Positions 1 to 64,000 are shown, numbered from the stretch's first letter. The stretch: DNA of 64,000 nucleotides from Bacteroidetes bacterium GWC2_46_850 (GCA_001768325.1 MENQ01000001.1:124001-188000), one strand, 5' to 3'. The notes: generated by a model not told the origin, from the letters alone. A program made the numbers and translations.

Positions 1-1100
1 TCGACGATGCAGGGCAGCTTTACCTGACCTGGAAAGCATACGGACTGGACCAGCGTCCCATTGAGCTGCTGGGCAGCAGATTGTCTGACGACGGATTAAA
101 GCTCATTGGAGAACCATTCACTGTGTTAAAAGACGACGAACGGATCGGCCTGGAAGGACAGTATCATTTTAAACAAGGCGATTATTATTACATCATTTAT
201 TCGGCAAAGAGTTGTTGTGGTCCATCCAGTGACTATGATGTGCGGGTGGCACGTTCAAAAAACTTCCGTGGGCCGTATGAAAAATATTCCGGGAACCCGA
301 TTCTTTCGGGAGGCAATGGCGATTTTCTTTCCTGCGGACACGGCACGACGGTAGAAACACCCGACGGACGGATGTTCTACCTGAGCCACGGTTATCAGTC
401 GGGTGATGCTTTTTATCTGGGACGTCAACCTATCCTGCATGAACTGGTTGGCACCGAGGACGAATGGTTGGCATTCAAGTCCGGCAAACACGCCACAATC
501 AGACAGCCGATCCCATTTACAGGTACTTCACAATTGCCCCTGACTGATTTCAGCGACGACTTCTCCGGAAAAACGTTGAAGATGGACTGGACCTGGAATT
601 TTCCTTACAGTGACATCCGTTTATCACAAAAAGCCGGCTTGCTCACATTGACTGGTGCCGTGAAGGCGGGTATCAAACAGGGCACCGTACTCTGTCTGCG
701 CCCGCAAGCTACCCACTACAGCTACGAAACCCAAATCGATAACACGAACGGTAGCCTGAAAGGGCTGACCCTGTATGGCGACGATCAGAATATGGTTGCC
801 ATGGGAATGCAGCATAAAACACTAATCGTGAAAAGCGTGAAGGAGGGTGGGGAGACCATCCTGTTCCGCTCAGAGACGGAAAACGTGCATCCATTTTTAA
901 AAATTGAGGTAAGGAAAGGATGTATGCTTACCTTTTTTCATAGTCCTGATGGCAAAAGCTGGAACCAAGTGAGCGATACGCCGCTGGATGGCTCTTTTCT
1001 GGTCCGTTGGGACAGGGTTGCCCGTCCGGGATTGATCCAAACAGGGAGAATGGAAGAACCGGCTGTCTTCAATTATTTTAATCTAAACCACATACACTAA
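1..1100 (+). CDS. Glycoside hydrolase family 43-like protein, 5'-truncated by window edge
   Basis: Frame is open upstream of the listed ORF start (DDAGQLYLTWKAYGLDQRPIELLGSRLSDDG...); five-bladed propeller GH43-like motifs plus C-terminal beta-sandwich (DFSDDFSGKTLKMDWTWNFP). Confidence 0.85.
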   Translation, partial: DDAGQLYLTWKAYGLDQRPIELLGSRLSDDGLKLIGEPFTVLKDDERIGLEGQYHFKQGDYYYIIYSAKSCCGPSSDYDVRVARSKNFRGPYEKYSGNPILSGGNGDFLSCGHGTTVETPDGRMFYLSHGYQSGDAFYLGRQPILHELVGTEDEWLAFKSGKHATIRQPIPFTGTSQLPLTDFSDDFSGKTLKMDWTWNFPYSDIRLSQKAGLLTLTGAVKAGIKQGTVLCLRPQATHYSYETQIDNTNGSLKGLTLYGDDQNMVAMGMQHKTLIVKSVKEGGETILFRSETENVHPFLKIEVRKGCMLTFFHSPDGKSWNQVSDTPLDGSFLVRWDRVARPGLIQTGRMEEPAVFNYFNLNHIH

Positions 1101-1134
1101 CCTGTTTTTAAAGTTAAACTATCTGAAAATAAGG

Positions 1135-1158
1135 GAACTGTCGCCAGGGTGACAGTTC
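1135..1158 (+). terminator. Possible hairpin downstream of GH43 gene
   Basis: gaactgtc-N8-gacagttc perfect 8-bp stem; weak T-tract. Confidence 0.35.
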
Positions 1159-1212
1159 TCAGTGTTTGTTGCGGGTACCTTTGTCATACAAAATTAAGGT
1201 ACAAAAGAAGTT

Positions 1213-3063
1213 ATGCAACAAACGATATTGAAAAATAAAAATCGGATCACGTGGATCAGTGCCATCCTGATTGTCTTCGCCTATATGAGCAAATGGACCA
1301 CGGGAAACACCGATCTGTTTACATGGCCGCTGATCATTGCCTCCATACTGGGAGTGGCACCCATCGCTATTCAAGCTTATCAGGCTTTGCGGGTGAAGGT
1401 CGTCAGCATCGATGTGCTGGTCTCCATTGCAGTGATAGGGGCAATTGTGATACAGAACTATGAGGAATCGGCCATTGTCACTTTCCTGTTCCTGTTTGGT
1501 TCCTGGCTGGAACAACGCACCTTGAACAAAACCAGATCAGCCATCAGGGAACTTACGGAGATGGCGCCTGAAAGTGCATTGAAACTGGCTGCCGATGGCA
1601 GCTTCGATGAAGTGAGCATTGGAGAGGTGGCTGTGGGTGATGTGCTTCTGGTAAAGACCGGTGCCAAAGTGCCGGTAGATGGTGCCGTGCTGAGTGGTGA
1701 AGGCCATGTCAATGAGGCAGGCATTACGGGAGAATCGGTGCCGGCGAGAAAAGAAAAGGATGCTAATGTCTACGCCGGCACAATACTGGAAAACGGTACC
1801 CTTCAGATCACGGCCGACAGGGTGGGGGAAGATACCACATTCGGCAGAATCATCGAGCTGGTGGAAGAGGCCCAGGACTCAAAGTCGGAAGCAGAACGCT
1901 TTATCGACCGATTTTCAAAATACTATACGCCGGCAGTACTGGTACTGGCATTTGTTGTCTGGCTGATCACAGGTGACTTCGAACTGGCCATCACCATTTT
2001 GGTACTTGGCTGTCCCGGTGCACTGGTAATTGGTGTGCCTGTATCCAATGTAGCGGGTATTGGAAACGGAGCCCGGCATGGCATCCTGTTAAAAGGAAGT
2101 GAGATCATTAGGGATTTCAGTCGCACCAAAACCATGGTATTCGACAAGACCGGTACACTGACCATCGGTAATCCTTCGGTTTCAGAAACAATGTTTTATG
2201 CAGATGATAAGGAAGAAGTGCTGGGCTATCTGGCCAGCATCGAACGGGAATCGGATCATCCGCTGGCCAGAGCGGTGCTGGAAGAAATTGGAGATATCAC
2301 TTTCTCACCGGTACAAAATACCGAAGTAGTGAAAGGAGCTGGTATCACAGCCGATGTAAACGGACATCGTGTGGCAGTGGGTAACGAGGCTTTGATGGAG
2401 CGGGAACAGGTGCAATTAAACGAAGAAGCCAAGGCGGATATAGCGCATCTAGTCGAGTCCGGCAATTCGCTGGTATTGACCTCAGTCGATGGTATGCTAA
2501 AGGTGCTGATGGGTGTGCGGGATCCCATCCGGAAGGGTGTCAGGGAAGACCTCCACCGACTGGGGAAAATGGGTGTAAAGAACCTCGTCATGCTCTCGGG
2601 TGATAACCAGGGAACAGTAGACGTGGTGAGTCGCGAACTCGGACTGACAGAAGCGCACGGGCACATGTTGCCGGAAGATAAGGCGGCTTATATCAAAAAG
2701 TTAAAGAAAGAAGGCAGTACCGTAGCCTTTGTGGGGGATGGTGTCAACGACAGTCCCTCGCTTGCACTGGCAGATGTGGGCATTGCCATGGGCAACGGCA
2801 CGGATGTGGCCATAGAAACATCGGACGTGGTGCTGGTAAATTCCGATTTCAGCCGTCTCCCGCATGCACTGGGACTGACCAAAGCCACATCATTTAATAT
2901 GAAACAAAATATTGCGATCGCAGTGGGAGTGGTACTCATATTACTGACCGGCCTGTTATTCAGCGAATGGGTAAATATGTCGGTAGGTATGCTGCTACAT
3001 GAATTAAGTATCCTTGTGGTTATTCTGAATGGCATGCGATTACTTGGATATCGGCCGCGATAA
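1213..3063 (+). CDS. P1B-type heavy-metal translocating ATPase (CPG transmembrane motif)
   Basis: DKTGTLT, TGES, GDGVNDSPSLA and HP (SDHPLA) motifs; membrane motif reads LGCPGALVIG; no N-terminal metal-binding domain. Confidence 0.93.
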   Translation: MQQTILKNKNRITWISAILIVFAYMSKWTTGNTDLFTWPLIIASILGVAPIAIQAYQALRVKVVSIDVLVSIAVIGAIVIQNYEESAIVTFLFLFGSWLEQRTLNKTRSAIRELTEMAPESALKLAADGSFDEVSIGEVAVGDVLLVKTGAKVPVDGAVLSGEGHVNEAGITGESVPARKEKDANVYAGTILENGTLQITADRVGEDTTFGRIIELVEEAQDSKSEAERFIDRFSKYYTPAVLVLAFVVWLITGDFELAITILVLGCPGALVIGVPVSNVAGIGNGARHGILLKGSEIIRDFSRTKTMVFDKTGTLTIGNPSVSETMFYADDKEEVLGYLASIERESDHPLARAVLEEIGDITFSPVQNTEVVKGAGITADVNGHRVAVGNEALMEREQVQLNEEAKADIAHLVESGNSLVLTSVDGMLKVLMGVRDPIRKGVREDLHRLGKMGVKNLVMLSGDNQGTVDVVSRELGLTEAHGHMLPEDKAAYIKKLKKEGSTVAFVGDGVNDSPSLALADVGIAMGNGTDVAIETSDVVLVNSDFSRLPHALGLTKATSFNMKQNIAIAVGVVLILLTGLLFSEWVNMSVGMLLHELSILVVILNGMRLLGYRPR

Positions 3064-3111
3064 TCAGACAAGAAATAATTTTTAATTTATAAATAATAAG
3101 AAAGAAAGGAA

Positions 3112-3357
3112 ATGAAAATGAAAAATTCAGCAACAATTCAGTTAGAGACATTGACTTGTCCGTCATGTATCCAGAAGATTGAAGGAGCAGTAAAAAATCT
3201 GGATGGCATCGAAAAAGAATCTGTGAAGGTATTATTTAACGCAAGCAAATTGAAAGTCGACTTCGACGGCGAAAAATCTTCGGTAGATCAAATTGAAAAT
3301 GCCATCACGAAAATGGGTTATGGGGTAGAGAAATCCACTGTAAAAATCGTTTCGTAA
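3112..3357 (+). CDS. Small heavy-metal-associated (HMA) domain protein
   Basis: 81 aa, LTCPSCIQKIEGAV CxxC motif, ferredoxin-like HMA pattern; directly downstream of the P1B ATPase. Confidence 0.85.
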   Translation: MKMKNSATIQLETLTCPSCIQKIEGAVKNLDGIEKESVKVLFNASKLKVDFDGEKSSVDQIENAITKMGYGVEKSTVKIVS

Positions 3358-3373
3358 CATAGTCAGTAATGAA

Positions 3374-3398
3374 GCCCTTCTCCGTAACGGAAAAGGGC
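3374..3398 (+). terminator. Hairpin downstream of the HMA gene
   Basis: gcccttctccg-taa-cggaaaagggc, 11-bp stem with one mismatch. Confidence 0.45.
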
Positions 3399-3560
3399 AT
3401 ATCCTTCGGATTCAAGGTAGCCGGGCACGCAATCATAAATTTATACAATAAATGTGGGGTAAAATCGCTTGCGAAAGTTATCTTTGCGCAAGTTTGCCCA
3501 TGGTTGGCATTCAAACTGGTTACGCTTTATATTACCAGTCTGTTTTCTCACCCCACAGGA

Positions 3561-4142
3561 ATGAAACATGATACAAAAGAAGAGTCTTCATCTTCCGAAA
3601 AACAGCTGTTCAAGGAGATCAGCGAAGGGAATGAAAGGGCTTTTCAACTTATTTTTACGCGGTATTACCCACGCATGATTTCTTTTGCAGACAAGATGGT
3701 GAAATCCCCCCATGTTGCAGAAGAAATTGTGCAGGAGGCTTTTATTCGTTTGTGGGAACAGCGCGAACTGTTGACTGAAATTAAAAACCCTGAAAATTAC
3801 TTCTTTATCGTGATTCGCAATCATGCCCTCAATTATTTGCGTGCTGCAGCCAATGAGCTAAAACGCAGGGAACAACTCTGGGACGCAATGGAGCAGAGGG
3901 CCGTTGATGTCATCACGACCATGGAAATGGAGGAAGCCGATCAGTTCTTCGAAAAAATACTGGAGAAGCTGTCTCCACAACAACGAAAAATATTCAGAAT
4001 GAGCCGGGAAGAAGGCTTCTCGCATCAGCAAATTGCCGACGAATTGCACCTTTCAAAAAATACCGTAAAAAAACATATGGCCGAGTCATTGAAAATATTT
4101 AAAGCCTCCTTAAAATATTTCAAACAAATTATTTTGTCTTAA
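3561..4142 (+). CDS. RNA polymerase ECF-type sigma-70 factor
   Basis: Region 2 (NERAFQLIFTRYYPRMISFADKMVKSPHVAEEIVQEAFIRLWEQRE) and region 4 (LSPQQRKIFRMSREEGFSHQQIADELHLSKNTVKKHMAESL); ATG at 3561 preferred over the 3369 ORF start. Confidence 0.92.
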   Translation: MKHDTKEESSSSEKQLFKEISEGNERAFQLIFTRYYPRMISFADKMVKSPHVAEEIVQEAFIRLWEQRELLTEIKNPENYFFIVIRNHALNYLRAAANELKRREQLWDAMEQRAVDVITTMEMEEADQFFEKILEKLSPQQRKIFRMSREEGFSHQQIADELHLSKNTVKKHMAESLKIFKASLKYFKQIILS

Positions 4143-4246
4143 TGGTCTGATAATTAATATTTCAGTGGGATGTGTGTGAAATTTTCCAATTTTACCTACT
4201 CCCTGTCACCACTTTGTGTGTCTTTACTATGTAAGCTGCTTAAAAC

Positions 4247-5176
4247 ATGAGAGAATCTGAAAAAAAGATAAACAAGCTATTCGAAAAGTATATCAACGAT
4301 GCCAGCAACAGGGAAGAGTTTGACGAACTATTGGACCTTGTTGGGAAAGGCGAAAGTGATAAAACACTGCACCGTCTGCTGAAACAGGAATGGAATGGTG
4401 AAGCTTCGCGCTTAAACCGGAACATCTCTTATCGTTGGTATGGTGCGGCGGCTGTGATTTTGTTGATCCTTACAACAACCATCTTTCTATGGAAAAGAGA
4501 AGGCGGAGATGCAACCCAAGTCTTGTCTCAACAGGAAGGAAATGATCTACTGACCGATGTCACCCGACTGAAATTGCCCGATGGAAGTACCGTCATGCTG
4601 CGTGAAGGGAGTTGGCTCAACATCGATCGTTCTTTCGATGGAAGCACCCGCGAAGTGAGCCTCGAGGGAGAGGCCTATTTTGATGTGGCTGCCAATCCCG
4701 GAAAACCTTTTGTTATTCATACAGGGAAAGTTAAAACCACCGTGTTGGGTACTGCCTTTTCTATTAAGGCAAATCCTGCCGAGCCGTTGATTACCATTAC
4801 CGTGACTCGTGGAAAAGTAAAGGTAGAGGATGAACAAACATTGTTAGCCACGCTGGTGGCTGACAAGCAGCTGGTTTACAATAGGCAGTCGAACCGCGTT
4901 TCCGAAAAAAATGTAGATGCCGGAACAATCACTGATTGGAGGTCACATAATCTGATTTTTAGAAACAGCTCTTTTGAATCAATTGTGCAGGAGATCTCAC
5001 TAATTTATGATGTCACGATTCTGTTTGAAGACGAAGCCCTCAGCCAACGCCAAATTACGGCTTCATTAGACGACCGTGACCCTATAGAAACAATATTGAA
5101 TATACTGTGTACCGCTCAGCGCGCTTACTATGTAATGGAAGGAGAAACATACGTGATAAAATCGTTGCGAGAATGA
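4247..5176 (+). CDS. FecR family anti-sigma factor
   Basis: Central TM plus FecR domain (TRLKLPDGSTVMLREGSWLNIDRSF...REVSLEGEAYFDVAANPGKPFVIHT); follows the ECF sigma gene. Confidence 0.92.
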   Translation: MRESEKKINKLFEKYINDASNREEFDELLDLVGKGESDKTLHRLLKQEWNGEASRLNRNISYRWYGAAAVILLILTTTIFLWKREGGDATQVLSQQEGNDLLTDVTRLKLPDGSTVMLREGSWLNIDRSFDGSTREVSLEGEAYFDVAANPGKPFVIHTGKVKTTVLGTAFSIKANPAEPLITITVTRGKVKVEDEQTLLATLVADKQLVYNRQSNRVSEKNVDAGTITDWRSHNLIFRNSSFESIVQEISLIYDVTILFEDEALSQRQITASLDDRDPIETILNILCTAQRAYYVMEGETYVIKSLRE

Positions 5177-5203
5177 CCCGATAAACAGAAAACAACAAGA
5201 AAT

Positions 5204-8200
5204 ATGAAAGAAAATCATCCTGACGGCCAAAGAATGCATAAAAATTCATTCCTCAAAAGAGGCTGTTATTGTTTTATCGCTCTATTTATATGGATGGGAA
5301 CAGCCCATGCGCAATCGAACGATGACATCCACACAAAAAGAGTGACACTGGGATTTACCCGGGAAAAACTTTTCGATGCCCTTTTGACACTGGAAGAAAA
5401 ATCGGGATTTCAACTGGTTTTTCCCAGCGAACCAGTAAATGCGGCGCTTCGGGTCGATTTGCCGAAAGAAGAACGCACCGTGGCGGCCACCCTGCAACTG
5501 ATCTTGCAAGGCACCGATCTTAATTTTAAGCAAACCGGCAACACCATTGTATTGTTTTTAGAAAATGAAAAAACTGATGCCTTGCAGGCCTCAAAAACAG
5601 TGACCGTTCGGGGAACCGTGCTGGATGAAACAGGAGAATCGCTCCCCGGTGCCGTAGTGATGCCGAAAGATGTGACAAAAATAAATGGCACCATCACCGA
5701 TTCAAACGGAAATTTCATATTAGGCGATCTGGCACCAAACGAGATATTGGTTGTTTCTTTTCTTGGGTATGAAGCACAAGAGATCGCTATTGAGGGAAGA
5801 ACAACGATCAACGTGACATTAAAACCGGGAGCACAACTGTTGGACGAGGTGGTAGTGACCGGCTACCAGTCGATAGCGCGGGGAAAGGTGACCGGCGCGG
5901 TATCTACGGTTAACGCCGATGCGCTACAGGAACGCTACACGACAAACATCATGTCGAATCTGGAGGGCCGTGTAGCGGGTCTGGTAACTGACGGAGATGA
6001 TATCACCATCCGTGGAACCGGGAGCCTACACGCTAATAACGACCCGCTGATCGTCGTGGATGGCTTGCCCATCGAAGGTTCGTGGCGTGATTTAAATCCG
6101 TACGATATTGAAAACGTTACCGTCCTCAAGGATGCTGCTGCCACAGCCATGTACGGATCAAGAGCATCTGCCGGTATTATCGTGATTACAACCAAAAAAC
6201 CACGCCAGATAGGTGCCATTAGCGTAGATGTACAGGCAAACTTCACTGTCAATCAAAAACGAAATCTCGATTACGCCGATAACTTCTACATGACACCCGC
6301 ACAACAGGTGGATACTGAAATGGATTATTACAAATACAGGTATATCACCGAAGAAACGGCGGCCAACAACCGCGTCTCCTTCAGGGACAACACGCTCAAC
6401 AAGAATCAGCCCTTTTCGCCCATCCAATATGCCTATTATCGCCTGGGTGAGAACCTGACTACCGAATCGGAAGTGAATGATTTGTTGGGAGAGCTCCGCC
6501 AGAATAATTACGCGAAAGAATATGCCGACCAGGTCCTACGCAACCAGTTTGTGCAACAATATAACGTCGCAGTTCGCAGCATGTCGGACAAATACCAGTC
6601 GAGTCTGGTGTTTAACTACAAACACGACAATACCGGCTATATCAATGAAAGCGACAACCAGTTCAATATTTACTATAAAGGTGAATACAGGATGGCCAAA
6701 TGGTTGAACCTGAACTTTGGGGTAAACAGCATGCTGCAGAATGGCCATTACGCCACCTACGATGGCTGGCTCAATAAAGCGAAAGATCCATTTTCCGAAT
6801 TCGCTTACTCACGCTTGCTCAACGACGACGGAAGCCATGCAAATCACACCCGGTTTGGTAACGGCCTGTTTACCGACGACCCCGCGTTTCGTTCTACGCA
6901 TTACAATGCGTTGGAGGAGATGTCCTACGACCAGACACGATATGACCGCCAAAGTTCACGCTACCATGGAGGGCTGCTTTTCTATATCATGGAAGGATTC
7001 ACAGCCCAGGGACAATTTGTCTACGAGTCGGAACGCAATACCAGTACCCGCTTATCCGAAGCGGAGAGTTATCTTATGCGCATGATGCGTAATGCATATA
7101 CCAGAAAGAATGGTGGTAGCTGGGAATATATGATTCCAGAGACCGGAGGCAGGCAGGTGACGGAAAACCGGAAAGGTGATTACTGGACAACCCGCGGCCA
7201 GTTAAACTATTCTCGTATATTCGCACAAAAACATGCCGTTGATCTCCTTGCCGGTATGGAGTTTCGCCAAACGCGCTACAAGGGAACACGCGGTCTGCTG
7301 ATGGGGTATGACGACCAGTTACAGACACAGAACACGGCCAATCTGGATATGGTAGCGTTGCGTGCCTGGCAAACGAATCCCTATTATTACAACATGAATA
7401 CAACTTCCTTCTTCGGCCTTATTGAAAACAGCATGGGACTGATTCCAGAGGAGTGGCACCGCTTTGCTTCGGGTTATGGCAACTTAACCTATACCTACGA
7501 TAAAAAATACAACCTCTTTGGATCGTTCCGCAAAGACTATGCCGATGTATATGGTCTTAACAGCAAATACCGGGGTAAACCCCTCTGGTCGGTCGGCGCG
7601 AGCTGGGTCGCCTCCGATGAGGAATTTATGAAAGATGTCCTGTGGGCCGATTATCTGAAGCTACGCATGAGCTATGGTATAACCGGAAACATTGTCCAGA
7701 ATGTGCACAGTGTGATGGTTGCAACGACCAAAATACCGGTGAATACCTGGACGCAGCAACCCCGGGCACGGATTGACCGGCCGGCAAACCCTTATCTCAC
7801 CTGGGAGAAAACCGCCACCACCAACATGGGGATCGACTTCGGACTGTTTCAGACCCGCCTGCGGGGAGCACTAGATTTTTATTACCGGAAGGCCGATGAT
7901 GTGTACGCGCTTAAAACATTGGAGCCCACTACCGGCTTTTCAGAGATGTGGTTGAACATGGCAAGCCTTTACAACAAGGGGATGGAGCTGGATCTTACCT
8001 ATGACTGGTTCTCCGGCAGAGACCGCGCCCGGCTCTATTGGACTACCAGCCTGACGATGGCATACAACCATAATGAGATAACTAATATCGAATCGCTGGC
8101 TAAAACTGCCGGCGAGTTGGTGGGCGACTACAAGTATATGGAAGGCTATCCCATAAGCGCAATGTGGTCGTACCGGTATGGCGGACTGACCGAGGAGGGA

Positions 8201-8785
8201 CAACGAATGTATCTGGATCAGAACGATACGAAACTGACGGGGAATCAAATTAGCGGTAAGGATCCCGATGCTGCCATTTACTCCGGACAGAGAGAACCCA
8301 AGATAACGATGGGCATGAGCAACACTTTTCGCTACAGGGGATTCAGCCTTTCCATTATGGCTGTTTACTATGGCGATTACATGATGCGCAGTCTGCAAGC
8401 CGGTACATTAAGCAGCCCCGTTGGAGCATACAATCCCGGGCCAATGGCCTCTTACCTGCTTGATGCCTGGACACCGGATCATACTAATACCACCGTGCCG
8501 GGAATCTTCCAGAACGACAGAACGTCCAATACCGACGGAAGTGCTTATAACTATTTGAATATGTATGTACAGCCTGCCGATTTTATCAAAATCCGTAACA
8601 TCGTGCTCGGATATGATCTCCCTCAAAACTGGACGGGTAGAATCGGCATGCAACAAGCGAACCTGCGCTTTCAGATAGATAATCCGACGACACTCTGGAC
8701 AAAAAACAGTGTTGGCGTAGATCCCGAAACAGGCGGTATTCGCCGTCCTGCCTCTTTTATTTTGGGGCTTGCCCTTAATTTATAA
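5204..8785 (+). CDS. SusC-like TonB-dependent outer membrane protein with N-terminal STN domain
   Basis: STN domain, carboxypeptidase-like CNA domain (VRGTVLDETGESLPGAVV), TonB plug (IRGTGSLHANNDPLIVVDGLP), 1193 aa. Confidence 0.95.
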   Translation: MKENHPDGQRMHKNSFLKRGCYCFIALFIWMGTAHAQSNDDIHTKRVTLGFTREKLFDALLTLEEKSGFQLVFPSEPVNAALRVDLPKEERTVAATLQLILQGTDLNFKQTGNTIVLFLENEKTDALQASKTVTVRGTVLDETGESLPGAVVMPKDVTKINGTITDSNGNFILGDLAPNEILVVSFLGYEAQEIAIEGRTTINVTLKPGAQLLDEVVVTGYQSIARGKVTGAVSTVNADALQERYTTNIMSNLEGRVAGLVTDGDDITIRGTGSLHANNDPLIVVDGLPIEGSWRDLNPYDIENVTVLKDAAATAMYGSRASAGIIVITTKKPRQIGAISVDVQANFTVNQKRNLDYADNFYMTPAQQVDTEMDYYKYRYITEETAANNRVSFRDNTLNKNQPFSPIQYAYYRLGENLTTESEVNDLLGELRQNNYAKEYADQVLRNQFVQQYNVAVRSMSDKYQSSLVFNYKHDNTGYINESDNQFNIYYKGEYRMAKWLNLNFGVNSMLQNGHYATYDGWLNKAKDPFSEFAYSRLLNDDGSHANHTRFGNGLFTDDPAFRSTHYNALEEMSYDQTRYDRQSSRYHGGLLFYIMEGFTAQGQFVYESERNTSTRLSEAESYLMRMMRNAYTRKNGGSWEYMIPETGGRQVTENRKGDYWTTRGQLNYSRIFAQKHAVDLLAGMEFRQTRYKGTRGLLMGYDDQLQTQNTANLDMVALRAWQTNPYYYNMNTTSFFGLIENSMGLIPEEWHRFASGYGNLTYTYDKKYNLFGSFRKDYADVYGLNSKYRGKPLWSVGASWVASDEEFMKDVLWADYLKLRMSYGITGNIVQNVHSVMVATTKIPVNTWTQQPRARIDRPANPYLTWEKTATTNMGIDFGLFQTRLRGALDFYYRKADDVYALKTLEPTTGFSEMWLNMASLYNKGMELDLTYDWFSGRDRARLYWTTSLTMAYNHNEITNIESLAKTAGELVGDYKYMEGYPISAMWSYRYGGLTEEGQRMYLDQNDTKLTGNQISGKDPDAAIYSGQREPKITMGMSNTFRYRGFSLSIMAVYYGDYMMRSLQAGTLSSPVGAYNPGPMASYLLDAWTPDHTNTTVPGIFQNDRTSNTDGSAYNYLNMYVQPADFIKIRNIVLGYDLPQNWTGRIGMQQANLRFQIDNPTTLWTKNSVGVDPETGGIRRPASFILGLALNL

Positions 8786-8799
8786 ATTGAACGATAAAC

Positions 8800-10356
8800 A
8801 TGCATTATATGAGAACGATAACGATAAGATTTTTCGCAACCCTTGCTCTACTCCTGATTGTTGGTAGTTGCAGCGATTTTACGGATATCACGCCCAAAGG
8901 GCAGAGCATTCTCAATAAGGTGGAGGAGTTGGAGTTGTTGCTCAACGACGAGTATGGGCAATTACAGAGTTGGGAACCCATGTATCTGGTGAATGATAAT
9001 ATCCCGCCGCAAAATATACTCGATCTGATTTCACGACATGAGAATGGGATTCCCAGTGTGGAGTCGGTATTGCTTACCTGGGACGAGACGGTAGACCGCA
9101 CCCATATATCCCAAGATCCGCAGCAATATCTTTACGGTGCTTTTTACGGGATCATTGGCCGAATTGCCAACCCGATCATAGCCAATGTGGACAAGGCTTC
9201 GGGTAGCGAGTCGAAAGCCGCCCAAATCAAGGCCGAAGCGTATGTGCTGAGAGCTTATTTTCATTATCTGGCCGTTAACTTCTTCTCGAAGGCTTACAAT
9301 CCTGCCACAGCCGCTACCGACGGTGGCGTTCCATACATGTTAGAGGACTTTGATATCATAAACGAGCTTGCCACCAAGAGTACCGTAGAGGAGGTATATG
9401 AATTTATCCTGGATGATCTGGAAGCGGCCTTCGCGTTGGACGCGCTGCCCGAAAATCCCGCGAAAATGCGCGTAGGGAAAGCCTTCGCCTATGCCGTGAA
9501 AGCAAAGGTGCTGATGGCCATGCGTGACTACGCCGATGCGGATCTGGCGGCTACCGCTTCTCTGGAGATCAACGATAAGCTGCTGGACCATCGCACCGAC
9601 CGGTTGGCTATTCCGATGCCTCCTTTTGATATCCCATTTTTCAATCGGCCTAAGTTCAACGACGAAGAACTATTCTATCACATGTCGTCGTTTACCATGC
9701 GATACATATTTTCTCCCGAGCTGTTGGCCAGTTTCGACCCCCAGGATATACTGCTGAAATATGGCGAGCTGGAAAATAATGTGGCCACCTATCTCACCGG
9801 AGGCGTCCTGATGAATCAAGGGGGTAACACCACTTCCCTTGCCGGGGTCCAAACCTGGTTCCACTATGTTATGGCAGGCGACTACAAGATACACTACAGC
9901 ATCAACAGCCTGACCACTGTGGATATGTACCTGACCCGTGCGGAGTGTTTGCTACGCAATGGCAATATTCCGGCTGCAATGGCTATCCTGGAAAAACTGC
10001 GTGAACGCCGCATCGATCCGAATGCGTACACGCCTATGCCGGTTGGTACCAAAGCCGATGCGATTGCAGCGTTAAAACAAGTCTCCCGGTGTGAGAACTT
10101 TGCCACCTCCAAGAACTTTATCAACATGAAGCGTTGGAATGCTACCGAAGCCGAGTGGCAAACCACCCTTACAAAAACCCTCACGCTGGCACCGCAGGGA
10201 TTTATGCCCCTTGGTGGCAATCCCATGAACGGGTGGACACCCATTCCCCCCGTCGTCACGAAGAGTTACACGCTGCGTCCTGAATCGCCGCTGTGGATAT
10301 TCCCATTCCCGCAGGCAGCCATCAATTATAATCCAAATTTGACACAAAATTACTGA
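8800..10356 (+). CDS. SusD/RagB-like nutrient-binding lipoprotein
   Basis: Lipobox (LLIVGSCSDF), TPR-like SusD pattern (AEAYVLRAYFHYLAVNFFSKAYN...), downstream of SusC. Confidence 0.92.
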   Translation: MHYMRTITIRFFATLALLLIVGSCSDFTDITPKGQSILNKVEELELLLNDEYGQLQSWEPMYLVNDNIPPQNILDLISRHENGIPSVESVLLTWDETVDRTHISQDPQQYLYGAFYGIIGRIANPIIANVDKASGSESKAAQIKAEAYVLRAYFHYLAVNFFSKAYNPATAATDGGVPYMLEDFDIINELATKSTVEEVYEFILDDLEAAFALDALPENPAKMRVGKAFAYAVKAKVLMAMRDYADADLAATASLEINDKLLDHRTDRLAIPMPPFDIPFFNRPKFNDEELFYHMSSFTMRYIFSPELLASFDPQDILLKYGELENNVATYLTGGVLMNQGGNTTSLAGVQTWFHYVMAGDYKIHYSINSLTTVDMYLTRAECLLRNGNIPAAMAILEKLRERRIDPNAYTPMPVGTKADAIAALKQVSRCENFATSKNFINMKRWNATEAEWQTTLTKTLTLAPQGFMPLGGNPMNGWTPIPPVVTKSYTLRPESPLWIFPFPQAAINYNPNLTQNY

Positions 10357-10389
10357 CTCAGTAGATTCAAAACTAAAAAAAATAAGAAT

Positions 10390-11541
10390 ATGATGAAAAA
10401 AAATGTATTTCTGTACCTTTATTGTTTGTTGGTAATAAGCAGTTGTACCAACGTAAACAATCAGTCATTCACGCTGAAAGGTAAAATAGGAGACTGGAAC
10501 GATCCGGCCACGATTTATTTGAGTTATTGGAACGAAGGTAGCGAATACAAGGATTCAACCTTACTCCGGAACGGTAGTTTTTCCTTTACCGGAAGTGTCG
10601 GTGAGCCGGCTCCCGCCCGTTTGATTTTTGATTATTCGGGTGAAGGCATGATACCTGCCGCACAATCGGGGCATATCCTGTACTTGTATCTGGAAAATGG
10701 AACAGTAAAACTAAATTCGCCTGACTCGTTGCAAAACAGTCTGTTTGTTGATTCTCCCATTAACGATGAGCACCTGAGTTATCTTGATTACATCGGTGGC
10801 CAAATTCAGGATCTGGCTGCCCGAATGAATCAAAAGGTGATGCTAGCAACACCCGAGCAACTCAACGATACGACCTTCATGGCACAATTGAACAGCGAGT
10901 ACAAGCAATTATTGGATGAGCGTACCCGGAAGCAACAGCAGTACGTGCGGGAACATCCCGATTCCTATTTCAGCGTGGTAGCCATTTCGGAGTCGGTTTC
11001 TTCTAAATTTAATGTCGACGAAATAGAGCCGTTATTTCTGTCGATCAATGAGAAATATCGTGAAACATATTCGGGAAAGGCTTTTGCTCAACGGATAGAA
11101 GCAGCGCGCACAATCGGGATTGGAAAAAAGGCTCCTGATTTTACACAAAACGACCCGGATGGTAATCCGGTCAGTTTATCCGATTTTTCGGGAAAATATC
11201 TGCTACTCGATTTCTGGGCTTCCTGGTGCGGTCCATGCAGACAGGAGAATCCCAATCTGGTGAAAGCTTACGCTGCCTACAAAGACAAGGGCTTTGAGAT
11301 TCTCGGTGTTTCGTTAGACAACCAAGACGGAAAAGAAGCTTGGCTCAATGCCATTAAAAAAGATGGACTGACCTGGACCCAGGTCTCCGACCTCAACTCC
11401 TGGAATAATGAGGTAGCCCGTTCTTATGGTGTCAGGGCAGTCCCCCAAAGCTATCTGATCGACCCCCAGGGAATCATTGTAGCACAGGATTTAAGAGGCG
11501 AAGCACTGGATGAGAAATTAGTGGAAATTTTCGGAGAGTAA
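10390..11541 (+). CDS. TlpA-like thioredoxin-family lipoprotein with N-terminal DUF4369-like domain
   Basis: WASWCGPCRQENPNLVKAYAAYKDKGFEILGVSLD; lipobox VISSCTN. Confidence 0.92.
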   Translation: MMKKNVFLYLYCLLVISSCTNVNNQSFTLKGKIGDWNDPATIYLSYWNEGSEYKDSTLLRNGSFSFTGSVGEPAPARLIFDYSGEGMIPAAQSGHILYLYLENGTVKLNSPDSLQNSLFVDSPINDEHLSYLDYIGGQIQDLAARMNQKVMLATPEQLNDTTFMAQLNSEYKQLLDERTRKQQQYVREHPDSYFSVVAISESVSSKFNVDEIEPLFLSINEKYRETYSGKAFAQRIEAARTIGIGKKAPDFTQNDPDGNPVSLSDFSGKYLLLDFWASWCGPCRQENPNLVKAYAAYKDKGFEILGVSLDNQDGKEAWLNAIKKDGLTWTQVSDLNSWNNEVARSYGVRAVPQSYLIDPQGIIVAQDLRGEALDEKLVEIFGE

Positions 11542-11569
11542 ATTTGTAATACCGAAAAAGAATTAGGGA

Positions 11570-11605
11570 AAGAGGTTGTTCTTAATTGAGCAGTCTCTTT
11601 TTTTT
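11570..11605 (+). terminator. Intrinsic terminator of the SusCD-TlpA operon
   Basis: aagaggttgttc-ttaatt-gagcagtctctt (stem with G-U pairs) followed by T7 run. Confidence 0.75.
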
Positions 11606-11881
11606 ATCTATTTGATGAATTTTATTTTTACTGTTAGCTATCCTAATTAATTGTGAGAAACCCAAAAATACCAGGGAGATCGCTGAAAATTTTATGATGC
11701 AAATAAATACCCATTGAATTTTGATACCAATAAATTTATTCCAAAAATGTATATTGAAAAATAAGAGAAATAGCAATATGAGATTTTTTCCCTTTCATCA
11801 GTTTTCAAACCGGTCAAACATAAGCATATAAATGGGTTAGGAGGTAAAACTAAATATAAAAATTCCAACATCCTAAAAGGC

Positions 11882-11912
11882 AAAAAAAAGAAGCGAGTAA
11901 TCATATCGCTTC
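11882..11912 (-). terminator. Ancestral tRNA-Leu intrinsic terminator, now separated from its tRNA by the inserted element
   Basis: Minus strand: gaagcga-N9-tcgcttc followed by T8; lies immediately beyond the attL copy of the tRNA 3' end. Confidence 0.7.
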
Positions 11913-11922
11913 TTCCTTTTCA

Positions 11923-11936
11923 GTACCCAGAGCCGG
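11923..11936. repeat. attL: attL: duplicated 3' end of tRNA-Leu
   Basis: gtacccagagccgg, identical to 28641-28654. Confidence 0.8.
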
Positions 11937-12060
11937 TTTTGACAAGCCCAAAATAAGGAAAACATATAAGATTGAAAAAGAACGATAATTATTTGATATA
12001 TAGAGATTAATGATTGAATATGCTTGATTATGTTTGGATGCTATTTGGGTACTTTTCCAA

Positions 12061-12085
12061 AAATGCGGACAAATTGCGGACACGG
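12061..12085. repeat. Left subterminal 25-bp repeat, putative integrase arm-type site
   Basis: aaatgcggacaaattgcggacacgg identical to 28560-28584; contains two TGCGGACA units 11 bp apart. Confidence 0.75.
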
Positions 12086-12137
12086 AGATCCTGTTTTTTC
12101 GAGGAATAATCTTACCTTTGAAGAAATGTTTTTTGCT

Positions 12138-13541
12138 ATGGCTCAGACGAATTATTATTTAGGTAAAGCGGTTAATAGTGCAGGAGAATCGGAAATAAAC
12201 TTCCGACTATACGTGTCTCGGGATATTCGTATTCGGGCAGCTTCCGGCATTTGGGTTGACCGCAAGCGTTGGGGAAAGAAAAATGACATCAATATTCCTT
12301 TAATACAGGGAGAAGATAGAGAGCTGTTACTTGAAAAACGCTCTAAACTCAAAGCTCTGACGGATTACCTCGAAAATATAATAAACACAAGCGAGGACAA
12401 GAATACAATAGATAGACCCTACATTGAAAAAGAAATAAAGAAGTTTCATAAACCAACACGAAAAAACGTTGCTCCCAGAGAAGAATCCTTCTTTGATGTG
12501 ATGGGAAAATATCTTTCCACTCACAAATTATCCGTAGCACGCCAAAAGAATTTCAAAGTAATAATGCGAAGTTTACGCCGTTTTGAGTTATTCAAGAAAA
12601 AAGAAGGACATAGAGGATTTAAGATGTCATTCGTCAACTTATCAGTAGATATGTTACACCAGATTGAGGACTTTCTTGGTAACGAAAAAGATGCGTTCCT
12701 GAAATACCCTGATATTTACGAAGAGATTCCATATTCGACTAAAGTAGCGGTTAAAACACCAAAAAGAAAACGTCCACCTCGGCTGGATGAGAACGGTAAT
12801 GAAATTCCCAAAGGTATGCCTAAGCCTCGTGGACAAAATTCTGTTGCAGACATGATGCTCCGCTTCCGCAGTTTCATTATTTGGGCGAACGATAACGGGT
12901 ATACATCCAATAATCCGTTCAAACATTTTACTATCGGAGAAATCGTTTACGGGACACCCATATATATTACTAATAGGGAGCGGAACAGGCTTTTGGAAAC
13001 TGATTTGTCCGATAACAAAGAATTGGAAACCCAGCGTGATATTTTTGTTTTTCAATGTTTAATAGGTTGTCGGGTCAGTGATTTGTATAAAATGACTTAT
13101 AAAAGTATTATCGATGGCGCTATTGAATATATTCCAAGAAAAACAAAAGAAGACAGGGCGATAACAGTTCGTGTACCGTTAAATGATACAGCCAAACGAC
13201 TAATAACCAAGTATCAGGATTATGAAAGAGGAAGTCTTTTTCCATTCAATACGGAGCAGGACTATAATCGCAAAATAAAAGAAGCCTTTAAGAGAGCCGG
13301 ACTTGACCGTATGGTTACGGTTCTTGACCAACAAACCCGTGAGGAAATTCAAAAACCTTTATACGAGGTGGCTTCCTCTCACATGGCGAGACGCAGTTTC
13401 ATTGGGAATATCTATAAAAAAGTCAAAGACCCGAACCTGGTAGGAGCTTTAAGTGGCCATAAAGAGGGTAGTAAAGTTTTTGCACGATACCGGACGATTG
13501 ACGACGACATGAAAAAAGAATTAATAGGGATGTTGGAATAA
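12138..13541 (+). CDS. int: Tyrosine recombinase / integrase
   Basis: GCRVSDLYKMTY, HMARRSFIGN and GHKEGSKVFARYR catalytic patterns; N-terminal Arm-DNA-binding like region; ATG at 12138 preferred. Confidence 0.93.
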   Translation: MAQTNYYLGKAVNSAGESEINFRLYVSRDIRIRAASGIWVDRKRWGKKNDINIPLIQGEDRELLLEKRSKLKALTDYLENIINTSEDKNTIDRPYIEKEIKKFHKPTRKNVAPREESFFDVMGKYLSTHKLSVARQKNFKVIMRSLRRFELFKKKEGHRGFKMSFVNLSVDMLHQIEDFLGNEKDAFLKYPDIYEEIPYSTKVAVKTPKRKRPPRLDENGNEIPKGMPKPRGQNSVADMMLRFRSFIIWANDNGYTSNNPFKHFTIGEIVYGTPIYITNRERNRLLETDLSDNKELETQRDIFVFQCLIGCRVSDLYKMTYKSIIDGAIEYIPRKTKEDRAITVRVPLNDTAKRLITKYQDYERGSLFPFNTEQDYNRKIKEAFKRAGLDRMVTVLDQQTREEIQKPLYEVASSHMARRSFIGNIYKKVKDPNLVGALSGHKEGSKVFARYRTIDDDMKKELIGMLE

Positions 13542-13638
13542 ATAAGTACATTTGTAGAATATAGGATGCGCCTCGGGCAAGTTCAACAAGTCAGTTGTTT
13601 TCTACGCTCGACATAGTCAAAACTCGTTTTGCCTCTGT

Positions 13639-13667
13639 GCTCGCTTATCGAAAACATTCAAGCGAGC
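13639..13667. repeat. Inverted repeat in structured intergenic region
   Basis: gctcgctt-N13-aagcgagc perfect 8-bp stem. Confidence 0.5.
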
Positions 13668-13719
13668 TTGCCTTTCCTCTCGGCTTTCACTATATTTGTG
13701 TTAAACTTCAGGGCATAAT

Positions 13720-15366
13720 ATGATTACAAAAGATGAAATAAAGGTACTATTGAAAGATATTGAAAACGAACGTGTAGAAAGAACAATATCAACAAAAGAT
13801 ACCGATAAATTTGCAAGGGCTGTTTGTGCCTTTGCAAATGACCTGCCTAACAAACGACTTCCGGGTTATCTCATTATCGGAGCCTACGATGACGGTTCAT
13901 TGAACGGGTTAAAGGTGACGGATGAGCTGTTAAGAAATTTGGCCGGATTACGTTCTGATGGAAACATATTACCTCAACCGGCATTAATGGTCGAAAAGTT
14001 TTCATTTCCTGATGGCGATATCGCCGTTGTCGAAGTAAAACCGAGCAAGAGTACTCCCGTGAAATATAAAGGAACGGTGTATATCCGTATCGGACCGAGG
14101 CGGGGGGAAGCAAATGACGAAGAATTAAGAATTCTTCGTGAAAAAAGCGAAGTAAAATCACAAACATTCGATACTACTCCGTGTTTGCATACCACCATTG
14201 ATGATTTGGATCTGGATCTATTCAAATCTGGATATCTACCCAAAATGGTAAGCGCTAACATATTAAAAGGAGATAAACGGGAGATTAAGCAACAATTGGC
14301 ATCCTTAAAGTTGTTTGATCCGGCACAAGACTGCCCGACTGTTGCCGGCATCCTACTCATTGGAAAAGATCCCTCGCATATTCTTTTTGGTGCGTATATA
14401 CAGTATGTCGAATTTGCCGGAAAAAGTATAACCTCTAAAGTGATAAATGAAAGACAGTTTTCGGGAAACCTTATCACGATATTAAAGGAGATAGACTACT
14501 TCATCAAATATACAATTCAGAAGCAACGTCCGGTATTTGTTACGGTTTTACGGGAAGAAATGAAAATCAATTATCCGTATGAAGCAATAAGAGAGTTGGC
14601 TATGAATCTCATCATGCACCGTACGTATGAGACGAATGCTCCGGCCCGATTTTATGAATATTCCGACCGGATTGTGATGGATAATCCGGGTGGACTTTAT
14701 GGTAAAGTACAACCGGAAAATTTCCCGCATGTAAATGATTATCGCAATCCTGTTATTGCTGAAGCAATGAAAGTTCTTGGATATGTAAACCGTTTCAACA
14801 GGGGAATTAGTATGGTACAAGAACAGCTTGAAGCAAACAAAAACGGCTTGGCTCTATTTGATTTTAAAGATATTACCACATTCAAGGTAACTGTGATGAG
14901 TGCCGATCCTAAATCGGAAGGAGCAGAAAGTGGTGCAGATGAAGCAAAAAGTGGTGCAGAAAATGGTGCAGATGGTATAGAAAGTGGTACAGATAATAGG
15001 CATGAACGTGTCGGAAATGTGTCGGAGAAGCGTCGGAGAAATGTCGGAGAAGACAATGAAGCAGAAAAGAGTATGGGTGAAGCAATAAATGAAGCAGAAA
15101 AGATTGACTCTGATACAGAAAATGATACAGATGATACAGATCGTGATACAGATCGTGATACAGAAAATGATACAGAAAAATTAACTTTACGAGAAACTAA
15201 AATTCTTTTCTTAATAAAGAAAGATAATTTTGTATCACGGAAAATAATAGCTCAAAATTTGGGAATAAGTACAGCTACAGTTGCTCGGGATATTGATTCG
15301 CTTAAAAATAAAGGCATTATAGAACGAATTGGCGGGGATAGAGGTGGTTACTGGAAAATAAAGTAA
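13720..15366 (+). CDS. AlbA_2/Schlafen-type DNA-binding ATP-binding regulator-like protein with C-terminal winged helix
   Basis: N-terminal AlbA_2 pattern (ERVERTISTKDTDKFARAVCAFANDLPN...GYLIIGAYDDG); C-terminal HTH (FVSRKIIAQNLGISTATVARDIDSLKNKGIIERIGG); low-complexity acidic linker. Confidence 0.85.
   Translation: MITKDEIKVLLKDIENERVERTISTKDTDKFARAVCAFANDLPNKRLPGYLIIGAYDDGSLNGLKVTDELLRNLAGLRSDGNILPQPALMVEKFSFPDGDIAVVEVKPSKSTPVKYKGTVYIRIGPRRGEANDEELRILREKSEVKSQTFDTTPCLHTTIDDLDLDLFKSGYLPKMVSANILKGDKREIKQQLASLKLFDPAQDCPTVAGILLIGKDPSHILFGAYIQYVEFAGKSITSKVINERQFSGNLITILKEIDYFIKYTIQKQRPVFVTVLREEMKINYPYEAIRELAMNLIMHRTYETNAPARFYEYSDRIVMDNPGGLYGKVQPENFPHVNDYRNPVIAEAMKVLGYVNRFNRGISMVQEQLEANKNGLALFDFKDITTFKVTVMSADPKSEGAESGADEAKSGAENGADGIESGTDNRHERVGNVSEKRRRNVGEDNEAEKSMGEAINEAEKIDSDTENDTDDTDRDTDRDTENDTEKLTLRETKILFLIKKDNFVSRKIIAQNLGISTATVARDIDSLKNKGIIERIGGDRGGYWKIK
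15008..15051 (+). repeat. Four-copy 11-bp tandem repeat inside the AlbA_2-like CDS
   Basis: gtgtcggaaat / gtgtcggagaa / gcgtcggagaa / atgtcggagaa tile contiguously. Confidence 0.9.
15111..15180 (+). repeat. In-frame short tandem repeat (TGATACAG, six copies at mostly 12-bp spacing)
   Basis: TGATACAG begins at 15111, 15123, 15132, 15144, 15156 and 15168. Confidence 0.9.
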
Positions 15367-15390
15367 TTATCATGTCTTTTTGGTATGATC

Positions 15391-15465
15391 TTGCTTAATC
15401 GGGAAAACGACGTGATTTGTAATTTATTGATATATAGATTGTTTTTGCTTAATTAGGAAAACGAC
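15391..15465. repeat. Pair of 21-bp direct repeats upstream of the 15472 gene
   Basis: ttgcttaatcgggaaaacgac (15391-15411) and ttgcttaattaggaaaacgac (15445-15465), two mismatches. Confidence 0.8.
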
Positions 15466-15471
15466 ATCAAC

Positions 15472-16185
15472 ATGGATTATCGTAAAATCAATAGCCATAT
15501 CATTCTACTACTGATCGTTTCTATTGCCGGTTTGGCAATAGCTATGGTTGGAAGATTGATTGTCCTTGAAAAAGGGTTTGATATAGGTACGGCAAATTTG
15601 ACCTTTGTGATAATCCTTGGCGTGTGCCTTATTGTATATCTCATTATTATGGCAACGTTAGCCCATGTTATTGTTCCGTGGATTATGAAAAAGTTGCCGA
15701 ATAAAAAGAGACCTGCAGTAGTCATCACAGATGATAATTTTTCCAATGAAGAAAAAAGAACACAAAAACCATCCATAGAAGATATAAGGAAAGATGCCGA
15801 AAAACGCCATATCGAAAAGCAAAACGAGGAAATCAACCTGTTCATTGAATATTCGCATGTATCGATGGCTCCCTATATAACGGACGACGAATTGTTAAGG
15901 CTCGACAAGTACATTGAGTATTATGCAAGAGAAGAGCCTTTACCCGATAATCTCATCCCGATCAAACCCAATAAGTTAAAAAATCCCGATATGTTTCATT
16001 TCGGTTGGAACATGGCGCACTATTTTGGCTACGACAAACAAGATGTAGTGCCTTGGCTACGAAAGGTCTTTCTGCAATTAAGGGATTTGGAGCCTTCCTA
16101 TATCAAAGGTAAGCTATATGATGGACAAACTCGAAAATATATCATACCCAATATTGATGATATCCCCAAGTATTTAGCTGAATAG
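15472..16185 (+). CDS. Uncharacterized protein with two N-terminal TM helices and a C-terminal cytosolic domain
   Basis: ORF with two hydrophobic segments (IILLLIVSIAGLAIAMVG; LTFVIILGVCLIVYLIIMATLAHVIV); no family recognised. Confidence 0.7.
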   Translation: MDYRKINSHIILLLIVSIAGLAIAMVGRLIVLEKGFDIGTANLTFVIILGVCLIVYLIIMATLAHVIVPWIMKKLPNKKRPAVVITDDNFSNEEKRTQKPSIEDIRKDAEKRHIEKQNEEINLFIEYSHVSMAPYITDDELLRLDKYIEYYAREEPLPDNLIPIKPNKLKNPDMFHFGWNMAHYFGYDKQDVVPWLRKVFLQLRDLEPSYIKGKLYDGQTRKYIIPNIDDIPKYLAE

Positions 16186-16209
16186 AGCAAGTAAAAGCAT
16201 TCATTTTCG

Positions 16210-16277
16210 GAGATAATGGAGAGATTTTCGAGAGATTTCAAGTGATTTGAATCTCTGAATTATCTCTCTTTTTATTT
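16210..16277 (+). terminator. Intrinsic terminator after the 15472 gene
   Basis: gagataatggagagatt ... aatctctgaattatctc inverted repeat (2-nt internal mismatch) followed by tctttttattt. Confidence 0.7.
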
Positions 16278-16335
16278 GCCTCGGATTCAAAGGAATCCGC
16301 GAGTAAATTATTGTATAACTATAAAATTTCCGATT

Positions 16336-16641
16336 ATGAACTATCGTGATTTATTGAATTCCGGGGCGAATGTGAGTGTAACACTCAAACTGGAAGATCT
16401 ACGGGAAATCTTTAGAGAGATGGCGGGCAGTCTTAAGTCCGTACCCAAAGACCCACCACCCGAAGAGTTCCTAAGCCGTAAAGAGGTTTTGTCTATTCTT
16501 AAAATTGATTCTTCTACTTTGTGGAGTTGGGAGAAAACAGGTTACATCAAATCATTTCCATTTGGGGGACGAAAACGGTATAAATCTGTAGATGTGGAAG
16601 CAATACGCACCGGCAGGAAAGGAGTACGTCATGGAAAATAA
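16336..16641 (+). CDS. HTH (MerR/excisionase-like, HTH_17) DNA-binding protein
   Basis: FLSRKEVLSILKIDSSTLWSWEKTGYIKSFPFGGRKRYKSVDVEAI; ATG 16336 chosen because 16276 lies within the terminator T-tract. Confidence 0.85.
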   Translation: MNYRDLLNSGANVSVTLKLEDLREIFREMAGSLKSVPKDPPPEEFLSRKEVLSILKIDSSTLWSWEKTGYIKSFPFGGRKRYKSVDVEAIRTGRKGVRHGK

Positions 16642-17821
16642 ACGAGAATATATCCGTGTCGGGACAACCTTGTATAAAATTGTTCGTCGTCCGCTGATCA
16701 GTGGCGATTTTATTGAAGAGAAAATCCTCTGGAGTTATGAGGCGCTTCGGCAAGATTATGGAAAGAATAATCTTCCTGAAATTGAAAAATATGATGGCTT
16801 TTGCATTATTCCGAGCCATATAAACTACCAACAGGTTTATGGAACATTTCTTAACCAATACGAACCTGTCAATCATATGCCTTGTGAGGGTGCTTTCCCT
16901 TATATCCGGCTATTTCTGGAGCATATTTTTGAAGAACAGATAGAATTGGGATTGGACTATATTCAACTTTTGTATATCCGTCCGACACAAATGTTGCCCA
17001 TCCTCTTACTCGTTTCCAATGAAAGGGAAACAGGCAAGACAACGTTCCTGAAATTTTTGAAAACGATATTTGGAAAGAACGCCACATTCAATACGAACGA
17101 GGATTTTAAAAGCCAGTTCAATGCCGACTGGGCAAACCGCCTGTTGGTTCTGGTTGATGAACTTCTCCTGAACAAGATGGAAGATACCGAGAAGATAAAG
17201 AACCTGTCAACTGCCGGGGATTATAAGATTGAAGCCAAGGGAAAAGACCGCCGTGAGATTGAATTCTTTGCCAAGTTCGTACTCTGTTCCAATAATGAAA
17301 AGAATCCGATTATCATTCCGAGGGAAGAAATTCGTTTCTGGGTTCGGAAAATCAGACCGGTTGAAAAGGATATAACCTCCTTAAAGGAATTGATGGCAAA
17401 GGAAATACCCTATTTCCTGCATTTCCTGATGAACAGGAAACTGTCTACACAAAATGAATCCCGTATGTGGTTCAACCCCTCGTTATTGGAAACGCCAGCC
17501 TTGAATAAAATAAAGAAATACAATTCGAGCAAGGTCGAGATTGAAATAGCTTCCTATTGTGCCGACGTCATGGAACGGCTCAACCTGACCAGGATTTATT
17601 GCTGCCCGAAAGATTTTCTTGATGTGATCCGGAATGCAGGACTGAAAGCAGACCTTCCTCAAATCCGGAACATCCTAAAAGATAGTTGGGGGCTTCGTTC
17701 CGGGCATAACAGCGATTATACATTTTACAGTACCGGTCTTAACGGGGAGATAAGTTCATTGGAAAGAAAGGGACGGTATCTGGAGGTAGGGAAAAGCGTG
17801 ATCGATAAAATATTGTTGTAA
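16631..17821 (+). CDS. Primase-helicase/P-loop replication ATPase (DUF5906-like)
   Basis: Walker A-like SNERETGKTTFLKFL, LVLVDELLL, LCSNNEKNPIIIPREEIRFWVRK pattern typical of plasmid/phage D5-like helicases. Confidence 0.8.
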   Translation: MENKREYIRVGTTLYKIVRRPLISGDFIEEKILWSYEALRQDYGKNNLPEIEKYDGFCIIPSHINYQQVYGTFLNQYEPVNHMPCEGAFPYIRLFLEHIFEEQIELGLDYIQLLYIRPTQMLPILLLVSNERETGKTTFLKFLKTIFGKNATFNTNEDFKSQFNADWANRLLVLVDELLLNKMEDTEKIKNLSTAGDYKIEAKGKDRREIEFFAKFVLCSNNEKNPIIIPREEIRFWVRKIRPVEKDITSLKELMAKEIPYFLHFLMNRKLSTQNESRMWFNPSLLETPALNKIKKYNSSKVEIEIASYCADVMERLNLTRIYCCPKDFLDVIRNAGLKADLPQIRNILKDSWGLRSGHNSDYTFYSTGLNGEISSLERKGRYLEVGKSVIDKILL

Positions 17822-18023
17822 TGTTTTCCTTTCATCGATAATTAACTAATAATCAATGAAAACAAAATCACAACAATAACACAACAACCATACAACAAAA
17901 TTGAGATTGTCGGGAACAACCGGCAACGGAAATGATATTTGTTGTGGATACGTTGGCGTTGTAATTTATTGTAATACAGTAGGTATTGATTAAAAAACAA
18001 CAAAACAACAGAAAAATAGAAAT

Positions 18024-18983
18024 ATGAACGCGGACAATATAAAAGACATACCCATAAGGGATTACCTGAAAAGTCGGGGATTTAACCCCGCAAAGGAATA
18101 TTCCGGTTACGGAATGTACAGGAGCCCGTTCAGGGATGAGAGTACACCGAGCCTTAAGGTCGATTATGCCAAAAACCTCTGGTACGATTTCGGGAGCGGC
18201 GAGGGGGGAAGTATCATCGACCTAGTGATGAAACTGGAGAAATGCCCTTTCATTGACGCAATTCAGCATTTGAGAAAGCATTCATCCATGCCCGTAAAAG
18301 AGAAAGATCATCCTTTTTCCTTTCACCGTAATACCACAAGGAGCAGCGGGATCACCCTGATAGAAGATAAACTGCTGGAACATCCAGGACTGTTGGAATA
18401 CCTGCAAAACCGGAAGATCGATCCGGATATCGCACGGGAACATTGCAGGGAGATACACTACAGCGCAGGAGGAAACATCTACTATGCCATCGGATTTGCG
18501 AACAATGCCGGAGGGTATGAACTGCGCAACCCGTCATTCAAAGGCTGCATCGCCCCCAAGGACATCACCCAGATCCGGCAGGATGACAAAAAAGAAAGTT
18601 GTTTCGTTTTCGAGGGATTTATGGATTACCTCTCCCTGCTCACCATCCGGAAGCAACTTAATCCGGAATATCCAAGTTCGAACTGGCATGACTATATCAT
18701 ACTCAACTCCACGGCAAACCTACATAAAGCGTTGCCACTATTGGCAGACTATGAACAGGTATATTCTTTCCTTGACAATGACAAGGCAGGGATGACGGTT
18801 TTTAGGGAACTGCAAAAGGAGCTGGGCTACCGTGTGCGGGATGCCTCACGCCACTATCCGGACTACAAGGACTTGAATGAATACTTGTGTAGAGAGAAAC
18901 ACAAGGAGGATACCGGTTTGAACAGGCAGATGAAACCGGTATCCCAGTCACCAAGGAAGAAAAACAGGGGACTGAAAATGTAA
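18024..18983 (+). CDS. Toprim/CHC2-like DNA primase of mobilizable elements
   Basis: YRSPFRDESTPSLKVDYAKNLWYDFGSGEGGSIIDLVM; Toprim-like FVFEGFMDYLSLL and YSFLDNDKAGMTVFREL. Confidence 0.85.
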   Translation: MNADNIKDIPIRDYLKSRGFNPAKEYSGYGMYRSPFRDESTPSLKVDYAKNLWYDFGSGEGGSIIDLVMKLEKCPFIDAIQHLRKHSSMPVKEKDHPFSFHRNTTRSSGITLIEDKLLEHPGLLEYLQNRKIDPDIAREHCREIHYSAGGNIYYAIGFANNAGGYELRNPSFKGCIAPKDITQIRQDDKKESCFVFEGFMDYLSLLTIRKQLNPEYPSSNWHDYIILNSTANLHKALPLLADYEQVYSFLDNDKAGMTVFRELQKELGYRVRDASRHYPDYKDLNEYLCREKHKEDTGLNRQMKPVSQSPRKKNRGLKM

Positions 18984-19025
18984 CCTGCCGCAGCTACCCA
19001 AAGGGCTTTTGACGAAAAAGCCATA

Positions 19026-19193
19026 GCTTATTAGGGAATTTTCTTGACGCTCCCGTTTCACTACCTCTAAAAATTCCCCAATAAGCCAAAGGTTTTCCCC
19101 TTTGGAATCCCCCCGGCGGTCTTCCGACCGCAGTCGCTTCCAGCGACATATAACGGGCAGATCGTACCCTGCCGGAATCCATTTGCCGGCAGG
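19026..19193. other. oriT: Putative oriT region upstream of relaxase gene
   Basis: 17-bp inverted repeat gcttattagggaatttt/aaaattccccaataagc (one mismatch) plus successive hairpins ccaaagg/cctttgg, gcggtc/gaccgc, gtcgc/gcgac, cctgccgg/ccggcagg. Confidence 0.6.
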
Positions 19194-19241
19194 AGTGATT
19201 ATCCCGAATCCAAAATCACAAACAAATTAAATGAATCAATC

Positions 19242-20672
19242 ATGGGATATGTTGTTCTCCATCTGGACAAGGCTGCCGGTAATGAGGCTGCCATGACCGA
19301 CCATATCGAGCGGAAAGTAATCCACCCGAATGTTGACCCCGAACGGGTGCATTTGAACAGGGAGCTGGTCGAGTTTCCCGAGGGCGTGAACGACCGCACG
19401 GAAGCCATCCGGCACAGGCTTGAAAATGCAGGACTGACACGACAGGTAGGAAAAAATCAGGTGCAGGTGATCCGCTTCATGCTCTCCGGTACTTCCGAAG
19501 ATATGAAACGTATCGAGAATGACGGTGAACTGGACGACTGGTGCAGGGATAACATGGACTGGCTGAAAAAGACATTCGGGGCTGAAAACGTAGTGGCTGC
19601 CACCCTGCATATGGACGAGACCACACCGCACATACACGCTTCCATAGTGCCGGTTGTAAGTGGTGAACGCAGGCAGAAACAGCCGGGGAAGAAAAAACCG
19701 GAACAGGAAACGGCAAAGGGAAAACCCAACCACCAGTATAAAAAGAAAGACCCGAACCGGCCACGCCTTTGTGCCGATGACTTAATGGCACGTGACAAGC
19801 TGATAGAGTACCAGGACACATACGCCAGGGCAATGGCCAAATATGGATTGCAAAGGGGAATAAAAGGTTCGGATGCCCGTCACGTCACGTTGACCGAATT
19901 CTATCGCAATCAGGCAATAGAAAGCGAGAACCTACAGACCAATATCGAATTGTTGCTGGCAGTTGAAAATGCCAAGCGTTCGACCATAGAGGAACTCAAA
20001 CAAAAGGAGCAGGAAGCGAAACAGAAATCCGAACAGGCAGAGAAGCAACAACAGGAGAAAGAATCGGAACTGAAAAGGACGGAAGAAAACCTCAATCAGG
20101 TAAAGGGGCAGCTTAAGACGGAGAAATTCAAGGGAGCGGCAGCCGATGCCGGATCATCACTTATGGACGGGATCAGTTCCGCTTTGGGTACTTCCAAGGT
20201 AAAACGGCAGCAGCAGGAGATTGAAAACCTGAACACGGAAAAAGCAAACCTGATTAGGGAAGTCGAAGAGTTAAAACAGAAAACGGTCATCAGGCAAAAG
20301 GAATATGAAACGGCCATTGACAAGTTGAAGCAGGAACTAAGGAAGATACACGACCTGTTCCCGAATCTCAAAGAATTGCTCTGGATTGAAAAACTACTAC
20401 AGGCAATGCGCTTTTCTGAGACCTTGATCAGGGAGATTTTAAAGATAAAACCTGTCGGTTTTAAAGGGAAAATCTACTCTCCGGAATACAAGCAGTATTT
20501 TGAAACATCTCGCTCAGTCGCCCAGATTAAACCGGACGAGAAAGACGGGAACAAGTTACATTTGACTATTGACGAGGTAAATCCTACTGATTGGTTCAGG
20601 CAGAGATATAAGGAATTTCAGGAAGCGATAGGACTGAAACCAAAACAAGTATCCCGACAAATAAAAAAGTAA
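19242..20672 (+). CDS. MobV-type (Pre/Mob family) relaxase
   Basis: HLNRELVEFPEGVNDRTEAIRHRL, HMDETTPHIHASIVPV metal-binding motif, long C-terminal coiled coil. Confidence 0.93.
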   Translation: MGYVVLHLDKAAGNEAAMTDHIERKVIHPNVDPERVHLNRELVEFPEGVNDRTEAIRHRLENAGLTRQVGKNQVQVIRFMLSGTSEDMKRIENDGELDDWCRDNMDWLKKTFGAENVVAATLHMDETTPHIHASIVPVVSGERRQKQPGKKKPEQETAKGKPNHQYKKKDPNRPRLCADDLMARDKLIEYQDTYARAMAKYGLQRGIKGSDARHVTLTEFYRNQAIESENLQTNIELLLAVENAKRSTIEELKQKEQEAKQKSEQAEKQQQEKESELKRTEENLNQVKGQLKTEKFKGAAADAGSSLMDGISSALGTSKVKRQQQEIENLNTEKANLIREVEELKQKTVIRQKEYETAIDKLKQELRKIHDLFPNLKELLWIEKLLQAMRFSETLIREILKIKPVGFKGKIYSPEYKQYFETSRSVAQIKPDEKDGNKLHLTIDEVNPTDWFRQRYKEFQEAIGLKPKQVSRQIKK

Positions 20673-20713
20673 AGGTTATAGAATCTAATTATATTCTTAT
20701 TGTAAATATTTGG

Positions 20714-20721
20714 TATCTTTG
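20714..20721 (+). promoter_or_regulatory. Bacteroidota -7 element upstream of hsdR
   Basis: TATCTTTG matches TAnnTTTG, ~37 bp upstream of the start codon. Confidence 0.5.
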
Positions 20722-20757
20722 ACCACTAGAATAATTATTAACTACTACAGCCTTTGA

Positions 20758-23700
20758 ATGAATAAAGAAACTCAAATAGAGGAGAATTTAATCAAGCAGC
20801 TAATAGGTCTTAAGTATATCTATCGGCCTGACATCGTTGATAGAAAAACGCTTGAGTCAAACTTTCGTCAAAAGTTCGAGGCGCTTAACCGTGTGCGATT
20901 GACTGATAACGAGTTCTTGCGTTTAAGAGAAGAAATTATCAAATCTGATGTTTTTTTTGCTTCAAAAATTTTGCGGGAAAGAAATTACTTTCAACGAGAA
21001 GATGGCACTCCCCTGCATTATACATTGGTGAATATAAAAGATTGGTGTAGGAATGATTATGAAGTTATCAATCAGTTGCGCATCAATACTGAAAACAGTT
21101 TTCAGCGTTTTGATGTCATCTTGTTAATAAATGGTTTGCCAGTAGTCCAGATTGAGCTGAAAAAGGGGGATATTTCAGATCGGAGAGCCATGCAGCAAAT
21201 TATTGATTATAAAAATGATCCAGGTAACGGCTATACAAATTCATTATTGTGCTTTATGCAGCTGTTCATTGTGAGCAATGGTGGGAGAACTCGTTATTTT
21301 GCAAACAATAAAAATGAGCATTTTGCTTTCAATGCTGACGAACAATACCTCCCAATTTATGAATTTGCAGAGATAAATAATAAGAAAATCAATAGGCTGG
21401 CTGATTTTACTGAAAAGTTTTTAGCTAAATGCACACTTGGCGAAATGATCAGTAAATACATGGTTCTGGTGGAGAGCGAGCAGAAATTGCTGGTGATGCG
21501 ACCCTATCAGATTTATGCGGTAAAAGCCATCGTGGATTCCATTGAGCAAAATCGGGGCAATGGTTACATCTGGCATACTACGGGGAGCGGCAAAACTTTG
21601 ACTTCTTTCAAAGCTTCCACATTGCTGAAAGATAATCCAGATGTTGAAAAATGTTTGTTTGTAGTCGACCGTAAAGATCTTGACCGACAAACCCGTGAGG
21701 AGTTTAATAAATTCCAAGAGGGCAGTGTGGAAGAAAACACCAACACCGAAACATTGGTAAGGCGATTATTATCTACCGACTATGCCGACAAAGTTATTGT
21801 TACAACTATTCAAAAACTAGGATTGGCATTAGATGATAATAGTAAGCGTAACAAAGTGAAAGAAAAATATGGGAAAGAAACTTATAAGCAACGATTAGAG
21901 CTCCTAAAAGATAAGCGAATTGTTTTCATATTCGACGAATGTCACCGTTCTCAGTTTGGAGATAACCATCAAGCAATTAAAAGGTTTTTCCCGAATGCTC
22001 AATTATTTGGTTTTACGGGTACGCCTATTTTTGATCAAAATGCAAGTTATACCCAAATTGATGGAGAAGAAAAGTCTTATAAAACAACCAGAGATATTTT
22101 TCAGAATGAGTTGCCAAAATACACCATTACACATGCAATTGAAGACAAGAATGTATTAAAGTTTCATGTTGATTATTTCAAAGGAAGGCAACATGTCAAA
22201 TCAGATGAAGGAATTGCACAACAAGCTGTTGTAGAAGCCATTTTAGACAAACATGATGTGGCCACGAATCAACGGAAATTCAACGCGATATTGGCAACTG
22301 CTTCTATTAATGATGCTATTGGGTATTATCAACTTTTCAAGGAAATACAGAAGAAGAAACAAGCTGAAAGCCCGGATTATGTTCCTTTAAATATAGTTTG
22401 TGTGTTTTCTCCACCTGCTCAATTAATAGCCAAAGATGGTGACCAGCAAAGTCAGAAAAATGCAGCAGATATCAAACAGCTTCAGGAAGATTTAGCACAA
22501 GAAAAAGAGGACAATAAACAAAATCCTGAAGAAAAGAAAAAAGCATTAATGGAAATTATTGCTGATTTTAACCAGCAATATGATACGCATCATAGCTTCA
22601 ATGAATTTGATTTGTATTATCAGGATGTGCAAAGACGCATTAAAGATCACAAATACAGCAATAAGGACTATCCTCATAAAAACAAGATTGACATAACAAT
22701 CGTAGTGGATATGTTGCTTACTGGTTTTGACAGCAAATATCTCAATACTTTGTATGTGGATAAAAACCTAAAATATCATGGATTGATACAGGCGTTTTCA
22801 CGTACTAACCGTGTATTGAATGACTCCAAGCCCTATGGTAATATTTTAGATTTTCGTTCACAGCAAGAAGCGGTAAATCAGGCCATAGCCTTGTTCTCCG
22901 GTGAGAATGATGGACGAGCTAGGGAAATTTGGTTAGTTGATCCTTCACCTACTGTGATTGATAAATTTAAAGAAGCGGTGGAGAAGTTAGGAGCATTTAT
23001 GCAAGAGCAAAACCTTGTAAACGAACCGCAAGAAGTGTATAATCTGAAAGGTGATGCCGCTCGAATTGATTTTGTAAAGAAATTCAAGGAAGTGCAGCGG
23101 TTGAAAACTCAACTTGACCAATATACTGATTTGGACGAAGTGCAAAAGTTGAAAATTGAAGCTATTTTACCAAAAGAAACTTTCCAAGAATTCCGGAGTT
23201 CATACATTGAAACAGCTAAGGAATTTCAGAAGAGACAACAAAAAGAAGGTGAAAACACACCGCTCGAAATTCAGCAATTGGATTTTGAATTTGTGTTATT
23301 TGCCTCGGCCTTGATAGATTATGACTATATAATGAATCTGATTGCCGATAGTACACAAGAGAGACCTGATAGACAAATAATGACTAAAAATCAGGTAATA
23401 AGTCTGTTGAAATCAAATTCAAACCTAATGGACGAAGAAGAAGATTTAACTGAGTTTATCAATGAGTTGGATTGGACAATAGGTTATAGTACTGAGAAAT
23501 TAAAAGTGATGTTTGACACCTTTCAAGATAACAAATACAACAAAGACTTGGCTCGCATTGCATATAAATATGGGTTGCAAACGGCTGATATTAAATATTT
23601 TGTAGAAAGGGTAATGGATCGGATGATTTTTGACGGAGAAAAACTTACCGACTTGTTAGAACCCTTGGAGTTAGGTTGGAAAGAACGAAGGATTAAAGAA

Positions 23701-23784
23701 TTGGAACTAATGGAAGAGTTAGTACCCCAATTGAAAAAACTTGCACAAGGGAGAGAAATATCCGGATTAGCTGCTTATGAATAA
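20758..23784 (+). CDS. hsdR: Type I restriction endonuclease R subunit
   Basis: PD-(D/E)xK region RFDVILLINGLPVVQIELKKG, Walker A TTGSGKTLTSFK, DECH box FDECHRSQFG, GFTGTP motif. Confidence 0.96.
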   Translation: MNKETQIEENLIKQLIGLKYIYRPDIVDRKTLESNFRQKFEALNRVRLTDNEFLRLREEIIKSDVFFASKILRERNYFQREDGTPLHYTLVNIKDWCRNDYEVINQLRINTENSFQRFDVILLINGLPVVQIELKKGDISDRRAMQQIIDYKNDPGNGYTNSLLCFMQLFIVSNGGRTRYFANNKNEHFAFNADEQYLPIYEFAEINNKKINRLADFTEKFLAKCTLGEMISKYMVLVESEQKLLVMRPYQIYAVKAIVDSIEQNRGNGYIWHTTGSGKTLTSFKASTLLKDNPDVEKCLFVVDRKDLDRQTREEFNKFQEGSVEENTNTETLVRRLLSTDYADKVIVTTIQKLGLALDDNSKRNKVKEKYGKETYKQRLELLKDKRIVFIFDECHRSQFGDNHQAIKRFFPNAQLFGFTGTPIFDQNASYTQIDGEEKSYKTTRDIFQNELPKYTITHAIEDKNVLKFHVDYFKGRQHVKSDEGIAQQAVVEAILDKHDVATNQRKFNAILATASINDAIGYYQLFKEIQKKKQAESPDYVPLNIVCVFSPPAQLIAKDGDQQSQKNAADIKQLQEDLAQEKEDNKQNPEEKKKALMEIIADFNQQYDTHHSFNEFDLYYQDVQRRIKDHKYSNKDYPHKNKIDITIVVDMLLTGFDSKYLNTLYVDKNLKYHGLIQAFSRTNRVLNDSKPYGNILDFRSQQEAVNQAIALFSGENDGRAREIWLVDPSPTVIDKFKEAVEKLGAFMQEQNLVNEPQEVYNLKGDAARIDFVKKFKEVQRLKTQLDQYTDLDEVQKLKIEAILPKETFQEFRSSYIETAKEFQKRQQKEGENTPLEIQQLDFEFVLFASALIDYDYIMNLIADSTQERPDRQIMTKNQVISLLKSNSNLMDEEEDLTEFINELDWTIGYSTEKLKVMFDTFQDNKYNKDLARIAYKYGLQTADIKYFVERVMDRMIFDGEKLTDLLEPLELGWKERRIKELELMEELVPQLKKLAQGREISGLAAYE

Positions 23785-25021
23785 GAAAAAAGAATTAATA
23801 CCTAAATTACGTTTTGCTGAGTTTGTAAATGAGGGAGAATGGAATGAGAAAGTACTAGGTGAGATTTGTGATATTACAAATGGGAAAGCAAATGTGCAAG
23901 ATCACGTTGAAAATGGTAAATATCCTTTATTCGACCGTTCTGAAATTATAAAAGCTTCTAACGATTTTATATTTGATTGTGAAGCTGTAATAATTCCAGG
24001 AGAAGGAATGCGCTTTTTCCCAAAATATTATGACGGTAAATTCAACCTTCATCAAAGAGCATACGCTTTAATAGATTTTACGTGTAGTGGGCAGTTTGTA
24101 TATTACTCGATATTGCACAGAAATGCTTTATTGTCACAAAAGGCTGTTCAATCAACTGTACTCTCTTTAAGATTGCCCATACTACAAAATTTTCCGATAG
24201 AAATTCCTAAAAACAAAAACGAACAACAAAAAATAGCATCCTGTCTTTCTTCTTTAGATGAGGTGATTACAGCACATATCCAAAAGTTAGAATTGCTAAA
24301 AGATCACAAAAAAGGCCTGATGCAAAACCTTTTTCCGCAAAAGGGTGAGAGAGTTCCCAAGTATCGGTTTCTTGAGTACGAAAAAGATGGAGAGTGGGAG
24401 GAAAAGACTGTTGGTGAAGTTTATGATTTCAAAATCACAAACTCTTTCTCCAGAGAATGTTTGAATTATGAAAAAGGCAAAGTGAAAAATATTCACTATG
24501 GAGATATTCATTTGAAATTCAGCACTCTATTTGATATAACTAAAGAGTATGTCCCTTTTATAAATCAAGAAGTTTCTATAAAAAAAATCAAAAAAGAAAG
24601 TTACTGCATTGAGGGGGACATGATTTTTGCAGATGCTTCGGAAGACTTAAATGATGTGGGTAAGAGTATTGAAATCATTAATTTGAATAATGAAAAACTA
24701 GTTTCGGGCTTGCACACATTATTAGCTAGACAACGAGAAAAAAAAATAGAAATAGGTTTTGGTGGGTATTTATTCAAATCTGATTGGGTTAGAAGACAAA
24801 TTCAAAGAGAAGCGCAGGGAACAAAAGTTTTAGGTATTTCTGCAACGAGAATTTCAGATGTCAAAATCTCATATCCAAAGAATCCCCAAGAACAACAAAA
24901 AATTACATCATGTCTTTCTGCATTAGATGATTTAATTAAGGAAGAAGTCGGACAAATAGAGCAATTGAATTTGCATAAAAAAGGTTTGATGCAGGGTTTG
25001 TTTCCAAAAATTGAGAACTAG
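23777..25021 (+). CDS. hsdS: Type I restriction-modification specificity subunit S
   Basis: Two TRD/conserved-region repeats (IPKLRFAEFVNEGEWNEKVLGEI / VPKYRFLEYEKDGEWEEKTVGEV; EQQKIASCLSSLDEVI / EQQKITSCLSALDDLI); overlaps hsdR by 8 bp. Confidence 0.95.
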   Translation: MNKKKELIPKLRFAEFVNEGEWNEKVLGEICDITNGKANVQDHVENGKYPLFDRSEIIKASNDFIFDCEAVIIPGEGMRFFPKYYDGKFNLHQRAYALIDFTCSGQFVYYSILHRNALLSQKAVQSTVLSLRLPILQNFPIEIPKNKNEQQKIASCLSSLDEVITAHIQKLELLKDHKKGLMQNLFPQKGERVPKYRFLEYEKDGEWEEKTVGEVYDFKITNSFSRECLNYEKGKVKNIHYGDIHLKFSTLFDITKEYVPFINQEVSIKKIKKESYCIEGDMIFADASEDLNDVGKSIEIINLNNEKLVSGLHTLLARQREKKIEIGFGGYLFKSDWVRRQIQREAQGTKVLGISATRISDVKISYPKNPQEQQKITSCLSALDDLIKEEVGQIEQLNLHKKGLMQGLFPKIEN

Positions 25022-25024
25022 GAT

Positions 25025-26086
25025 ATGGCTACGATAAAGGAAATAGCAGAACAACTAAAAGTCAGTAAACAGGCAGTAATGCTGATTTACGCTTTTAATT
25101 CTACCGGAAAGACAAAATTATCGGTCGAATATAAAAACATAACAAAGAAGGAGAATGGGCTACATTCAGGAGTTTATTACAATGCTTATAGCGAAGATTT
25201 GTTTAGATGGGATAATGATGAGGATAATGGAAATGAAGGGATGAAGCTCGAAATTTTAAAGAGTAGCTTAAATCCATATTTCAGCTCAATTATTGAAAAC
25301 CCTGATTTGCTAGAAGAAAAACTGGCTCCCTATTTACCGAAATATACTTATGAATTTGATATTAATCAAAATCCGGAGATAGGGATTGATGCTATTCACT
25401 TTTCAAGGGATGGATCAAGTAATATAAAAATTTCCAGAGGAGAGGAAAGAATCTTTATTTGGTGTTTTTTTCTAGCCTTATTCGAAGCAGATGCTTGGAC
25501 AGGTGAACAAGATGCTCACTTTTTCATTGATGACCCTGTATCTAGTATGGACGACCATAATATATTCATTACAGCTGACTCGATAACTAAACTAATAGAC
25601 GATAAAATAGCTTCAAAATCAGAAAAGCGTATAATCGTTACAACTCATCATATTGGGTTATTCTCAATATTGTCAGACAGATTAATGAATAGTACACATA
25701 GAAATAATACTAGGCGTAGTATCTTAAGTATTCATAATAATCAATTAGAACTGAAAAACCACGATAAGGATGTATTTCTATACCATTTATACTTGATGCA
25801 AATTTTAAATGAATGCATAAACGAAAAAAAAATCATGGGCTATCATTTTGTTATGCTACGTCAAATTTTGGAAATTATTTCTTCTTTCTTAGGAACTGGA
25901 GGTATAAAAAAAACTTTAGAAGAAATTGGATATAGAGATAACCTTGAAATGGTAAGTAATCAAGTAAACTCTTTATCTCACAAAGATGCAAGGTTCCAGC
26001 CGGCAGAGTTAGAACCGAATGACAGAGATTTATTAGTAGATATTTTTTCTAAAATTCAAGAAAAGTATAATTTTATTATACATTAA
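25025..26086 (+). CDS. PrrC/RloC-like (AAA_13-type) ATPase, candidate anticodon-nuclease-like guard protein
   Basis: Degenerate Walker A YAFNSTGKT, ABC-type signature ISRGEERIFIW, Walker B HFFIDDPVSSMD; C-terminal R279xxxE283...SH319; located within the hsd operon. Confidence 0.7.
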   Translation: MATIKEIAEQLKVSKQAVMLIYAFNSTGKTKLSVEYKNITKKENGLHSGVYYNAYSEDLFRWDNDEDNGNEGMKLEILKSSLNPYFSSIIENPDLLEEKLAPYLPKYTYEFDINQNPEIGIDAIHFSRDGSSNIKISRGEERIFIWCFFLALFEADAWTGEQDAHFFIDDPVSSMDDHNIFITADSITKLIDDKIASKSEKRIIVTTHHIGLFSILSDRLMNSTHRNNTRRSILSIHNNQLELKNHDKDVFLYHLYLMQILNECINEKKIMGYHFVMLRQILEIISSFLGTGGIKKTLEEIGYRDNLEMVSNQVNSLSHKDARFQPAELEPNDRDLLVDIFSKIQEKYNFIIH

Positions 26087-26088
26087 TT

Positions 26089-27723
26089 ATGACACGAAAA
26101 GAACAACATAAAAAATTAGGAGACACTCTTTGGGGTATTGCTAATGATTTGAGAGGAGCAATGAATGCGGATGATTTTCGAGATTATATGCTTTCGTTTC
26201 TCTTTCTTCGCTATTTGTCATTTAACTACGAAGAAGCCGCAAAAAAAGAATTAGGTAAAGATTATCCTCCAATCACATCTCAAGAGACAAGACCTGATTT
26301 TATTGTACCGCCACCATTGGAAATATGGTACAAGGAGAATGGGAATGATATAAAGGAGTTTGAAGAGCAAATGCGTAGAAAGGTACATTATGTAATAGAG
26401 CCTCAATATCTATGGAGTAATATTACAGAACTTGCTCGTATGCAAAGACCGGAATTATTAGAAACTCTTCAATATGGATTTCGTTATATAGAGAACGAGT
26501 CATTCGAAAGTTCTTTTAAAGGCTTATTCTCCGAAATTAATCTTAATTCTGAGAAACTTGGTAAAACAGAGAAAGAACGTAATGATAAACTTTGTAAGAT
26601 AATCCAAAAAATCGCCGCAGGTATCGCTGATTTTTCTACCGATACTGATACATTGGGCGATGCTTATGAATACTTGATTGGTCAGTTTGCCGCTGGTTCA
26701 GGGAAAAAAGCGGGAGAATTCTATACACCTCAACAAATTTCAACAATTCTTTCCAGAATTATTATCTTGGACTCTCAAGAACCGATGACAGGCCCAAAAC
26801 CAAAATTGGATAAAGTCTTGGATTTTGCTTGTGGCTCGGGTTCATTACTACTTAATGTTAGGAAACAACTGAAACTCAACAGCGGTACTATCGGAAAAGT
26901 TTACGGACAAGAAAAAAATATCACCACTTACAATCTTGCCCGAATGAATATGCTGCTGCATGGTATGAAAGATTCCGAATTTGAGATATTTCATGGAGAT
27001 ACTTTGCTGAATCAATGGAATTTATTAAACGAAATGAATCCCTCAAAAAAGATAGAATTTGATGCTATAGTAGCCAATCCTCCTTTTAGTTTACGTTGGG
27101 AGCCAGACGATCTTTTGGCAGAGGATTTTCGTTTCAAAAGTCATGGTTTAGCTCCAAAATCAGCAGCAGACTTCGCTTTCTTATTACACGGTTTTCACTT
27201 TTTAGGGAGAGAAGGTACAATGGCAATCATATTACCACACGGAGTTTTGTTCCGTGGAGGAGCAGAAGAACGTATCCGTAAAAAACTCTTAAAAGATAAT
27301 CATATCGATACCATAATAGGTTTACCTTCCAACTTGTTCTATTCGACAGGTATTCCGGTGTGTATTTTGGTTTTGAAAAAATGTAAAAAACAAGACGACG
27401 TTTTATTCATCAACGCAGCTGAACATTTTACACCTGGGAAAAGACAAAATAGCCTGAATGCTAAACATATTGATAAAATTGTTGATACTTATCAATTCAG
27501 ACCCCAACAGATAGATCGTTATGCTCGCAGGGTCTCAATGGAAGAAATCGAAAAGAATAATTACAATCTCAATATTTCGAGATATGTGAGTACGTCACAG
27601 GATGAAGTGCAAATTGATTTAGAGGAAGTAAACAAAAAACTGAAATTAATAAACGAAACCATAAAGATGAATACAGACAGGCACAATGAGTTCTTGAGAG
27701 AGTTAGGATTGTTGCCGATTTAG
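26089..27723 (+). CDS. hsdM: Type I restriction-modification methyltransferase M subunit
   Basis: GEFYTPQQIS, DFACGSGSLLLN and NPPFS motifs of N6-adenine methylases. Confidence 0.96.
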   Translation: MTRKEQHKKLGDTLWGIANDLRGAMNADDFRDYMLSFLFLRYLSFNYEEAAKKELGKDYPPITSQETRPDFIVPPPLEIWYKENGNDIKEFEEQMRRKVHYVIEPQYLWSNITELARMQRPELLETLQYGFRYIENESFESSFKGLFSEINLNSEKLGKTEKERNDKLCKIIQKIAAGIADFSTDTDTLGDAYEYLIGQFAAGSGKKAGEFYTPQQISTILSRIIILDSQEPMTGPKPKLDKVLDFACGSGSLLLNVRKQLKLNSGTIGKVYGQEKNITTYNLARMNMLLHGMKDSEFEIFHGDTLLNQWNLLNEMNPSKKIEFDAIVANPPFSLRWEPDDLLAEDFRFKSHGLAPKSAADFAFLLHGFHFLGREGTMAIILPHGVLFRGGAEERIRKKLLKDNHIDTIIGLPSNLFYSTGIPVCILVLKKCKKQDDVLFINAAEHFTPGKRQNSLNAKHIDKIVDTYQFRPQQIDRYARRVSMEEIEKNNYNLNISRYVSTSQDEVQIDLEEVNKKLKLINETIKMNTDRHNEFLRELGLLPI

Positions 27724-27733
27724 ATTGACCTTT

Positions 27734-28498
27734 ATGTATTCTGTTTCTGATATAGCAAAATTACTAGATGTGAATGGTAAGACTGTTAAAGACTGGTCTT
27801 ATCATTTTTCAGAATACCTAAGTTCAACAGCGAATCCGACCAAGGGGGAACAACGCTTTTATACAGTTGAAGATATTCGTATTTTCGCTTATGCCTCGTT
27901 ATATTGGGAAGAAGAACCGGATATTGAATGTATAAAAATGGGCTTAAATTCGCAGGAATATTATGACATTGACCTCATTAATAATTTTATTACTGAAATA
28001 ACACCTGTTTTTCAGGAACCGACTGAAGAAATTGTTGGGATGGAAAGTAATATATTATTTACCGGAATGGCGTCCTTAGATAATTTACTGTCACTTGCCA
28101 ATGAGTTCAAGGAATCTGGCGATATACTTTTTAAAGCAATAAAGAAACAAGGCAACCTTTATGACTTTACAAATCCTATCCTTTATCAATATCGACATGC
28201 TATTGAATTATATCTGAAGTCAATTTTAAGAAAACCAATCAGAACCCATAAACTGCAAGTGCTTTATCCAAAATTTGAAAACCTAATAAGAGTAGAGTTT
28301 CAAACAGTAGTACCATCTTGGCTAAAAGAAATGATAAATGGATTTGCTCAGATTGATCCACAAGGAGATATTCTTAGATATGGAGAAGGTATTGCCTACG
28401 ATGAAATATTAGTCAATCTAGAACAGCTGAAAATCAAAATGGATTGGTTTTCAAAAAGTATGAACCGAATTCATGGGCACTTAAAGAACGGATACTAA
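27734..28498 (+). CDS. MerR-like HTH protein with C-terminal HEPN-like domain, fifth gene of the hsd operon
   Basis: N-terminal YSVSDIAKLLDVNGKTVKDWSYHFSEYL...RFYTVEDIRIF; C-terminal YQYRHAIELYLKSILRKPIRTHKLQVLYPKF resembling HEPN helices. Confidence 0.6.
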   Translation: MYSVSDIAKLLDVNGKTVKDWSYHFSEYLSSTANPTKGEQRFYTVEDIRIFAYASLYWEEEPDIECIKMGLNSQEYYDIDLINNFITEITPVFQEPTEEIVGMESNILFTGMASLDNLLSLANEFKESGDILFKAIKKQGNLYDFTNPILYQYRHAIELYLKSILRKPIRTHKLQVLYPKFENLIRVEFQTVVPSWLKEMINGFAQIDPQGDILRYGEGIAYDEILVNLEQLKIKMDWFSKSMNRIHGHLKNGY

Positions 28499-28559
28499 AA
28501 GAGAGGATAAGAAAAGGAAATATTTGCCTGAAATTCAAATAAATTTTCAACCTCAGCAT

Positions 28560-28584
28560 AAATGCGGACAAATTGCGGACACGG
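28560..28584. repeat. Right subterminal 25-bp repeat, putative integrase arm-type site
   Basis: Identical to 12061-12085. Confidence 0.75.
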
Positions 28585-28590
28585 GAAGCA

Positions 28591-28634
28591 AAACAAAAAC
28601 GCTAAATTATTTATTACAAATAATTTAGCGTTTT
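28591..28634 (-). terminator. Element-borne replacement terminator for tRNA-Leu
   Basis: aaaacgctaaattatt-N7-aataatttagcgtttt, 16-bp perfect stem; minus-strand T-rich tail (ttttgttt); directly downstream of tRNA-Leu. Confidence 0.75.
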
Positions 28635-28640
28635 AAAATC

Positions 28641-28654
28641 GTACCCAGAGCCGG
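28641..28654. repeat. attR: attR within the 3' end of tRNA-Leu
   Basis: gtacccagagccgg identical to 11923-11936. Confidence 0.8.
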
Positions 28655-28725
28655 GATCGAACCGGCATGGAAGTGAATCCACTGGTGTTTGAGACCAGCG
28701 CGTCTACCAATTCCGCCATCTGGGC
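28642..28725 (-). tRNA. tRNA-Leu: tRNA-Leu (anticodon CAA)
   Basis: Minus strand GCCCAGATGGCGGAATTGGTAGACGCGCTGGTCTCAAACACCAGTGG...GGTTCGATCCCGGCTCTGGGTA; long variable arm; CCA not encoded. Confidence 0.95.
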
Positions 28726-28972
28726 ATCTTGTAGAAAAGTGAGTGCAAAAGTACACATATTTTCGGGATTACGAAAAAGTTATCTTTATTTTTATGCATT
28801 TTAACCCCGGCTTTTCCATGCGAATACTTTTTTGTTCGTATCTTTAAGGGTACAAAAGCGGGGCTGAAAACAAAATGTAAGGATGAAGTGTTATTTATGA
28901 TACAAGTCTCTCTTGGAACGATCAATCAGCACCCGATGGAATTTTCATTTTATTCAATTTATAATCTTAGGA

Positions 28973-30055
28973 ATGAGAAACAGTGATAATTATTGTGTAA
29001 TTATGTGTGGCGGTGTGGGAAGCCGCTTCTGGCCATTCAGCAAAGAAGACAAACCCAAGCAGTTCCTCGATTTTTTCGGTACAGGACGATCCCTGCTGCA
29101 AAGTACCTTCGACCGTTTTAAAAAAATAGTTCCCGTAGAAAATATCTACCTCGTAACCAACGATGCGTACGCAGAAACAATCAAAAAGCAATTGCCGGAG
29201 ATTGAAGACAGTCAGCTTCTGCTGGAGCCGATCAGACGCAATACGGCTCCGGCTATTGCCTACGCCTCATTCAGGATCAGGGCTGTAAATCCCGTTGCCA
29301 ACATCATCGTGGCTCCTTCCGATCATCTGATCATGAATGAAGAGCAGTTTGAGGCCGATATGAAAAAAGGGTTGGAATTCGTAGGTCAAAACCCGGTTCT
29401 GCTCACACTGGGAATCAAACCCAGTCGCCCTGAAACCGGCTACGGCTATATCCAGGTGGATGAAAAGGATATGGACGGGATTCAAAAGGTGAAGGCTTTT
29501 ACCGAGAAACCCAATCTCGACCTGGCCAGGATGTTTGTAAACAGTGGCGAATTTGTATGGAACTCAGGCATCTTTCTCTGGAACGTAAACAGCATCATCG
29601 ATGCTTTCAGAAAATATCTGCCTGATGTTGTTCAGAAGTTTAATGAAGGGAAAGAGCTGTTTAATACACCTTCAGAGAAGCAGTTTATTGATACCAGCTT
29701 CCCCTTCTGCCCCAATATATCCATCGACTACGGGATATTGGAAAAGGCTGACAACGTGTATGTAAACATTTCCAATTTCGGGTGGAGCGATCTGGGTACC
29801 TGGGGTGCGCTGCATGATGTATCGAAACGCGACAGTGACAACAATGCACAGTTGAATTGCAAAACATTGTATATTGAAAGTAACGACAACATTGTTGCGA
29901 TGAGTGATGACAAGCTGGTCGTACTGCAGGGATTAGAGGATTATATCGTAGCTGAATCGGACAATGTGTTGTTGATATGCAAAAAGAGCGAAGAACAACG
30001 CATCAAGCACTTCGTGACGGATGTAAAATTCCGATACGGAGATGAGTATGTTTGA
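28973..30055 (+). CDS. manC: Mannose-1-phosphate guanylyltransferase
   Basis: CVIMCGGVGSRFWPFSKEDKPKQFLDFFG, LLEPIRRNTAPAIAYA, EKPNLDLARMFVNSGEFVWNSGIF. Confidence 0.93.
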   Translation: MRNSDNYCVIMCGGVGSRFWPFSKEDKPKQFLDFFGTGRSLLQSTFDRFKKIVPVENIYLVTNDAYAETIKKQLPEIEDSQLLLEPIRRNTAPAIAYASFRIRAVNPVANIIVAPSDHLIMNEEQFEADMKKGLEFVGQNPVLLTLGIKPSRPETGYGYIQVDEKDMDGIQKVKAFTEKPNLDLARMFVNSGEFVWNSGIFLWNVNSIIDAFRKYLPDVVQKFNEGKELFNTPSEKQFIDTSFPFCPNISIDYGILEKADNVYVNISNFGWSDLGTWGALHDVSKRDSDNNAQLNCKTLYIESNDNIVAMSDDKLVVLQGLEDYIVAESDNVLLICKKSEEQRIKHFVTDVKFRYGDEYV

Positions 30056-30080
30056 GGCATAGACAGGAATCAGAAAAAAG

Positions 30081-30110
30081 AAAGGGTTCGGCATACATGC
30101 CGAACCCTTT
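30081..30110 (+). terminator. Intrinsic (bidirectional-capable) terminator after manC
   Basis: aaagggttcggcat-ac-atgccgaaccctttt perfect stem, between manC and the convergent GH51 gene. Confidence 0.85.
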
Positions 30111-30173
30111 TGTTTGATGTTGTACGATGGTTGCTGCCCGGCGGTAGTCAGGCTGCAATTACCGATGTCCACC

Positions 30174-32138
30174 CTAATCGGTATAACCAATCACAAACAG
30201 ATTAAATGAGTAGGGCTTCACGTCGGTAGATAATTTCGATCCGTTCAGTGTTGTCGTGGAGGATACCGGCACAATGGCATCGGGGGTGTCGAGCCTGTTT
30301 TCCTCATCCTGGCCTCCTTGCAAAAGAATGGTTTCCACCTCGGGACGAAGCTGCATTTTCTTTTTCATTCCTTCCAGGCTCACCACAATAGGACGGTTTT
30401 CCTGCGACGTGTTGCTTAGCTTTACAATGATCTCTTTCTTTTTTGTATCGATCACAGCGGAGCCATACAATCCCTGTTGTCCGGTAAGGGGTGCCTGGTT
30501 CCAGGTGAGTGGCAGCACGTTTGTTCCGGCATGGTGGCCGTATAGTTTCTGCACATAATAATTGGGTGTGCGCACCATCCGCAGGTTGTCGAACCAGATC
30601 AGGTCGGGACGCCACTGCCAGGCATCCACGTGTGCCAGCAGGGGAGCATAGGTAGCCATGTGTACCACATCTGCATTCCGTTCCAGCCCGGTCATAAAGG
30701 ATGCTTCGGTGAGGGCCGACTCGAAGTTGTTGGCTCTGGTTTTGTGGTGACTCGCATACTCACCGGCAAAAACCTTGGGCCCTTTGCGGTCGTAAGAGTC
30801 ATATCGTGCTGCATTGTCCAGAAACCACTGGGGCGGGCGATAATAATGTTCATCCACCAGATCCACCTTGAGTCTCTTCATCTCCGGCCATAGATATTCA
30901 AAGTCTTTACCCTCTGCCTGGGGACCTGAACTGCCGATGATCTTTATTTCCGGATACTTGGCCCGGATGGCTTCGATGAATTTTTCCAGACGTGCAGGGT
31001 ACTCAGGCCCCCACTGTTCGTTGCCGATGCCGATAAATTTCATGTTAAACGGTTCGGGGTGACCCATCTCCGCTCTTACCTTTCCCCATTGGGTGGAGGT
31101 GGCACCATTGGCAAATTCAATCAGATCCAGCGCATCCTGGATATAATCGCCCAGTTCACCCACGGGGACATGACAATGTTCACCGTCGTTCTGATACTGG
31201 CAGGCTAGCCCCACATTGACAACAGGCAGCGGTTCGGCTCCCATATCCTCTGAAAGGAGAAACAGTTCGTAGAAGCCCATGCCGTAGGTCTGAAAATAAT
31301 CGGGATAGAGACGATGGGCAAAGGTGTAATGCCAGCGGTTCTCGTTCAAGGGACGGTTCTCCACAGGGCCCACCGACTTTTTCCAGTCGTAGCGGGTCTC
31401 CAGATCAGTTCCCTCAATAATACATCCACCCGGGAAGCGGAAAAGTCCGGGATTTAACTCGTCAAGTGCCGTAGCCAGGTCTTTGCGCAATCCGTTGTCG
31501 CGGCCTTTCCAGGTATCAGTCGGAAAAAGTGAGATGTGCTCCAGATCCAACGGCCCTTCCGAAGTGAGGAAGATGCGGAGTGTGGCATGGGACTCTTCTT
31601 TGGGAGCAGTGAGAATCACTTCATACTTTTTCCAATCGCCGGAGGTGATCTCCAGCTCTTTCCCTTCTATTGGATTGTTTGCGGCATCCACCAGCTCAAC
31701 CCTGATCTTCTGCGGAGCTTTGTTTGCCGCACTGCGCGCCCATACCGAAAAACGGTAGGTCTCATCTTTCTTCAGGCCGATGCCCCTGAACCCCTCATTT
31801 TCGAGACCGGTATGTTTGTGTGCGTGTCCTGAATAGCTCAGTCGCACGTAATGCGGATTGCGTTCAAAGGGAGCACCGTCACTGCGCACCTCCACTTTGC
31901 CGAAACTGTTCCATCCCATCAACGACTGGGGAAACTCGAAAGAGCGGTTCTTAATCAGCTCGGCATAGAGACCGCCATCTGCGCCAAAATTGATGTCCTC
32001 AAAAAAGAGTCCGTACATGGTGGACTGAATGGGGGCACCCTGTTTTTTTACATTGACAACAAGATCCATGGTTTGTTGCTGGGCGGATATACTTCCTGCG
32101 AGGCATATCACGACCATAATTGATAAAGTCTTCTTCAT
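30174..32138 (-). CDS. GH51 alpha-L-arabinofuranosidase (with N-terminal CBM-like region)
   Basis: YGLFFEDINFGADGGLYAELIKNRSFEFP, RFPGGCIIEG, GIGNEQWGPEY, DEHYYRPPQWF motifs. Confidence 0.93.
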   Translation of the reverse strand: MKKTLSIMVVICLAGSISAQQQTMDLVVNVKKQGAPIQSTMYGLFFEDINFGADGGLYAELIKNRSFEFPQSLMGWNSFGKVEVRSDGAPFERNPHYVRLSYSGHAHKHTGLENEGFRGIGLKKDETYRFSVWARSAANKAPQKIRVELVDAANNPIEGKELEITSGDWKKYEVILTAPKEESHATLRIFLTSEGPLDLEHISLFPTDTWKGRDNGLRKDLATALDELNPGLFRFPGGCIIEGTDLETRYDWKKSVGPVENRPLNENRWHYTFAHRLYPDYFQTYGMGFYELFLLSEDMGAEPLPVVNVGLACQYQNDGEHCHVPVGELGDYIQDALDLIEFANGATSTQWGKVRAEMGHPEPFNMKFIGIGNEQWGPEYPARLEKFIEAIRAKYPEIKIIGSSGPQAEGKDFEYLWPEMKRLKVDLVDEHYYRPPQWFLDNAARYDSYDRKGPKVFAGEYASHHKTRANNFESALTEASFMTGLERNADVVHMATYAPLLAHVDAWQWRPDLIWFDNLRMVRTPNYYVQKLYGHHAGTNVLPLTWNQAPLTGQQGLYGSAVIDTKKKEIIVKLSNTSQENRPIVVSLEGMKKKMQLRPEVETILLQGGQDEENRLDTPDAIVPVSSTTTLNGSKLSTDVKPYSFNLFVIGYTD

Positions 32139-32262
32139 TTTATCGGGTTTGTTTAAAGGTTTGTTATATGTTCATTGTCATTGATCTTTTAGAAACGATC
32201 GGCATTGATCGCAGGCCGTTGTTTATCCGGTCGAGACGGTTTCCTAATGAGGATGAACAAGT

Positions 32263-34638
32263 CTATGGCGTTGCATCATAACGAGAGAGTAGCCTGACCT
32301 CGGTGATCTTTGCAGTACGGCTTCCGGGGGTAGCCAAAAACCGCACAGTGATGGTTCTCTTTTTGGCTGATTCTTCCGAAATCGGCAGAATCAGCACTTC
32401 CGTTTCCATCCCTTTGCCGCCGGTTAATGACAACGTTTTCACCCGCTCGCCATTGATGAGGATGTCGAAGTTCCGGGAGCGGTCGTTGTTGAAACAGGCA
32501 ACATATAGATATTTGCCTTTCAGGTCGTCGTTCTTCAGCTGGTAGCTGAACCAGCCCGCTGCCTCCCGCCATCGAGTATCCTCGAAGACGCCGGCATTTG
32601 ATTTTTCTGAAGCAATTGAATGATCCGACTCGGGCTGCTGCTCTCCGCAGACTACCTTGTCTACCGTGGCGGCATCGAGTTGCAGGCGTTCTTCCTCGTC
32701 CTGCTCCATCTTTAGCCGGATCCTGCTTGCCTCCTCCGCGGTGGCTTGGGGCCAGTAGATGATGTATCGGGAGGCGTGCAGGGAAGAGAAGGGAATCAGT
32801 TCCATGCCGGCTTCGTATGTCTCCGGATAGAGACTTGAGAGGTGAAAGGTAAGTGGTTTGCCCTTCACCGGTGTCACCAGTGATGCCAGGTTATCGGGAT
32901 CACCCACCAACAGGGGCATATTTTTTAGCGGTACTTGTCTGCCGTGGGCGATATGTCCACCCCGGCTGTCATCGGCAAAGAGGCCTGTCTGATCCTCCTT
33001 GCTCGTTCGGGCAGCAAGCACCAGGGGGCCATAGAGAAAGGAATAATAATGGGAATGATCGGGAAGCTGTTCCGTTCTGATCTGCATGGGAAGGTGAACC
33101 TCCACTTTGTCGCCCTTCTTCCATCTCTTGCTGACAGGGATATAACCATCTTTGGGTATGGCGGGTACTGCTTTGCCGTTAACCCTGACTTGAAGGGATC
33201 CTGCTTCTACCCATTCCGGATAACGGAGTTGCAAAGTGAACTTTTTCTTTCCCTGGGGATTTACCGTGATCCGGGTGCCGGATTCCGCGGGGAAGTTATT
33301 CTCCTGAATGATTTCCGTTTGTTGATCCATCCACTGCAACTGAGAGGGTATAAACAGGTTTACATACAATTCGTCGGCGGTATGTGCATAGATCATCTCC
33401 CCATATTTGCCATGATTCTCGATACCGGAACCCACGCAGCACCACATGCTGGTGTGGGGCTGCGAATAAACGCGATAATGACCCGGTCGCATCGGAGTGA
33501 AATAGACCAATCCCCCCGTTTCGGGATGTTGCGATGAGAGAATGTGGTTGTATAGTGCCCGTTCGTAATACCCGATGTATTTGCTGTCTTTCGATGTCTG
33601 GTACAGCATTTTGGTCAATCGCAACATGTTGTGGGTATTGCATGTTTCGGGACCCTCGATGTGGCTGATCATCCGGGAGAAATCATCCACCGGATTAAAA
33701 TGTTCGGAGACGCTGTTTCCGCCCATGGAAACCGACCGATGCTCCACCACGGTCTCCCAGAAGAAGCGGGCTGCTTGTTCCCATGATTCATTCCCTTCCA
33801 GATCGGCGATGCGTTTGAAGCCGAGTACTTTGGGTATTTGTGTGTTGGCATGCTTCCCCGTCAGTTCATCCTGTCGCTTTATTAATGGATCCAGTATCAT
33901 CTGATGTGAAAACTGATGCGCCAGCTTCAGATATTTCTTCTCACCGGTGATGGCCGCTACATCGGCAAAGGTCTCGTTCAACCCGCCGTGTTCACTGCGC
34001 AGCATATCCTGAATCTGCTCTTCCGTGAGGTTTGAGACCAGCCTGATGGCCCAGTCGGTCATTTTTACCAGCATCTCTTTCGCCTCTTCCATGCCGGCCA
34101 CCAGGTAGGCGTCTCTTAATCCGGCGTAGGTCTTGTGGATGTTGTAAAGTGGTACCCATTTGCCGTTGAGGCTGAAGCCGCCCGCATCGATCTTTCCGGA
34201 GGCAATCTCTTCCCAAATGGCTTTGCCTCCCGGTACGCCCCCGATATAGCCATTGCCATTGGCATCCTGACACCGTTGTAATTCGGCAAGCATGTAAAGG
34301 AGCCTGTTTTTAATTTCTGTATCGCCAGTGGAGGCGTACATCAGGGAGAGGGCCGAGAGATAGTGCCCTCCGATATGTCCGTCGAGTCCGCTATTTTCCC
34401 AGTTGGTGTAGCTTGTTGCCTTCGATGCCAATCCGGCCTCCCGCAGAAAAGGAGCCAGTAGCCGGTCGGCATCCAGTTCCAGCAGATACTTTTTATTCAA
34501 GTCCTGTGCATGTTTAAAGGGACTGTCCAGGAGCTTCACATCCTGTAATGGGAAGTAGCTGACCTGTGACGTTGTCTGACCCTGAGCAAGTATAACCCAG
34601 ATGAGAAGGAACGGGAGTATGTATCTTTGTTTGTTCAT
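32263..34638 (-). CDS. GH127 (DUF1680) beta-L-arabinofuranosidase
   Basis: LLAPFLREAGL...GLDGHIGGHYLSALSLMYAST, ETCNTHNMLRLTKMLYQ, CCVGSGIENHGKYGEMIY. Confidence 0.92.
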   Translation of the reverse strand: MNKQRYILPFLLIWVILAQGQTTSQVSYFPLQDVKLLDSPFKHAQDLNKKYLLELDADRLLAPFLREAGLASKATSYTNWENSGLDGHIGGHYLSALSLMYASTGDTEIKNRLLYMLAELQRCQDANGNGYIGGVPGGKAIWEEIASGKIDAGGFSLNGKWVPLYNIHKTYAGLRDAYLVAGMEEAKEMLVKMTDWAIRLVSNLTEEQIQDMLRSEHGGLNETFADVAAITGEKKYLKLAHQFSHQMILDPLIKRQDELTGKHANTQIPKVLGFKRIADLEGNESWEQAARFFWETVVEHRSVSMGGNSVSEHFNPVDDFSRMISHIEGPETCNTHNMLRLTKMLYQTSKDSKYIGYYERALYNHILSSQHPETGGLVYFTPMRPGHYRVYSQPHTSMWCCVGSGIENHGKYGEMIYAHTADELYVNLFIPSQLQWMDQQTEIIQENNFPAESGTRITVNPQGKKKFTLQLRYPEWVEAGSLQVRVNGKAVPAIPKDGYIPVSKRWKKGDKVEVHLPMQIRTEQLPDHSHYYSFLYGPLVLAARTSKEDQTGLFADDSRGGHIAHGRQVPLKNMPLLVGDPDNLASLVTPVKGKPLTFHLSSLYPETYEAGMELIPFSSLHASRYIIYWPQATAEEASRIRLKMEQDEEERLQLDAATVDKVVCGEQQPESDHSIASEKSNAGVFEDTRWREAAGWFSYQLKNDDLKGKYLYVACFNNDRSRNFDILINGERVKTLSLTGGKGMETEVLILPISEESAKKRTITVRFLATPGSRTAKITEVRLLSRYDATP

Positions 34639-34675
34639 TGTATGGTATAAATTTTCAAACAACGGATTATTGGCA

Positions 34676-37279
34676 TCAGTTGTGGAGTTTGTTTTCTCTC
34701 TTTATTCGGATAATGGAAAATGAGTAGGCGGGCAAGTCATAGTCCAGTTGCCCGGAAACGGCCAGTGCTGATTCTTCGGGTCTGACGGTTTCATCATCCA
34801 AATTTCCCTGCATCACCGTCAACATTGCTGGTGCATTTCCGGGTATCTGCATGTCTGTCAGGTCGATGTTAGACGAGACTGTGACAGGCAGTAAATTGAC
34901 CAGCTTGATGATGAGGTCGTTGGTTTCCTTGTCCGTTACGAAAGAGGCAGCAATGCGTTTTCGGACATCCTCCCGGTTATCAGAAGGAATAATCCTGCTT
35001 GCGATGTACTCGCTGCCGGCATGATGGCCGAACAGCTTCTGCACATAATAGCCCACGGTTGGTTTTACCTCCGTGTTGTTGAAATAGATCAGGTCGGGGT
35101 TCCATTGTGTAAAACCCTCTTTGGCCAGCAACGGCGCATAGGAGGTCATTGCCACAATATCGGCGTTCCGTTCCACATTGATCAGGTGTAATGCCTCGCA
35201 AAGAGCCGTCTCCAGGTTGTTGTGGCGACCGGGCACGTGGGCTGCATATTCTCCCAGGTATACTTTGGCTTTGGATCGATCATAACGGTCGTAGTAGTCC
35301 TGATTATTCAGGTACCATCCGGGTGGCTGGTAGTAATGCTCGTCCACCAGCGTCAGTCCCATCTCCGTAGCCAGGTTCCAGCCTTCCACATAGTCCGATC
35401 CCTCACTAAAAGGACCCGCAGTACCAATCACGGTGATTTCGGGGTATTTCTCTCTGATGGCGTTGTGGATCATCACAAACCGCTCCGCAAAAATATCGGA
35501 TATCAGGTCTTCGTTGCCCACGCCGATGTATTTCAGGTTGAACGGTTTGGGGTGACCTGCCTCGGCTCTTTTCTTGCCCCATTCCGACTTGGCATCACCA
35601 TTGGCATATTCAATCAGATTCAATACCGTCTGGATGTATGCATCCATTTCCTCCATGGGGATTCCGCCCTGTTGTCCACCAATCACGCAACCGTGGTGGG
35701 CGGAGTTCTGACAGGGAACACCTGCTGCCACAACCGGTACCGGTTCGGCGCCGATATCTTCACAGAACTGGAAATATTCATAATAACCCAGCCCGAACGA
35801 CTGCTGGTAACCCCACAGGTTGCGCTGCGGCTTTCTGGCTTCGAGCGGACCGATGGTGTTCTCCCAGCGATAGATGTTGCCGATTCCATCGCCATGAGCC
35901 ACGCACCCTCCCGGGAACCGCATGAAACGCGGTTTCAGGTCGGCCAGCACCTGTGCCAGGTCGGCCCTCATCCCGTTTTTACGTCCCTTGAATGTCTTCT
36001 GCGGGAACAGGGAGATCATATCAAGATCGACCCTGCCTGTTTGTTGCGGTGTTAATTCAATGCGGGCATCGTCTGCCGTGTGCGTGGCGGTGATCACTGT
36101 TTCCTGCTTTTTCCACTCGTTACCGATGGTGCGGGTGATGGTCTCTCCATATATTTCACCGTTTTTTCCTGTCAGGCGCACCCGGATGGGACCTCTTTTC
36201 TTTTCGGGACTACGGGCAAACAGGGAAAGGTCATATCTTTCACCAGCTTTCAGTGGAATACCATTGAATCCTTCGTTGACCAGCGCGACATCTTCTTTAT
36301 CGATATGCAACACGGCATAGTGCCTGTTGTGCGGATGAATGGGGGAGAGGGTATCAATCTGAAAGGCATCGGCATGGCGAAGCGACCAGGCAGTGCGGCT
36401 GTTCCAGTTTTTATCCCTTCCCTCCTTGTCGGCCGGATCATATTCAAACCCCCTGTTTTGGATCAGTTCGGCATACAAGCCTCCGTCGGCGGCATAGTTG
36501 ATGTCCTCATAGAAGATGCCCATCAGCAGGCTGCTGATCGGCTTCTTTGCTTCTGCATCGGGTTTGATGGAGACAGCGAGCGGTTCCTTGAAGCGGTCGG
36601 GAGAGAGAGCCACCCTTTCGCTATTCAGCAGTTGTTTGTAGGCAGCCAGTCGCTGTGCGGAGATCAACCTGTCGATCACCTGCCAGGGTACACGATGGAT
36701 CGTGCCTGTCTGCCTGTTCCCCGCGACCATCACTTCACGCCTGCTGCTTTCAGGAAGTTCCTGCATGACAGCGGGTGTGAAATGTTTGAAATCGCTTGTA
36801 AAACTTTGAAAAGTTCCTTTTGCCGGTTTGTCACGCTGCCAACGAATCTCAAATCCCCTGTTTTGCTTATCGTGGCTTATTTCTGGAAACAGGCAGTTGC
36901 CTTGGGACATCAACACTGGGTAGGACTGCGGCTTCCAGTAGACCAAGTCGTTGGAGACTGTGTGGGCGATTGCACCATCCTCGTTGTTCAGGCTCCACAC
37001 AGCGTGCCATTGCCCGTCGGGTGCCTGCGTCAGGAAGGGGTTGTGCATTCTTTTCTGTGATCCCCACCGACCGTAGTCCGACTTCAGAAAGGTGTGGCGA
37101 TGGCCGATGGCGTGCCAGCTATCCTGATCGGTGCTCCAGGCAAAATATAATCCGCTTCCGTTGTCTTCGCCATAAGCAAAGAGGAAAGCTGAATCAGGTT
37201 CATTGGCATACAATAGGCTCGCTGTCGGTAAAAAGAGCAGGAGTGCTGACATGATGACCGGCAAAAGAAACTTTCTCAT
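34676..37279 (-). CDS. GH51 alpha-L-arabinofuranosidase with N-terminal GH43-like/propeller-like extension
   Basis: N-term DSAFLFAYGEDNGSGLYFAWSTDQDSWHAIG...SNDLVYWKPQSYPVL; then GIFYEDINYAADGGLYAELIQNRGFEYD, RFPGGCVAHG, VGNEDLISDIF, DEHYYQPPGWY. Confidence 0.9.
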   Translation of the reverse strand: MRKFLLPVIMSALLLFLPTASLLYANEPDSAFLFAYGEDNGSGLYFAWSTDQDSWHAIGHRHTFLKSDYGRWGSQKRMHNPFLTQAPDGQWHAVWSLNNEDGAIAHTVSNDLVYWKPQSYPVLMSQGNCLFPEISHDKQNRGFEIRWQRDKPAKGTFQSFTSDFKHFTPAVMQELPESSRREVMVAGNRQTGTIHRVPWQVIDRLISAQRLAAYKQLLNSERVALSPDRFKEPLAVSIKPDAEAKKPISSLLMGIFYEDINYAADGGLYAELIQNRGFEYDPADKEGRDKNWNSRTAWSLRHADAFQIDTLSPIHPHNRHYAVLHIDKEDVALVNEGFNGIPLKAGERYDLSLFARSPEKKRGPIRVRLTGKNGEIYGETITRTIGNEWKKQETVITATHTADDARIELTPQQTGRVDLDMISLFPQKTFKGRKNGMRADLAQVLADLKPRFMRFPGGCVAHGDGIGNIYRWENTIGPLEARKPQRNLWGYQQSFGLGYYEYFQFCEDIGAEPVPVVAAGVPCQNSAHHGCVIGGQQGGIPMEEMDAYIQTVLNLIEYANGDAKSEWGKKRAEAGHPKPFNLKYIGVGNEDLISDIFAERFVMIHNAIREKYPEITVIGTAGPFSEGSDYVEGWNLATEMGLTLVDEHYYQPPGWYLNNQDYYDRYDRSKAKVYLGEYAAHVPGRHNNLETALCEALHLINVERNADIVAMTSYAPLLAKEGFTQWNPDLIYFNNTEVKPTVGYYVQKLFGHHAGSEYIASRIIPSDNREDVRKRIAASFVTDKETNDLIIKLVNLLPVTVSSNIDLTDMQIPGNAPAMLTVMQGNLDDETVRPEESALAVSGQLDYDLPAYSFSIIRIKRENKLHN

Positions 37280-37289
37280 CGTTCTCTGT

Positions 37290-38963
37290 TTAAGCTGGGA
37301 GGGTGTTCACCTCGGTGAATTGTCCCAGTTGTTGGTATTTTTTGTAGAGCTCGCTGTAGAGAACGTGGTTTTCCGGGTTGGGATGATAGGTGAAGGCAAA
37401 ACCCTGGCCCATGGCATCCTGTGCCTCTTCCACCTTTTCATATTCACCCGCCACGACAGCTGCAAACATCGCTGCACCAAAGGCACAGGCTTGCTCTGTT
37501 TTGGCTACCTTGATCGACATACCCAGCACGTCGGCCATGGTCTGCATCACAAAGGGCGATTTCAGCGAGATACCACCGATGCCGATCACCTGTTTGATCT
37601 CGACCCCATTTTCCAGGAAACGATCCACAATGGCTTTCGATCCAAAGGCGGTGGCTTCCACCAGGGCACGGAAGATGAGGGGAGCGGAACTGCCCAGTGT
37701 CAGTCCCGTTATGGATCCCTGAAGTAACTGGTTGGCATCGGGGGTGCGCCGTCCGTTCATCCAGTCGGTGGCCAGTATGGTGCTTTCCTCTACAGGAATC
37801 TTTTCTGCTTCCCTGGTCAGCTCCGGAATAAGGGCATCTGCCACCTCGGCAATGAGTTTCTCTTTGGTTGCGGCATCGAGCAGTGACGATTTGCTTACTA
37901 TGTTCTGCAAAGGCCACTCCAGCAATCGCTTGAACCAGGCATAGATATCGCCGAAACCCGACTGTCCAGCTTCAAGACCGGTCATCCCGGGAATAACCGA
38001 TCCGTCTACCTGCCCGCAGATACCGGGTATCAGCTTACCACTCATCTCCTCGTAGGGTACCGCCATAATATCGCAGGTGGAGGTGCCGATCACCCGGACA
38101 AAATCACCCGGTTTAATTTCAACACCCACAGCACCGATATGACAGTCGAACGCACCCGCAGCAACAGCAACTTTGGTGGTCAGCCCCAGTCGCTGAGCCC
38201 ATTCTTCAGTTAAATAGCCTACCCTTACGTTGGCAGGGTGAGTCTCTTCATACAGCCGTGCGCGATAACCTGCCAGCAACGGATCGAGTGTGGTGAGGAA
38301 CTCTTCCGATGGCAACCCTCCCCATGATTCGTGCCACATGGCTTTATGTCCGGCTGCACAGCGACTTCTCGGCATGGTCTCCGGCTTGTGATTACCGGTA
38401 ATAAGTCCCGGAATCCAGTCACAGTGTTCCGTCCAGGAGTAGGATGCCTTCCTTACCTCTTCATCTTCACGCAGCACGTGGAGCATCTTTGCCCACACCC
38501 ATTCGGATGAGTAGATACCGCCTTCATAAGCGGTATAATCGATCTCCCAGTTCTTCGCGAGGGTGTTGATCTCATCGGCCTCTTTTACGGCCGTATGATC
38601 TTTCCACAAGACGAACATGGCATTGGGGTTCTCTGCAAACTCAGGCAAGAGTGCAAGAGGCACTCCTTCATTGTTTGTAAGCGCGGGCGTGGAGCCGGTA
38701 GTGTCGAAACCCATCCCTACCACATTTTCGGCCACACCGGCGGGTGCTTTGGAGAGTGCCTCACGGACACTCTCTTCCAGTACATCAATATAATCGAGCG
38801 GATGCTGGCGGTAACGGTTACTCCGTGGATCGCAATATTTCCCCGCTTTCCATCGGGGGTAATACTTCACCGAGGTGGCAATCTCGTTTCCATTGGACGC
38901 ATCGGCAATGATGGCACGGCAGGAGTCGGAGCCGTAGTCCAGACCAATCACATAATTATTCAT
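37290..38963 (-). CDS. araB: Ribulokinase
   Basis: FGGY kinase pattern (GLDYGSDSCRAIIADASNG, TGLEAGQSGFGDIYAWF, IGIGGISLKSPFVMQTMADVLG); beside araA. Confidence 0.95.
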   Translation of the reverse strand: MNNYVIGLDYGSDSCRAIIADASNGNEIATSVKYYPRWKAGKYCDPRSNRYRQHPLDYIDVLEESVREALSKAPAGVAENVVGMGFDTTGSTPALTNNEGVPLALLPEFAENPNAMFVLWKDHTAVKEADEINTLAKNWEIDYTAYEGGIYSSEWVWAKMLHVLREDEEVRKASYSWTEHCDWIPGLITGNHKPETMPRSRCAAGHKAMWHESWGGLPSEEFLTTLDPLLAGYRARLYEETHPANVRVGYLTEEWAQRLGLTTKVAVAAGAFDCHIGAVGVEIKPGDFVRVIGTSTCDIMAVPYEEMSGKLIPGICGQVDGSVIPGMTGLEAGQSGFGDIYAWFKRLLEWPLQNIVSKSSLLDAATKEKLIAEVADALIPELTREAEKIPVEESTILATDWMNGRRTPDANQLLQGSITGLTLGSSAPLIFRALVEATAFGSKAIVDRFLENGVEIKQVIGIGGISLKSPFVMQTMADVLGMSIKVAKTEQACAFGAAMFAAVVAGEYEKVEEAQDAMGQGFAFTYHPNPENHVLYSELYKKYQQLGQFTEVNTLPA

Positions 38964-38992
38964 TGTTTTAGGCTGTTTATGCTGGTTAAAGA

Positions 38993-40498
38993 TTACTGCA
39001 ATGATTTATTCAACAGGTAATAGACTTCGTTCACTTTGAGTGCAAACTTAAAGTTGTTGATGGTCGTATCCTTGTCAATTGTCATCAATTCGATGCCGGC
39101 AATATCGGCATAATCTTCAAAATACTCATTGGTGAGTGCATAAGAGAAGGCTGAGTGGTGTGTACCTCCGGCATATATCCAGGCGGCAGCTCCAATCTCA
39201 AGGCTGGGTTGCGGTATCCAGAGAGAACTGGCTACTGGCAGCTTCGGCAGTGATGCTTCGGGCTCAATCACATCAACATTGTTCACAATCATGCGGAAGC
39301 GATTGCCCATGTCCACAATAGTAGCTGCTAATCCGGCACCGGGGTCAGCTGTAAATACCAGTCGCGCCGGATCGGCTTTACCGCCAATACCGAGAGGGTG
39401 CACCTCAAGGCGTGGTTTCTGACTGGTGATCTCTGGTGATATCTCCAGCATGTGCGATTGCAGGATCGCACTTTTTTCACCTTTGAAGTGATAGGTATAA
39501 TCCTCGAGGAAAGAACAGCCTCCCTGGAGTCCCTTCGACATCACCCAGATGGTGCGCAACAGGGCGGCTGTTTTCCAGTCTCCTTCGGCTCCGAATCCGT
39601 AACCTTCTGCCATAAGACGCTGGCTGGCCAGTCCCGGAAGCTGGTTCAATCCATGCAGGGCATCGAAGTTGGTGGTAAATGCTTTCGCATTTTTATCCTT
39701 CAGAAAACAACGGAGTGCTATTTCTATGCGGGCAGCCTCACGTACTTGTCCATAATCTTTTGCTCCCTTTTTGCAATTGTCGGCGAAGGTGTAGAGCTGT
39801 TCATATTCTGTGACCAGTGCATCCACATCCTGTTCGGTCACTTTGTCCTGATAGGCTACCAGATCGCCTATCGAATAATAATCGACATGATAACCCAGTC
39901 GAAGTTCAGCTTCCAGCCGGTCGCCATCGGTCACGGCCACGTTATTCATGTTGTCGCCGAAACGAACAATCACCATGTCCTGTGCATCGGCCCATGCAGC
40001 AGCGACACGCATCCATACAGCAATACGATCCTGCACTTTTTTATCGGACCAGTGTCCGACAACTACTTTTCTGTTCTTACGCATCCGGGTGACGATATGA
40101 CCGAATTCACGATCACCGTGGGCCGACTGGTTCAGGTTCATGAAGTCCATGTCGATTTCACTCCATGGTATCTCCTTGTTGAACTGTGTATGCAGATGTA
40201 GCAGCGGTTTGTGGAAGTTTTGTAGTCCTTTGATCCACATCTTCGCTGGCGAGAAGGTATGCATCCAGGTGATGATGCCGGCGCATTCAGGTGCGGTATT
40301 GGCTTCCTTGAATACTTTCTCCACCTCAGGTGATGAGTTGGCTGTTCCTTTGTAAACGACCTTTACCGGGAGTGTACCGGCGTCATTTAATCCTTTTACA
40401 ATCTCTTCAGAGTGGGCGTTTACCGTAACAACAGCATCGCCTCCGTACAGGAGCTGTGCTCCTGTTACAAACCATACTTCCTGATTCTTGAATTCCAT
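38993..40498 (-). CDS. araA: L-arabinose isomerase
   Basis: VWFVTGAQLLYGGDAV, TWMHTFSPAKMWIKGL, LHTQFNKEIPW, AEGYGFGAEGDWKTAALLR. Confidence 0.97.
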   Translation of the reverse strand: MEFKNQEVWFVTGAQLLYGGDAVVTVNAHSEEIVKGLNDAGTLPVKVVYKGTANSSPEVEKVFKEANTAPECAGIITWMHTFSPAKMWIKGLQNFHKPLLHLHTQFNKEIPWSEIDMDFMNLNQSAHGDREFGHIVTRMRKNRKVVVGHWSDKKVQDRIAVWMRVAAAWADAQDMVIVRFGDNMNNVAVTDGDRLEAELRLGYHVDYYSIGDLVAYQDKVTEQDVDALVTEYEQLYTFADNCKKGAKDYGQVREAARIEIALRCFLKDKNAKAFTTNFDALHGLNQLPGLASQRLMAEGYGFGAEGDWKTAALLRTIWVMSKGLQGGCSFLEDYTYHFKGEKSAILQSHMLEISPEITSQKPRLEVHPLGIGGKADPARLVFTADPGAGLAATIVDMGNRFRMIVNNVDVIEPEASLPKLPVASSLWIPQPSLEIGAAAWIYAGGTHHSAFSYALTNEYFEDYADIAGIELMTIDKDTTINNFKFALKVNEVYYLLNKSLQ

Positions 40499-40524
40499 AT
40501 TTTTTATTTTTTTTGTTGATGTTA

Positions 40525-41211
40525 TTATTGTCCGTAATAGGCACCGGGACCATGTTTCCTGAAGAAATGCTTTTGAACAAGCAGTTGGTTCATGGTGAGA
40601 TTGGGGTTCACCTGTCCGGCAATGAAAGCCATCTTGGCGACCTGCTCCATCACTACGGCATTGTGGACCGCATCATGCGCGTCGTTACCCCATGAAAAGG
40701 GTCCGTGGTTTTTTACCAGTACGCCGGGTATATGGCTCGGATTGAGGTCTTTGAAACGCTCGATGATCACTGTCCCTGTTTCTTTCTCATACGCATCTTT
40801 TACCTCTGCTTCCGTCATGTCGCGTGTGCAGGGGATGTCATCGCTGAAATAATCGGCGTGGGTGGTCCCGATAATGGGGATGTCGCATCCAGCCTGTGCC
40901 CAGGCTGTGGCAAAGGTAGAGTGGGTGTGGACGATACCGCCAATACTGGTGAAAGCCTTATAAAGTTCCAGATGGGTAGCCGTGTCGGAGGAGGGCTTAT
41001 ACCTTCCTTCCACCACCTTCCCTTCCATGTCTGTCACCACCATATCCTCCGCCTTCATTTCGGTGTAGGAAACACCGGAAGGTTTGATGACCACCAGGCC
41101 CTTTTCCCTATCGATTCCACTCACGTTACCCCAGGTAAAGATGACCAGACCGTGTTCAACCAGATCGAGATTGGCCTTGAAAACTGTTGCTTTAAGTTCT
41201 TCTATGTGCAT
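40525..41211 (-). CDS. araD: L-ribulose-5-phosphate 4-epimerase
   Basis: [46 protein letters not shown]; class II aldolase family. Confidence 0.96.
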
Positions 41212-41222
41212 GAAAGTTTTTT

Positions 41223-42764
41223 TTATTGTAGTTCAAGCATTACCACCGATTTGGAGGGAAGTACCACCGACAGGTTGCTGTTCGATAATTTGGCTCCCTT
41301 GAAATCGTTTACCGTCACTTTTGACGGTTGTTCGAAGGTATTGTAATCGTTTATTTGTTCAGATGTGAGAATCTGTCCCTTGATATTTTTCACCGTGGCT
41401 CCAATAAGCTGGGTGTTGATTTGTTGTTCCTGATTGGGGTCGGCATTCACCAGGGTAATATGAATCTTTCCGCTGGCATCTTTCGATGCTGAAACACTGA
41501 CGGCATCAATTTCCTTGTCACCCTGACGATATTTGTTGCTGGTAAAGGAAATCGGAAGAAGCGTGGCATCCTGATGTACTTTATAGAGGTAGAACACCCA
41601 ATAGGTGGGAGTCATTAACATCTTCTCCTCATCGGTGAGCATCACAGCCTGCAACACATTCACTGTCTGAGCAAGGTTGGCCATTTGCACCCGGTCACTG
41701 TGCGCATTGAAGATGTTGAGATTGATTCCCGCTACAATGGCATCGCGCAGTGTGTTTTGCTGATAAAGGAATCCGGGATTTGTACCCGGCTCCACGTTGT
41801 ACCATGTGCCCCATTCATCGATAATCATGCCCACTCGTTTGCGAGGATCGTAACGGTCCATGATCTCACCGTGCTTGGTGATCAGCTCATCCATGAAAAG
41901 AGTCTTTTCGATGGTGGTAAAGTATTCAGCTTCATCGAAGATGGTGGCCGACCCTTTATCACCCCAGTCTTTGGGTACCGTGTAATAATGGAGCGAGAGG
42001 CCCTGCATGTGGCGACCGGCATTCTTCATCACTGTTTCTGTCCAGTTGTAATCGCCACCGTTGGCACCGCAGGCAATCCTGTAAAGATGATTATCCCCAT
42101 AATTGCGGGCGAAAGTGGCATAGTGACGATACAGGTCGGAATAGTAATCGGGTGTCATGTTACCTCCGCAGCCCCAGCTTTCGTTGCCAATGCCCCAGAA
42201 TTTCACCTTCCATGGTTCTTCACGCCCGTTTTGACGACGCAGGTTGGCCATCGGACTTTCGCCGTCAAAAGTAACATACTCAATCCACTTCGACATTTCT
42301 TCCACGGTGCCACTGCCTACATTGGCACTGATATAGGGTTCAGTGTCCATTTGTGCACACAGATCCAGAAATTCATGGGTCCCGAAGCTGTTATCTTCTA
42401 CTACACCTCCCCAATGAGTATTGATCATCTTGGGTCGCTCTGCACGGGGACCGATACCGTCCATCCAGTGATACTCGTCGGCAAAACATCCTCCCGGCCA
42501 GCGCAGGTTTGGGATGCGGATATCTTTTAATGCCTCTACGACATCGTTGCGGATGCCACGTGTATTAGGAATGGAGGAGTCTTCGCCGACCCAATATCCG
42601 CCGTATATACAACGGCCCAGGTGTTCCGAAAAGTGTCCGTAAATGTGGCGGTTGATGGTTGTCTCTCCGCGGTCAGCTTCGATAATCAATCTGTTTTGTG
42701 CCTGCACAGATACGCTGCCAATCAGCAGCAACAGGATAATTTGACATGTTCTTAATCGTCTCAT
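41223..42764 (-). CDS. GH51 alpha-N-arabinofuranosidase
   Basis: [62 protein letters not shown]. Confidence 0.96.
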
Positions 42765-42874
42765 GGTTTACTATTGTTTTTATATGATTGTAACAGATGA
42801 TGCAATTCCGGGTATTTTAACAGTCACTACCATAAGGAATCAGGTGAGTGTAAAGATAAAACTTATTTTCTTAA

Positions 42875-44830
42875 CTACCTATCCTCAGTCTGATTTGTTA
42901 TGATCACCCCTCCGCCCGGTTCAATCGTCAGCGCAATCCTGCCGTTTTCTTTTATTTTCAGTGCATTAAACTGAGCCGATCGGTCTTTTTTATCGGAATA
43001 AAGTGAGATACTCTTTCCTGCGAGCATCGGTAGTGTGACATCCATCTTTTTCACCTCTTTTTCTGCGTTAATAGCTGCCATGTACCACTTGTTTGCATGA
43101 CGGCGGGCAAGTACCACATACTTTCCCGGATACCCATCAATATACAGTGTTTCGTCCCATAAAGTAGGGATCTCTTTCATAAAATCGATCACAAATTGGG
43201 GGTATTCCTGTAGATTATTGGGGGTCATCCCGAAATGCTGGATGGGTGTCTGAAATAGGACTGCTGTTGCCAGCTGGAAAATTTCAGTCGTCCTGCGTCT
43301 GTTGCCGCCATCGTTGGATTGGTTGTGTTGTTTATTCAGTAATACCGGCCCGAAATCCATTGAGGCGACACTGTTTCTGATAAACGGATGCAGTGTTGCG
43401 TTGAAGGCCTCCTGATCGTTGGCATGCTGACTGAAGATGAGATTCTCAGAAGCAAGTACTGCTTCACTTCCTGCGAAGTTGGGATACATTATTTCCCATC
43501 CACGGGGCAGGGTACAACCATGGAAAATCACTGCAAGGCCATAATCATTGGCATCAGATAGAATATCCTCGTAGAGTTTCAAGGTCTCCTGCTTGTCACC
43601 TCCAAAGAAATCAACTTTGATTCCTTTCGCACCGATGCTTTGCAGCCATGCCATTTCTTTCTTTCGGGCTACCGATCTGTTCATCTTGTTTTTGGGACCC
43701 TGAGGTGCATCACTCCAGAATCCATTTGAGTTATACCAGAGAGAGATACCTACATCTTTGGAAGCTGCGTAATGGGCCAGTTCTTCAATCTTCTCCCGTC
43801 CGATCCGTGTATCCCACCAGTTATCGATCAGTACCAGTTCGTACCCCAGCGTTGAAGAGAGGTCGATAAAAGTTCTCTGATCATCGACGTTGATGCTGCC
43901 ATCCTGCCAGAGTAGCCAGCTCCAGGTCGATCGTCCGAACTGATAAGCTATGGATGGTTCATAAAGAGGTTCAACCACATCGAACGCGATTGTTGTCTCC
44001 ACGATCGGCTTTAGATTATCACCTATTGTAATTGTGCGCCAGGGAGTCTCGCCGGGCAAAGAGATCGAGGGATTGGCACTTCCGATCCCATTGTTTTCCC
44101 CTTCCTCGGGAAAGGCTACAGTGTAGAGACCTTCCTTTGTGCCTTCGCTTAGTTTGCTGCCACAATAAAGGCTGCCGACTCCTGTTTCGGAGACTAATGC
44201 CCAACCACGATCGCCCACATGGAACAGACCCGGGAAAGTGTATCCAACACCATACTTTGATGGCGTGCCTACAGGTTCGTCCGGCACATACACCTCCTCA
44301 TAGCTGGGTTTGGTTTTCATCCACCCTATCATGGGTGTAGCCTGCGGGGTGAGGAAGGTGGTGGTGAATGAAGGAAAATTGAAACCGGTCAATTCCCTTT
44401 CTACGGTGCAGCGTGCCGTTTCTCCATTCTGAGACAGGGCATATTTGAACGCAATATCGTTGTTGCTCACTCTGAAAATCAGACTTATTTTTTCTTCACG
44501 TGAAGTCCGATAGGTGGCAGTTACTTCATTTGCCCCATAGGTAACGGTGCTTTTCTTGATTTTCGGGTCAGCGTATGTTTTATTGATCGTCTGTATGTTT
44601 TTTTCTACAAATTGCAGATCACGACTGAAATCGCTCACGTTGGTAATCAGCCCAAGGGGCGAATCTTCAAGAATGGTTTTCTCTTTGTAAGTGACGCTGT
44701 AATAAATGCTTCCGTTCACAAGTGCCACTGCCACCACCAGGTTGTTATCCGGGCTCCTGATTTCAATCTGATCTGCCGAAGCCGGAATCAGAAGAAAGAG
44801 TGACAAGAGACCGAGGATTATTTTTTTCAT
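42875..44830 (-). CDS. GH97 family glycosidase
   Basis: N-terminal IEIRSPDNNLVVAVALVNGSIYYSVTYKEKTILEDSPLGL; catalytic-domain GAKGIKVDFFGGDKQETLKLYEDI and HGCTLPRGWEIMYPNFAGSEAV. Confidence 0.92.
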   Translation of the reverse strand: MKKIILGLLSLFLLIPASADQIEIRSPDNNLVVAVALVNGSIYYSVTYKEKTILEDSPLGLITNVSDFSRDLQFVEKNIQTINKTYADPKIKKSTVTYGANEVTATYRTSREEKISLIFRVSNNDIAFKYALSQNGETARCTVERELTGFNFPSFTTTFLTPQATPMIGWMKTKPSYEEVYVPDEPVGTPSKYGVGYTFPGLFHVGDRGWALVSETGVGSLYCGSKLSEGTKEGLYTVAFPEEGENNGIGSANPSISLPGETPWRTITIGDNLKPIVETTIAFDVVEPLYEPSIAYQFGRSTWSWLLWQDGSINVDDQRTFIDLSSTLGYELVLIDNWWDTRIGREKIEELAHYAASKDVGISLWYNSNGFWSDAPQGPKNKMNRSVARKKEMAWLQSIGAKGIKVDFFGGDKQETLKLYEDILSDANDYGLAVIFHGCTLPRGWEIMYPNFAGSEAVLASENLIFSQHANDQEAFNATLHPFIRNSVASMDFGPVLLNKQHNQSNDGGNRRRTTEIFQLATAVLFQTPIQHFGMTPNNLQEYPQFVIDFMKEIPTLWDETLYIDGYPGKYVVLARRHANKWYMAAINAEKEVKKMDVTLPMLAGKSISLYSDKKDRSAQFNALKIKENGRIALTIEPGGGVIITNQTEDR

Positions 44831-44854
44831 TGTGTATTTGAATTTATGTATGTA

Positions 44855-44862
44855 CAAAAATA
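44855..44862 (-). promoter_or_regulatory. Putative -7 element of GH97 promoter
   Basis: Minus strand TATTTTTG (TAnnTTTG), 21 nt downstream of the repeat motif. Confidence 0.5.
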
Positions 44863-44883
44863 GTGATAATCCACTTGTGGGAG

Positions 44884-44914
44884 GGTAGAGAAATAGATAC
44901 AGATGGTGGATAAA
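44884..44914 (-). promoter_or_regulatory. Putative HTCS operator, copy 1 (upstream of GH97)
   Basis: Minus strand TTTATCCACCATCTGTATCTATTTCTCTACC; two half-sites 21 bp apart. Confidence 0.65.
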
Positions 44915-44995
44915 TCAGTAAAATTGTCGTCAAAATCCTGATTCTCGGAATTTGACGACAATTATTTTATTGATTGGAAACTACACAGTTCCTAT

Positions 44996-46504
44996 TTATT
45001 TAATTTTTTTACCCCATACCGAACGACCATCTTCATCGAGTCCGGTCAGAAGGATCGTGCGTGTTTGATTTTCCCAGTCCTGTCCTTCAAATATATGTAA
45101 ATTACGGAATGCTTTATTTCTTAAAGTAAGGGTCATCATCTGATCTTTTTTAGAGAAGCTCCATGAACCATTGTCGCTCGTAGTACCATTATCATTCAGG
45201 TGCACAGGAAATGAGTCGTTCCATTCCTCTTTCTTTAAACTGCCCTCGCCCCACATAATCTGCCCCGCTTCTAGCTGTCTGTCATAAACAGATTCTCTGA
45301 TTCTGATCATCTCCCATTCTCCGGCAATATCCTTTTCTTTAACCTTCCATTCACCGTCACCAGCGTACCTTTGTGGTGATACGACCGGCCATCCGTCTGG
45401 AGTAAAAAAAAGCTCTCTCACGTGTAGTACCATCAGTTGATTTCCCGGTGACAAACGCCCTTGGTGTACCATGAAGTAACGTCCCTCTCCAGTGGCCATC
45501 ACACCGCAATGTCCCGTGCCTGCCCATCCGGTATGATGATTGAACCTGTATGGCGCCATGATCACAGGATAATTATTGGTCGTATCATTCAGGTTCTTTC
45601 CGAAATAATCATAAAAAGGTCCTTCCGGTCGGTCTGATCGTCCCACCCGAATATTGTAGGTGGTCATGAGCGGGTCATATGAAACAAAAAGAAAATATTG
45701 TTTCAATTGGGGGTTATAGATTATCTCCGGAGCTTCAAGGTTGTCTTTCCTGTAGTTGGCTCTTCGGGCTATCAAGTGACCCAGATCATCTTTTTTACGG
45801 GTTAATCCTGTGACAGGATCGAGCTCCACACAATACAATCCCCCAAAATACGAACCATAGTGCATCCATATCTTTCCGTTATCCACATCTTCAACAATTG
45901 TTGGATCGATGGCGTTCATGGGTGTCTGGCTGTTGCTTCTCACAACTGCCCCTTTTTGTTCCCAGGGTCCCTCCGGGGTATTGGATTCGGCCATCCCTAT
46001 CCAGGATGTTTTTTTCCCAAATGCCGAGACACTGTAGTAAAGCCGGTACTTGTCCTCTTTTTTTATTACGTAGGGCGCCCATATGTTTGTTGCCCCTCTT
46101 CCTGCGTTGTGAGCATGTACCCATTCCACAGCCTCCTGCGGAATATCGGAGAAAGCCCAACCTACAAAATCCCACTGAACAAGATCTTTCGATCTTCTGA
46201 TCTGGATGTTACCGAGAGGAACGTTTTTCTCTCTGGCACGTTCTCTATTTTCTGCAAAAATTGCATCGGTGGAGTAGATGTAATAATAATCACCGAATTT
46301 TTTGATAGCCGGATCGTGCACATTATAGGTCCCCCATTCTTTGTAATGTTCCATAGCAGAGAGATACGTATAGTCATCGGTCCATGGATTCGTTTTGACC
46401 GTCGGAATTGGAGATTGTTGTACTTGTTTACAAGAGAACAATAAAAGAAACAGTGAAACGGCAAAGAGGTTTCTTAATCGCAGTTGGGGGTATTTTTTAT
46501 TCAC
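44996..46504 (-). CDS. GH43 lipoprotein (endo-arabinanase/arabinosidase-like)
   Basis: YNVHDPAIKKFGDYYYIYSTD, AIDPTIVEDVDNGKIWMHYGSY, EAPEIIYNPQLKQYFLF; lipobox LLLFSCKQ; GTG start 46504 proposed. Confidence 0.9.
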   Translation of the reverse strand: MNKKYPQLRLRNLFAVSLFLLLFSCKQVQQSPIPTVKTNPWTDDYTYLSAMEHYKEWGTYNVHDPAIKKFGDYYYIYSTDAIFAENRERAREKNVPLGNIQIRRSKDLVQWDFVGWAFSDIPQEAVEWVHAHNAGRGATNIWAPYVIKKEDKYRLYYSVSAFGKKTSWIGMAESNTPEGPWEQKGAVVRSNSQTPMNAIDPTIVEDVDNGKIWMHYGSYFGGLYCVELDPVTGLTRKKDDLGHLIARRANYRKDNLEAPEIIYNPQLKQYFLFVSYDPLMTTYNIRVGRSDRPEGPFYDYFGKNLNDTTNNYPVIMAPYRFNHHTGWAGTGHCGVMATGEGRYFMVHQGRLSPGNQLMVLHVRELFFTPDGWPVVSPQRYAGDGEWKVKEKDIAGEWEMIRIRESVYDRQLEAGQIMWGEGSLKKEEWNDSFPVHLNDNGTTSDNGSWSFSKKDQMMTLTLRNKAFRNLHIFEGQDWENQTRTILLTGLDEDGRSVWGKKIK

Positions 46505-46559
46505 AGTGTTTTCTACTTTGAGATTCAGCTGCAAACAAACTGTAATTCTTTAACCAAAA

Positions 46560-46590
46560 GGTAGAGAAATGAACACAGAAGGTGGATAAA
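46560..46590 (-). promoter_or_regulatory. Putative HTCS operator, copy 2 (upstream of GH43, in HTCS/GH43 divergent region)
   Basis: Minus strand TTTATCCACCTTCTGTGTTCATTTCTCTACC; half-sites 21 bp apart. Confidence 0.65.
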
Positions 46591-46645
46591 ACGAACGTTT
46601 CGAGAAATCGGTTCTTTTTTAACTTATTTAGGTGGATAATTATTT

Positions 46646-46653
46646 TACTTTTG
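46646..46653 (+). promoter_or_regulatory. Putative -7 element of HTCS gene
   Basis: TACTTTTG (TAnnTTTG) 20 bp upstream of the start codon. Confidence 0.45.
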
Positions 46654-46672
46654 TGATTATTGAAAGGGTATC

Positions 46673-49600
46673 ATGAAAAGAAAAGTTATTTATTTAATTG
46701 GCATTTTGCTTCTTCAATCTGTTTTTTTACATGCACAGAAGTTCACCGGTGACACCTATAATATACAGTTTGTCACCATGGATAATGGCCTTTTGCATCA
46801 TTATATCGATGATATATACAAAGATAAGACAGGCTATCTCTGGTTCTCCACCGGAGGCGGACTCTCCCGATACGATGGATACAAGTTTGTGCATTACAAC
46901 ATGAATTCAGCACCTGTAGCCTTGAAAGGGAATTTTATCCATAAGGTGTGTGAAGATAATTTCAGCAGGTTATGGATTGCCTCTGAAGGTGGTTTGGATG
47001 TGCTTGATCTGAGAAAGAATGAGAAAGTGGATCTGTTTTCAGATGTGGATACGCTACGATTATCTTTTCCTGATACCCCGGTGATCAATATACTGAAAGA
47101 TTCAAAAGGTGATATATGGCTTTATTCCAATAGTATATATAAAATAGGTCTCAAGGATGACGGCTCAATTCAGGATATTCTCCTTTATGGCGATGAGCTT
47201 CAATCTGAACTATTTGTAGCCCTGGCCGATATTGACAATGATGGAAATATATGGGCAGGTTTCAACAATGAAGTATTTAAATTGTTTCCAGCAGCGAGCG
47301 GCCAACTTGAAGCTGTATCGGTATCTGATAAGTTGCAATTCGACACCAAAACAATGATCATGAAATTCCTGCTCAAGGAGAATGATGTATGGATAGGAAC
47401 TGATCGTGGGTTGTACAGATATTTCATAAACGAAGATGTTTTGAAAATATACAGGAGCAATGCCGATGATCCACATGCCCTCTCGCACGATTATGTATCT
47501 GAGCTGGCCCTGACTGATTCCCGGCAATTGATTGCCGGCACGCTGAAAGGAATCAATCTCTATAACTCCTCATCGGATGCGTTCGATCAGATTGCCGAAG
47601 ATAACACGACAGACGGACTGGGACTAAACAGTAACTTTATCAATACGATATTCTACGAGGAGGGTATTCTATGGCTGGGTACCGAGACAGGAGGTGTGAA
47701 TAAACTCTCTCCCGGGAATTCATTCATCAGAAACTACACACACGACAAAAATATCAAGGGATCCATTTCCAGAAACCCTGTGAATGTAATCCTCGAGGAT
47801 GAGAAGGAACAACTCTGGATAGGTACTGTTGAGGGCGGATTAAATCTGAAGAGGAAAGATCAGGAGTCTTTTACTCATTATACCTCATCGTCAACGGCCC
47901 GGTTAAGTCACAATTCTGTGAGTGCTTTAAGCATGGATGGTGAGCAACGATTATGGACCGGTACGTGGGGTTACGGGGTCACACTGCTTAACATGAATGA
48001 TGCCGACAAAGGACCGGTTAAGTATATCAATACCGGCAACTATCCCGGTTTTTTTCTTGATTTTGTGGGTGCACTCTCATACGACAAGCTGAACAATGCC
48101 ATGTGGATCGGAACGAACCAGGGTCTCTTTTATTATGATATAGAAAAAGACAGTCTCCAAAAACCCTTCCGCGACAACCTTTCGGATCATATCAACGGAA
48201 TTATCGGATCGATGATAGACAGTGATAATCAATTATGGCTGGGATGTTCCGAAGGGGTCTACGTCATCGATCTCAACAAGCCGAGAGATTCTTTTTTTTC
48301 ATACGATCACCTGAAATATAAGCTCGATAATCCACAATCCAAGCTGGTGGAGCGAATCACTAGCTTCTGCATTGACACAGATGGCATTTTATGGCTGGGT
48401 AGTGATGGTTTCGGTATATATAAGCGCACGATCAATGATGATGGATCTTATTCCTTTCAGTCATTTACTACTTCACACGGATTAGCCAACAACAATGTGA
48501 AAGGTTTGCTGGAGGATGACAAGGGTAACCTGTGGATCAGTACGATTAATGGATTATCATGCTACAACAAAAAAACCGACAGTTTCACCAATTATTATGA
48601 GGAGGATGGACTTGTTTCGGGCCAGTTTTACTGGAACGCATATATCAAGACAAAAAGTGGGCTGCTCTATTTTGGAACTCTAAACGGTCTGGTGGCCGTA
48701 AACCCGGAGATGATCAGTTCGGATGCCGCTGAATACAGGGTTACACTGACCGATTTCTATGTGAACAACGAAAGGATAAACCCTGGAAGAATAATCAGGG
48801 AAGATATCTCAGTGACAGATAAAATTACACTTCACGAGAAAACAAGATCATTCTCCATCGATTTCTCCGCGCTGAACTATCGTGCCATAAGCAATTATGT
48901 GTATGCCTATCAGTTGGTGGGATATGATGAGAGTTGGATTGAACTGGATAAAGACGGTCATTCGGTAACCTATATGAACCTGCCGGCAGGAAATTATGAG
49001 TTCCAGGTTAAATACGTGCCCAAAGATCAGCTCCAAACTGGGGAGATCACACAGATTTCAGTTTATATAAAGCCCTATTTCTATAAAACAGGGTGGTTTA
49101 TCTCCCTTATGATCCTGTTGGCCATTCTCGTTGTCATCATGTTGCATTTCTGGCGGGTCAGATCGTACGAGCATCAACAGAAAGTGTTGAAGCAGATAGT
49201 AGATGACCGTACAGGAGAGATAGAAAAGCAGAAAGAGGTACTGACTGCGCAGAAGAATGAACTTTCTCAACGCAATGAACTGCTGAGTTCACAAAATGAA
49301 AAGATCACACGACAAAAAGAGCAGTTGGTCGGAATGTCCCAAAAAATGCGGAAGATGACTACCGAGCGTCTCGATTTCTTCACCAATATCTCTCATGAAT
49401 TTCGTACACCTATTACTCTGATTGTGGGTCCTGTGGAAAGAGCACTTAAATTAAGTACCAATCCCTATGTGATTGAACAGCTTAATTTCGCTGAAAGAAA
49501 CGCCAGGTACCTGCTTACATTAATCAATCAGTTGATGGATTTTCGCAAAATAGAGTCCAATAAGCTGGAGATAATCTATACCGCCGGCAATTTTCAGGAA

Positions 49601-50920
49601 TTCATGGAGTCTGTAATATCTCCCTTCGAATTTCAGGCCGGTGACAGGGATATTCAAATATTGAGGAGGTTCGATTTGGAAGATCGGTTTTTTTATTACG
49701 ATGATGAAGGCTTGCGAAAGATAATGACCAATCTGTTGTCAAACGCCATCAAGTACACTCCGAACAAGGGTGAGATCACGGTCTATGCAAAATCATTCAG
49801 TGAGACCTCTACAAACAGTCACAAGCTTTACATTGCGGTGAAGGACAGTGGTGCAGGTGTTCCAGAGGAAGATAAGGAGAAGGTGTTCAGGCGGTTCTAT
49901 CAGTCAAGTAATCACCTGCGTTATCCGGTACATGGTCAGAGCGGTACCGGTATCGGCCTTTATCTGACCAAACAGGTTGTGGAAGCGCTGGGTGGCAACA
50001 TATGGCTTAAGAACAATAAAAAAGCCGGTACCACCTTCCGGATTGTTTTGCCACTGCACAAGCTGAATCCTCAAGTACAGGTCATGAAGCATGAGCGTCG
50101 TTTTCCCGCAGATGAGGAAGACCTACATGTACAAAATCTGCGAAACTGGCAGAAGGAGCGCCTTACCTTCCTTGTAGTGGAAGATAACAGAGATATGTGC
50201 CGGTATGTATGTTCCCTGCTATCTCCTTATTACAACACACTTGAGGCAGGCAACGGAGTGGAAGCATTGAAAATACTGGAACATTATAATGTTGATTTCA
50301 TTATCAGTGATTTGATGATGCCGGAAATGGATGGGCTGGAACTCTCCAAAAATGTGAAGGAAAACTTCACCCTATCTCACATCCCTTTTTTGATGCTCAC
50401 TGCAAAGACATCGGAGAAAGCACGAACCGATAGTTATCGGATGGGCGTTGATTCTTATATTGTGAAGCCGTTTGATGAAGATATGTTAATTGCACGTATC
50501 CGTAATATTCTGGAAACGAGGGAGAGATATCAGCAGAGATTCATCGATGATATGTCGGTAGACATCCTGGAGATCAGCGAAGAATCGAATGATAAAAAGT
50601 TTATGGATCGGGTGCTCGTGGTGATGAAGGAAAATTACCAGAACTCCTATTTCGAGGTGAGTGATTTTGCCGAAACCGTCGGTGTAAGTAAGTCGCTGAT
50701 GAATAAAAAACTAAAGGCCCTGAGCGGCAAGTCCGCCGGAGAGTTTATCCGGATCTACAGGTTAAATCTTGCTTATAATATCATTCTGCAGAATAAAAAA
50801 ACCAAAAATAAAAACATTGCAGATATAGCATATGAAGTGGGATTCAATGATCCCAAATATTTTACCCGTTGTTTCTCCAAACAATTTGATATCACTCCCA
50901 GTAAGCTGCTTGAAAAGTAG
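46673..50920 (+). CDS. Hybrid two-component system regulator (periplasmic propeller/Y_Y_Y sensor, histidine kinase, receiver, AraC HTH)
   Basis: Reg_prop repeats, HEFRTPITLIVGP H-box, GTGIGLYLTKQVVEALGG, receiver DFIISDLMMPEMDGLEL, C-terminal AraC HTH (NIADIAYEVGFNDPKYFTRCFSKQFDITPSKL). Confidence 0.96.
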   Translation: MKRKVIYLIGILLLQSVFLHAQKFTGDTYNIQFVTMDNGLLHHYIDDIYKDKTGYLWFSTGGGLSRYDGYKFVHYNMNSAPVALKGNFIHKVCEDNFSRLWIASEGGLDVLDLRKNEKVDLFSDVDTLRLSFPDTPVINILKDSKGDIWLYSNSIYKIGLKDDGSIQDILLYGDELQSELFVALADIDNDGNIWAGFNNEVFKLFPAASGQLEAVSVSDKLQFDTKTMIMKFLLKENDVWIGTDRGLYRYFINEDVLKIYRSNADDPHALSHDYVSELALTDSRQLIAGTLKGINLYNSSSDAFDQIAEDNTTDGLGLNSNFINTIFYEEGILWLGTETGGVNKLSPGNSFIRNYTHDKNIKGSISRNPVNVILEDEKEQLWIGTVEGGLNLKRKDQESFTHYTSSSTARLSHNSVSALSMDGEQRLWTGTWGYGVTLLNMNDADKGPVKYINTGNYPGFFLDFVGALSYDKLNNAMWIGTNQGLFYYDIEKDSLQKPFRDNLSDHINGIIGSMIDSDNQLWLGCSEGVYVIDLNKPRDSFFSYDHLKYKLDNPQSKLVERITSFCIDTDGILWLGSDGFGIYKRTINDDGSYSFQSFTTSHGLANNNVKGLLEDDKGNLWISTINGLSCYNKKTDSFTNYYEEDGLVSGQFYWNAYIKTKSGLLYFGTLNGLVAVNPEMISSDAAEYRVTLTDFYVNNERINPGRIIREDISVTDKITLHEKTRSFSIDFSALNYRAISNYVYAYQLVGYDESWIELDKDGHSVTYMNLPAGNYEFQVKYVPKDQLQTGEITQISVYIKPYFYKTGWFISLMILLAILVVIMLHFWRVRSYEHQQKVLKQIVDDRTGEIEKQKEVLTAQKNELSQRNELLSSQNEKITRQKEQLVGMSQKMRKMTTERLDFFTNISHEFRTPITLIVGPVERALKLSTNPYVIEQLNFAERNARYLLTLINQLMDFRKIESNKLEIIYTAGNFQEFMESVISPFEFQAGDRDIQILRRFDLEDRFFYYDDEGLRKIMTNLLSNAIKYTPNKGEITVYAKSFSETSTNSHKLYIAVKDSGAGVPEEDKEKVFRRFYQSSNHLRYPVHGQSGTGIGLYLTKQVVEALGGNIWLKNNKKAGTTFRIVLPLHKLNPQVQVMKHERRFPADEEDLHVQNLRNWQKERLTFLVVEDNRDMCRYVCSLLSPYYNTLEAGNGVEALKILEHYNVDFIISDLMMPEMDGLELSKNVKENFTLSHIPFLMLTAKTSEKARTDSYRMGVDSYIVKPFDEDMLIARIRNILETRERYQQRFIDDMSVDILEISEESNDKKFMDRVLVVMKENYQNSYFEVSDFAETVGVSKSLMNKKLKALSGKSAGEFIRIYRLNLAYNIILQNKKTKNKNIADIAYEVGFNDPKYFTRCFSKQFDITPSKLLEK

Positions 50921-50990
50921 ATAAATGAAAAATACCGCGCATAAACAGTATGTGAGCAGGCCTAAATAGTTAAAAGATAAGGGTTGCTCA

Positions 50991-51021
50991 TTTCTCCACC
51001 TTATTTCATCTTTTGTCCACC
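50991..51021 (+). promoter_or_regulatory. Putative HTCS operator, copy 3 (upstream of SGBP-SusCD operon)
   Basis: TTTCTCCACCTTATTTCATCTTTTGTCCACC; half-sites 21 bp apart, -7-like AATCTTTG 20 nt downstream. Confidence 0.65.
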
Positions 51022-51204
51022 ATTGTTCAATGAACTATTCGAATCTTTGCACATATTAAAGTATGTTTTTATAGTCAAAAGTTGTTTAATTTCTTTTCGA
51101 CCTTTTTGCGATACGATCGTGTGTCTGAGAAAAGAGATTGAATCAATGCGATGAATTTGACTTGTCGGGTCAGAACTTTAATGAATAGAATAATATATTA
51201 CCGT

Positions 51205-52920
51205 ATGAAAACAACAAAACTAATGAAAGGCGCATTATTCGCAGCAATTTTGGGGACTTTTGTCCTGATCGGGTGCGAAAAACTGGATACCTACACAATT
51301 GTAGCGCCCTCCGACCTGCAAAACAGGATTGATTCAATTGCGGCCGAAAAGGCGAAACATTCCACCGGCGATACTACTTATATCGACATAACCACAGCCA
51401 TTGTTGGAGCTGAAGATAACAGTGCTGCCTGGTGGACCGCTTTCTCTGATTATTTTGCTATTCCGGTAAACAAGCTGTTGCATCTGGAGTTCGTGAACCA
51501 CGGCACCGGTGTCAACAACTGGAACAACTGGAACCTTGCCGTTACCAATGAAGTGGCAGATCGTGATGGTGATGGCTACAAGGAGTATTTTGTGCTCCGT
51601 TCCGATGCATATGGCTGGGGGGGCACCATGGCTGACGACGGTTATGCCTACGATGCTGGCATGATCTCCTTCGACTATCCGGACACCGATGGTGATGGCG
51701 ATATATGGAACGACTTCCGCACCACCATGCAGGGTGCCCTTGTTACCCTTGAAATCGATCATTCGTCTACCGGCAATGTATTTGTAACGGCTACAGCAGT
51801 CGGCACAAATGGTGTTGAACTGGTGATGACTTACCAGCAACCGGTTTCTGCTGCCAATAATATCGTCGCTTTTTTGGTTTGCGATGGCAGCTATTTTGAA
51901 ATGAAGAAAGCTTACCTCATACCATCGAAGGTTACAGTTGTGGAAGATGTTGCACCGGTGTCCATTGAGGTGGAGGGTGCTCCCGAGTTTGTGGAGTTTG
52001 GAAACGAAGATTTCTGGGGTGATGCTGTCGCCACAGTAACCTATGCCGACGGATCATCTGAACAGGTGAGTCCTGATGACATCTCCTTTACCGTTATACC
52101 TGATATGACGACACTTGGAGAAAAAACAGTAATTGTTGCCTATAGTAAAACAAAACAAGGTGCATACGGTCGCGCTGTCTCAACCTTCTACACACTGGAG
52201 GTTACAAATCCGGTGGCAGAGATGGAGATTACGACCATGCCTGATATCACAACATACTATTTTTACGATGCTGATTCGATCGTTTTCGATAAAAAAGGAC
52301 TGGTAGTTACTGCCACCTATTCCGATGGGTCAATTGGAGTACTTGCTAACTCCGGTCTCCAATTCAGCAAGATTCCTGCTGTAGAAGGATCGCAAAATGC
52401 GATAATCACCTACAAGGGTGCCACTGGTAATGTGACTGTCAATTGTCCGTTAACTCTAATAAAGGGAACAGGACAGGTAGGCTTTACCGACTTCTCCACG
52501 CCCTGGTGGAGTGAATTCTCAGATGACTTCCCCGTTGCTGCGGGTGAGAGCAAGATAATAACCATGTATTGCTATTCCAATAATTTGCAACCCTATCACA
52601 GCCCAAGCACAATTCTGCGCAAAGCCGATCTGACCGAATATGGGGTGGTACGTATGGACAACTTCGGCTGGGGCGACGGCTATGCAACCGCTACGGCCAC
52701 ATCAGACTGGAACTGGGATACATTCGCTTCTAACATCAATGGGTCAAAAGTGGTAATTACGGTCACCAACAACGGTGATAATACAGCCGATGTGCTTTAC
52801 AATGTAACTTATACTACCGGCGAGACCCACTTCCAGAAGTATGAGGGTTTCACGGTAGACAGCTCTGATCTGAATTGTACGCTTGTATTAGAGGGAGCAT
52901 ACCTTGTACTTGTAAATTAG
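51205..52920 (+). CDS. Putative surface glycan-binding lipoprotein with duplicated terminal domains and Ig-like repeats
   Basis: Lipobox (FVLIGCEKLD); WWTAFSDYFAI...SDAYGWG and WWSEFSDDFPV...MDNFGWG repeats flank two Ig-like segments; precedes SusCD. Confidence 0.7.
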   Translation: MKTTKLMKGALFAAILGTFVLIGCEKLDTYTIVAPSDLQNRIDSIAAEKAKHSTGDTTYIDITTAIVGAEDNSAAWWTAFSDYFAIPVNKLLHLEFVNHGTGVNNWNNWNLAVTNEVADRDGDGYKEYFVLRSDAYGWGGTMADDGYAYDAGMISFDYPDTDGDGDIWNDFRTTMQGALVTLEIDHSSTGNVFVTATAVGTNGVELVMTYQQPVSAANNIVAFLVCDGSYFEMKKAYLIPSKVTVVEDVAPVSIEVEGAPEFVEFGNEDFWGDAVATVTYADGSSEQVSPDDISFTVIPDMTTLGEKTVIVAYSKTKQGAYGRAVSTFYTLEVTNPVAEMEITTMPDITTYYFYDADSIVFDKKGLVVTATYSDGSIGVLANSGLQFSKIPAVEGSQNAIITYKGATGNVTVNCPLTLIKGTGQVGFTDFSTPWWSEFSDDFPVAAGESKIITMYCYSNNLQPYHSPSTILRKADLTEYGVVRMDNFGWGDGYATATATSDWNWDTFASNINGSKVVITVTNNGDNTADVLYNVTYTTGETHFQKYEGFTVDSSDLNCTLVLEGAYLVLVN

Positions 52921-53032
52921 AAATCAACAAATAAATGATCGTATGAGATGAGCCTGAGAAGCATTTTACACAAGTGAAATGATTTGAATGCGAGTTTCCT
53001 GTGATGCTTTGAAAAATTAAAAGTTTTATCAT

Positions 53033-56000
53033 ATGAAATACACATTATTATTCCTGTCTGGATTACTGACACTCGCGCCGGCAGCATTTGCTGAAAGTAA
53101 CAGAAATGCAGGTCAGATGAAATTGATGCAGGCAGGTGAAATTACGGTGAAGGGCAAAGTGATTGACGAAGATGGCGAACCGCTTCCCGGAGCAACGGTT
53201 CAACAACCGGGAACAACCAAAGGCACCGTTACGGGGACAGATGGCAGTTTCTCTCTTTCGGTACCTTCCGATGCAACACTGGTTATCTCTTTCGTGGGAT
53301 CTAAAAGCGTAGAGATTAATGTAGAGGGAAGAACCAATCTGGGTGTGATTGGCATGGTCTCTGACTTACAGGTGCTCGACCAGGTGGTGGTTGTAGGATA
53401 TGGAACACAACGCAAGGTGGACCTTACCGGTTCAGTGGCCGTGGTCAACACCGATGAGATGAAGAAAGTCTCCCATTCCAATATCTCGACCATGCTTGAA
53501 GGGAAAATTGCCGGTGTCCAGATTACTTCAGATGGACAACCGGGTGCCGATCCCACAGTACGTATCCGAGGTATCAGCTCTTTTGGCAGTACCGCTCCCC
53601 TTTACGTGGTAGATGGAGTTCCCATGGGAACAACCATTCGTGACTTCTCTCCAAATGATATCGAGACATTGCAGGTATTGAAGGATGCTTCTGCAGCTGC
53701 TATTTATGGGTCCCGTGCAGCCAACGGTGTGGTGATCATCACCACCAAGCAGGGTGTCAGAAATAAACCGATGAAGATTGACTACAGTGGTTATATGGGC
53801 GTAGACCAGGTGCGAAGTGGTGTGTATGATGTGATGGATGCCAAACAGTATGGTCAATACATCAACATGGCATTCCAGAACAGCAACATGGATGTTCCTG
53901 CCGGCTACAATCCTGCAAGTGAAAAATATATCGATCCCGGTGTGGTGAACACCAACTGGTTCAATGAGGCGTTCAAGACAGGTATTCGTCAGAATCACAA
54001 CATCAACATCTCCGGTGGTGGTGCCAACAACACCTATAACATCGGCCTCGACTATTTCAAACAGGAGGGAACCATGGTGGGAGCCGGTCCTAACTTTGAA
54101 CGTTACACGGCGCGTATCAACAATACCATGGATGCCAAGTTCGTCAAGCTTCAGACCAACATTGTCTATAGCCACAGCGACCAGGATAATATGGCACTTA
54201 GCAATGCCAACGAGTATGTTCAGGGACTCTATGGAGCTCAATATCCAGTAATGGCTTCGGCACTGCTTTTGCCTCCCACCATCAAAGCATATGATGAATC
54301 GACCTGGGTGCTCGATGACAAAATCTCGGCTGCATCACAATACAGCTATGACTCTTACGGGTATGGCACCTACTATGATGATGTACATGGCGACCTGCGT
54401 GTCACCAATGTGCTGCTCACCAACAGTCTGCTGGAGAGAAATGCAGTGGTCGACCGTGTTGTTGCCTCCGGATCAGCAACGGTTGACCTCATTGACATGG
54501 TGGGCCGGGAGAGCAAAAATCACACGTTCGACTATAAACTGAACCTCTCCTACAGCAAGACCTATGCAAAGGATTTCACCTTCGTTCCTGCGTTTATTCA
54601 GAGTACAACCAATTACCTCTCAAAGAGCAATGAGAACCTGTCGCAGGGATATCGCAACTACAGCGATGCACTGATGGAAAACCTGTTGACTTACGACGGG
54701 AAATTTGGAAGAAATCATCTCAACGTAGTGCTTGGTCAAACCTTCCAACGCGAGCTCTATCATACGTTAACCGGCAAAGGGGTTAACTTGCCTGAACCTT
54801 ATTACCTGCAGGTAAACAATGCGGAGGAAACATCCGCAACAAGCTTCGAGAGCGAGCACGTGCTGGCCTCCTATATTGGACGTGTAAACTACAATTTCGA
54901 TGAGAAGTATCTTCTCTCAGCAACAGTCCGCCGTGATGGATCCAGTCGTCTTTCTTCTGAGGATCGCTGGGGCTGGTTCCCATCGGTATCGGCAGGCTGG
55001 CGCATGGAACGTGAAAACTTCTTTCCTGTAGATCCCTCTATCATCAACCTGCTGAAGCTTCGCGGAAGCTATGGTGAACTGGGAAACGAGAACATTGGTG
55101 AATACCAATACATGGATATCATGGCAAGAGGTAATTACACCTACAGCTTCGGGAATAACAAAGTTACCGGTTCAGCTATTTCAAACTACGTAAATACCGC
55201 TATCCGATGGGAGAAGAAGAAAATGCTCGACGTGGGACTCGACCTGGCAATGTTCAACAACAAGCTGGAGTTCAACATCGACTGGTACAAGGCAATCTCG
55301 GAAGATCTGCTCTATAGTGTTGCTGTGCCTGCAAATGCGGGTGCTACCAATGCAACGGTAACGATGAACGCTGCGACAATGGAAAACAGCGGACTTGAGT
55401 TCCTGGTTACCTACCGCAATCGCCACGATGATTTCAGGTATGATCTCACTGCCAACTTCTCAACCCTCAGCAACAAGGTGACCAAGCTGGGTGTTTCAGG
55501 AGAACCGCGTAACGATAGTTACAGCCGCACAGAGGTAGGTCGTGAAGTGGGCTCCTTCTACGGATACGCCTACGAGGGAATCTTCCAGTCGCAGGAGGAG
55601 ATTGATAACCGTGTGAACGACGAAGGAATGTACATCAATCAGCCAGGGGCACAACCGGGTGATGTGGCTTATGCCGACCTCAATAACGACGGTGAAATCA
55701 CCAACGAAGACCAGACGTTTCTGGGGAGTGGTATCCCCAAGGTGCATTTTGGCCTGAATGCTCGTCTTGAATGGAAAGGTTTTGACCTCAGCTTGTCGAC
55801 CTATGGCGCTGCAGGATTCAAGGTGGTCGATTTTGTGGATGTGACGTTACGTAGCTCATACGGCATGCTCAACAAAAGTGTGGATATGTTGAATGCCTGG
55901 AGCCCGGACAATATGAACACCGATGTGCCGCGCGTGGCATACAAAACGGCCGGTTCAATCACCAATGACATGTTCAGCAAGCGCTTCCTGCAGGATGCAT

Positions 56001-56230
56001 CCTATCTGAAGATTGCCAACATCACTCTCGGTTATAATTTCCCGGACAAATGGTTTGGCAGTTATCTGAACAATGTGCGTATTTATGCAACATCCCAGAA
56101 TCTGGCTACATTGAGCAAATACAGGGGATACAACGTGGATTTCGCCGGTGGCACTTTTACACCCGGCTACAACTATTCATCCTATCCGACCCCACGCTCC
56201 CTGATGCTTGGTGTGAACTTTTCATTCTAA
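53033..56230 (+). CDS. SusC-like TonB-dependent outer membrane transporter
   Basis: VKGKVIDEDGEPLPGATVQQPGTTKGTVTGTDGSFSL, VVVGYGTQRKVDLTGSVAVV, C-terminal PRSLMLGVNFSF. Confidence 0.97.
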   Translation: MKYTLLFLSGLLTLAPAAFAESNRNAGQMKLMQAGEITVKGKVIDEDGEPLPGATVQQPGTTKGTVTGTDGSFSLSVPSDATLVISFVGSKSVEINVEGRTNLGVIGMVSDLQVLDQVVVVGYGTQRKVDLTGSVAVVNTDEMKKVSHSNISTMLEGKIAGVQITSDGQPGADPTVRIRGISSFGSTAPLYVVDGVPMGTTIRDFSPNDIETLQVLKDASAAAIYGSRAANGVVIITTKQGVRNKPMKIDYSGYMGVDQVRSGVYDVMDAKQYGQYINMAFQNSNMDVPAGYNPASEKYIDPGVVNTNWFNEAFKTGIRQNHNINISGGGANNTYNIGLDYFKQEGTMVGAGPNFERYTARINNTMDAKFVKLQTNIVYSHSDQDNMALSNANEYVQGLYGAQYPVMASALLLPPTIKAYDESTWVLDDKISAASQYSYDSYGYGTYYDDVHGDLRVTNVLLTNSLLERNAVVDRVVASGSATVDLIDMVGRESKNHTFDYKLNLSYSKTYAKDFTFVPAFIQSTTNYLSKSNENLSQGYRNYSDALMENLLTYDGKFGRNHLNVVLGQTFQRELYHTLTGKGVNLPEPYYLQVNNAEETSATSFESEHVLASYIGRVNYNFDEKYLLSATVRRDGSSRLSSEDRWGWFPSVSAGWRMERENFFPVDPSIINLLKLRGSYGELGNENIGEYQYMDIMARGNYTYSFGNNKVTGSAISNYVNTAIRWEKKKMLDVGLDLAMFNNKLEFNIDWYKAISEDLLYSVAVPANAGATNATVTMNAATMENSGLEFLVTYRNRHDDFRYDLTANFSTLSNKVTKLGVSGEPRNDSYSRTEVGREVGSFYGYAYEGIFQSQEEIDNRVNDEGMYINQPGAQPGDVAYADLNNDGEITNEDQTFLGSGIPKVHFGLNARLEWKGFDLSLSTYGAAGFKVVDFVDVTLRSSYGMLNKSVDMLNAWSPDNMNTDVPRVAYKTAGSITNDMFSKRFLQDASYLKIANITLGYNFPDKWFGSYLNNVRIYATSQNLATLSKYRGYNVDFAGGTFTPGYNYSSYPTPRSLMLGVNFSF

Positions 56231-56256
56231 TACTGAAATTTAAATAAGACAATCGT

Positions 56257-58011
56257 ATGAAAAATTTAAATATCATCCTTTTAACATTGATTCTTCTTGG
56301 AGGCTTGACAGCCTGCAACGACCAGCTCAATGTGGAGAACCCCAACAATCAGACCACCTACGATTTTGGCGACTCGGAGTCTGAATTGCAGGAGGCCATC
56401 ATTTCCTGTTACAACCGTATCCGTCTGGAAGGTTCATTTGCCCGTGTGGGCTATACCATGGATGCCGTGCGTGGTGATGAGGTCTGGAACTCCTCTCAAC
56501 AGTGGTATCTGGAGTATGACAATCTCAACTCACCGGGAACGATTGAGATTGGAGACCAGTGGATCTGGCGTGATTGGTATCATGTGGTGAACCGGACAAA
56601 TTTTGTGTTGTCGAAAGTGGATGCCGTCGAGATGCCGCAGGAGTCATACAATCAGATTGCCGGACAGGCACTCTTCCTGAGATCCCTGGCTTACTATCAC
56701 CTCTCTACATATTATCAGACGGTACCCTTGATTACCGACTACGCCTCCTATTCCGATATCAACACCATGTATGCACCCAACAATAGCCAGGAGGAGGTGT
56801 TTGACCAGATTGAGATTGACCTGACCTCAGCGATGGAGATGCTTCCCTCACGCGATAAGGGGGGCGAATGGGCACAGGGACGTGCCACAAGCGGTGCTGC
56901 TGCCGGATATATGGCCCGGGCATTGATGTTCCGCCATAAATTTTCTGAGGCATACGCCATCCTGAAAGATATCATTGGCGGCAAGTACGGACATTATGCG
57001 CTCACTGCCGACTATGGCGATAACTTCAGAGAAGGTTCACCCTACGAGAACAATGCAGAGAGCCTCTTCGAGGTGCAATTCCTGGATTATGGAACAGGAG
57101 GTACCGACGAGGAGTGGACACCGGTTAACATTAGTTCGGAAGCCACCCAGGGGCACGCTGTTGAGAGCAACTATGCTTCTCAGGAATTGGGCAGCTGGGG
57201 TGACCTGGCCGGCTCACCCTGGTTGTACAACCTGTTTATAAAGGAGAATTCCACCGATGGTCGTCTCGACCCTCGTTTGTACTGGACGCTGGTCACCTTC
57301 GAAGAGGAATACAGTACCTATACCAACCAGAAAACGGCTGCCTATCCCAACGGAGACCCTCGCAGCAATGTGGTTTATCAGAATGAAATCACCCAAACAC
57401 CCTTGTCGAACAATGCCCAGGGTGGTATTTCCATCGCCAAGTTCACCAATGCGAGAAACAACATCTACAGCTCCATTACCAACGGATTGCATTGTGGAGT
57501 AAATCTTCGCCTCATGCGTTACAGCGATGTATTGCTGCGCGCTGCCGAGTGTGAGAATGAGATCAACGGTCCCACCCAAACGGCGATCGATTATATCAAC
57601 CAGGTACGCCGTCGTGTGGCACTACCCGACCTTATTCTTTCAGACTTCCCCTCTGCTGATGCTCTTTTCGAACAGATCGCAAACGTGGAACGGCCCAAGG
57701 AGTTTGGGTGCGAGAACGGACGTGGTATCGACTTGCTTCGCTGGGGATTCTTCTACGATCAGGGGCGTCTGAATCAGTTGGTAGAACATGGTTATTACAA
57801 GCGTGACGGAACAGCTTCAACCGAAGAGCTCACAGCCGAAACCGCTGACGATTCATCGTTCAATTATTACTACAAGGGACATGAATATTTTCCCATCTAT
57901 CAATCCACGCTGAACGATAACCCAAACCTTGTTGGAAACTCTGCAAACAAGAACGAAGATAACGGACCTGTGTTCAAGGAGAAATACAATATTCGTCCTG
58001 TTGTACAATAG
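56257..58011 (+). CDS. SusD-like starch/glycan-binding lipoprotein
   Basis: Lipobox (GGLTACNDQLNVENPNN); FLRSLAYYHLSTYYQTVPLI; RYSDVLLRAAECENEINGPTQTAIDYINQVRRR. Confidence 0.95.
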   Translation: MKNLNIILLTLILLGGLTACNDQLNVENPNNQTTYDFGDSESELQEAIISCYNRIRLEGSFARVGYTMDAVRGDEVWNSSQQWYLEYDNLNSPGTIEIGDQWIWRDWYHVVNRTNFVLSKVDAVEMPQESYNQIAGQALFLRSLAYYHLSTYYQTVPLITDYASYSDINTMYAPNNSQEEVFDQIEIDLTSAMEMLPSRDKGGEWAQGRATSGAAAGYMARALMFRHKFSEAYAILKDIIGGKYGHYALTADYGDNFREGSPYENNAESLFEVQFLDYGTGGTDEEWTPVNISSEATQGHAVESNYASQELGSWGDLAGSPWLYNLFIKENSTDGRLDPRLYWTLVTFEEEYSTYTNQKTAAYPNGDPRSNVVYQNEITQTPLSNNAQGGISIAKFTNARNNIYSSITNGLHCGVNLRLMRYSDVLLRAAECENEINGPTQTAIDYINQVRRRVALPDLILSDFPSADALFEQIANVERPKEFGCENGRGIDLLRWGFFYDQGRLNQLVEHGYYKRDGTASTEELTAETADDSSFNYYYKGHEYFPIYQSTLNDNPNLVGNSANKNEDNGPVFKEKYNIRPVVQ

Positions 58012-58030
58012 GAATTAATTGCTTAATTTA

Positions 58031-58077
58031 GAGACTTCCTTATTGACTTCACTTCTGCATGTTGATAAGGAAGTTTC
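58031..58077 (+). other. Intercistronic hairpin between susD and GH43 gene
   Basis: gagacttccttat ... ataaggaagtttc, 13-bp stem with one G-U pair. Confidence 0.55.
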
Positions 58078-58097
58078 CAGCTTTAAAAATTAGAGAA

Positions 58098-59777
58098 ATG
58101 AAACGCAAGTATCTGTTGTTTTTATATATGAGCATAACCGCACTGCTGCTGGCAGGGTGCAGCAAGGAGGATGGAATTGAACCCGGTGGGGAGGAGCCGG
58201 AGCCGGAGCCCGGGAATGGAACCGGATGGACCATCCCCACCTATGCCGACGATTATTCGGCGATAGCCTCCTGGTCGAAACGAAGCCAATGGAATCTTGC
58301 CAACGTGCATGACCCGTCGGTAGCGTATTACAACGGATATTACTACATGTACGGCACCGATGCTTCGTATGGAAACGAGCATGAGGGGCACGGCCATTTT
58401 CAGGGCAAGCGTTCAACCGATCTGGTCAACTGGGACTGGGTGGGGGGACCCTTTTATGATGCCCCCACATGGGTGGCCGACTCGCTCAATGCCATCCGGA
58501 CACGTATGGGACTCGATCCCATTGCTAAAGAGCAGATCAATTATGGCTATTGGGCACCGGTGGTACGCCGGGTCAACGTGGGGGGACAAGAGATCCTGCG
58601 CATGTACTACAGCATCATCATCGACAACTACATCAAAACGGGAAAAGTCAACACGTCGGCCAACTTCGATGGCAGCTGGACTGAGCGTGCCTTTATCGGT
58701 ATGTGTGAGTCGACCGATCCTGCCGGTGCCGCGTGGACAGATAAAGGTTTCGTAACCACCTCCTCATCTGATCGGGGACTGAACTACAGTCGCACCAGCC
58801 TCTCCAGTTGGGATGCCTACTTCTACTATAACGCCATCGACCCTACCTATATCGTGACACCCGAAGGGAAACATTTTCTGATATATGGATCGTGGCACAG
58901 TGGTTTTGCATTACTGGAAGTAAATGCCACCACAGGCAAGCCCATTAACGAACTCGGTGAACCTTACGCTGATAGTGCATCTGAGCTGACAGCACGTTAT
59001 GGCATCAGAATCGGTACGCGCAGAGATGAGTCCCGTTGGCAGGGCAGCGAAGCCCCCGAGATCATTTACAAGGATGGTTACTATTATCTGTTTCTGGCTT
59101 ACGACGGGCTCGATGTACCCTACAATACACGGGTGGTGAGAAGTCAAGACATCGAAGGCCCCTACCTCGATATCACCGGGCGCAACTTCACCAACGGACG
59201 CGGTGACACCTACCCGATCGTAACCCACCCTTACAAATTCAATCTCAGCCCGGGATGGGTAGGCATTTCTCACTGCGCTCTCTTCAAAAAGGAAAACAGC
59301 AACGAATGGTTCTACATGTCACAGGGGCGACTGCCAGCCAATGTGGGGGGTAATCCCTATTCCAATGCCATTATGATGGGGCATGTCCGTCGCATCGTAT
59401 GGTGTCCTGCCTCTCCCGGCGAACCCGATAACCTCTGGCCCATCGCACTGCCTCAGCGATATGCTGCCGTACCCGATTATGGGGTCATCACCAAAGACTC
59501 GCTGGTGGGAACCTGGGAACATGTTAAACTGGAGTACAAGTACGGACAACAAAACAGTGCCACTGCTTTGACCCTCCATGCCAACGGCACCCTGTCGGGA
59601 GCACTCACAGGCAGTTGGAGTTACAATCAGGCAAAAAAACAACTCACCCTGGGCAATGTAATTGTCTGCGTGGAGAGGGAGGTGGACTGGGAGGCTACCC
59701 CGCGCCGCGTTACGATGGTGTATGCCGGCACTGAAAAGAATCTGAATGCTACCTACTGGGGTAAAAAAAAGAAATAA
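58098..59777 (+). CDS. GH43 lipoprotein (endo-arabinanase/arabinosidase-like)
   Basis: Lipobox LLAGCSKED; ANVHDPSVAYYNGYYYMYGTD, NAIDPTYIVTPEGKHFLIYGSW, SEAPEIIYKDGYYYLFLAYD. Confidence 0.92.
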   Translation: MKRKYLLFLYMSITALLLAGCSKEDGIEPGGEEPEPEPGNGTGWTIPTYADDYSAIASWSKRSQWNLANVHDPSVAYYNGYYYMYGTDASYGNEHEGHGHFQGKRSTDLVNWDWVGGPFYDAPTWVADSLNAIRTRMGLDPIAKEQINYGYWAPVVRRVNVGGQEILRMYYSIIIDNYIKTGKVNTSANFDGSWTERAFIGMCESTDPAGAAWTDKGFVTTSSSDRGLNYSRTSLSSWDAYFYYNAIDPTYIVTPEGKHFLIYGSWHSGFALLEVNATTGKPINELGEPYADSASELTARYGIRIGTRRDESRWQGSEAPEIIYKDGYYYLFLAYDGLDVPYNTRVVRSQDIEGPYLDITGRNFTNGRGDTYPIVTHPYKFNLSPGWVGISHCALFKKENSNEWFYMSQGRLPANVGGNPYSNAIMMGHVRRIVWCPASPGEPDNLWPIALPQRYAAVPDYGVITKDSLVGTWEHVKLEYKYGQQNSATALTLHANGTLSGALTGSWSYNQAKKQLTLGNVIVCVEREVDWEATPRRVTMVYAGTEKNLNATYWGKKKK

Positions 59778-59782
59778 AGATA

Positions 59783-61705
59783 TTATAACGAAGGGCTTAT
59801 CTGCCTAATGCTTCCATCCTCATTGAATGTCAGCTTATCGATGCAGACTTCCCGGTGATAGCCTGGTCCGTTGTGGATTGAATGCTTATTGATGCGGTGG
59901 TACACGATATACCATTCATCTTTCCCGGGTATCTGCAGGATGGAATTATGTCCTGTTCCATATATTTCTCTTGCTTCATCTTTCATGATGACGATGTTAT
60001 CTGCAGGTATCTGCAGTGGTCCTATTGGTGAGGAAGCAGTTGCGTAACGCACTTTGTAGTTGGGGCTTCCGGTATCATCTTCCGACCAGAGGAAATAATA
60101 AAGTCCGTTCCGGTAAAAGACATTGACTCCTTCCCTGAAGGTGCCATCGGGTGTCATTGTTTTCACGGTTTCTCTTTTGACGGAAACCATGTCTTTGTGC
60201 AGCTCCGCTCCTGCCATATATCCATTGCCCCAGTAGATGTAATTCTTCTTGCTCACAGGATCAAAAAACAGGTCGGGATCAATTTCCTGTCCTCCTTTCA
60301 CTCCTTCAGGCTTAAAGTCGATGAGCGGCTTTCCCGAATCGACAAACGGACCGGTGGGATCATCAGCTACTGCTACTCCAATCTTCTTGGGTTCTCCTTC
60401 CCGGCCTCCGCTGAAATAATAGTAGTATTTATACTTGTTCCTGCCTGTCTTTTTCTCGATGATGGTCGGTGCCCAGGCATTGCCATCGGCCCACGATACA
60501 TCTTTCAGGTCCAGTATCACCCCTTCGTCTTTCCACTCTTTCCGATCGTCTGAAGAGAATGTTTTGAAATAGTAGCCCCCCCATCCCGGGAACCCATCAC
60601 TGGTAGGGTAGATATAATACTTACCTGTTTTTTCAGCATAGAGCACATCAGGATCGGCATAATAGCCTGTCAGCACCGGATTAAGAGCAACAGGCATCTC
60701 TATCCCATCGGGTACACCCCATTTGCCGGTGATGGCTTCCAGTTCTTTTTTCGTTACTGGAATCACACTTCCGTGGCGGGGCTTGAAATCCATGCTGATC
60801 TCATGATCAATCACCCTGAATTGATCAAGGTCGATGCTTTCACAGAACTGATACTCACCCCTCCCATATACATCATACATTAGGATATACTTGTTCTGAT
60901 TGGTCAGTTTAAAAAGAGAGGATCCTTCCACGGCATGGCTCGTTTGTTGTTTGTAATCTGATTGTTCAATCCAGCAACCCGACGTGAGATTGTCGGTCAT
61001 TGCTTTTCGGATGCCATTTCCATGACCTTCGGTTTTATAAAACATATGGAATATTCCATTCTTATAGACGATATCGCCGTCGATACATGATTTCTTGTTT
61101 TTCGGAAAGAATAGCTGCCGTGGTGCCCCCTCCAGATCGGTGAAATCCTCATTGGTATAGGCATAGTAGATAATGTCGGGACCGTCGCCGTACTTCATCG
61201 ACCAATAGATCATGTATTTACCAGCATCAGGGTCGTAGATGGTTTGTGGAGCCCATACCCGCTTCAGTTCTTCCTGTCCCGGGTATTTTTTCTGAATGTT
61301 GATAGCCGACGATGTCCAGTTGACCAGATCTTTCGATTTCAGCAGAACCATACCCCGGTTGGAGTCCCATCCTTTCGAGGAGGTCATGTCCGTCACTACC
61401 ATATAAAAGGTCTTTCCATCCTGGGCCCTTAAAATATGCGGATCCCTGACACCTCCGGTTTCACTGATTTTTTTCGAATCAATCACCGGCCTATCGTTAT
61501 TAAGGGCGCGGTAGTTGTACCCATCAGGACTTACTGCGAAGCAAATCTGTTCACCTTCCACATTATTCCCATGGAAATAGGTGAAAAGATAGGCCACATA
61601 ATCTTTCTCAGTAATGTTAGATGCATAACCCTCATCAGCTCTCGCTCCTGTAAAGGTTGTAGCAAGTAAGGTAATAAGAGAAATAACATACAATCGATTC
61701 TTCAT
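59783..61705 (-). CDS. Tandem two-domain GH43 protein
   Basis: Domain 1: GVRDPHIL, CIDGDIVYKNG, AVEGSSLF; domain 2: YYADPDVLY, EIDPDLFFD, REGVNVFYRNGLYYFLWSED. Confidence 0.88.
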   Translation of the reverse strand: MKNRLYVISLITLLATTFTGARADEGYASNITEKDYVAYLFTYFHGNNVEGEQICFAVSPDGYNYRALNNDRPVIDSKKISETGGVRDPHILRAQDGKTFYMVVTDMTSSKGWDSNRGMVLLKSKDLVNWTSSAINIQKKYPGQEELKRVWAPQTIYDPDAGKYMIYWSMKYGDGPDIIYYAYTNEDFTDLEGAPRQLFFPKNKKSCIDGDIVYKNGIFHMFYKTEGHGNGIRKAMTDNLTSGCWIEQSDYKQQTSHAVEGSSLFKLTNQNKYILMYDVYGRGEYQFCESIDLDQFRVIDHEISMDFKPRHGSVIPVTKKELEAITGKWGVPDGIEMPVALNPVLTGYYADPDVLYAEKTGKYYIYPTSDGFPGWGGYYFKTFSSDDRKEWKDEGVILDLKDVSWADGNAWAPTIIEKKTGRNKYKYYYYFSGGREGEPKKIGVAVADDPTGPFVDSGKPLIDFKPEGVKGGQEIDPDLFFDPVSKKNYIYWGNGYMAGAELHKDMVSVKRETVKTMTPDGTFREGVNVFYRNGLYYFLWSEDDTGSPNYKVRYATASSPIGPLQIPADNIVIMKDEAREIYGTGHNSILQIPGKDEWYIVYHRINKHSIHNGPGYHREVCIDKLTFNEDGSIRQISPSL

Positions 61706-61763
61706 ATCATTCTAGCTTGGTTGGTTTTCATTTCAAAAAACTGTCTCTGTGCATGACAATCGG

Positions 61764-64000
61764 TTATTCAGCCAACAATATAACTTCAGCAGGCTCCAGC
61801 CAGGGAGAGGTGAAGTTGATCTTTATTTCCCCCTCTTCACCGGTGGCCTGAACGTATGCAAGTATACGTCCGTGGAAGACCCGATGCCGGTTATCGGTAT
61901 AGTCGCTCATGTCACTGTTGTTGCTTGCCTCCAGGCCGAGAAGTTTTGCAGGACCAGAGACCCTGCAGGTAACTTCGTTATCTGCCAGCCTGACCGGGAT
62001 GCCATTTTCATCCACTACCTGCACCACGACATGGGCCAGTCCGTTCTCTTTGTCGATCTGCTTTTCGGTCTGAACAACCTTTAGGGCATGAGGACGATGG
62101 GAGCTATGTATGGTATAACCCGATACGATGTTGTTCTCTTTATCGAGACCCACCACTTCCAGTTTACCCGCCTTGTAAGGGATATCCCAGAAAATAATTC
62201 CTGTCTGGTCGTCATACTCTTGTGTCTCGCCAACTACCGTGCCGTTCAGCAATAGTTTTGCTTTTTCTGCATTGGAGTAGCAAACTACCCGGATCGACTG
62301 ACCCTCCCGGTAGTTCCAGATTGGCCATGCATCCATCGAAGGTACCCGTTCCACATAGTTGGATTGGTTCCCTGTTTCTGTTTGCGACAATACGTCTCCC
62401 GACTGGCTGCGTGCTCCTCGGCCCGGGGTGGGGTAGGTTCCCATGTAGGCCATCGGCTTATCCGACCATAACGACTGCCGGAAGTATCCTCTCGGCTTGA
62501 TAAATCCTCCGAAGTCGAGCAGGCCCGAATAAAAACCTCTGGTAGGCCATCGGCCCGATTCACCGAGATAATCAATACCGGTCCAGAGGAATTGTCCGAA
62601 GACATGTTCCTTGTCGCGTGTGGCCTTCCATGCAGCCATGTCATGCCGGTTTTCACTGCCGTAGATCACCCTGTTGGGGTATTTCTCGTGATCACTGTCG
62701 TACTTGTCTTCGGTGTAATTATAACCGGCGATATCCAATGCACCCGGGTATGCTGTTTCGTTCGACATGGCTACTCCAGCCAGACCTGCAGTCACGGGGC
62801 GTGTTGAGTCGTATGTTTTCACCACTTTTACCAGTCGTTTAGCGATGTCGCCCAGCTCCATCGCATCGGGAGCGTCGGGGTTGTATCCGCCATAAGAAGC
62901 CTGTGTAAATCCTGCTTTTTCCCCACCCAGTACAGGATGAGAATAGGGATCGTTGGGGTAATCCACCTCATTTCCTATGCTCCATGCGAAGACTGAGACA
63001 TGATTGCGGTCGCGACGCACCAGGTCGGCCAGGTCAATCTCGCTCCACTCCTTGAATATATCGTATGATCCCTGGAAACCGGGAGTACCCACGTTCCAGC
63101 CTTCCAGCCATTTGCGTTTTGGGAAAACCCATTCGTCATACATTTCATTGAGAACCAGCATACCCATCTCATCGCACAGGTCATACAAATCAGTTGCCTG
63201 TGGGTTGTGACTTGTACGGATGGCATTTACGCCTATCTCCTTCAGTGTTTGCAGGCGTCTTCTCCATACATCGCGGGGAACAGCTGCTCCCAGTACGCCT
63301 GCATCGTGGTGGATACAGACTCCTTTCACTTTCATCCATTCACCGTTCAGTGCAAACCCTTTGTCTGGGTCGAAGGTGTAAGAACGAAAACCCGTTCGGG
63401 TGGAGGTCTGATCTACTATCTCTTTACCTTTCAATACAGTCGTTTTCAGTTCATACAGATATGGGGTGGTGAGAGACCATAATGTCGGTTTATTCACCTT
63501 CAAAGTGGTTTTCAGTTTATTCTCACTACCCGGTTTCGTAACCAGCTTCTTTGCATCTTTTGCAATCAGTTTTCCTTCCGGAGTGTACAATTCATTCAAA
63601 ATAGTTAACGAGGTATGGGTCTCTTCTTCGTTGAGAATATCAACTTCCACGTTGAGCCTGTAGCCGTTTTTCACCTCTTCGGGATGGGCATATACACCCC
63701 ATTGGGCAATGTGTACCGGGTTGGCATAAACCACCCACACATCACGGTAGATTCCCGAGCCTGTATACCAGCGTGAATCGGCCGACTGGCTGTGATCCAC
63801 ACGTACGGCAATCACATTCTCTTCTCCATATTTGATATAAGGAGTAGCATCAAACATAAAAGAGATATATCCACTGGGCCTTTTTCCCAGCGACTCCCCA
63901 TTCAGGAACACTTCGCTGCGGTTGTAGATGCCTTCAAAATAGAGATATACCTTCTCTCCCTCCTTTGCTGCGGGGACATTGATCGTCTTGCGATACCAGC
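61764..64000 (-). CDS. GH2 family beta-galactosidase-like protein, 5'-truncated by window edge
   Basis: RTSHNPQATDLYDLCDEMGMLVLNEMYDEW, HVSVFAWSIGNEVDYP, GQFLWTGIDYLGE; frame stays open to 64000 (WYRKTINVPAAKEGEKVYLYFEGIYNRSEVFLNGE). Confidence 0.93.
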   Translation of the reverse strand, partial: WYRKTINVPAAKEGEKVYLYFEGIYNRSEVFLNGESLGKRPSGYISFMFDATPYIKYGEENVIAVRVDHSQSADSRWYTGSGIYRDVWVVYANPVHIAQWGVYAHPEEVKNGYRLNVEVDILNEEETHTSLTILNELYTPEGKLIAKDAKKLVTKPGSENKLKTTLKVNKPTLWSLTTPYLYELKTTVLKGKEIVDQTSTRTGFRSYTFDPDKGFALNGEWMKVKGVCIHHDAGVLGAAVPRDVWRRRLQTLKEIGVNAIRTSHNPQATDLYDLCDEMGMLVLNEMYDEWVFPKRKWLEGWNVGTPGFQGSYDIFKEWSEIDLADLVRRDRNHVSVFAWSIGNEVDYPNDPYSHPVLGGEKAGFTQASYGGYNPDAPDAMELGDIAKRLVKVVKTYDSTRPVTAGLAGVAMSNETAYPGALDIAGYNYTEDKYDSDHEKYPNRVIYGSENRHDMAAWKATRDKEHVFGQFLWTGIDYLGESGRWPTRGFYSGLLDFGGFIKPRGYFRQSLWSDKPMAYMGTYPTPGRGARSQSGDVLSQTETGNQSNYVERVPSMDAWPIWNYREGQSIRVVCYSNAEKAKLLLNGTVVGETQEYDDQTGIIFWDIPYKAGKLEVVGLDKENNIVSGYTIHSSHRPHALKVVQTEKQIDKENGLAHVVVQVVDENGIPVRLADNEVTCRVSGPAKLLGLEASNNSDMSDYTDNRHRVFHGRILAYVQATGEEGEIKINFTSPWLEPAEVILLAE

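Follow-up and report, generated by a model that had tools for sequence, protein, structure and literature searches.

Predicted operators of an arabinan HTCS in a Dysgonomonadaceae-like genome, and matching sites beside short relatives of the regulator

Introduction

The 64,000-nucleotide stretch of DNA considered here (the window) contains a PUL with a gene for a hybrid two-component regulator (HTCS). Three copies of a 31-bp direct repeat stand upstream of genes of this PUL, and an earlier note on the same DNA had proposed that they are the binding sites of the HTCS and define its regulon. This raises the question of which protein reads the repeats, and what it does to the promoters in which they lie. 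From the sequence we infer that the three 31-bp sites are very probably operators bound by the adjacent arabinan HTCS. This reading is supported by the rarity of the sites, their restriction to the PUL, their co-occurrence with HTCS orthologs, and their presence before orthologous targets. It would provide a letter-level predicted operator for an arabinan regulator outside Bacteroides, in a fixed promoter register, and with these two properties the regulon should be readable directly from genomes of the order.

The locus and its regulator

The HTCS is a single chain of the hybrid two-component type, in which Pfam recognises a propeller sensor, Y_Y_Y, HisKA, HATPase, REC and AraC HTH domains. 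Its relatives in the PDB are 4a2l (an HTCS sensor) and 12aw (the receiver and DNA-binding part of an HTCS). The nearest named relative is a Proteiniphilum assembly (family Dysgonomonadaceae), with an HTCS that is 78% identical. Pfam agrees with the gene neighbours given in the earlier note (GH97, GH43, HTCS, SusC and SusD), and the gene content points to an arabinan locus.

GH97 is followed by a closely spaced string of genes encoding GH51, an araD-type epimerase, AraA, an FGGY kinase, a GH51-like protein, GH127 and GH51, with which it presumably forms one operon. SGBP (by domain search a surface protein with an Ig-like domain), SusC, SusD and a second GH43 are likewise presumed to be one operon. 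The genes for arabinose catabolism (araD type, araA and FGGY kinase) lie at 37290-42764 on the minus strand, behind operator 1, and HTCS control of arabinose catabolism may therefore be direct. The window also contains type I restriction-modification genes, recognised by Pfam as HsdR, HsdS, an AAA_13 protein and HsdM (20758-28498, plus strand), and one NrtR-type regulator is found elsewhere in the genome.

Table 1. Features of the locus and of related loci (positions are those of the window unless a locus is named)
Feature	Position	Strand	Remarks
Operator 1, TTTATCCACCATCTGTATCTATTTCTCTACC	44884..44914	-	GH97 upstream region; sequence, pattern search, motif-blind recovery
Operator 1 half-sites	44914-44905 and 44893-44884	-	
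Operator 2, TTTATCCACCTTCTGTGTTCATTTCTCTACC	46560..46590	-	GH43 upstream region, inside the HTCS/GH43 divergent gap
Operator 2 half-sites	46590-46581 and 46569-46560	-	
Operator 3, TTTCTCCACCTTATTTCATCTTTTGTCCACC	50991..51021	+	upstream of SGBP-SusC-SusD
Operator 3 half-sites	50991-51000 and 51012-51021	+	
-7 box TATTTTTG, GH97 promoter	44855..44862	-	21 nt after operator 1
-7 box TTTGTTTG, GH43 promoter	46532..46539	-	20 nt after operator 2
-7 box AATCTTTG, SGBP-SusCD promoter	51042..51049	+	20 nt after operator 3
HTCS regulator, 1415 aa	46673..50920	+	Pfam and sequence
GH43	44996..46504	-	behind operator 2; Pfam; likely GTG start 46504, kept in relatives
GH97	42875..44830	-	behind operator 1; Pfam; likely ATG start 44830
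String after GH97	30174..42764	-	ORFs and Pfam; presumed operon with GH97
SGBP, SusC, SusD, GH43	51205..59777	+	behind operator 3; ORFs, Pfam, NCBIfam; likely SGBP ATG start 51205; presumed operon
Short regulators, about 990 aa	L225:6758-9718, loci L301-L314		genus g203, another family; next to SusCD promoters with operator

Three exact sites within one PUL

The three 31-mers described in the earlier note were found letter for letter, each at the position and on the strand given for it, and the two half-sites are exactly 21 bp apart in all three. A search of the window for TTTNTCYACC-N11-TTTNTCYACC, allowing 2 mismatches at most, returned four matches, three of them exact, where shuffles predict 0.03. 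The fourth match, at 14953 with 2 mismatches, was rejected because the -7 box is absent at the right place. Genome-wide (3.75 Mb) these three are the only exact copies and the next best carry 2 mismatches, while base composition predicts approximately 0.0006 exact copies per genome. The earlier note had named random scatter across the genome as evidence that would count against the operator, and in the genome-wide search every exact copy lay inside the arabinan PUL. Looser genome scans (2-3 mismatches) gave counts at the level of the reversed control, and the regulon was not extended on their basis.

The same places were recovered by a motif-blind search, which looked outside long ORFs for two 10-mers at least 8/10 alike and 21 bp apart, and also required an approximate -7 box 19-22 nt downstream. 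Applied to the PUL, this search returned exactly the three operator places and nothing else. The family half-site consensus is TTTGTCCACC, degenerate at position 4.

The proposal that the operator defines the regulon holds for the three promoters; for the neighbouring GH43-GH2 pair (59783-63911) no operator is found within the window. Nor does any site in these 64 kb face the HTCS gene. A single additional half-site, ATTATCCACC, is present on the minus strand of the HTCS/GH43 gap (46640-46631), 50 bp upstream of operator 2. It is weaker in most relatives and has no 21-bp partner, and no role in HTCS autoregulation is claimed for it.

Promoter register and the sign of regulation

The promoter consensus in Bacteroidota is TAnnTTTG at -7 with TTTG near -33 (PMC7366714). 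TTTG-ending -7-like elements had been noticed 20-21 nt after the sites, and they are present at all three; TATTTTTG fits TAnnTTTG in full, and TTTGTTTG and AATCTTTG in 5/6 letters. The TTG starts chosen by the ORF caller for GH97 and GH43 fall within the -7 boxes (likely start codons are given in Table 1). In 28 loci that hold HTCS-lineage genes or sites of theirs, TTTG begins 24 or 25 nt after the site at 38/39 sites (up to 2 mismatches). The commonest -7 boxes at these sites are TATATTTG, AATCTTTG, TATTTTTG or TTTGTTTG, and in aligned promoters the site and the -7 box are the main conserved block.

Because 20-21 nt separate the end of the proximal half-site from the -7 box, this half-site occupies the position of the -33 box. 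In class II activation of the AraC type, the proximal half-site overlaps the upstream promoter element. By analogy, the regulator is likely a class II activator, which would substitute for the missing -33 contact.

The HTCS could also bind the sites and repress, or do both depending on its phosphorylation. Position by itself leaves the sign unsettled, and some HTCSs do repress, such as BT2391, in which the contact motif departs from S/CHIP-DK (PMC11253607). However, the receiver of the window's HTCS keeps the SHIP part of this motif, as in the majority of these regulators, which are typically locked until phosphorylated. Further, the site seems to replace the -33 box without covering the -7 box, an arrangement that fits an activator, and BT0366 is itself an activator (PMC5061871). 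We consider repression unlikely, and activation remains the preferred reading.

Conservation of the sites with the HTCS lineage

Within the genus, 11 of 39 genomes encode an HTCS ortholog of at least 50% identity, and 9 of these 11 hold an exact copy; the remaining 28 congeneric genomes, which are without such an ortholog, hold 0 exact copies (hypergeometric p ~3e-7 for the co-occurrence, with genomes treated as independent of shared ancestry). At the level of family or order, a site with up to 2 mismatches is present at the HTCS locus in 13 of the 16 genomes whose HTCS shares 50% identity or more. The assignable genes downstream of relatives' sites are mostly orthologs of the window's GH43, GH97 or SGBP, and in relatives' promoters each operator keeps its position, operator 1 before GH97 orthologs, operator 2 before GH43 orthologs and operator 3 before SGBP orthologs. 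The site also recurs in more distant families and in many genomes with an HTCS 40-50% identical; at 41-50% it precedes GH43-like or GH51 genes, mostly with TTTGTCCACC in one or both halves. Targets and HTCS gene need not be linked: in G422 the HTCS gene and three promoters with the site lie on different contigs, the promoters preceding orthologs of GH43 (49%), SusC (59%) and GH43 (58%).

The spacing is constrained too: in relatives 31 same-strand half-site pairs are at distance 21, and the remaining 60 distances between 10 and 70 together account for 7. The AraC recognition helices are kept in the site-bearing orthologs and differ from those of the genome's other HTCSs. Order-wide there are 5 exact hits in 393 genomes (3 being those of the source genome) against approximately 7 in the reversed-pattern control. 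This raw count is not above the control, so the argument at this level rests on linkage: the foreign exact hits, in G423 and G207, each share a contig with a nearby HTCS-lineage gene and have the -7 box in register.

Some genomes depart from this pattern. In G051 and G054 the HTCS ortholog is 59% identical, and the locus holds only one half-site, with the correct -7 box; that of G051 stands before GH51. No site was found in G044, G124 or G094. An exact match in G097 was attributed to chance, having neither a -7 box in register nor an HTCS ortholog, and a 2-mismatch copy in G087 is without a -7 box and may be a relic. In three genomes (G011, G022 and G013; loci L178, L180 and L181) a further weak or partial half-site lies beside the operator, resembling three tandem units.

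The GH43 and GH97 sites have the spacer letters TCTGTxTyxA in common, both in the source genome and in relatives. This would be expected if duplication of a single ancestral promoter had produced the repeats and they were alike without selection for binding. However, the SGBP site combines the same half-sites with a different spacer, and across species the flanks diverge while the half-sites and the -7 box persist. At an HTCS identity of 45%, matching half-sites flank unrelated spacers. Duplication may explain the common spacer, but not the maintained half-sites, and as an explanation of the repeats it is highly improbable; selection for binding by the HTCS is the reading that we retain.

Short regulators beside the same operator

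The unexpected part for a specialist is a kinase-less branch in which the operator is retained. In G423 the exact operator precedes a SusC ortholog (59%) and lies beside an intact frame of 986 aa. The encoded protein resembles the window's HTCS in its sensor, which is followed by a membrane span, a linker and then directly by the AraC domain; HisKA, HATPase and REC are absent. Pfam on L225:6758-9715 returned only Reg_prop, Y_Y_Y, SGL-like and AraC HTH domains, with neither a kinase nor a receiver among them. Another 13 short regulators agree with L225 in length and tails, and a relative without internal stops is present in 18/60 sampled g203 genomes, nearly all of similar length.

At the short-regulator loci the paired half-sites before SusC are exact in 11/14, carry one mismatch in 2/14 and have a spacing of 22 in 1/14. 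TTTG is in register at 13/14 of these loci, and their SusC is 57-61% identical to that of the window. The 14 short proteins form one strongly supported clade in the sensor tree and again in the AraC-domain tree, and in both it falls inside the lineage of the window's HTCS, apart from the source genome's other HTCSs. The linker contains an LQxRIxxIL stretch resembling the last receiver helix, which suggests an internal deletion. As judged from their sequences, the short regulators are descendants of HTCSs but are not HTCSs themselves. We think it probable that the g203 branch lost kinase and receiver, apparently once, and kept the 21-bp operator, in a natural conversion of a two-component to a one-component system. 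A literature search, incomplete in subscription journals, returned no description of kinase-less propeller-AraC regulators, an absence which is weak evidence.

Retention of the operator in this branch strengthens the view that the operator follows the AraC domain and not the phosphorelay. If this is true, operator and sensor could work via either a phosphorelay or direct transmembrane coupling. Recent work on the receiver lock (PMC11253607) raises the question whether an HTCS must be phosphorylated in order to read its operator at all, or only for release of the DNA-binding domain, and the kinase-less branch would be a natural experiment that makes this testable.

Other regulators and the proposed mechanism

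The genome encodes some ten other HTCS-like proteins that have an AraC domain, and the sites might serve one of these, or a stand-alone AraC protein or Crp-like global activator, acting on the same genes. G051 and G054 also hold a distant 1-mismatch site, 16-23 kb from another HTCS, which could be taken in the same sense. A global factor or one from another PUL, however, would have sites elsewhere in the genome, and every exact one lies in the arabinan PUL. Across genomes the sites co-occur with the arabinan HTCS lineage, and in another family they are retained next to its kinase-less descendants. The motif-blind search of the ten HTCS-like paralog loci found no half-site like that of the arabinan operator, and returned one plausible, different repeat, AAAATTAGGG-N11-AAAAATAGGG. 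Control of these sites by another regulator is quite unlikely in our view, and the arabinan HTCS is retained as their reader.

The repeat from the paralog search is located at L282:6994-7024 on the minus strand, as a direct repeat (AAAATTAGGG / AAAAATAGGG) 21 nt before a -7-like box and near another HTCS. A 21-bp direct repeat, ATCTTCCCCC / ATTTTCCCCC, also follows a Mediterranea HTCS (34% identical) at L014:12075-12105, with a -7 box 20 nt on, and is a candidate for a diverged operator.

In the mechanism proposed for the arabinan HTCS, sensing of an arabino-oligosaccharide in the periplasm would lead to phosphorylation of REC, which would release the DNA-binding domain and so permit binding to the operator. 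A dimer of the C-terminal AraC domains would read the two same-direction half-sites, two helical turns apart. Binding would then bring about transcription of GH43, of the string from GH97 to arabinose catabolism, and of SGBP-SusCD.

Comparison with known systems

The type of operator described here is already known, direct repeats approximately 21 bp apart having been predicted for 16 HTCSs of B. thetaiotaomicron (Ravcheev 2013; PMC3878776), and the sites of the arabinan HTCS add a well-supported member. As with the repeats of that study, a 21-bp direct repeat lies upstream of HTCS-linked PUL operons and is kept before orthologs. By layout the locus is like that of HTCS_Ara-1 (BT0366), with a direct repeat of approximately 21 bp upstream of PUL operons, arabinan-type targets, and an HTCS with a C-terminal AraC HTH in the same locus (PMC3878776). 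BT0366 has been shown by EMSA to bind the promoters of its PUL and is required for them to be induced; it does not bind the promoter of the B. thetaiotaomicron arabinose operon (PMC5061871). In B. thetaiotaomicron that operon is separate, whereas here araD, araA and the kinase gene stand behind the PUL operator. The hosts also differ, the source genome being Dysgonomonadaceae-like and thus from another family. For HTCS footprints the literature search, again incomplete in subscription journals, found nothing decisive, and this absence too is weak evidence.

In operators of the AraC I1-I2 type, used by AraC/XylS activators, two half-sites point in the same direction at a spacing of 21 bp, and the proximal one overlaps the upstream promoter element. 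The sites described here are alike in spacing, in direction and in the position of the proximal half-site. They differ from AraC I1-I2 in the promoter, which is of the Bacteroidota type (TAnnTTTG), and in the regulator: in place of a soluble sugar-binding protein it is an HTCS that spans the membrane.

The short regulators can be compared with SusR, a one-component membrane regulator that likewise links sensing in the periplasm to DNA binding across the membrane and has no phosphorelay. No AraC domain can be recognised in SusR, for which sites with a spacing of 67 or 77 bp have been predicted (PMC3878776). The short regulators, unlike SusR, combine an HTCS propeller sensor with an AraC domain and the 21-bp operator.
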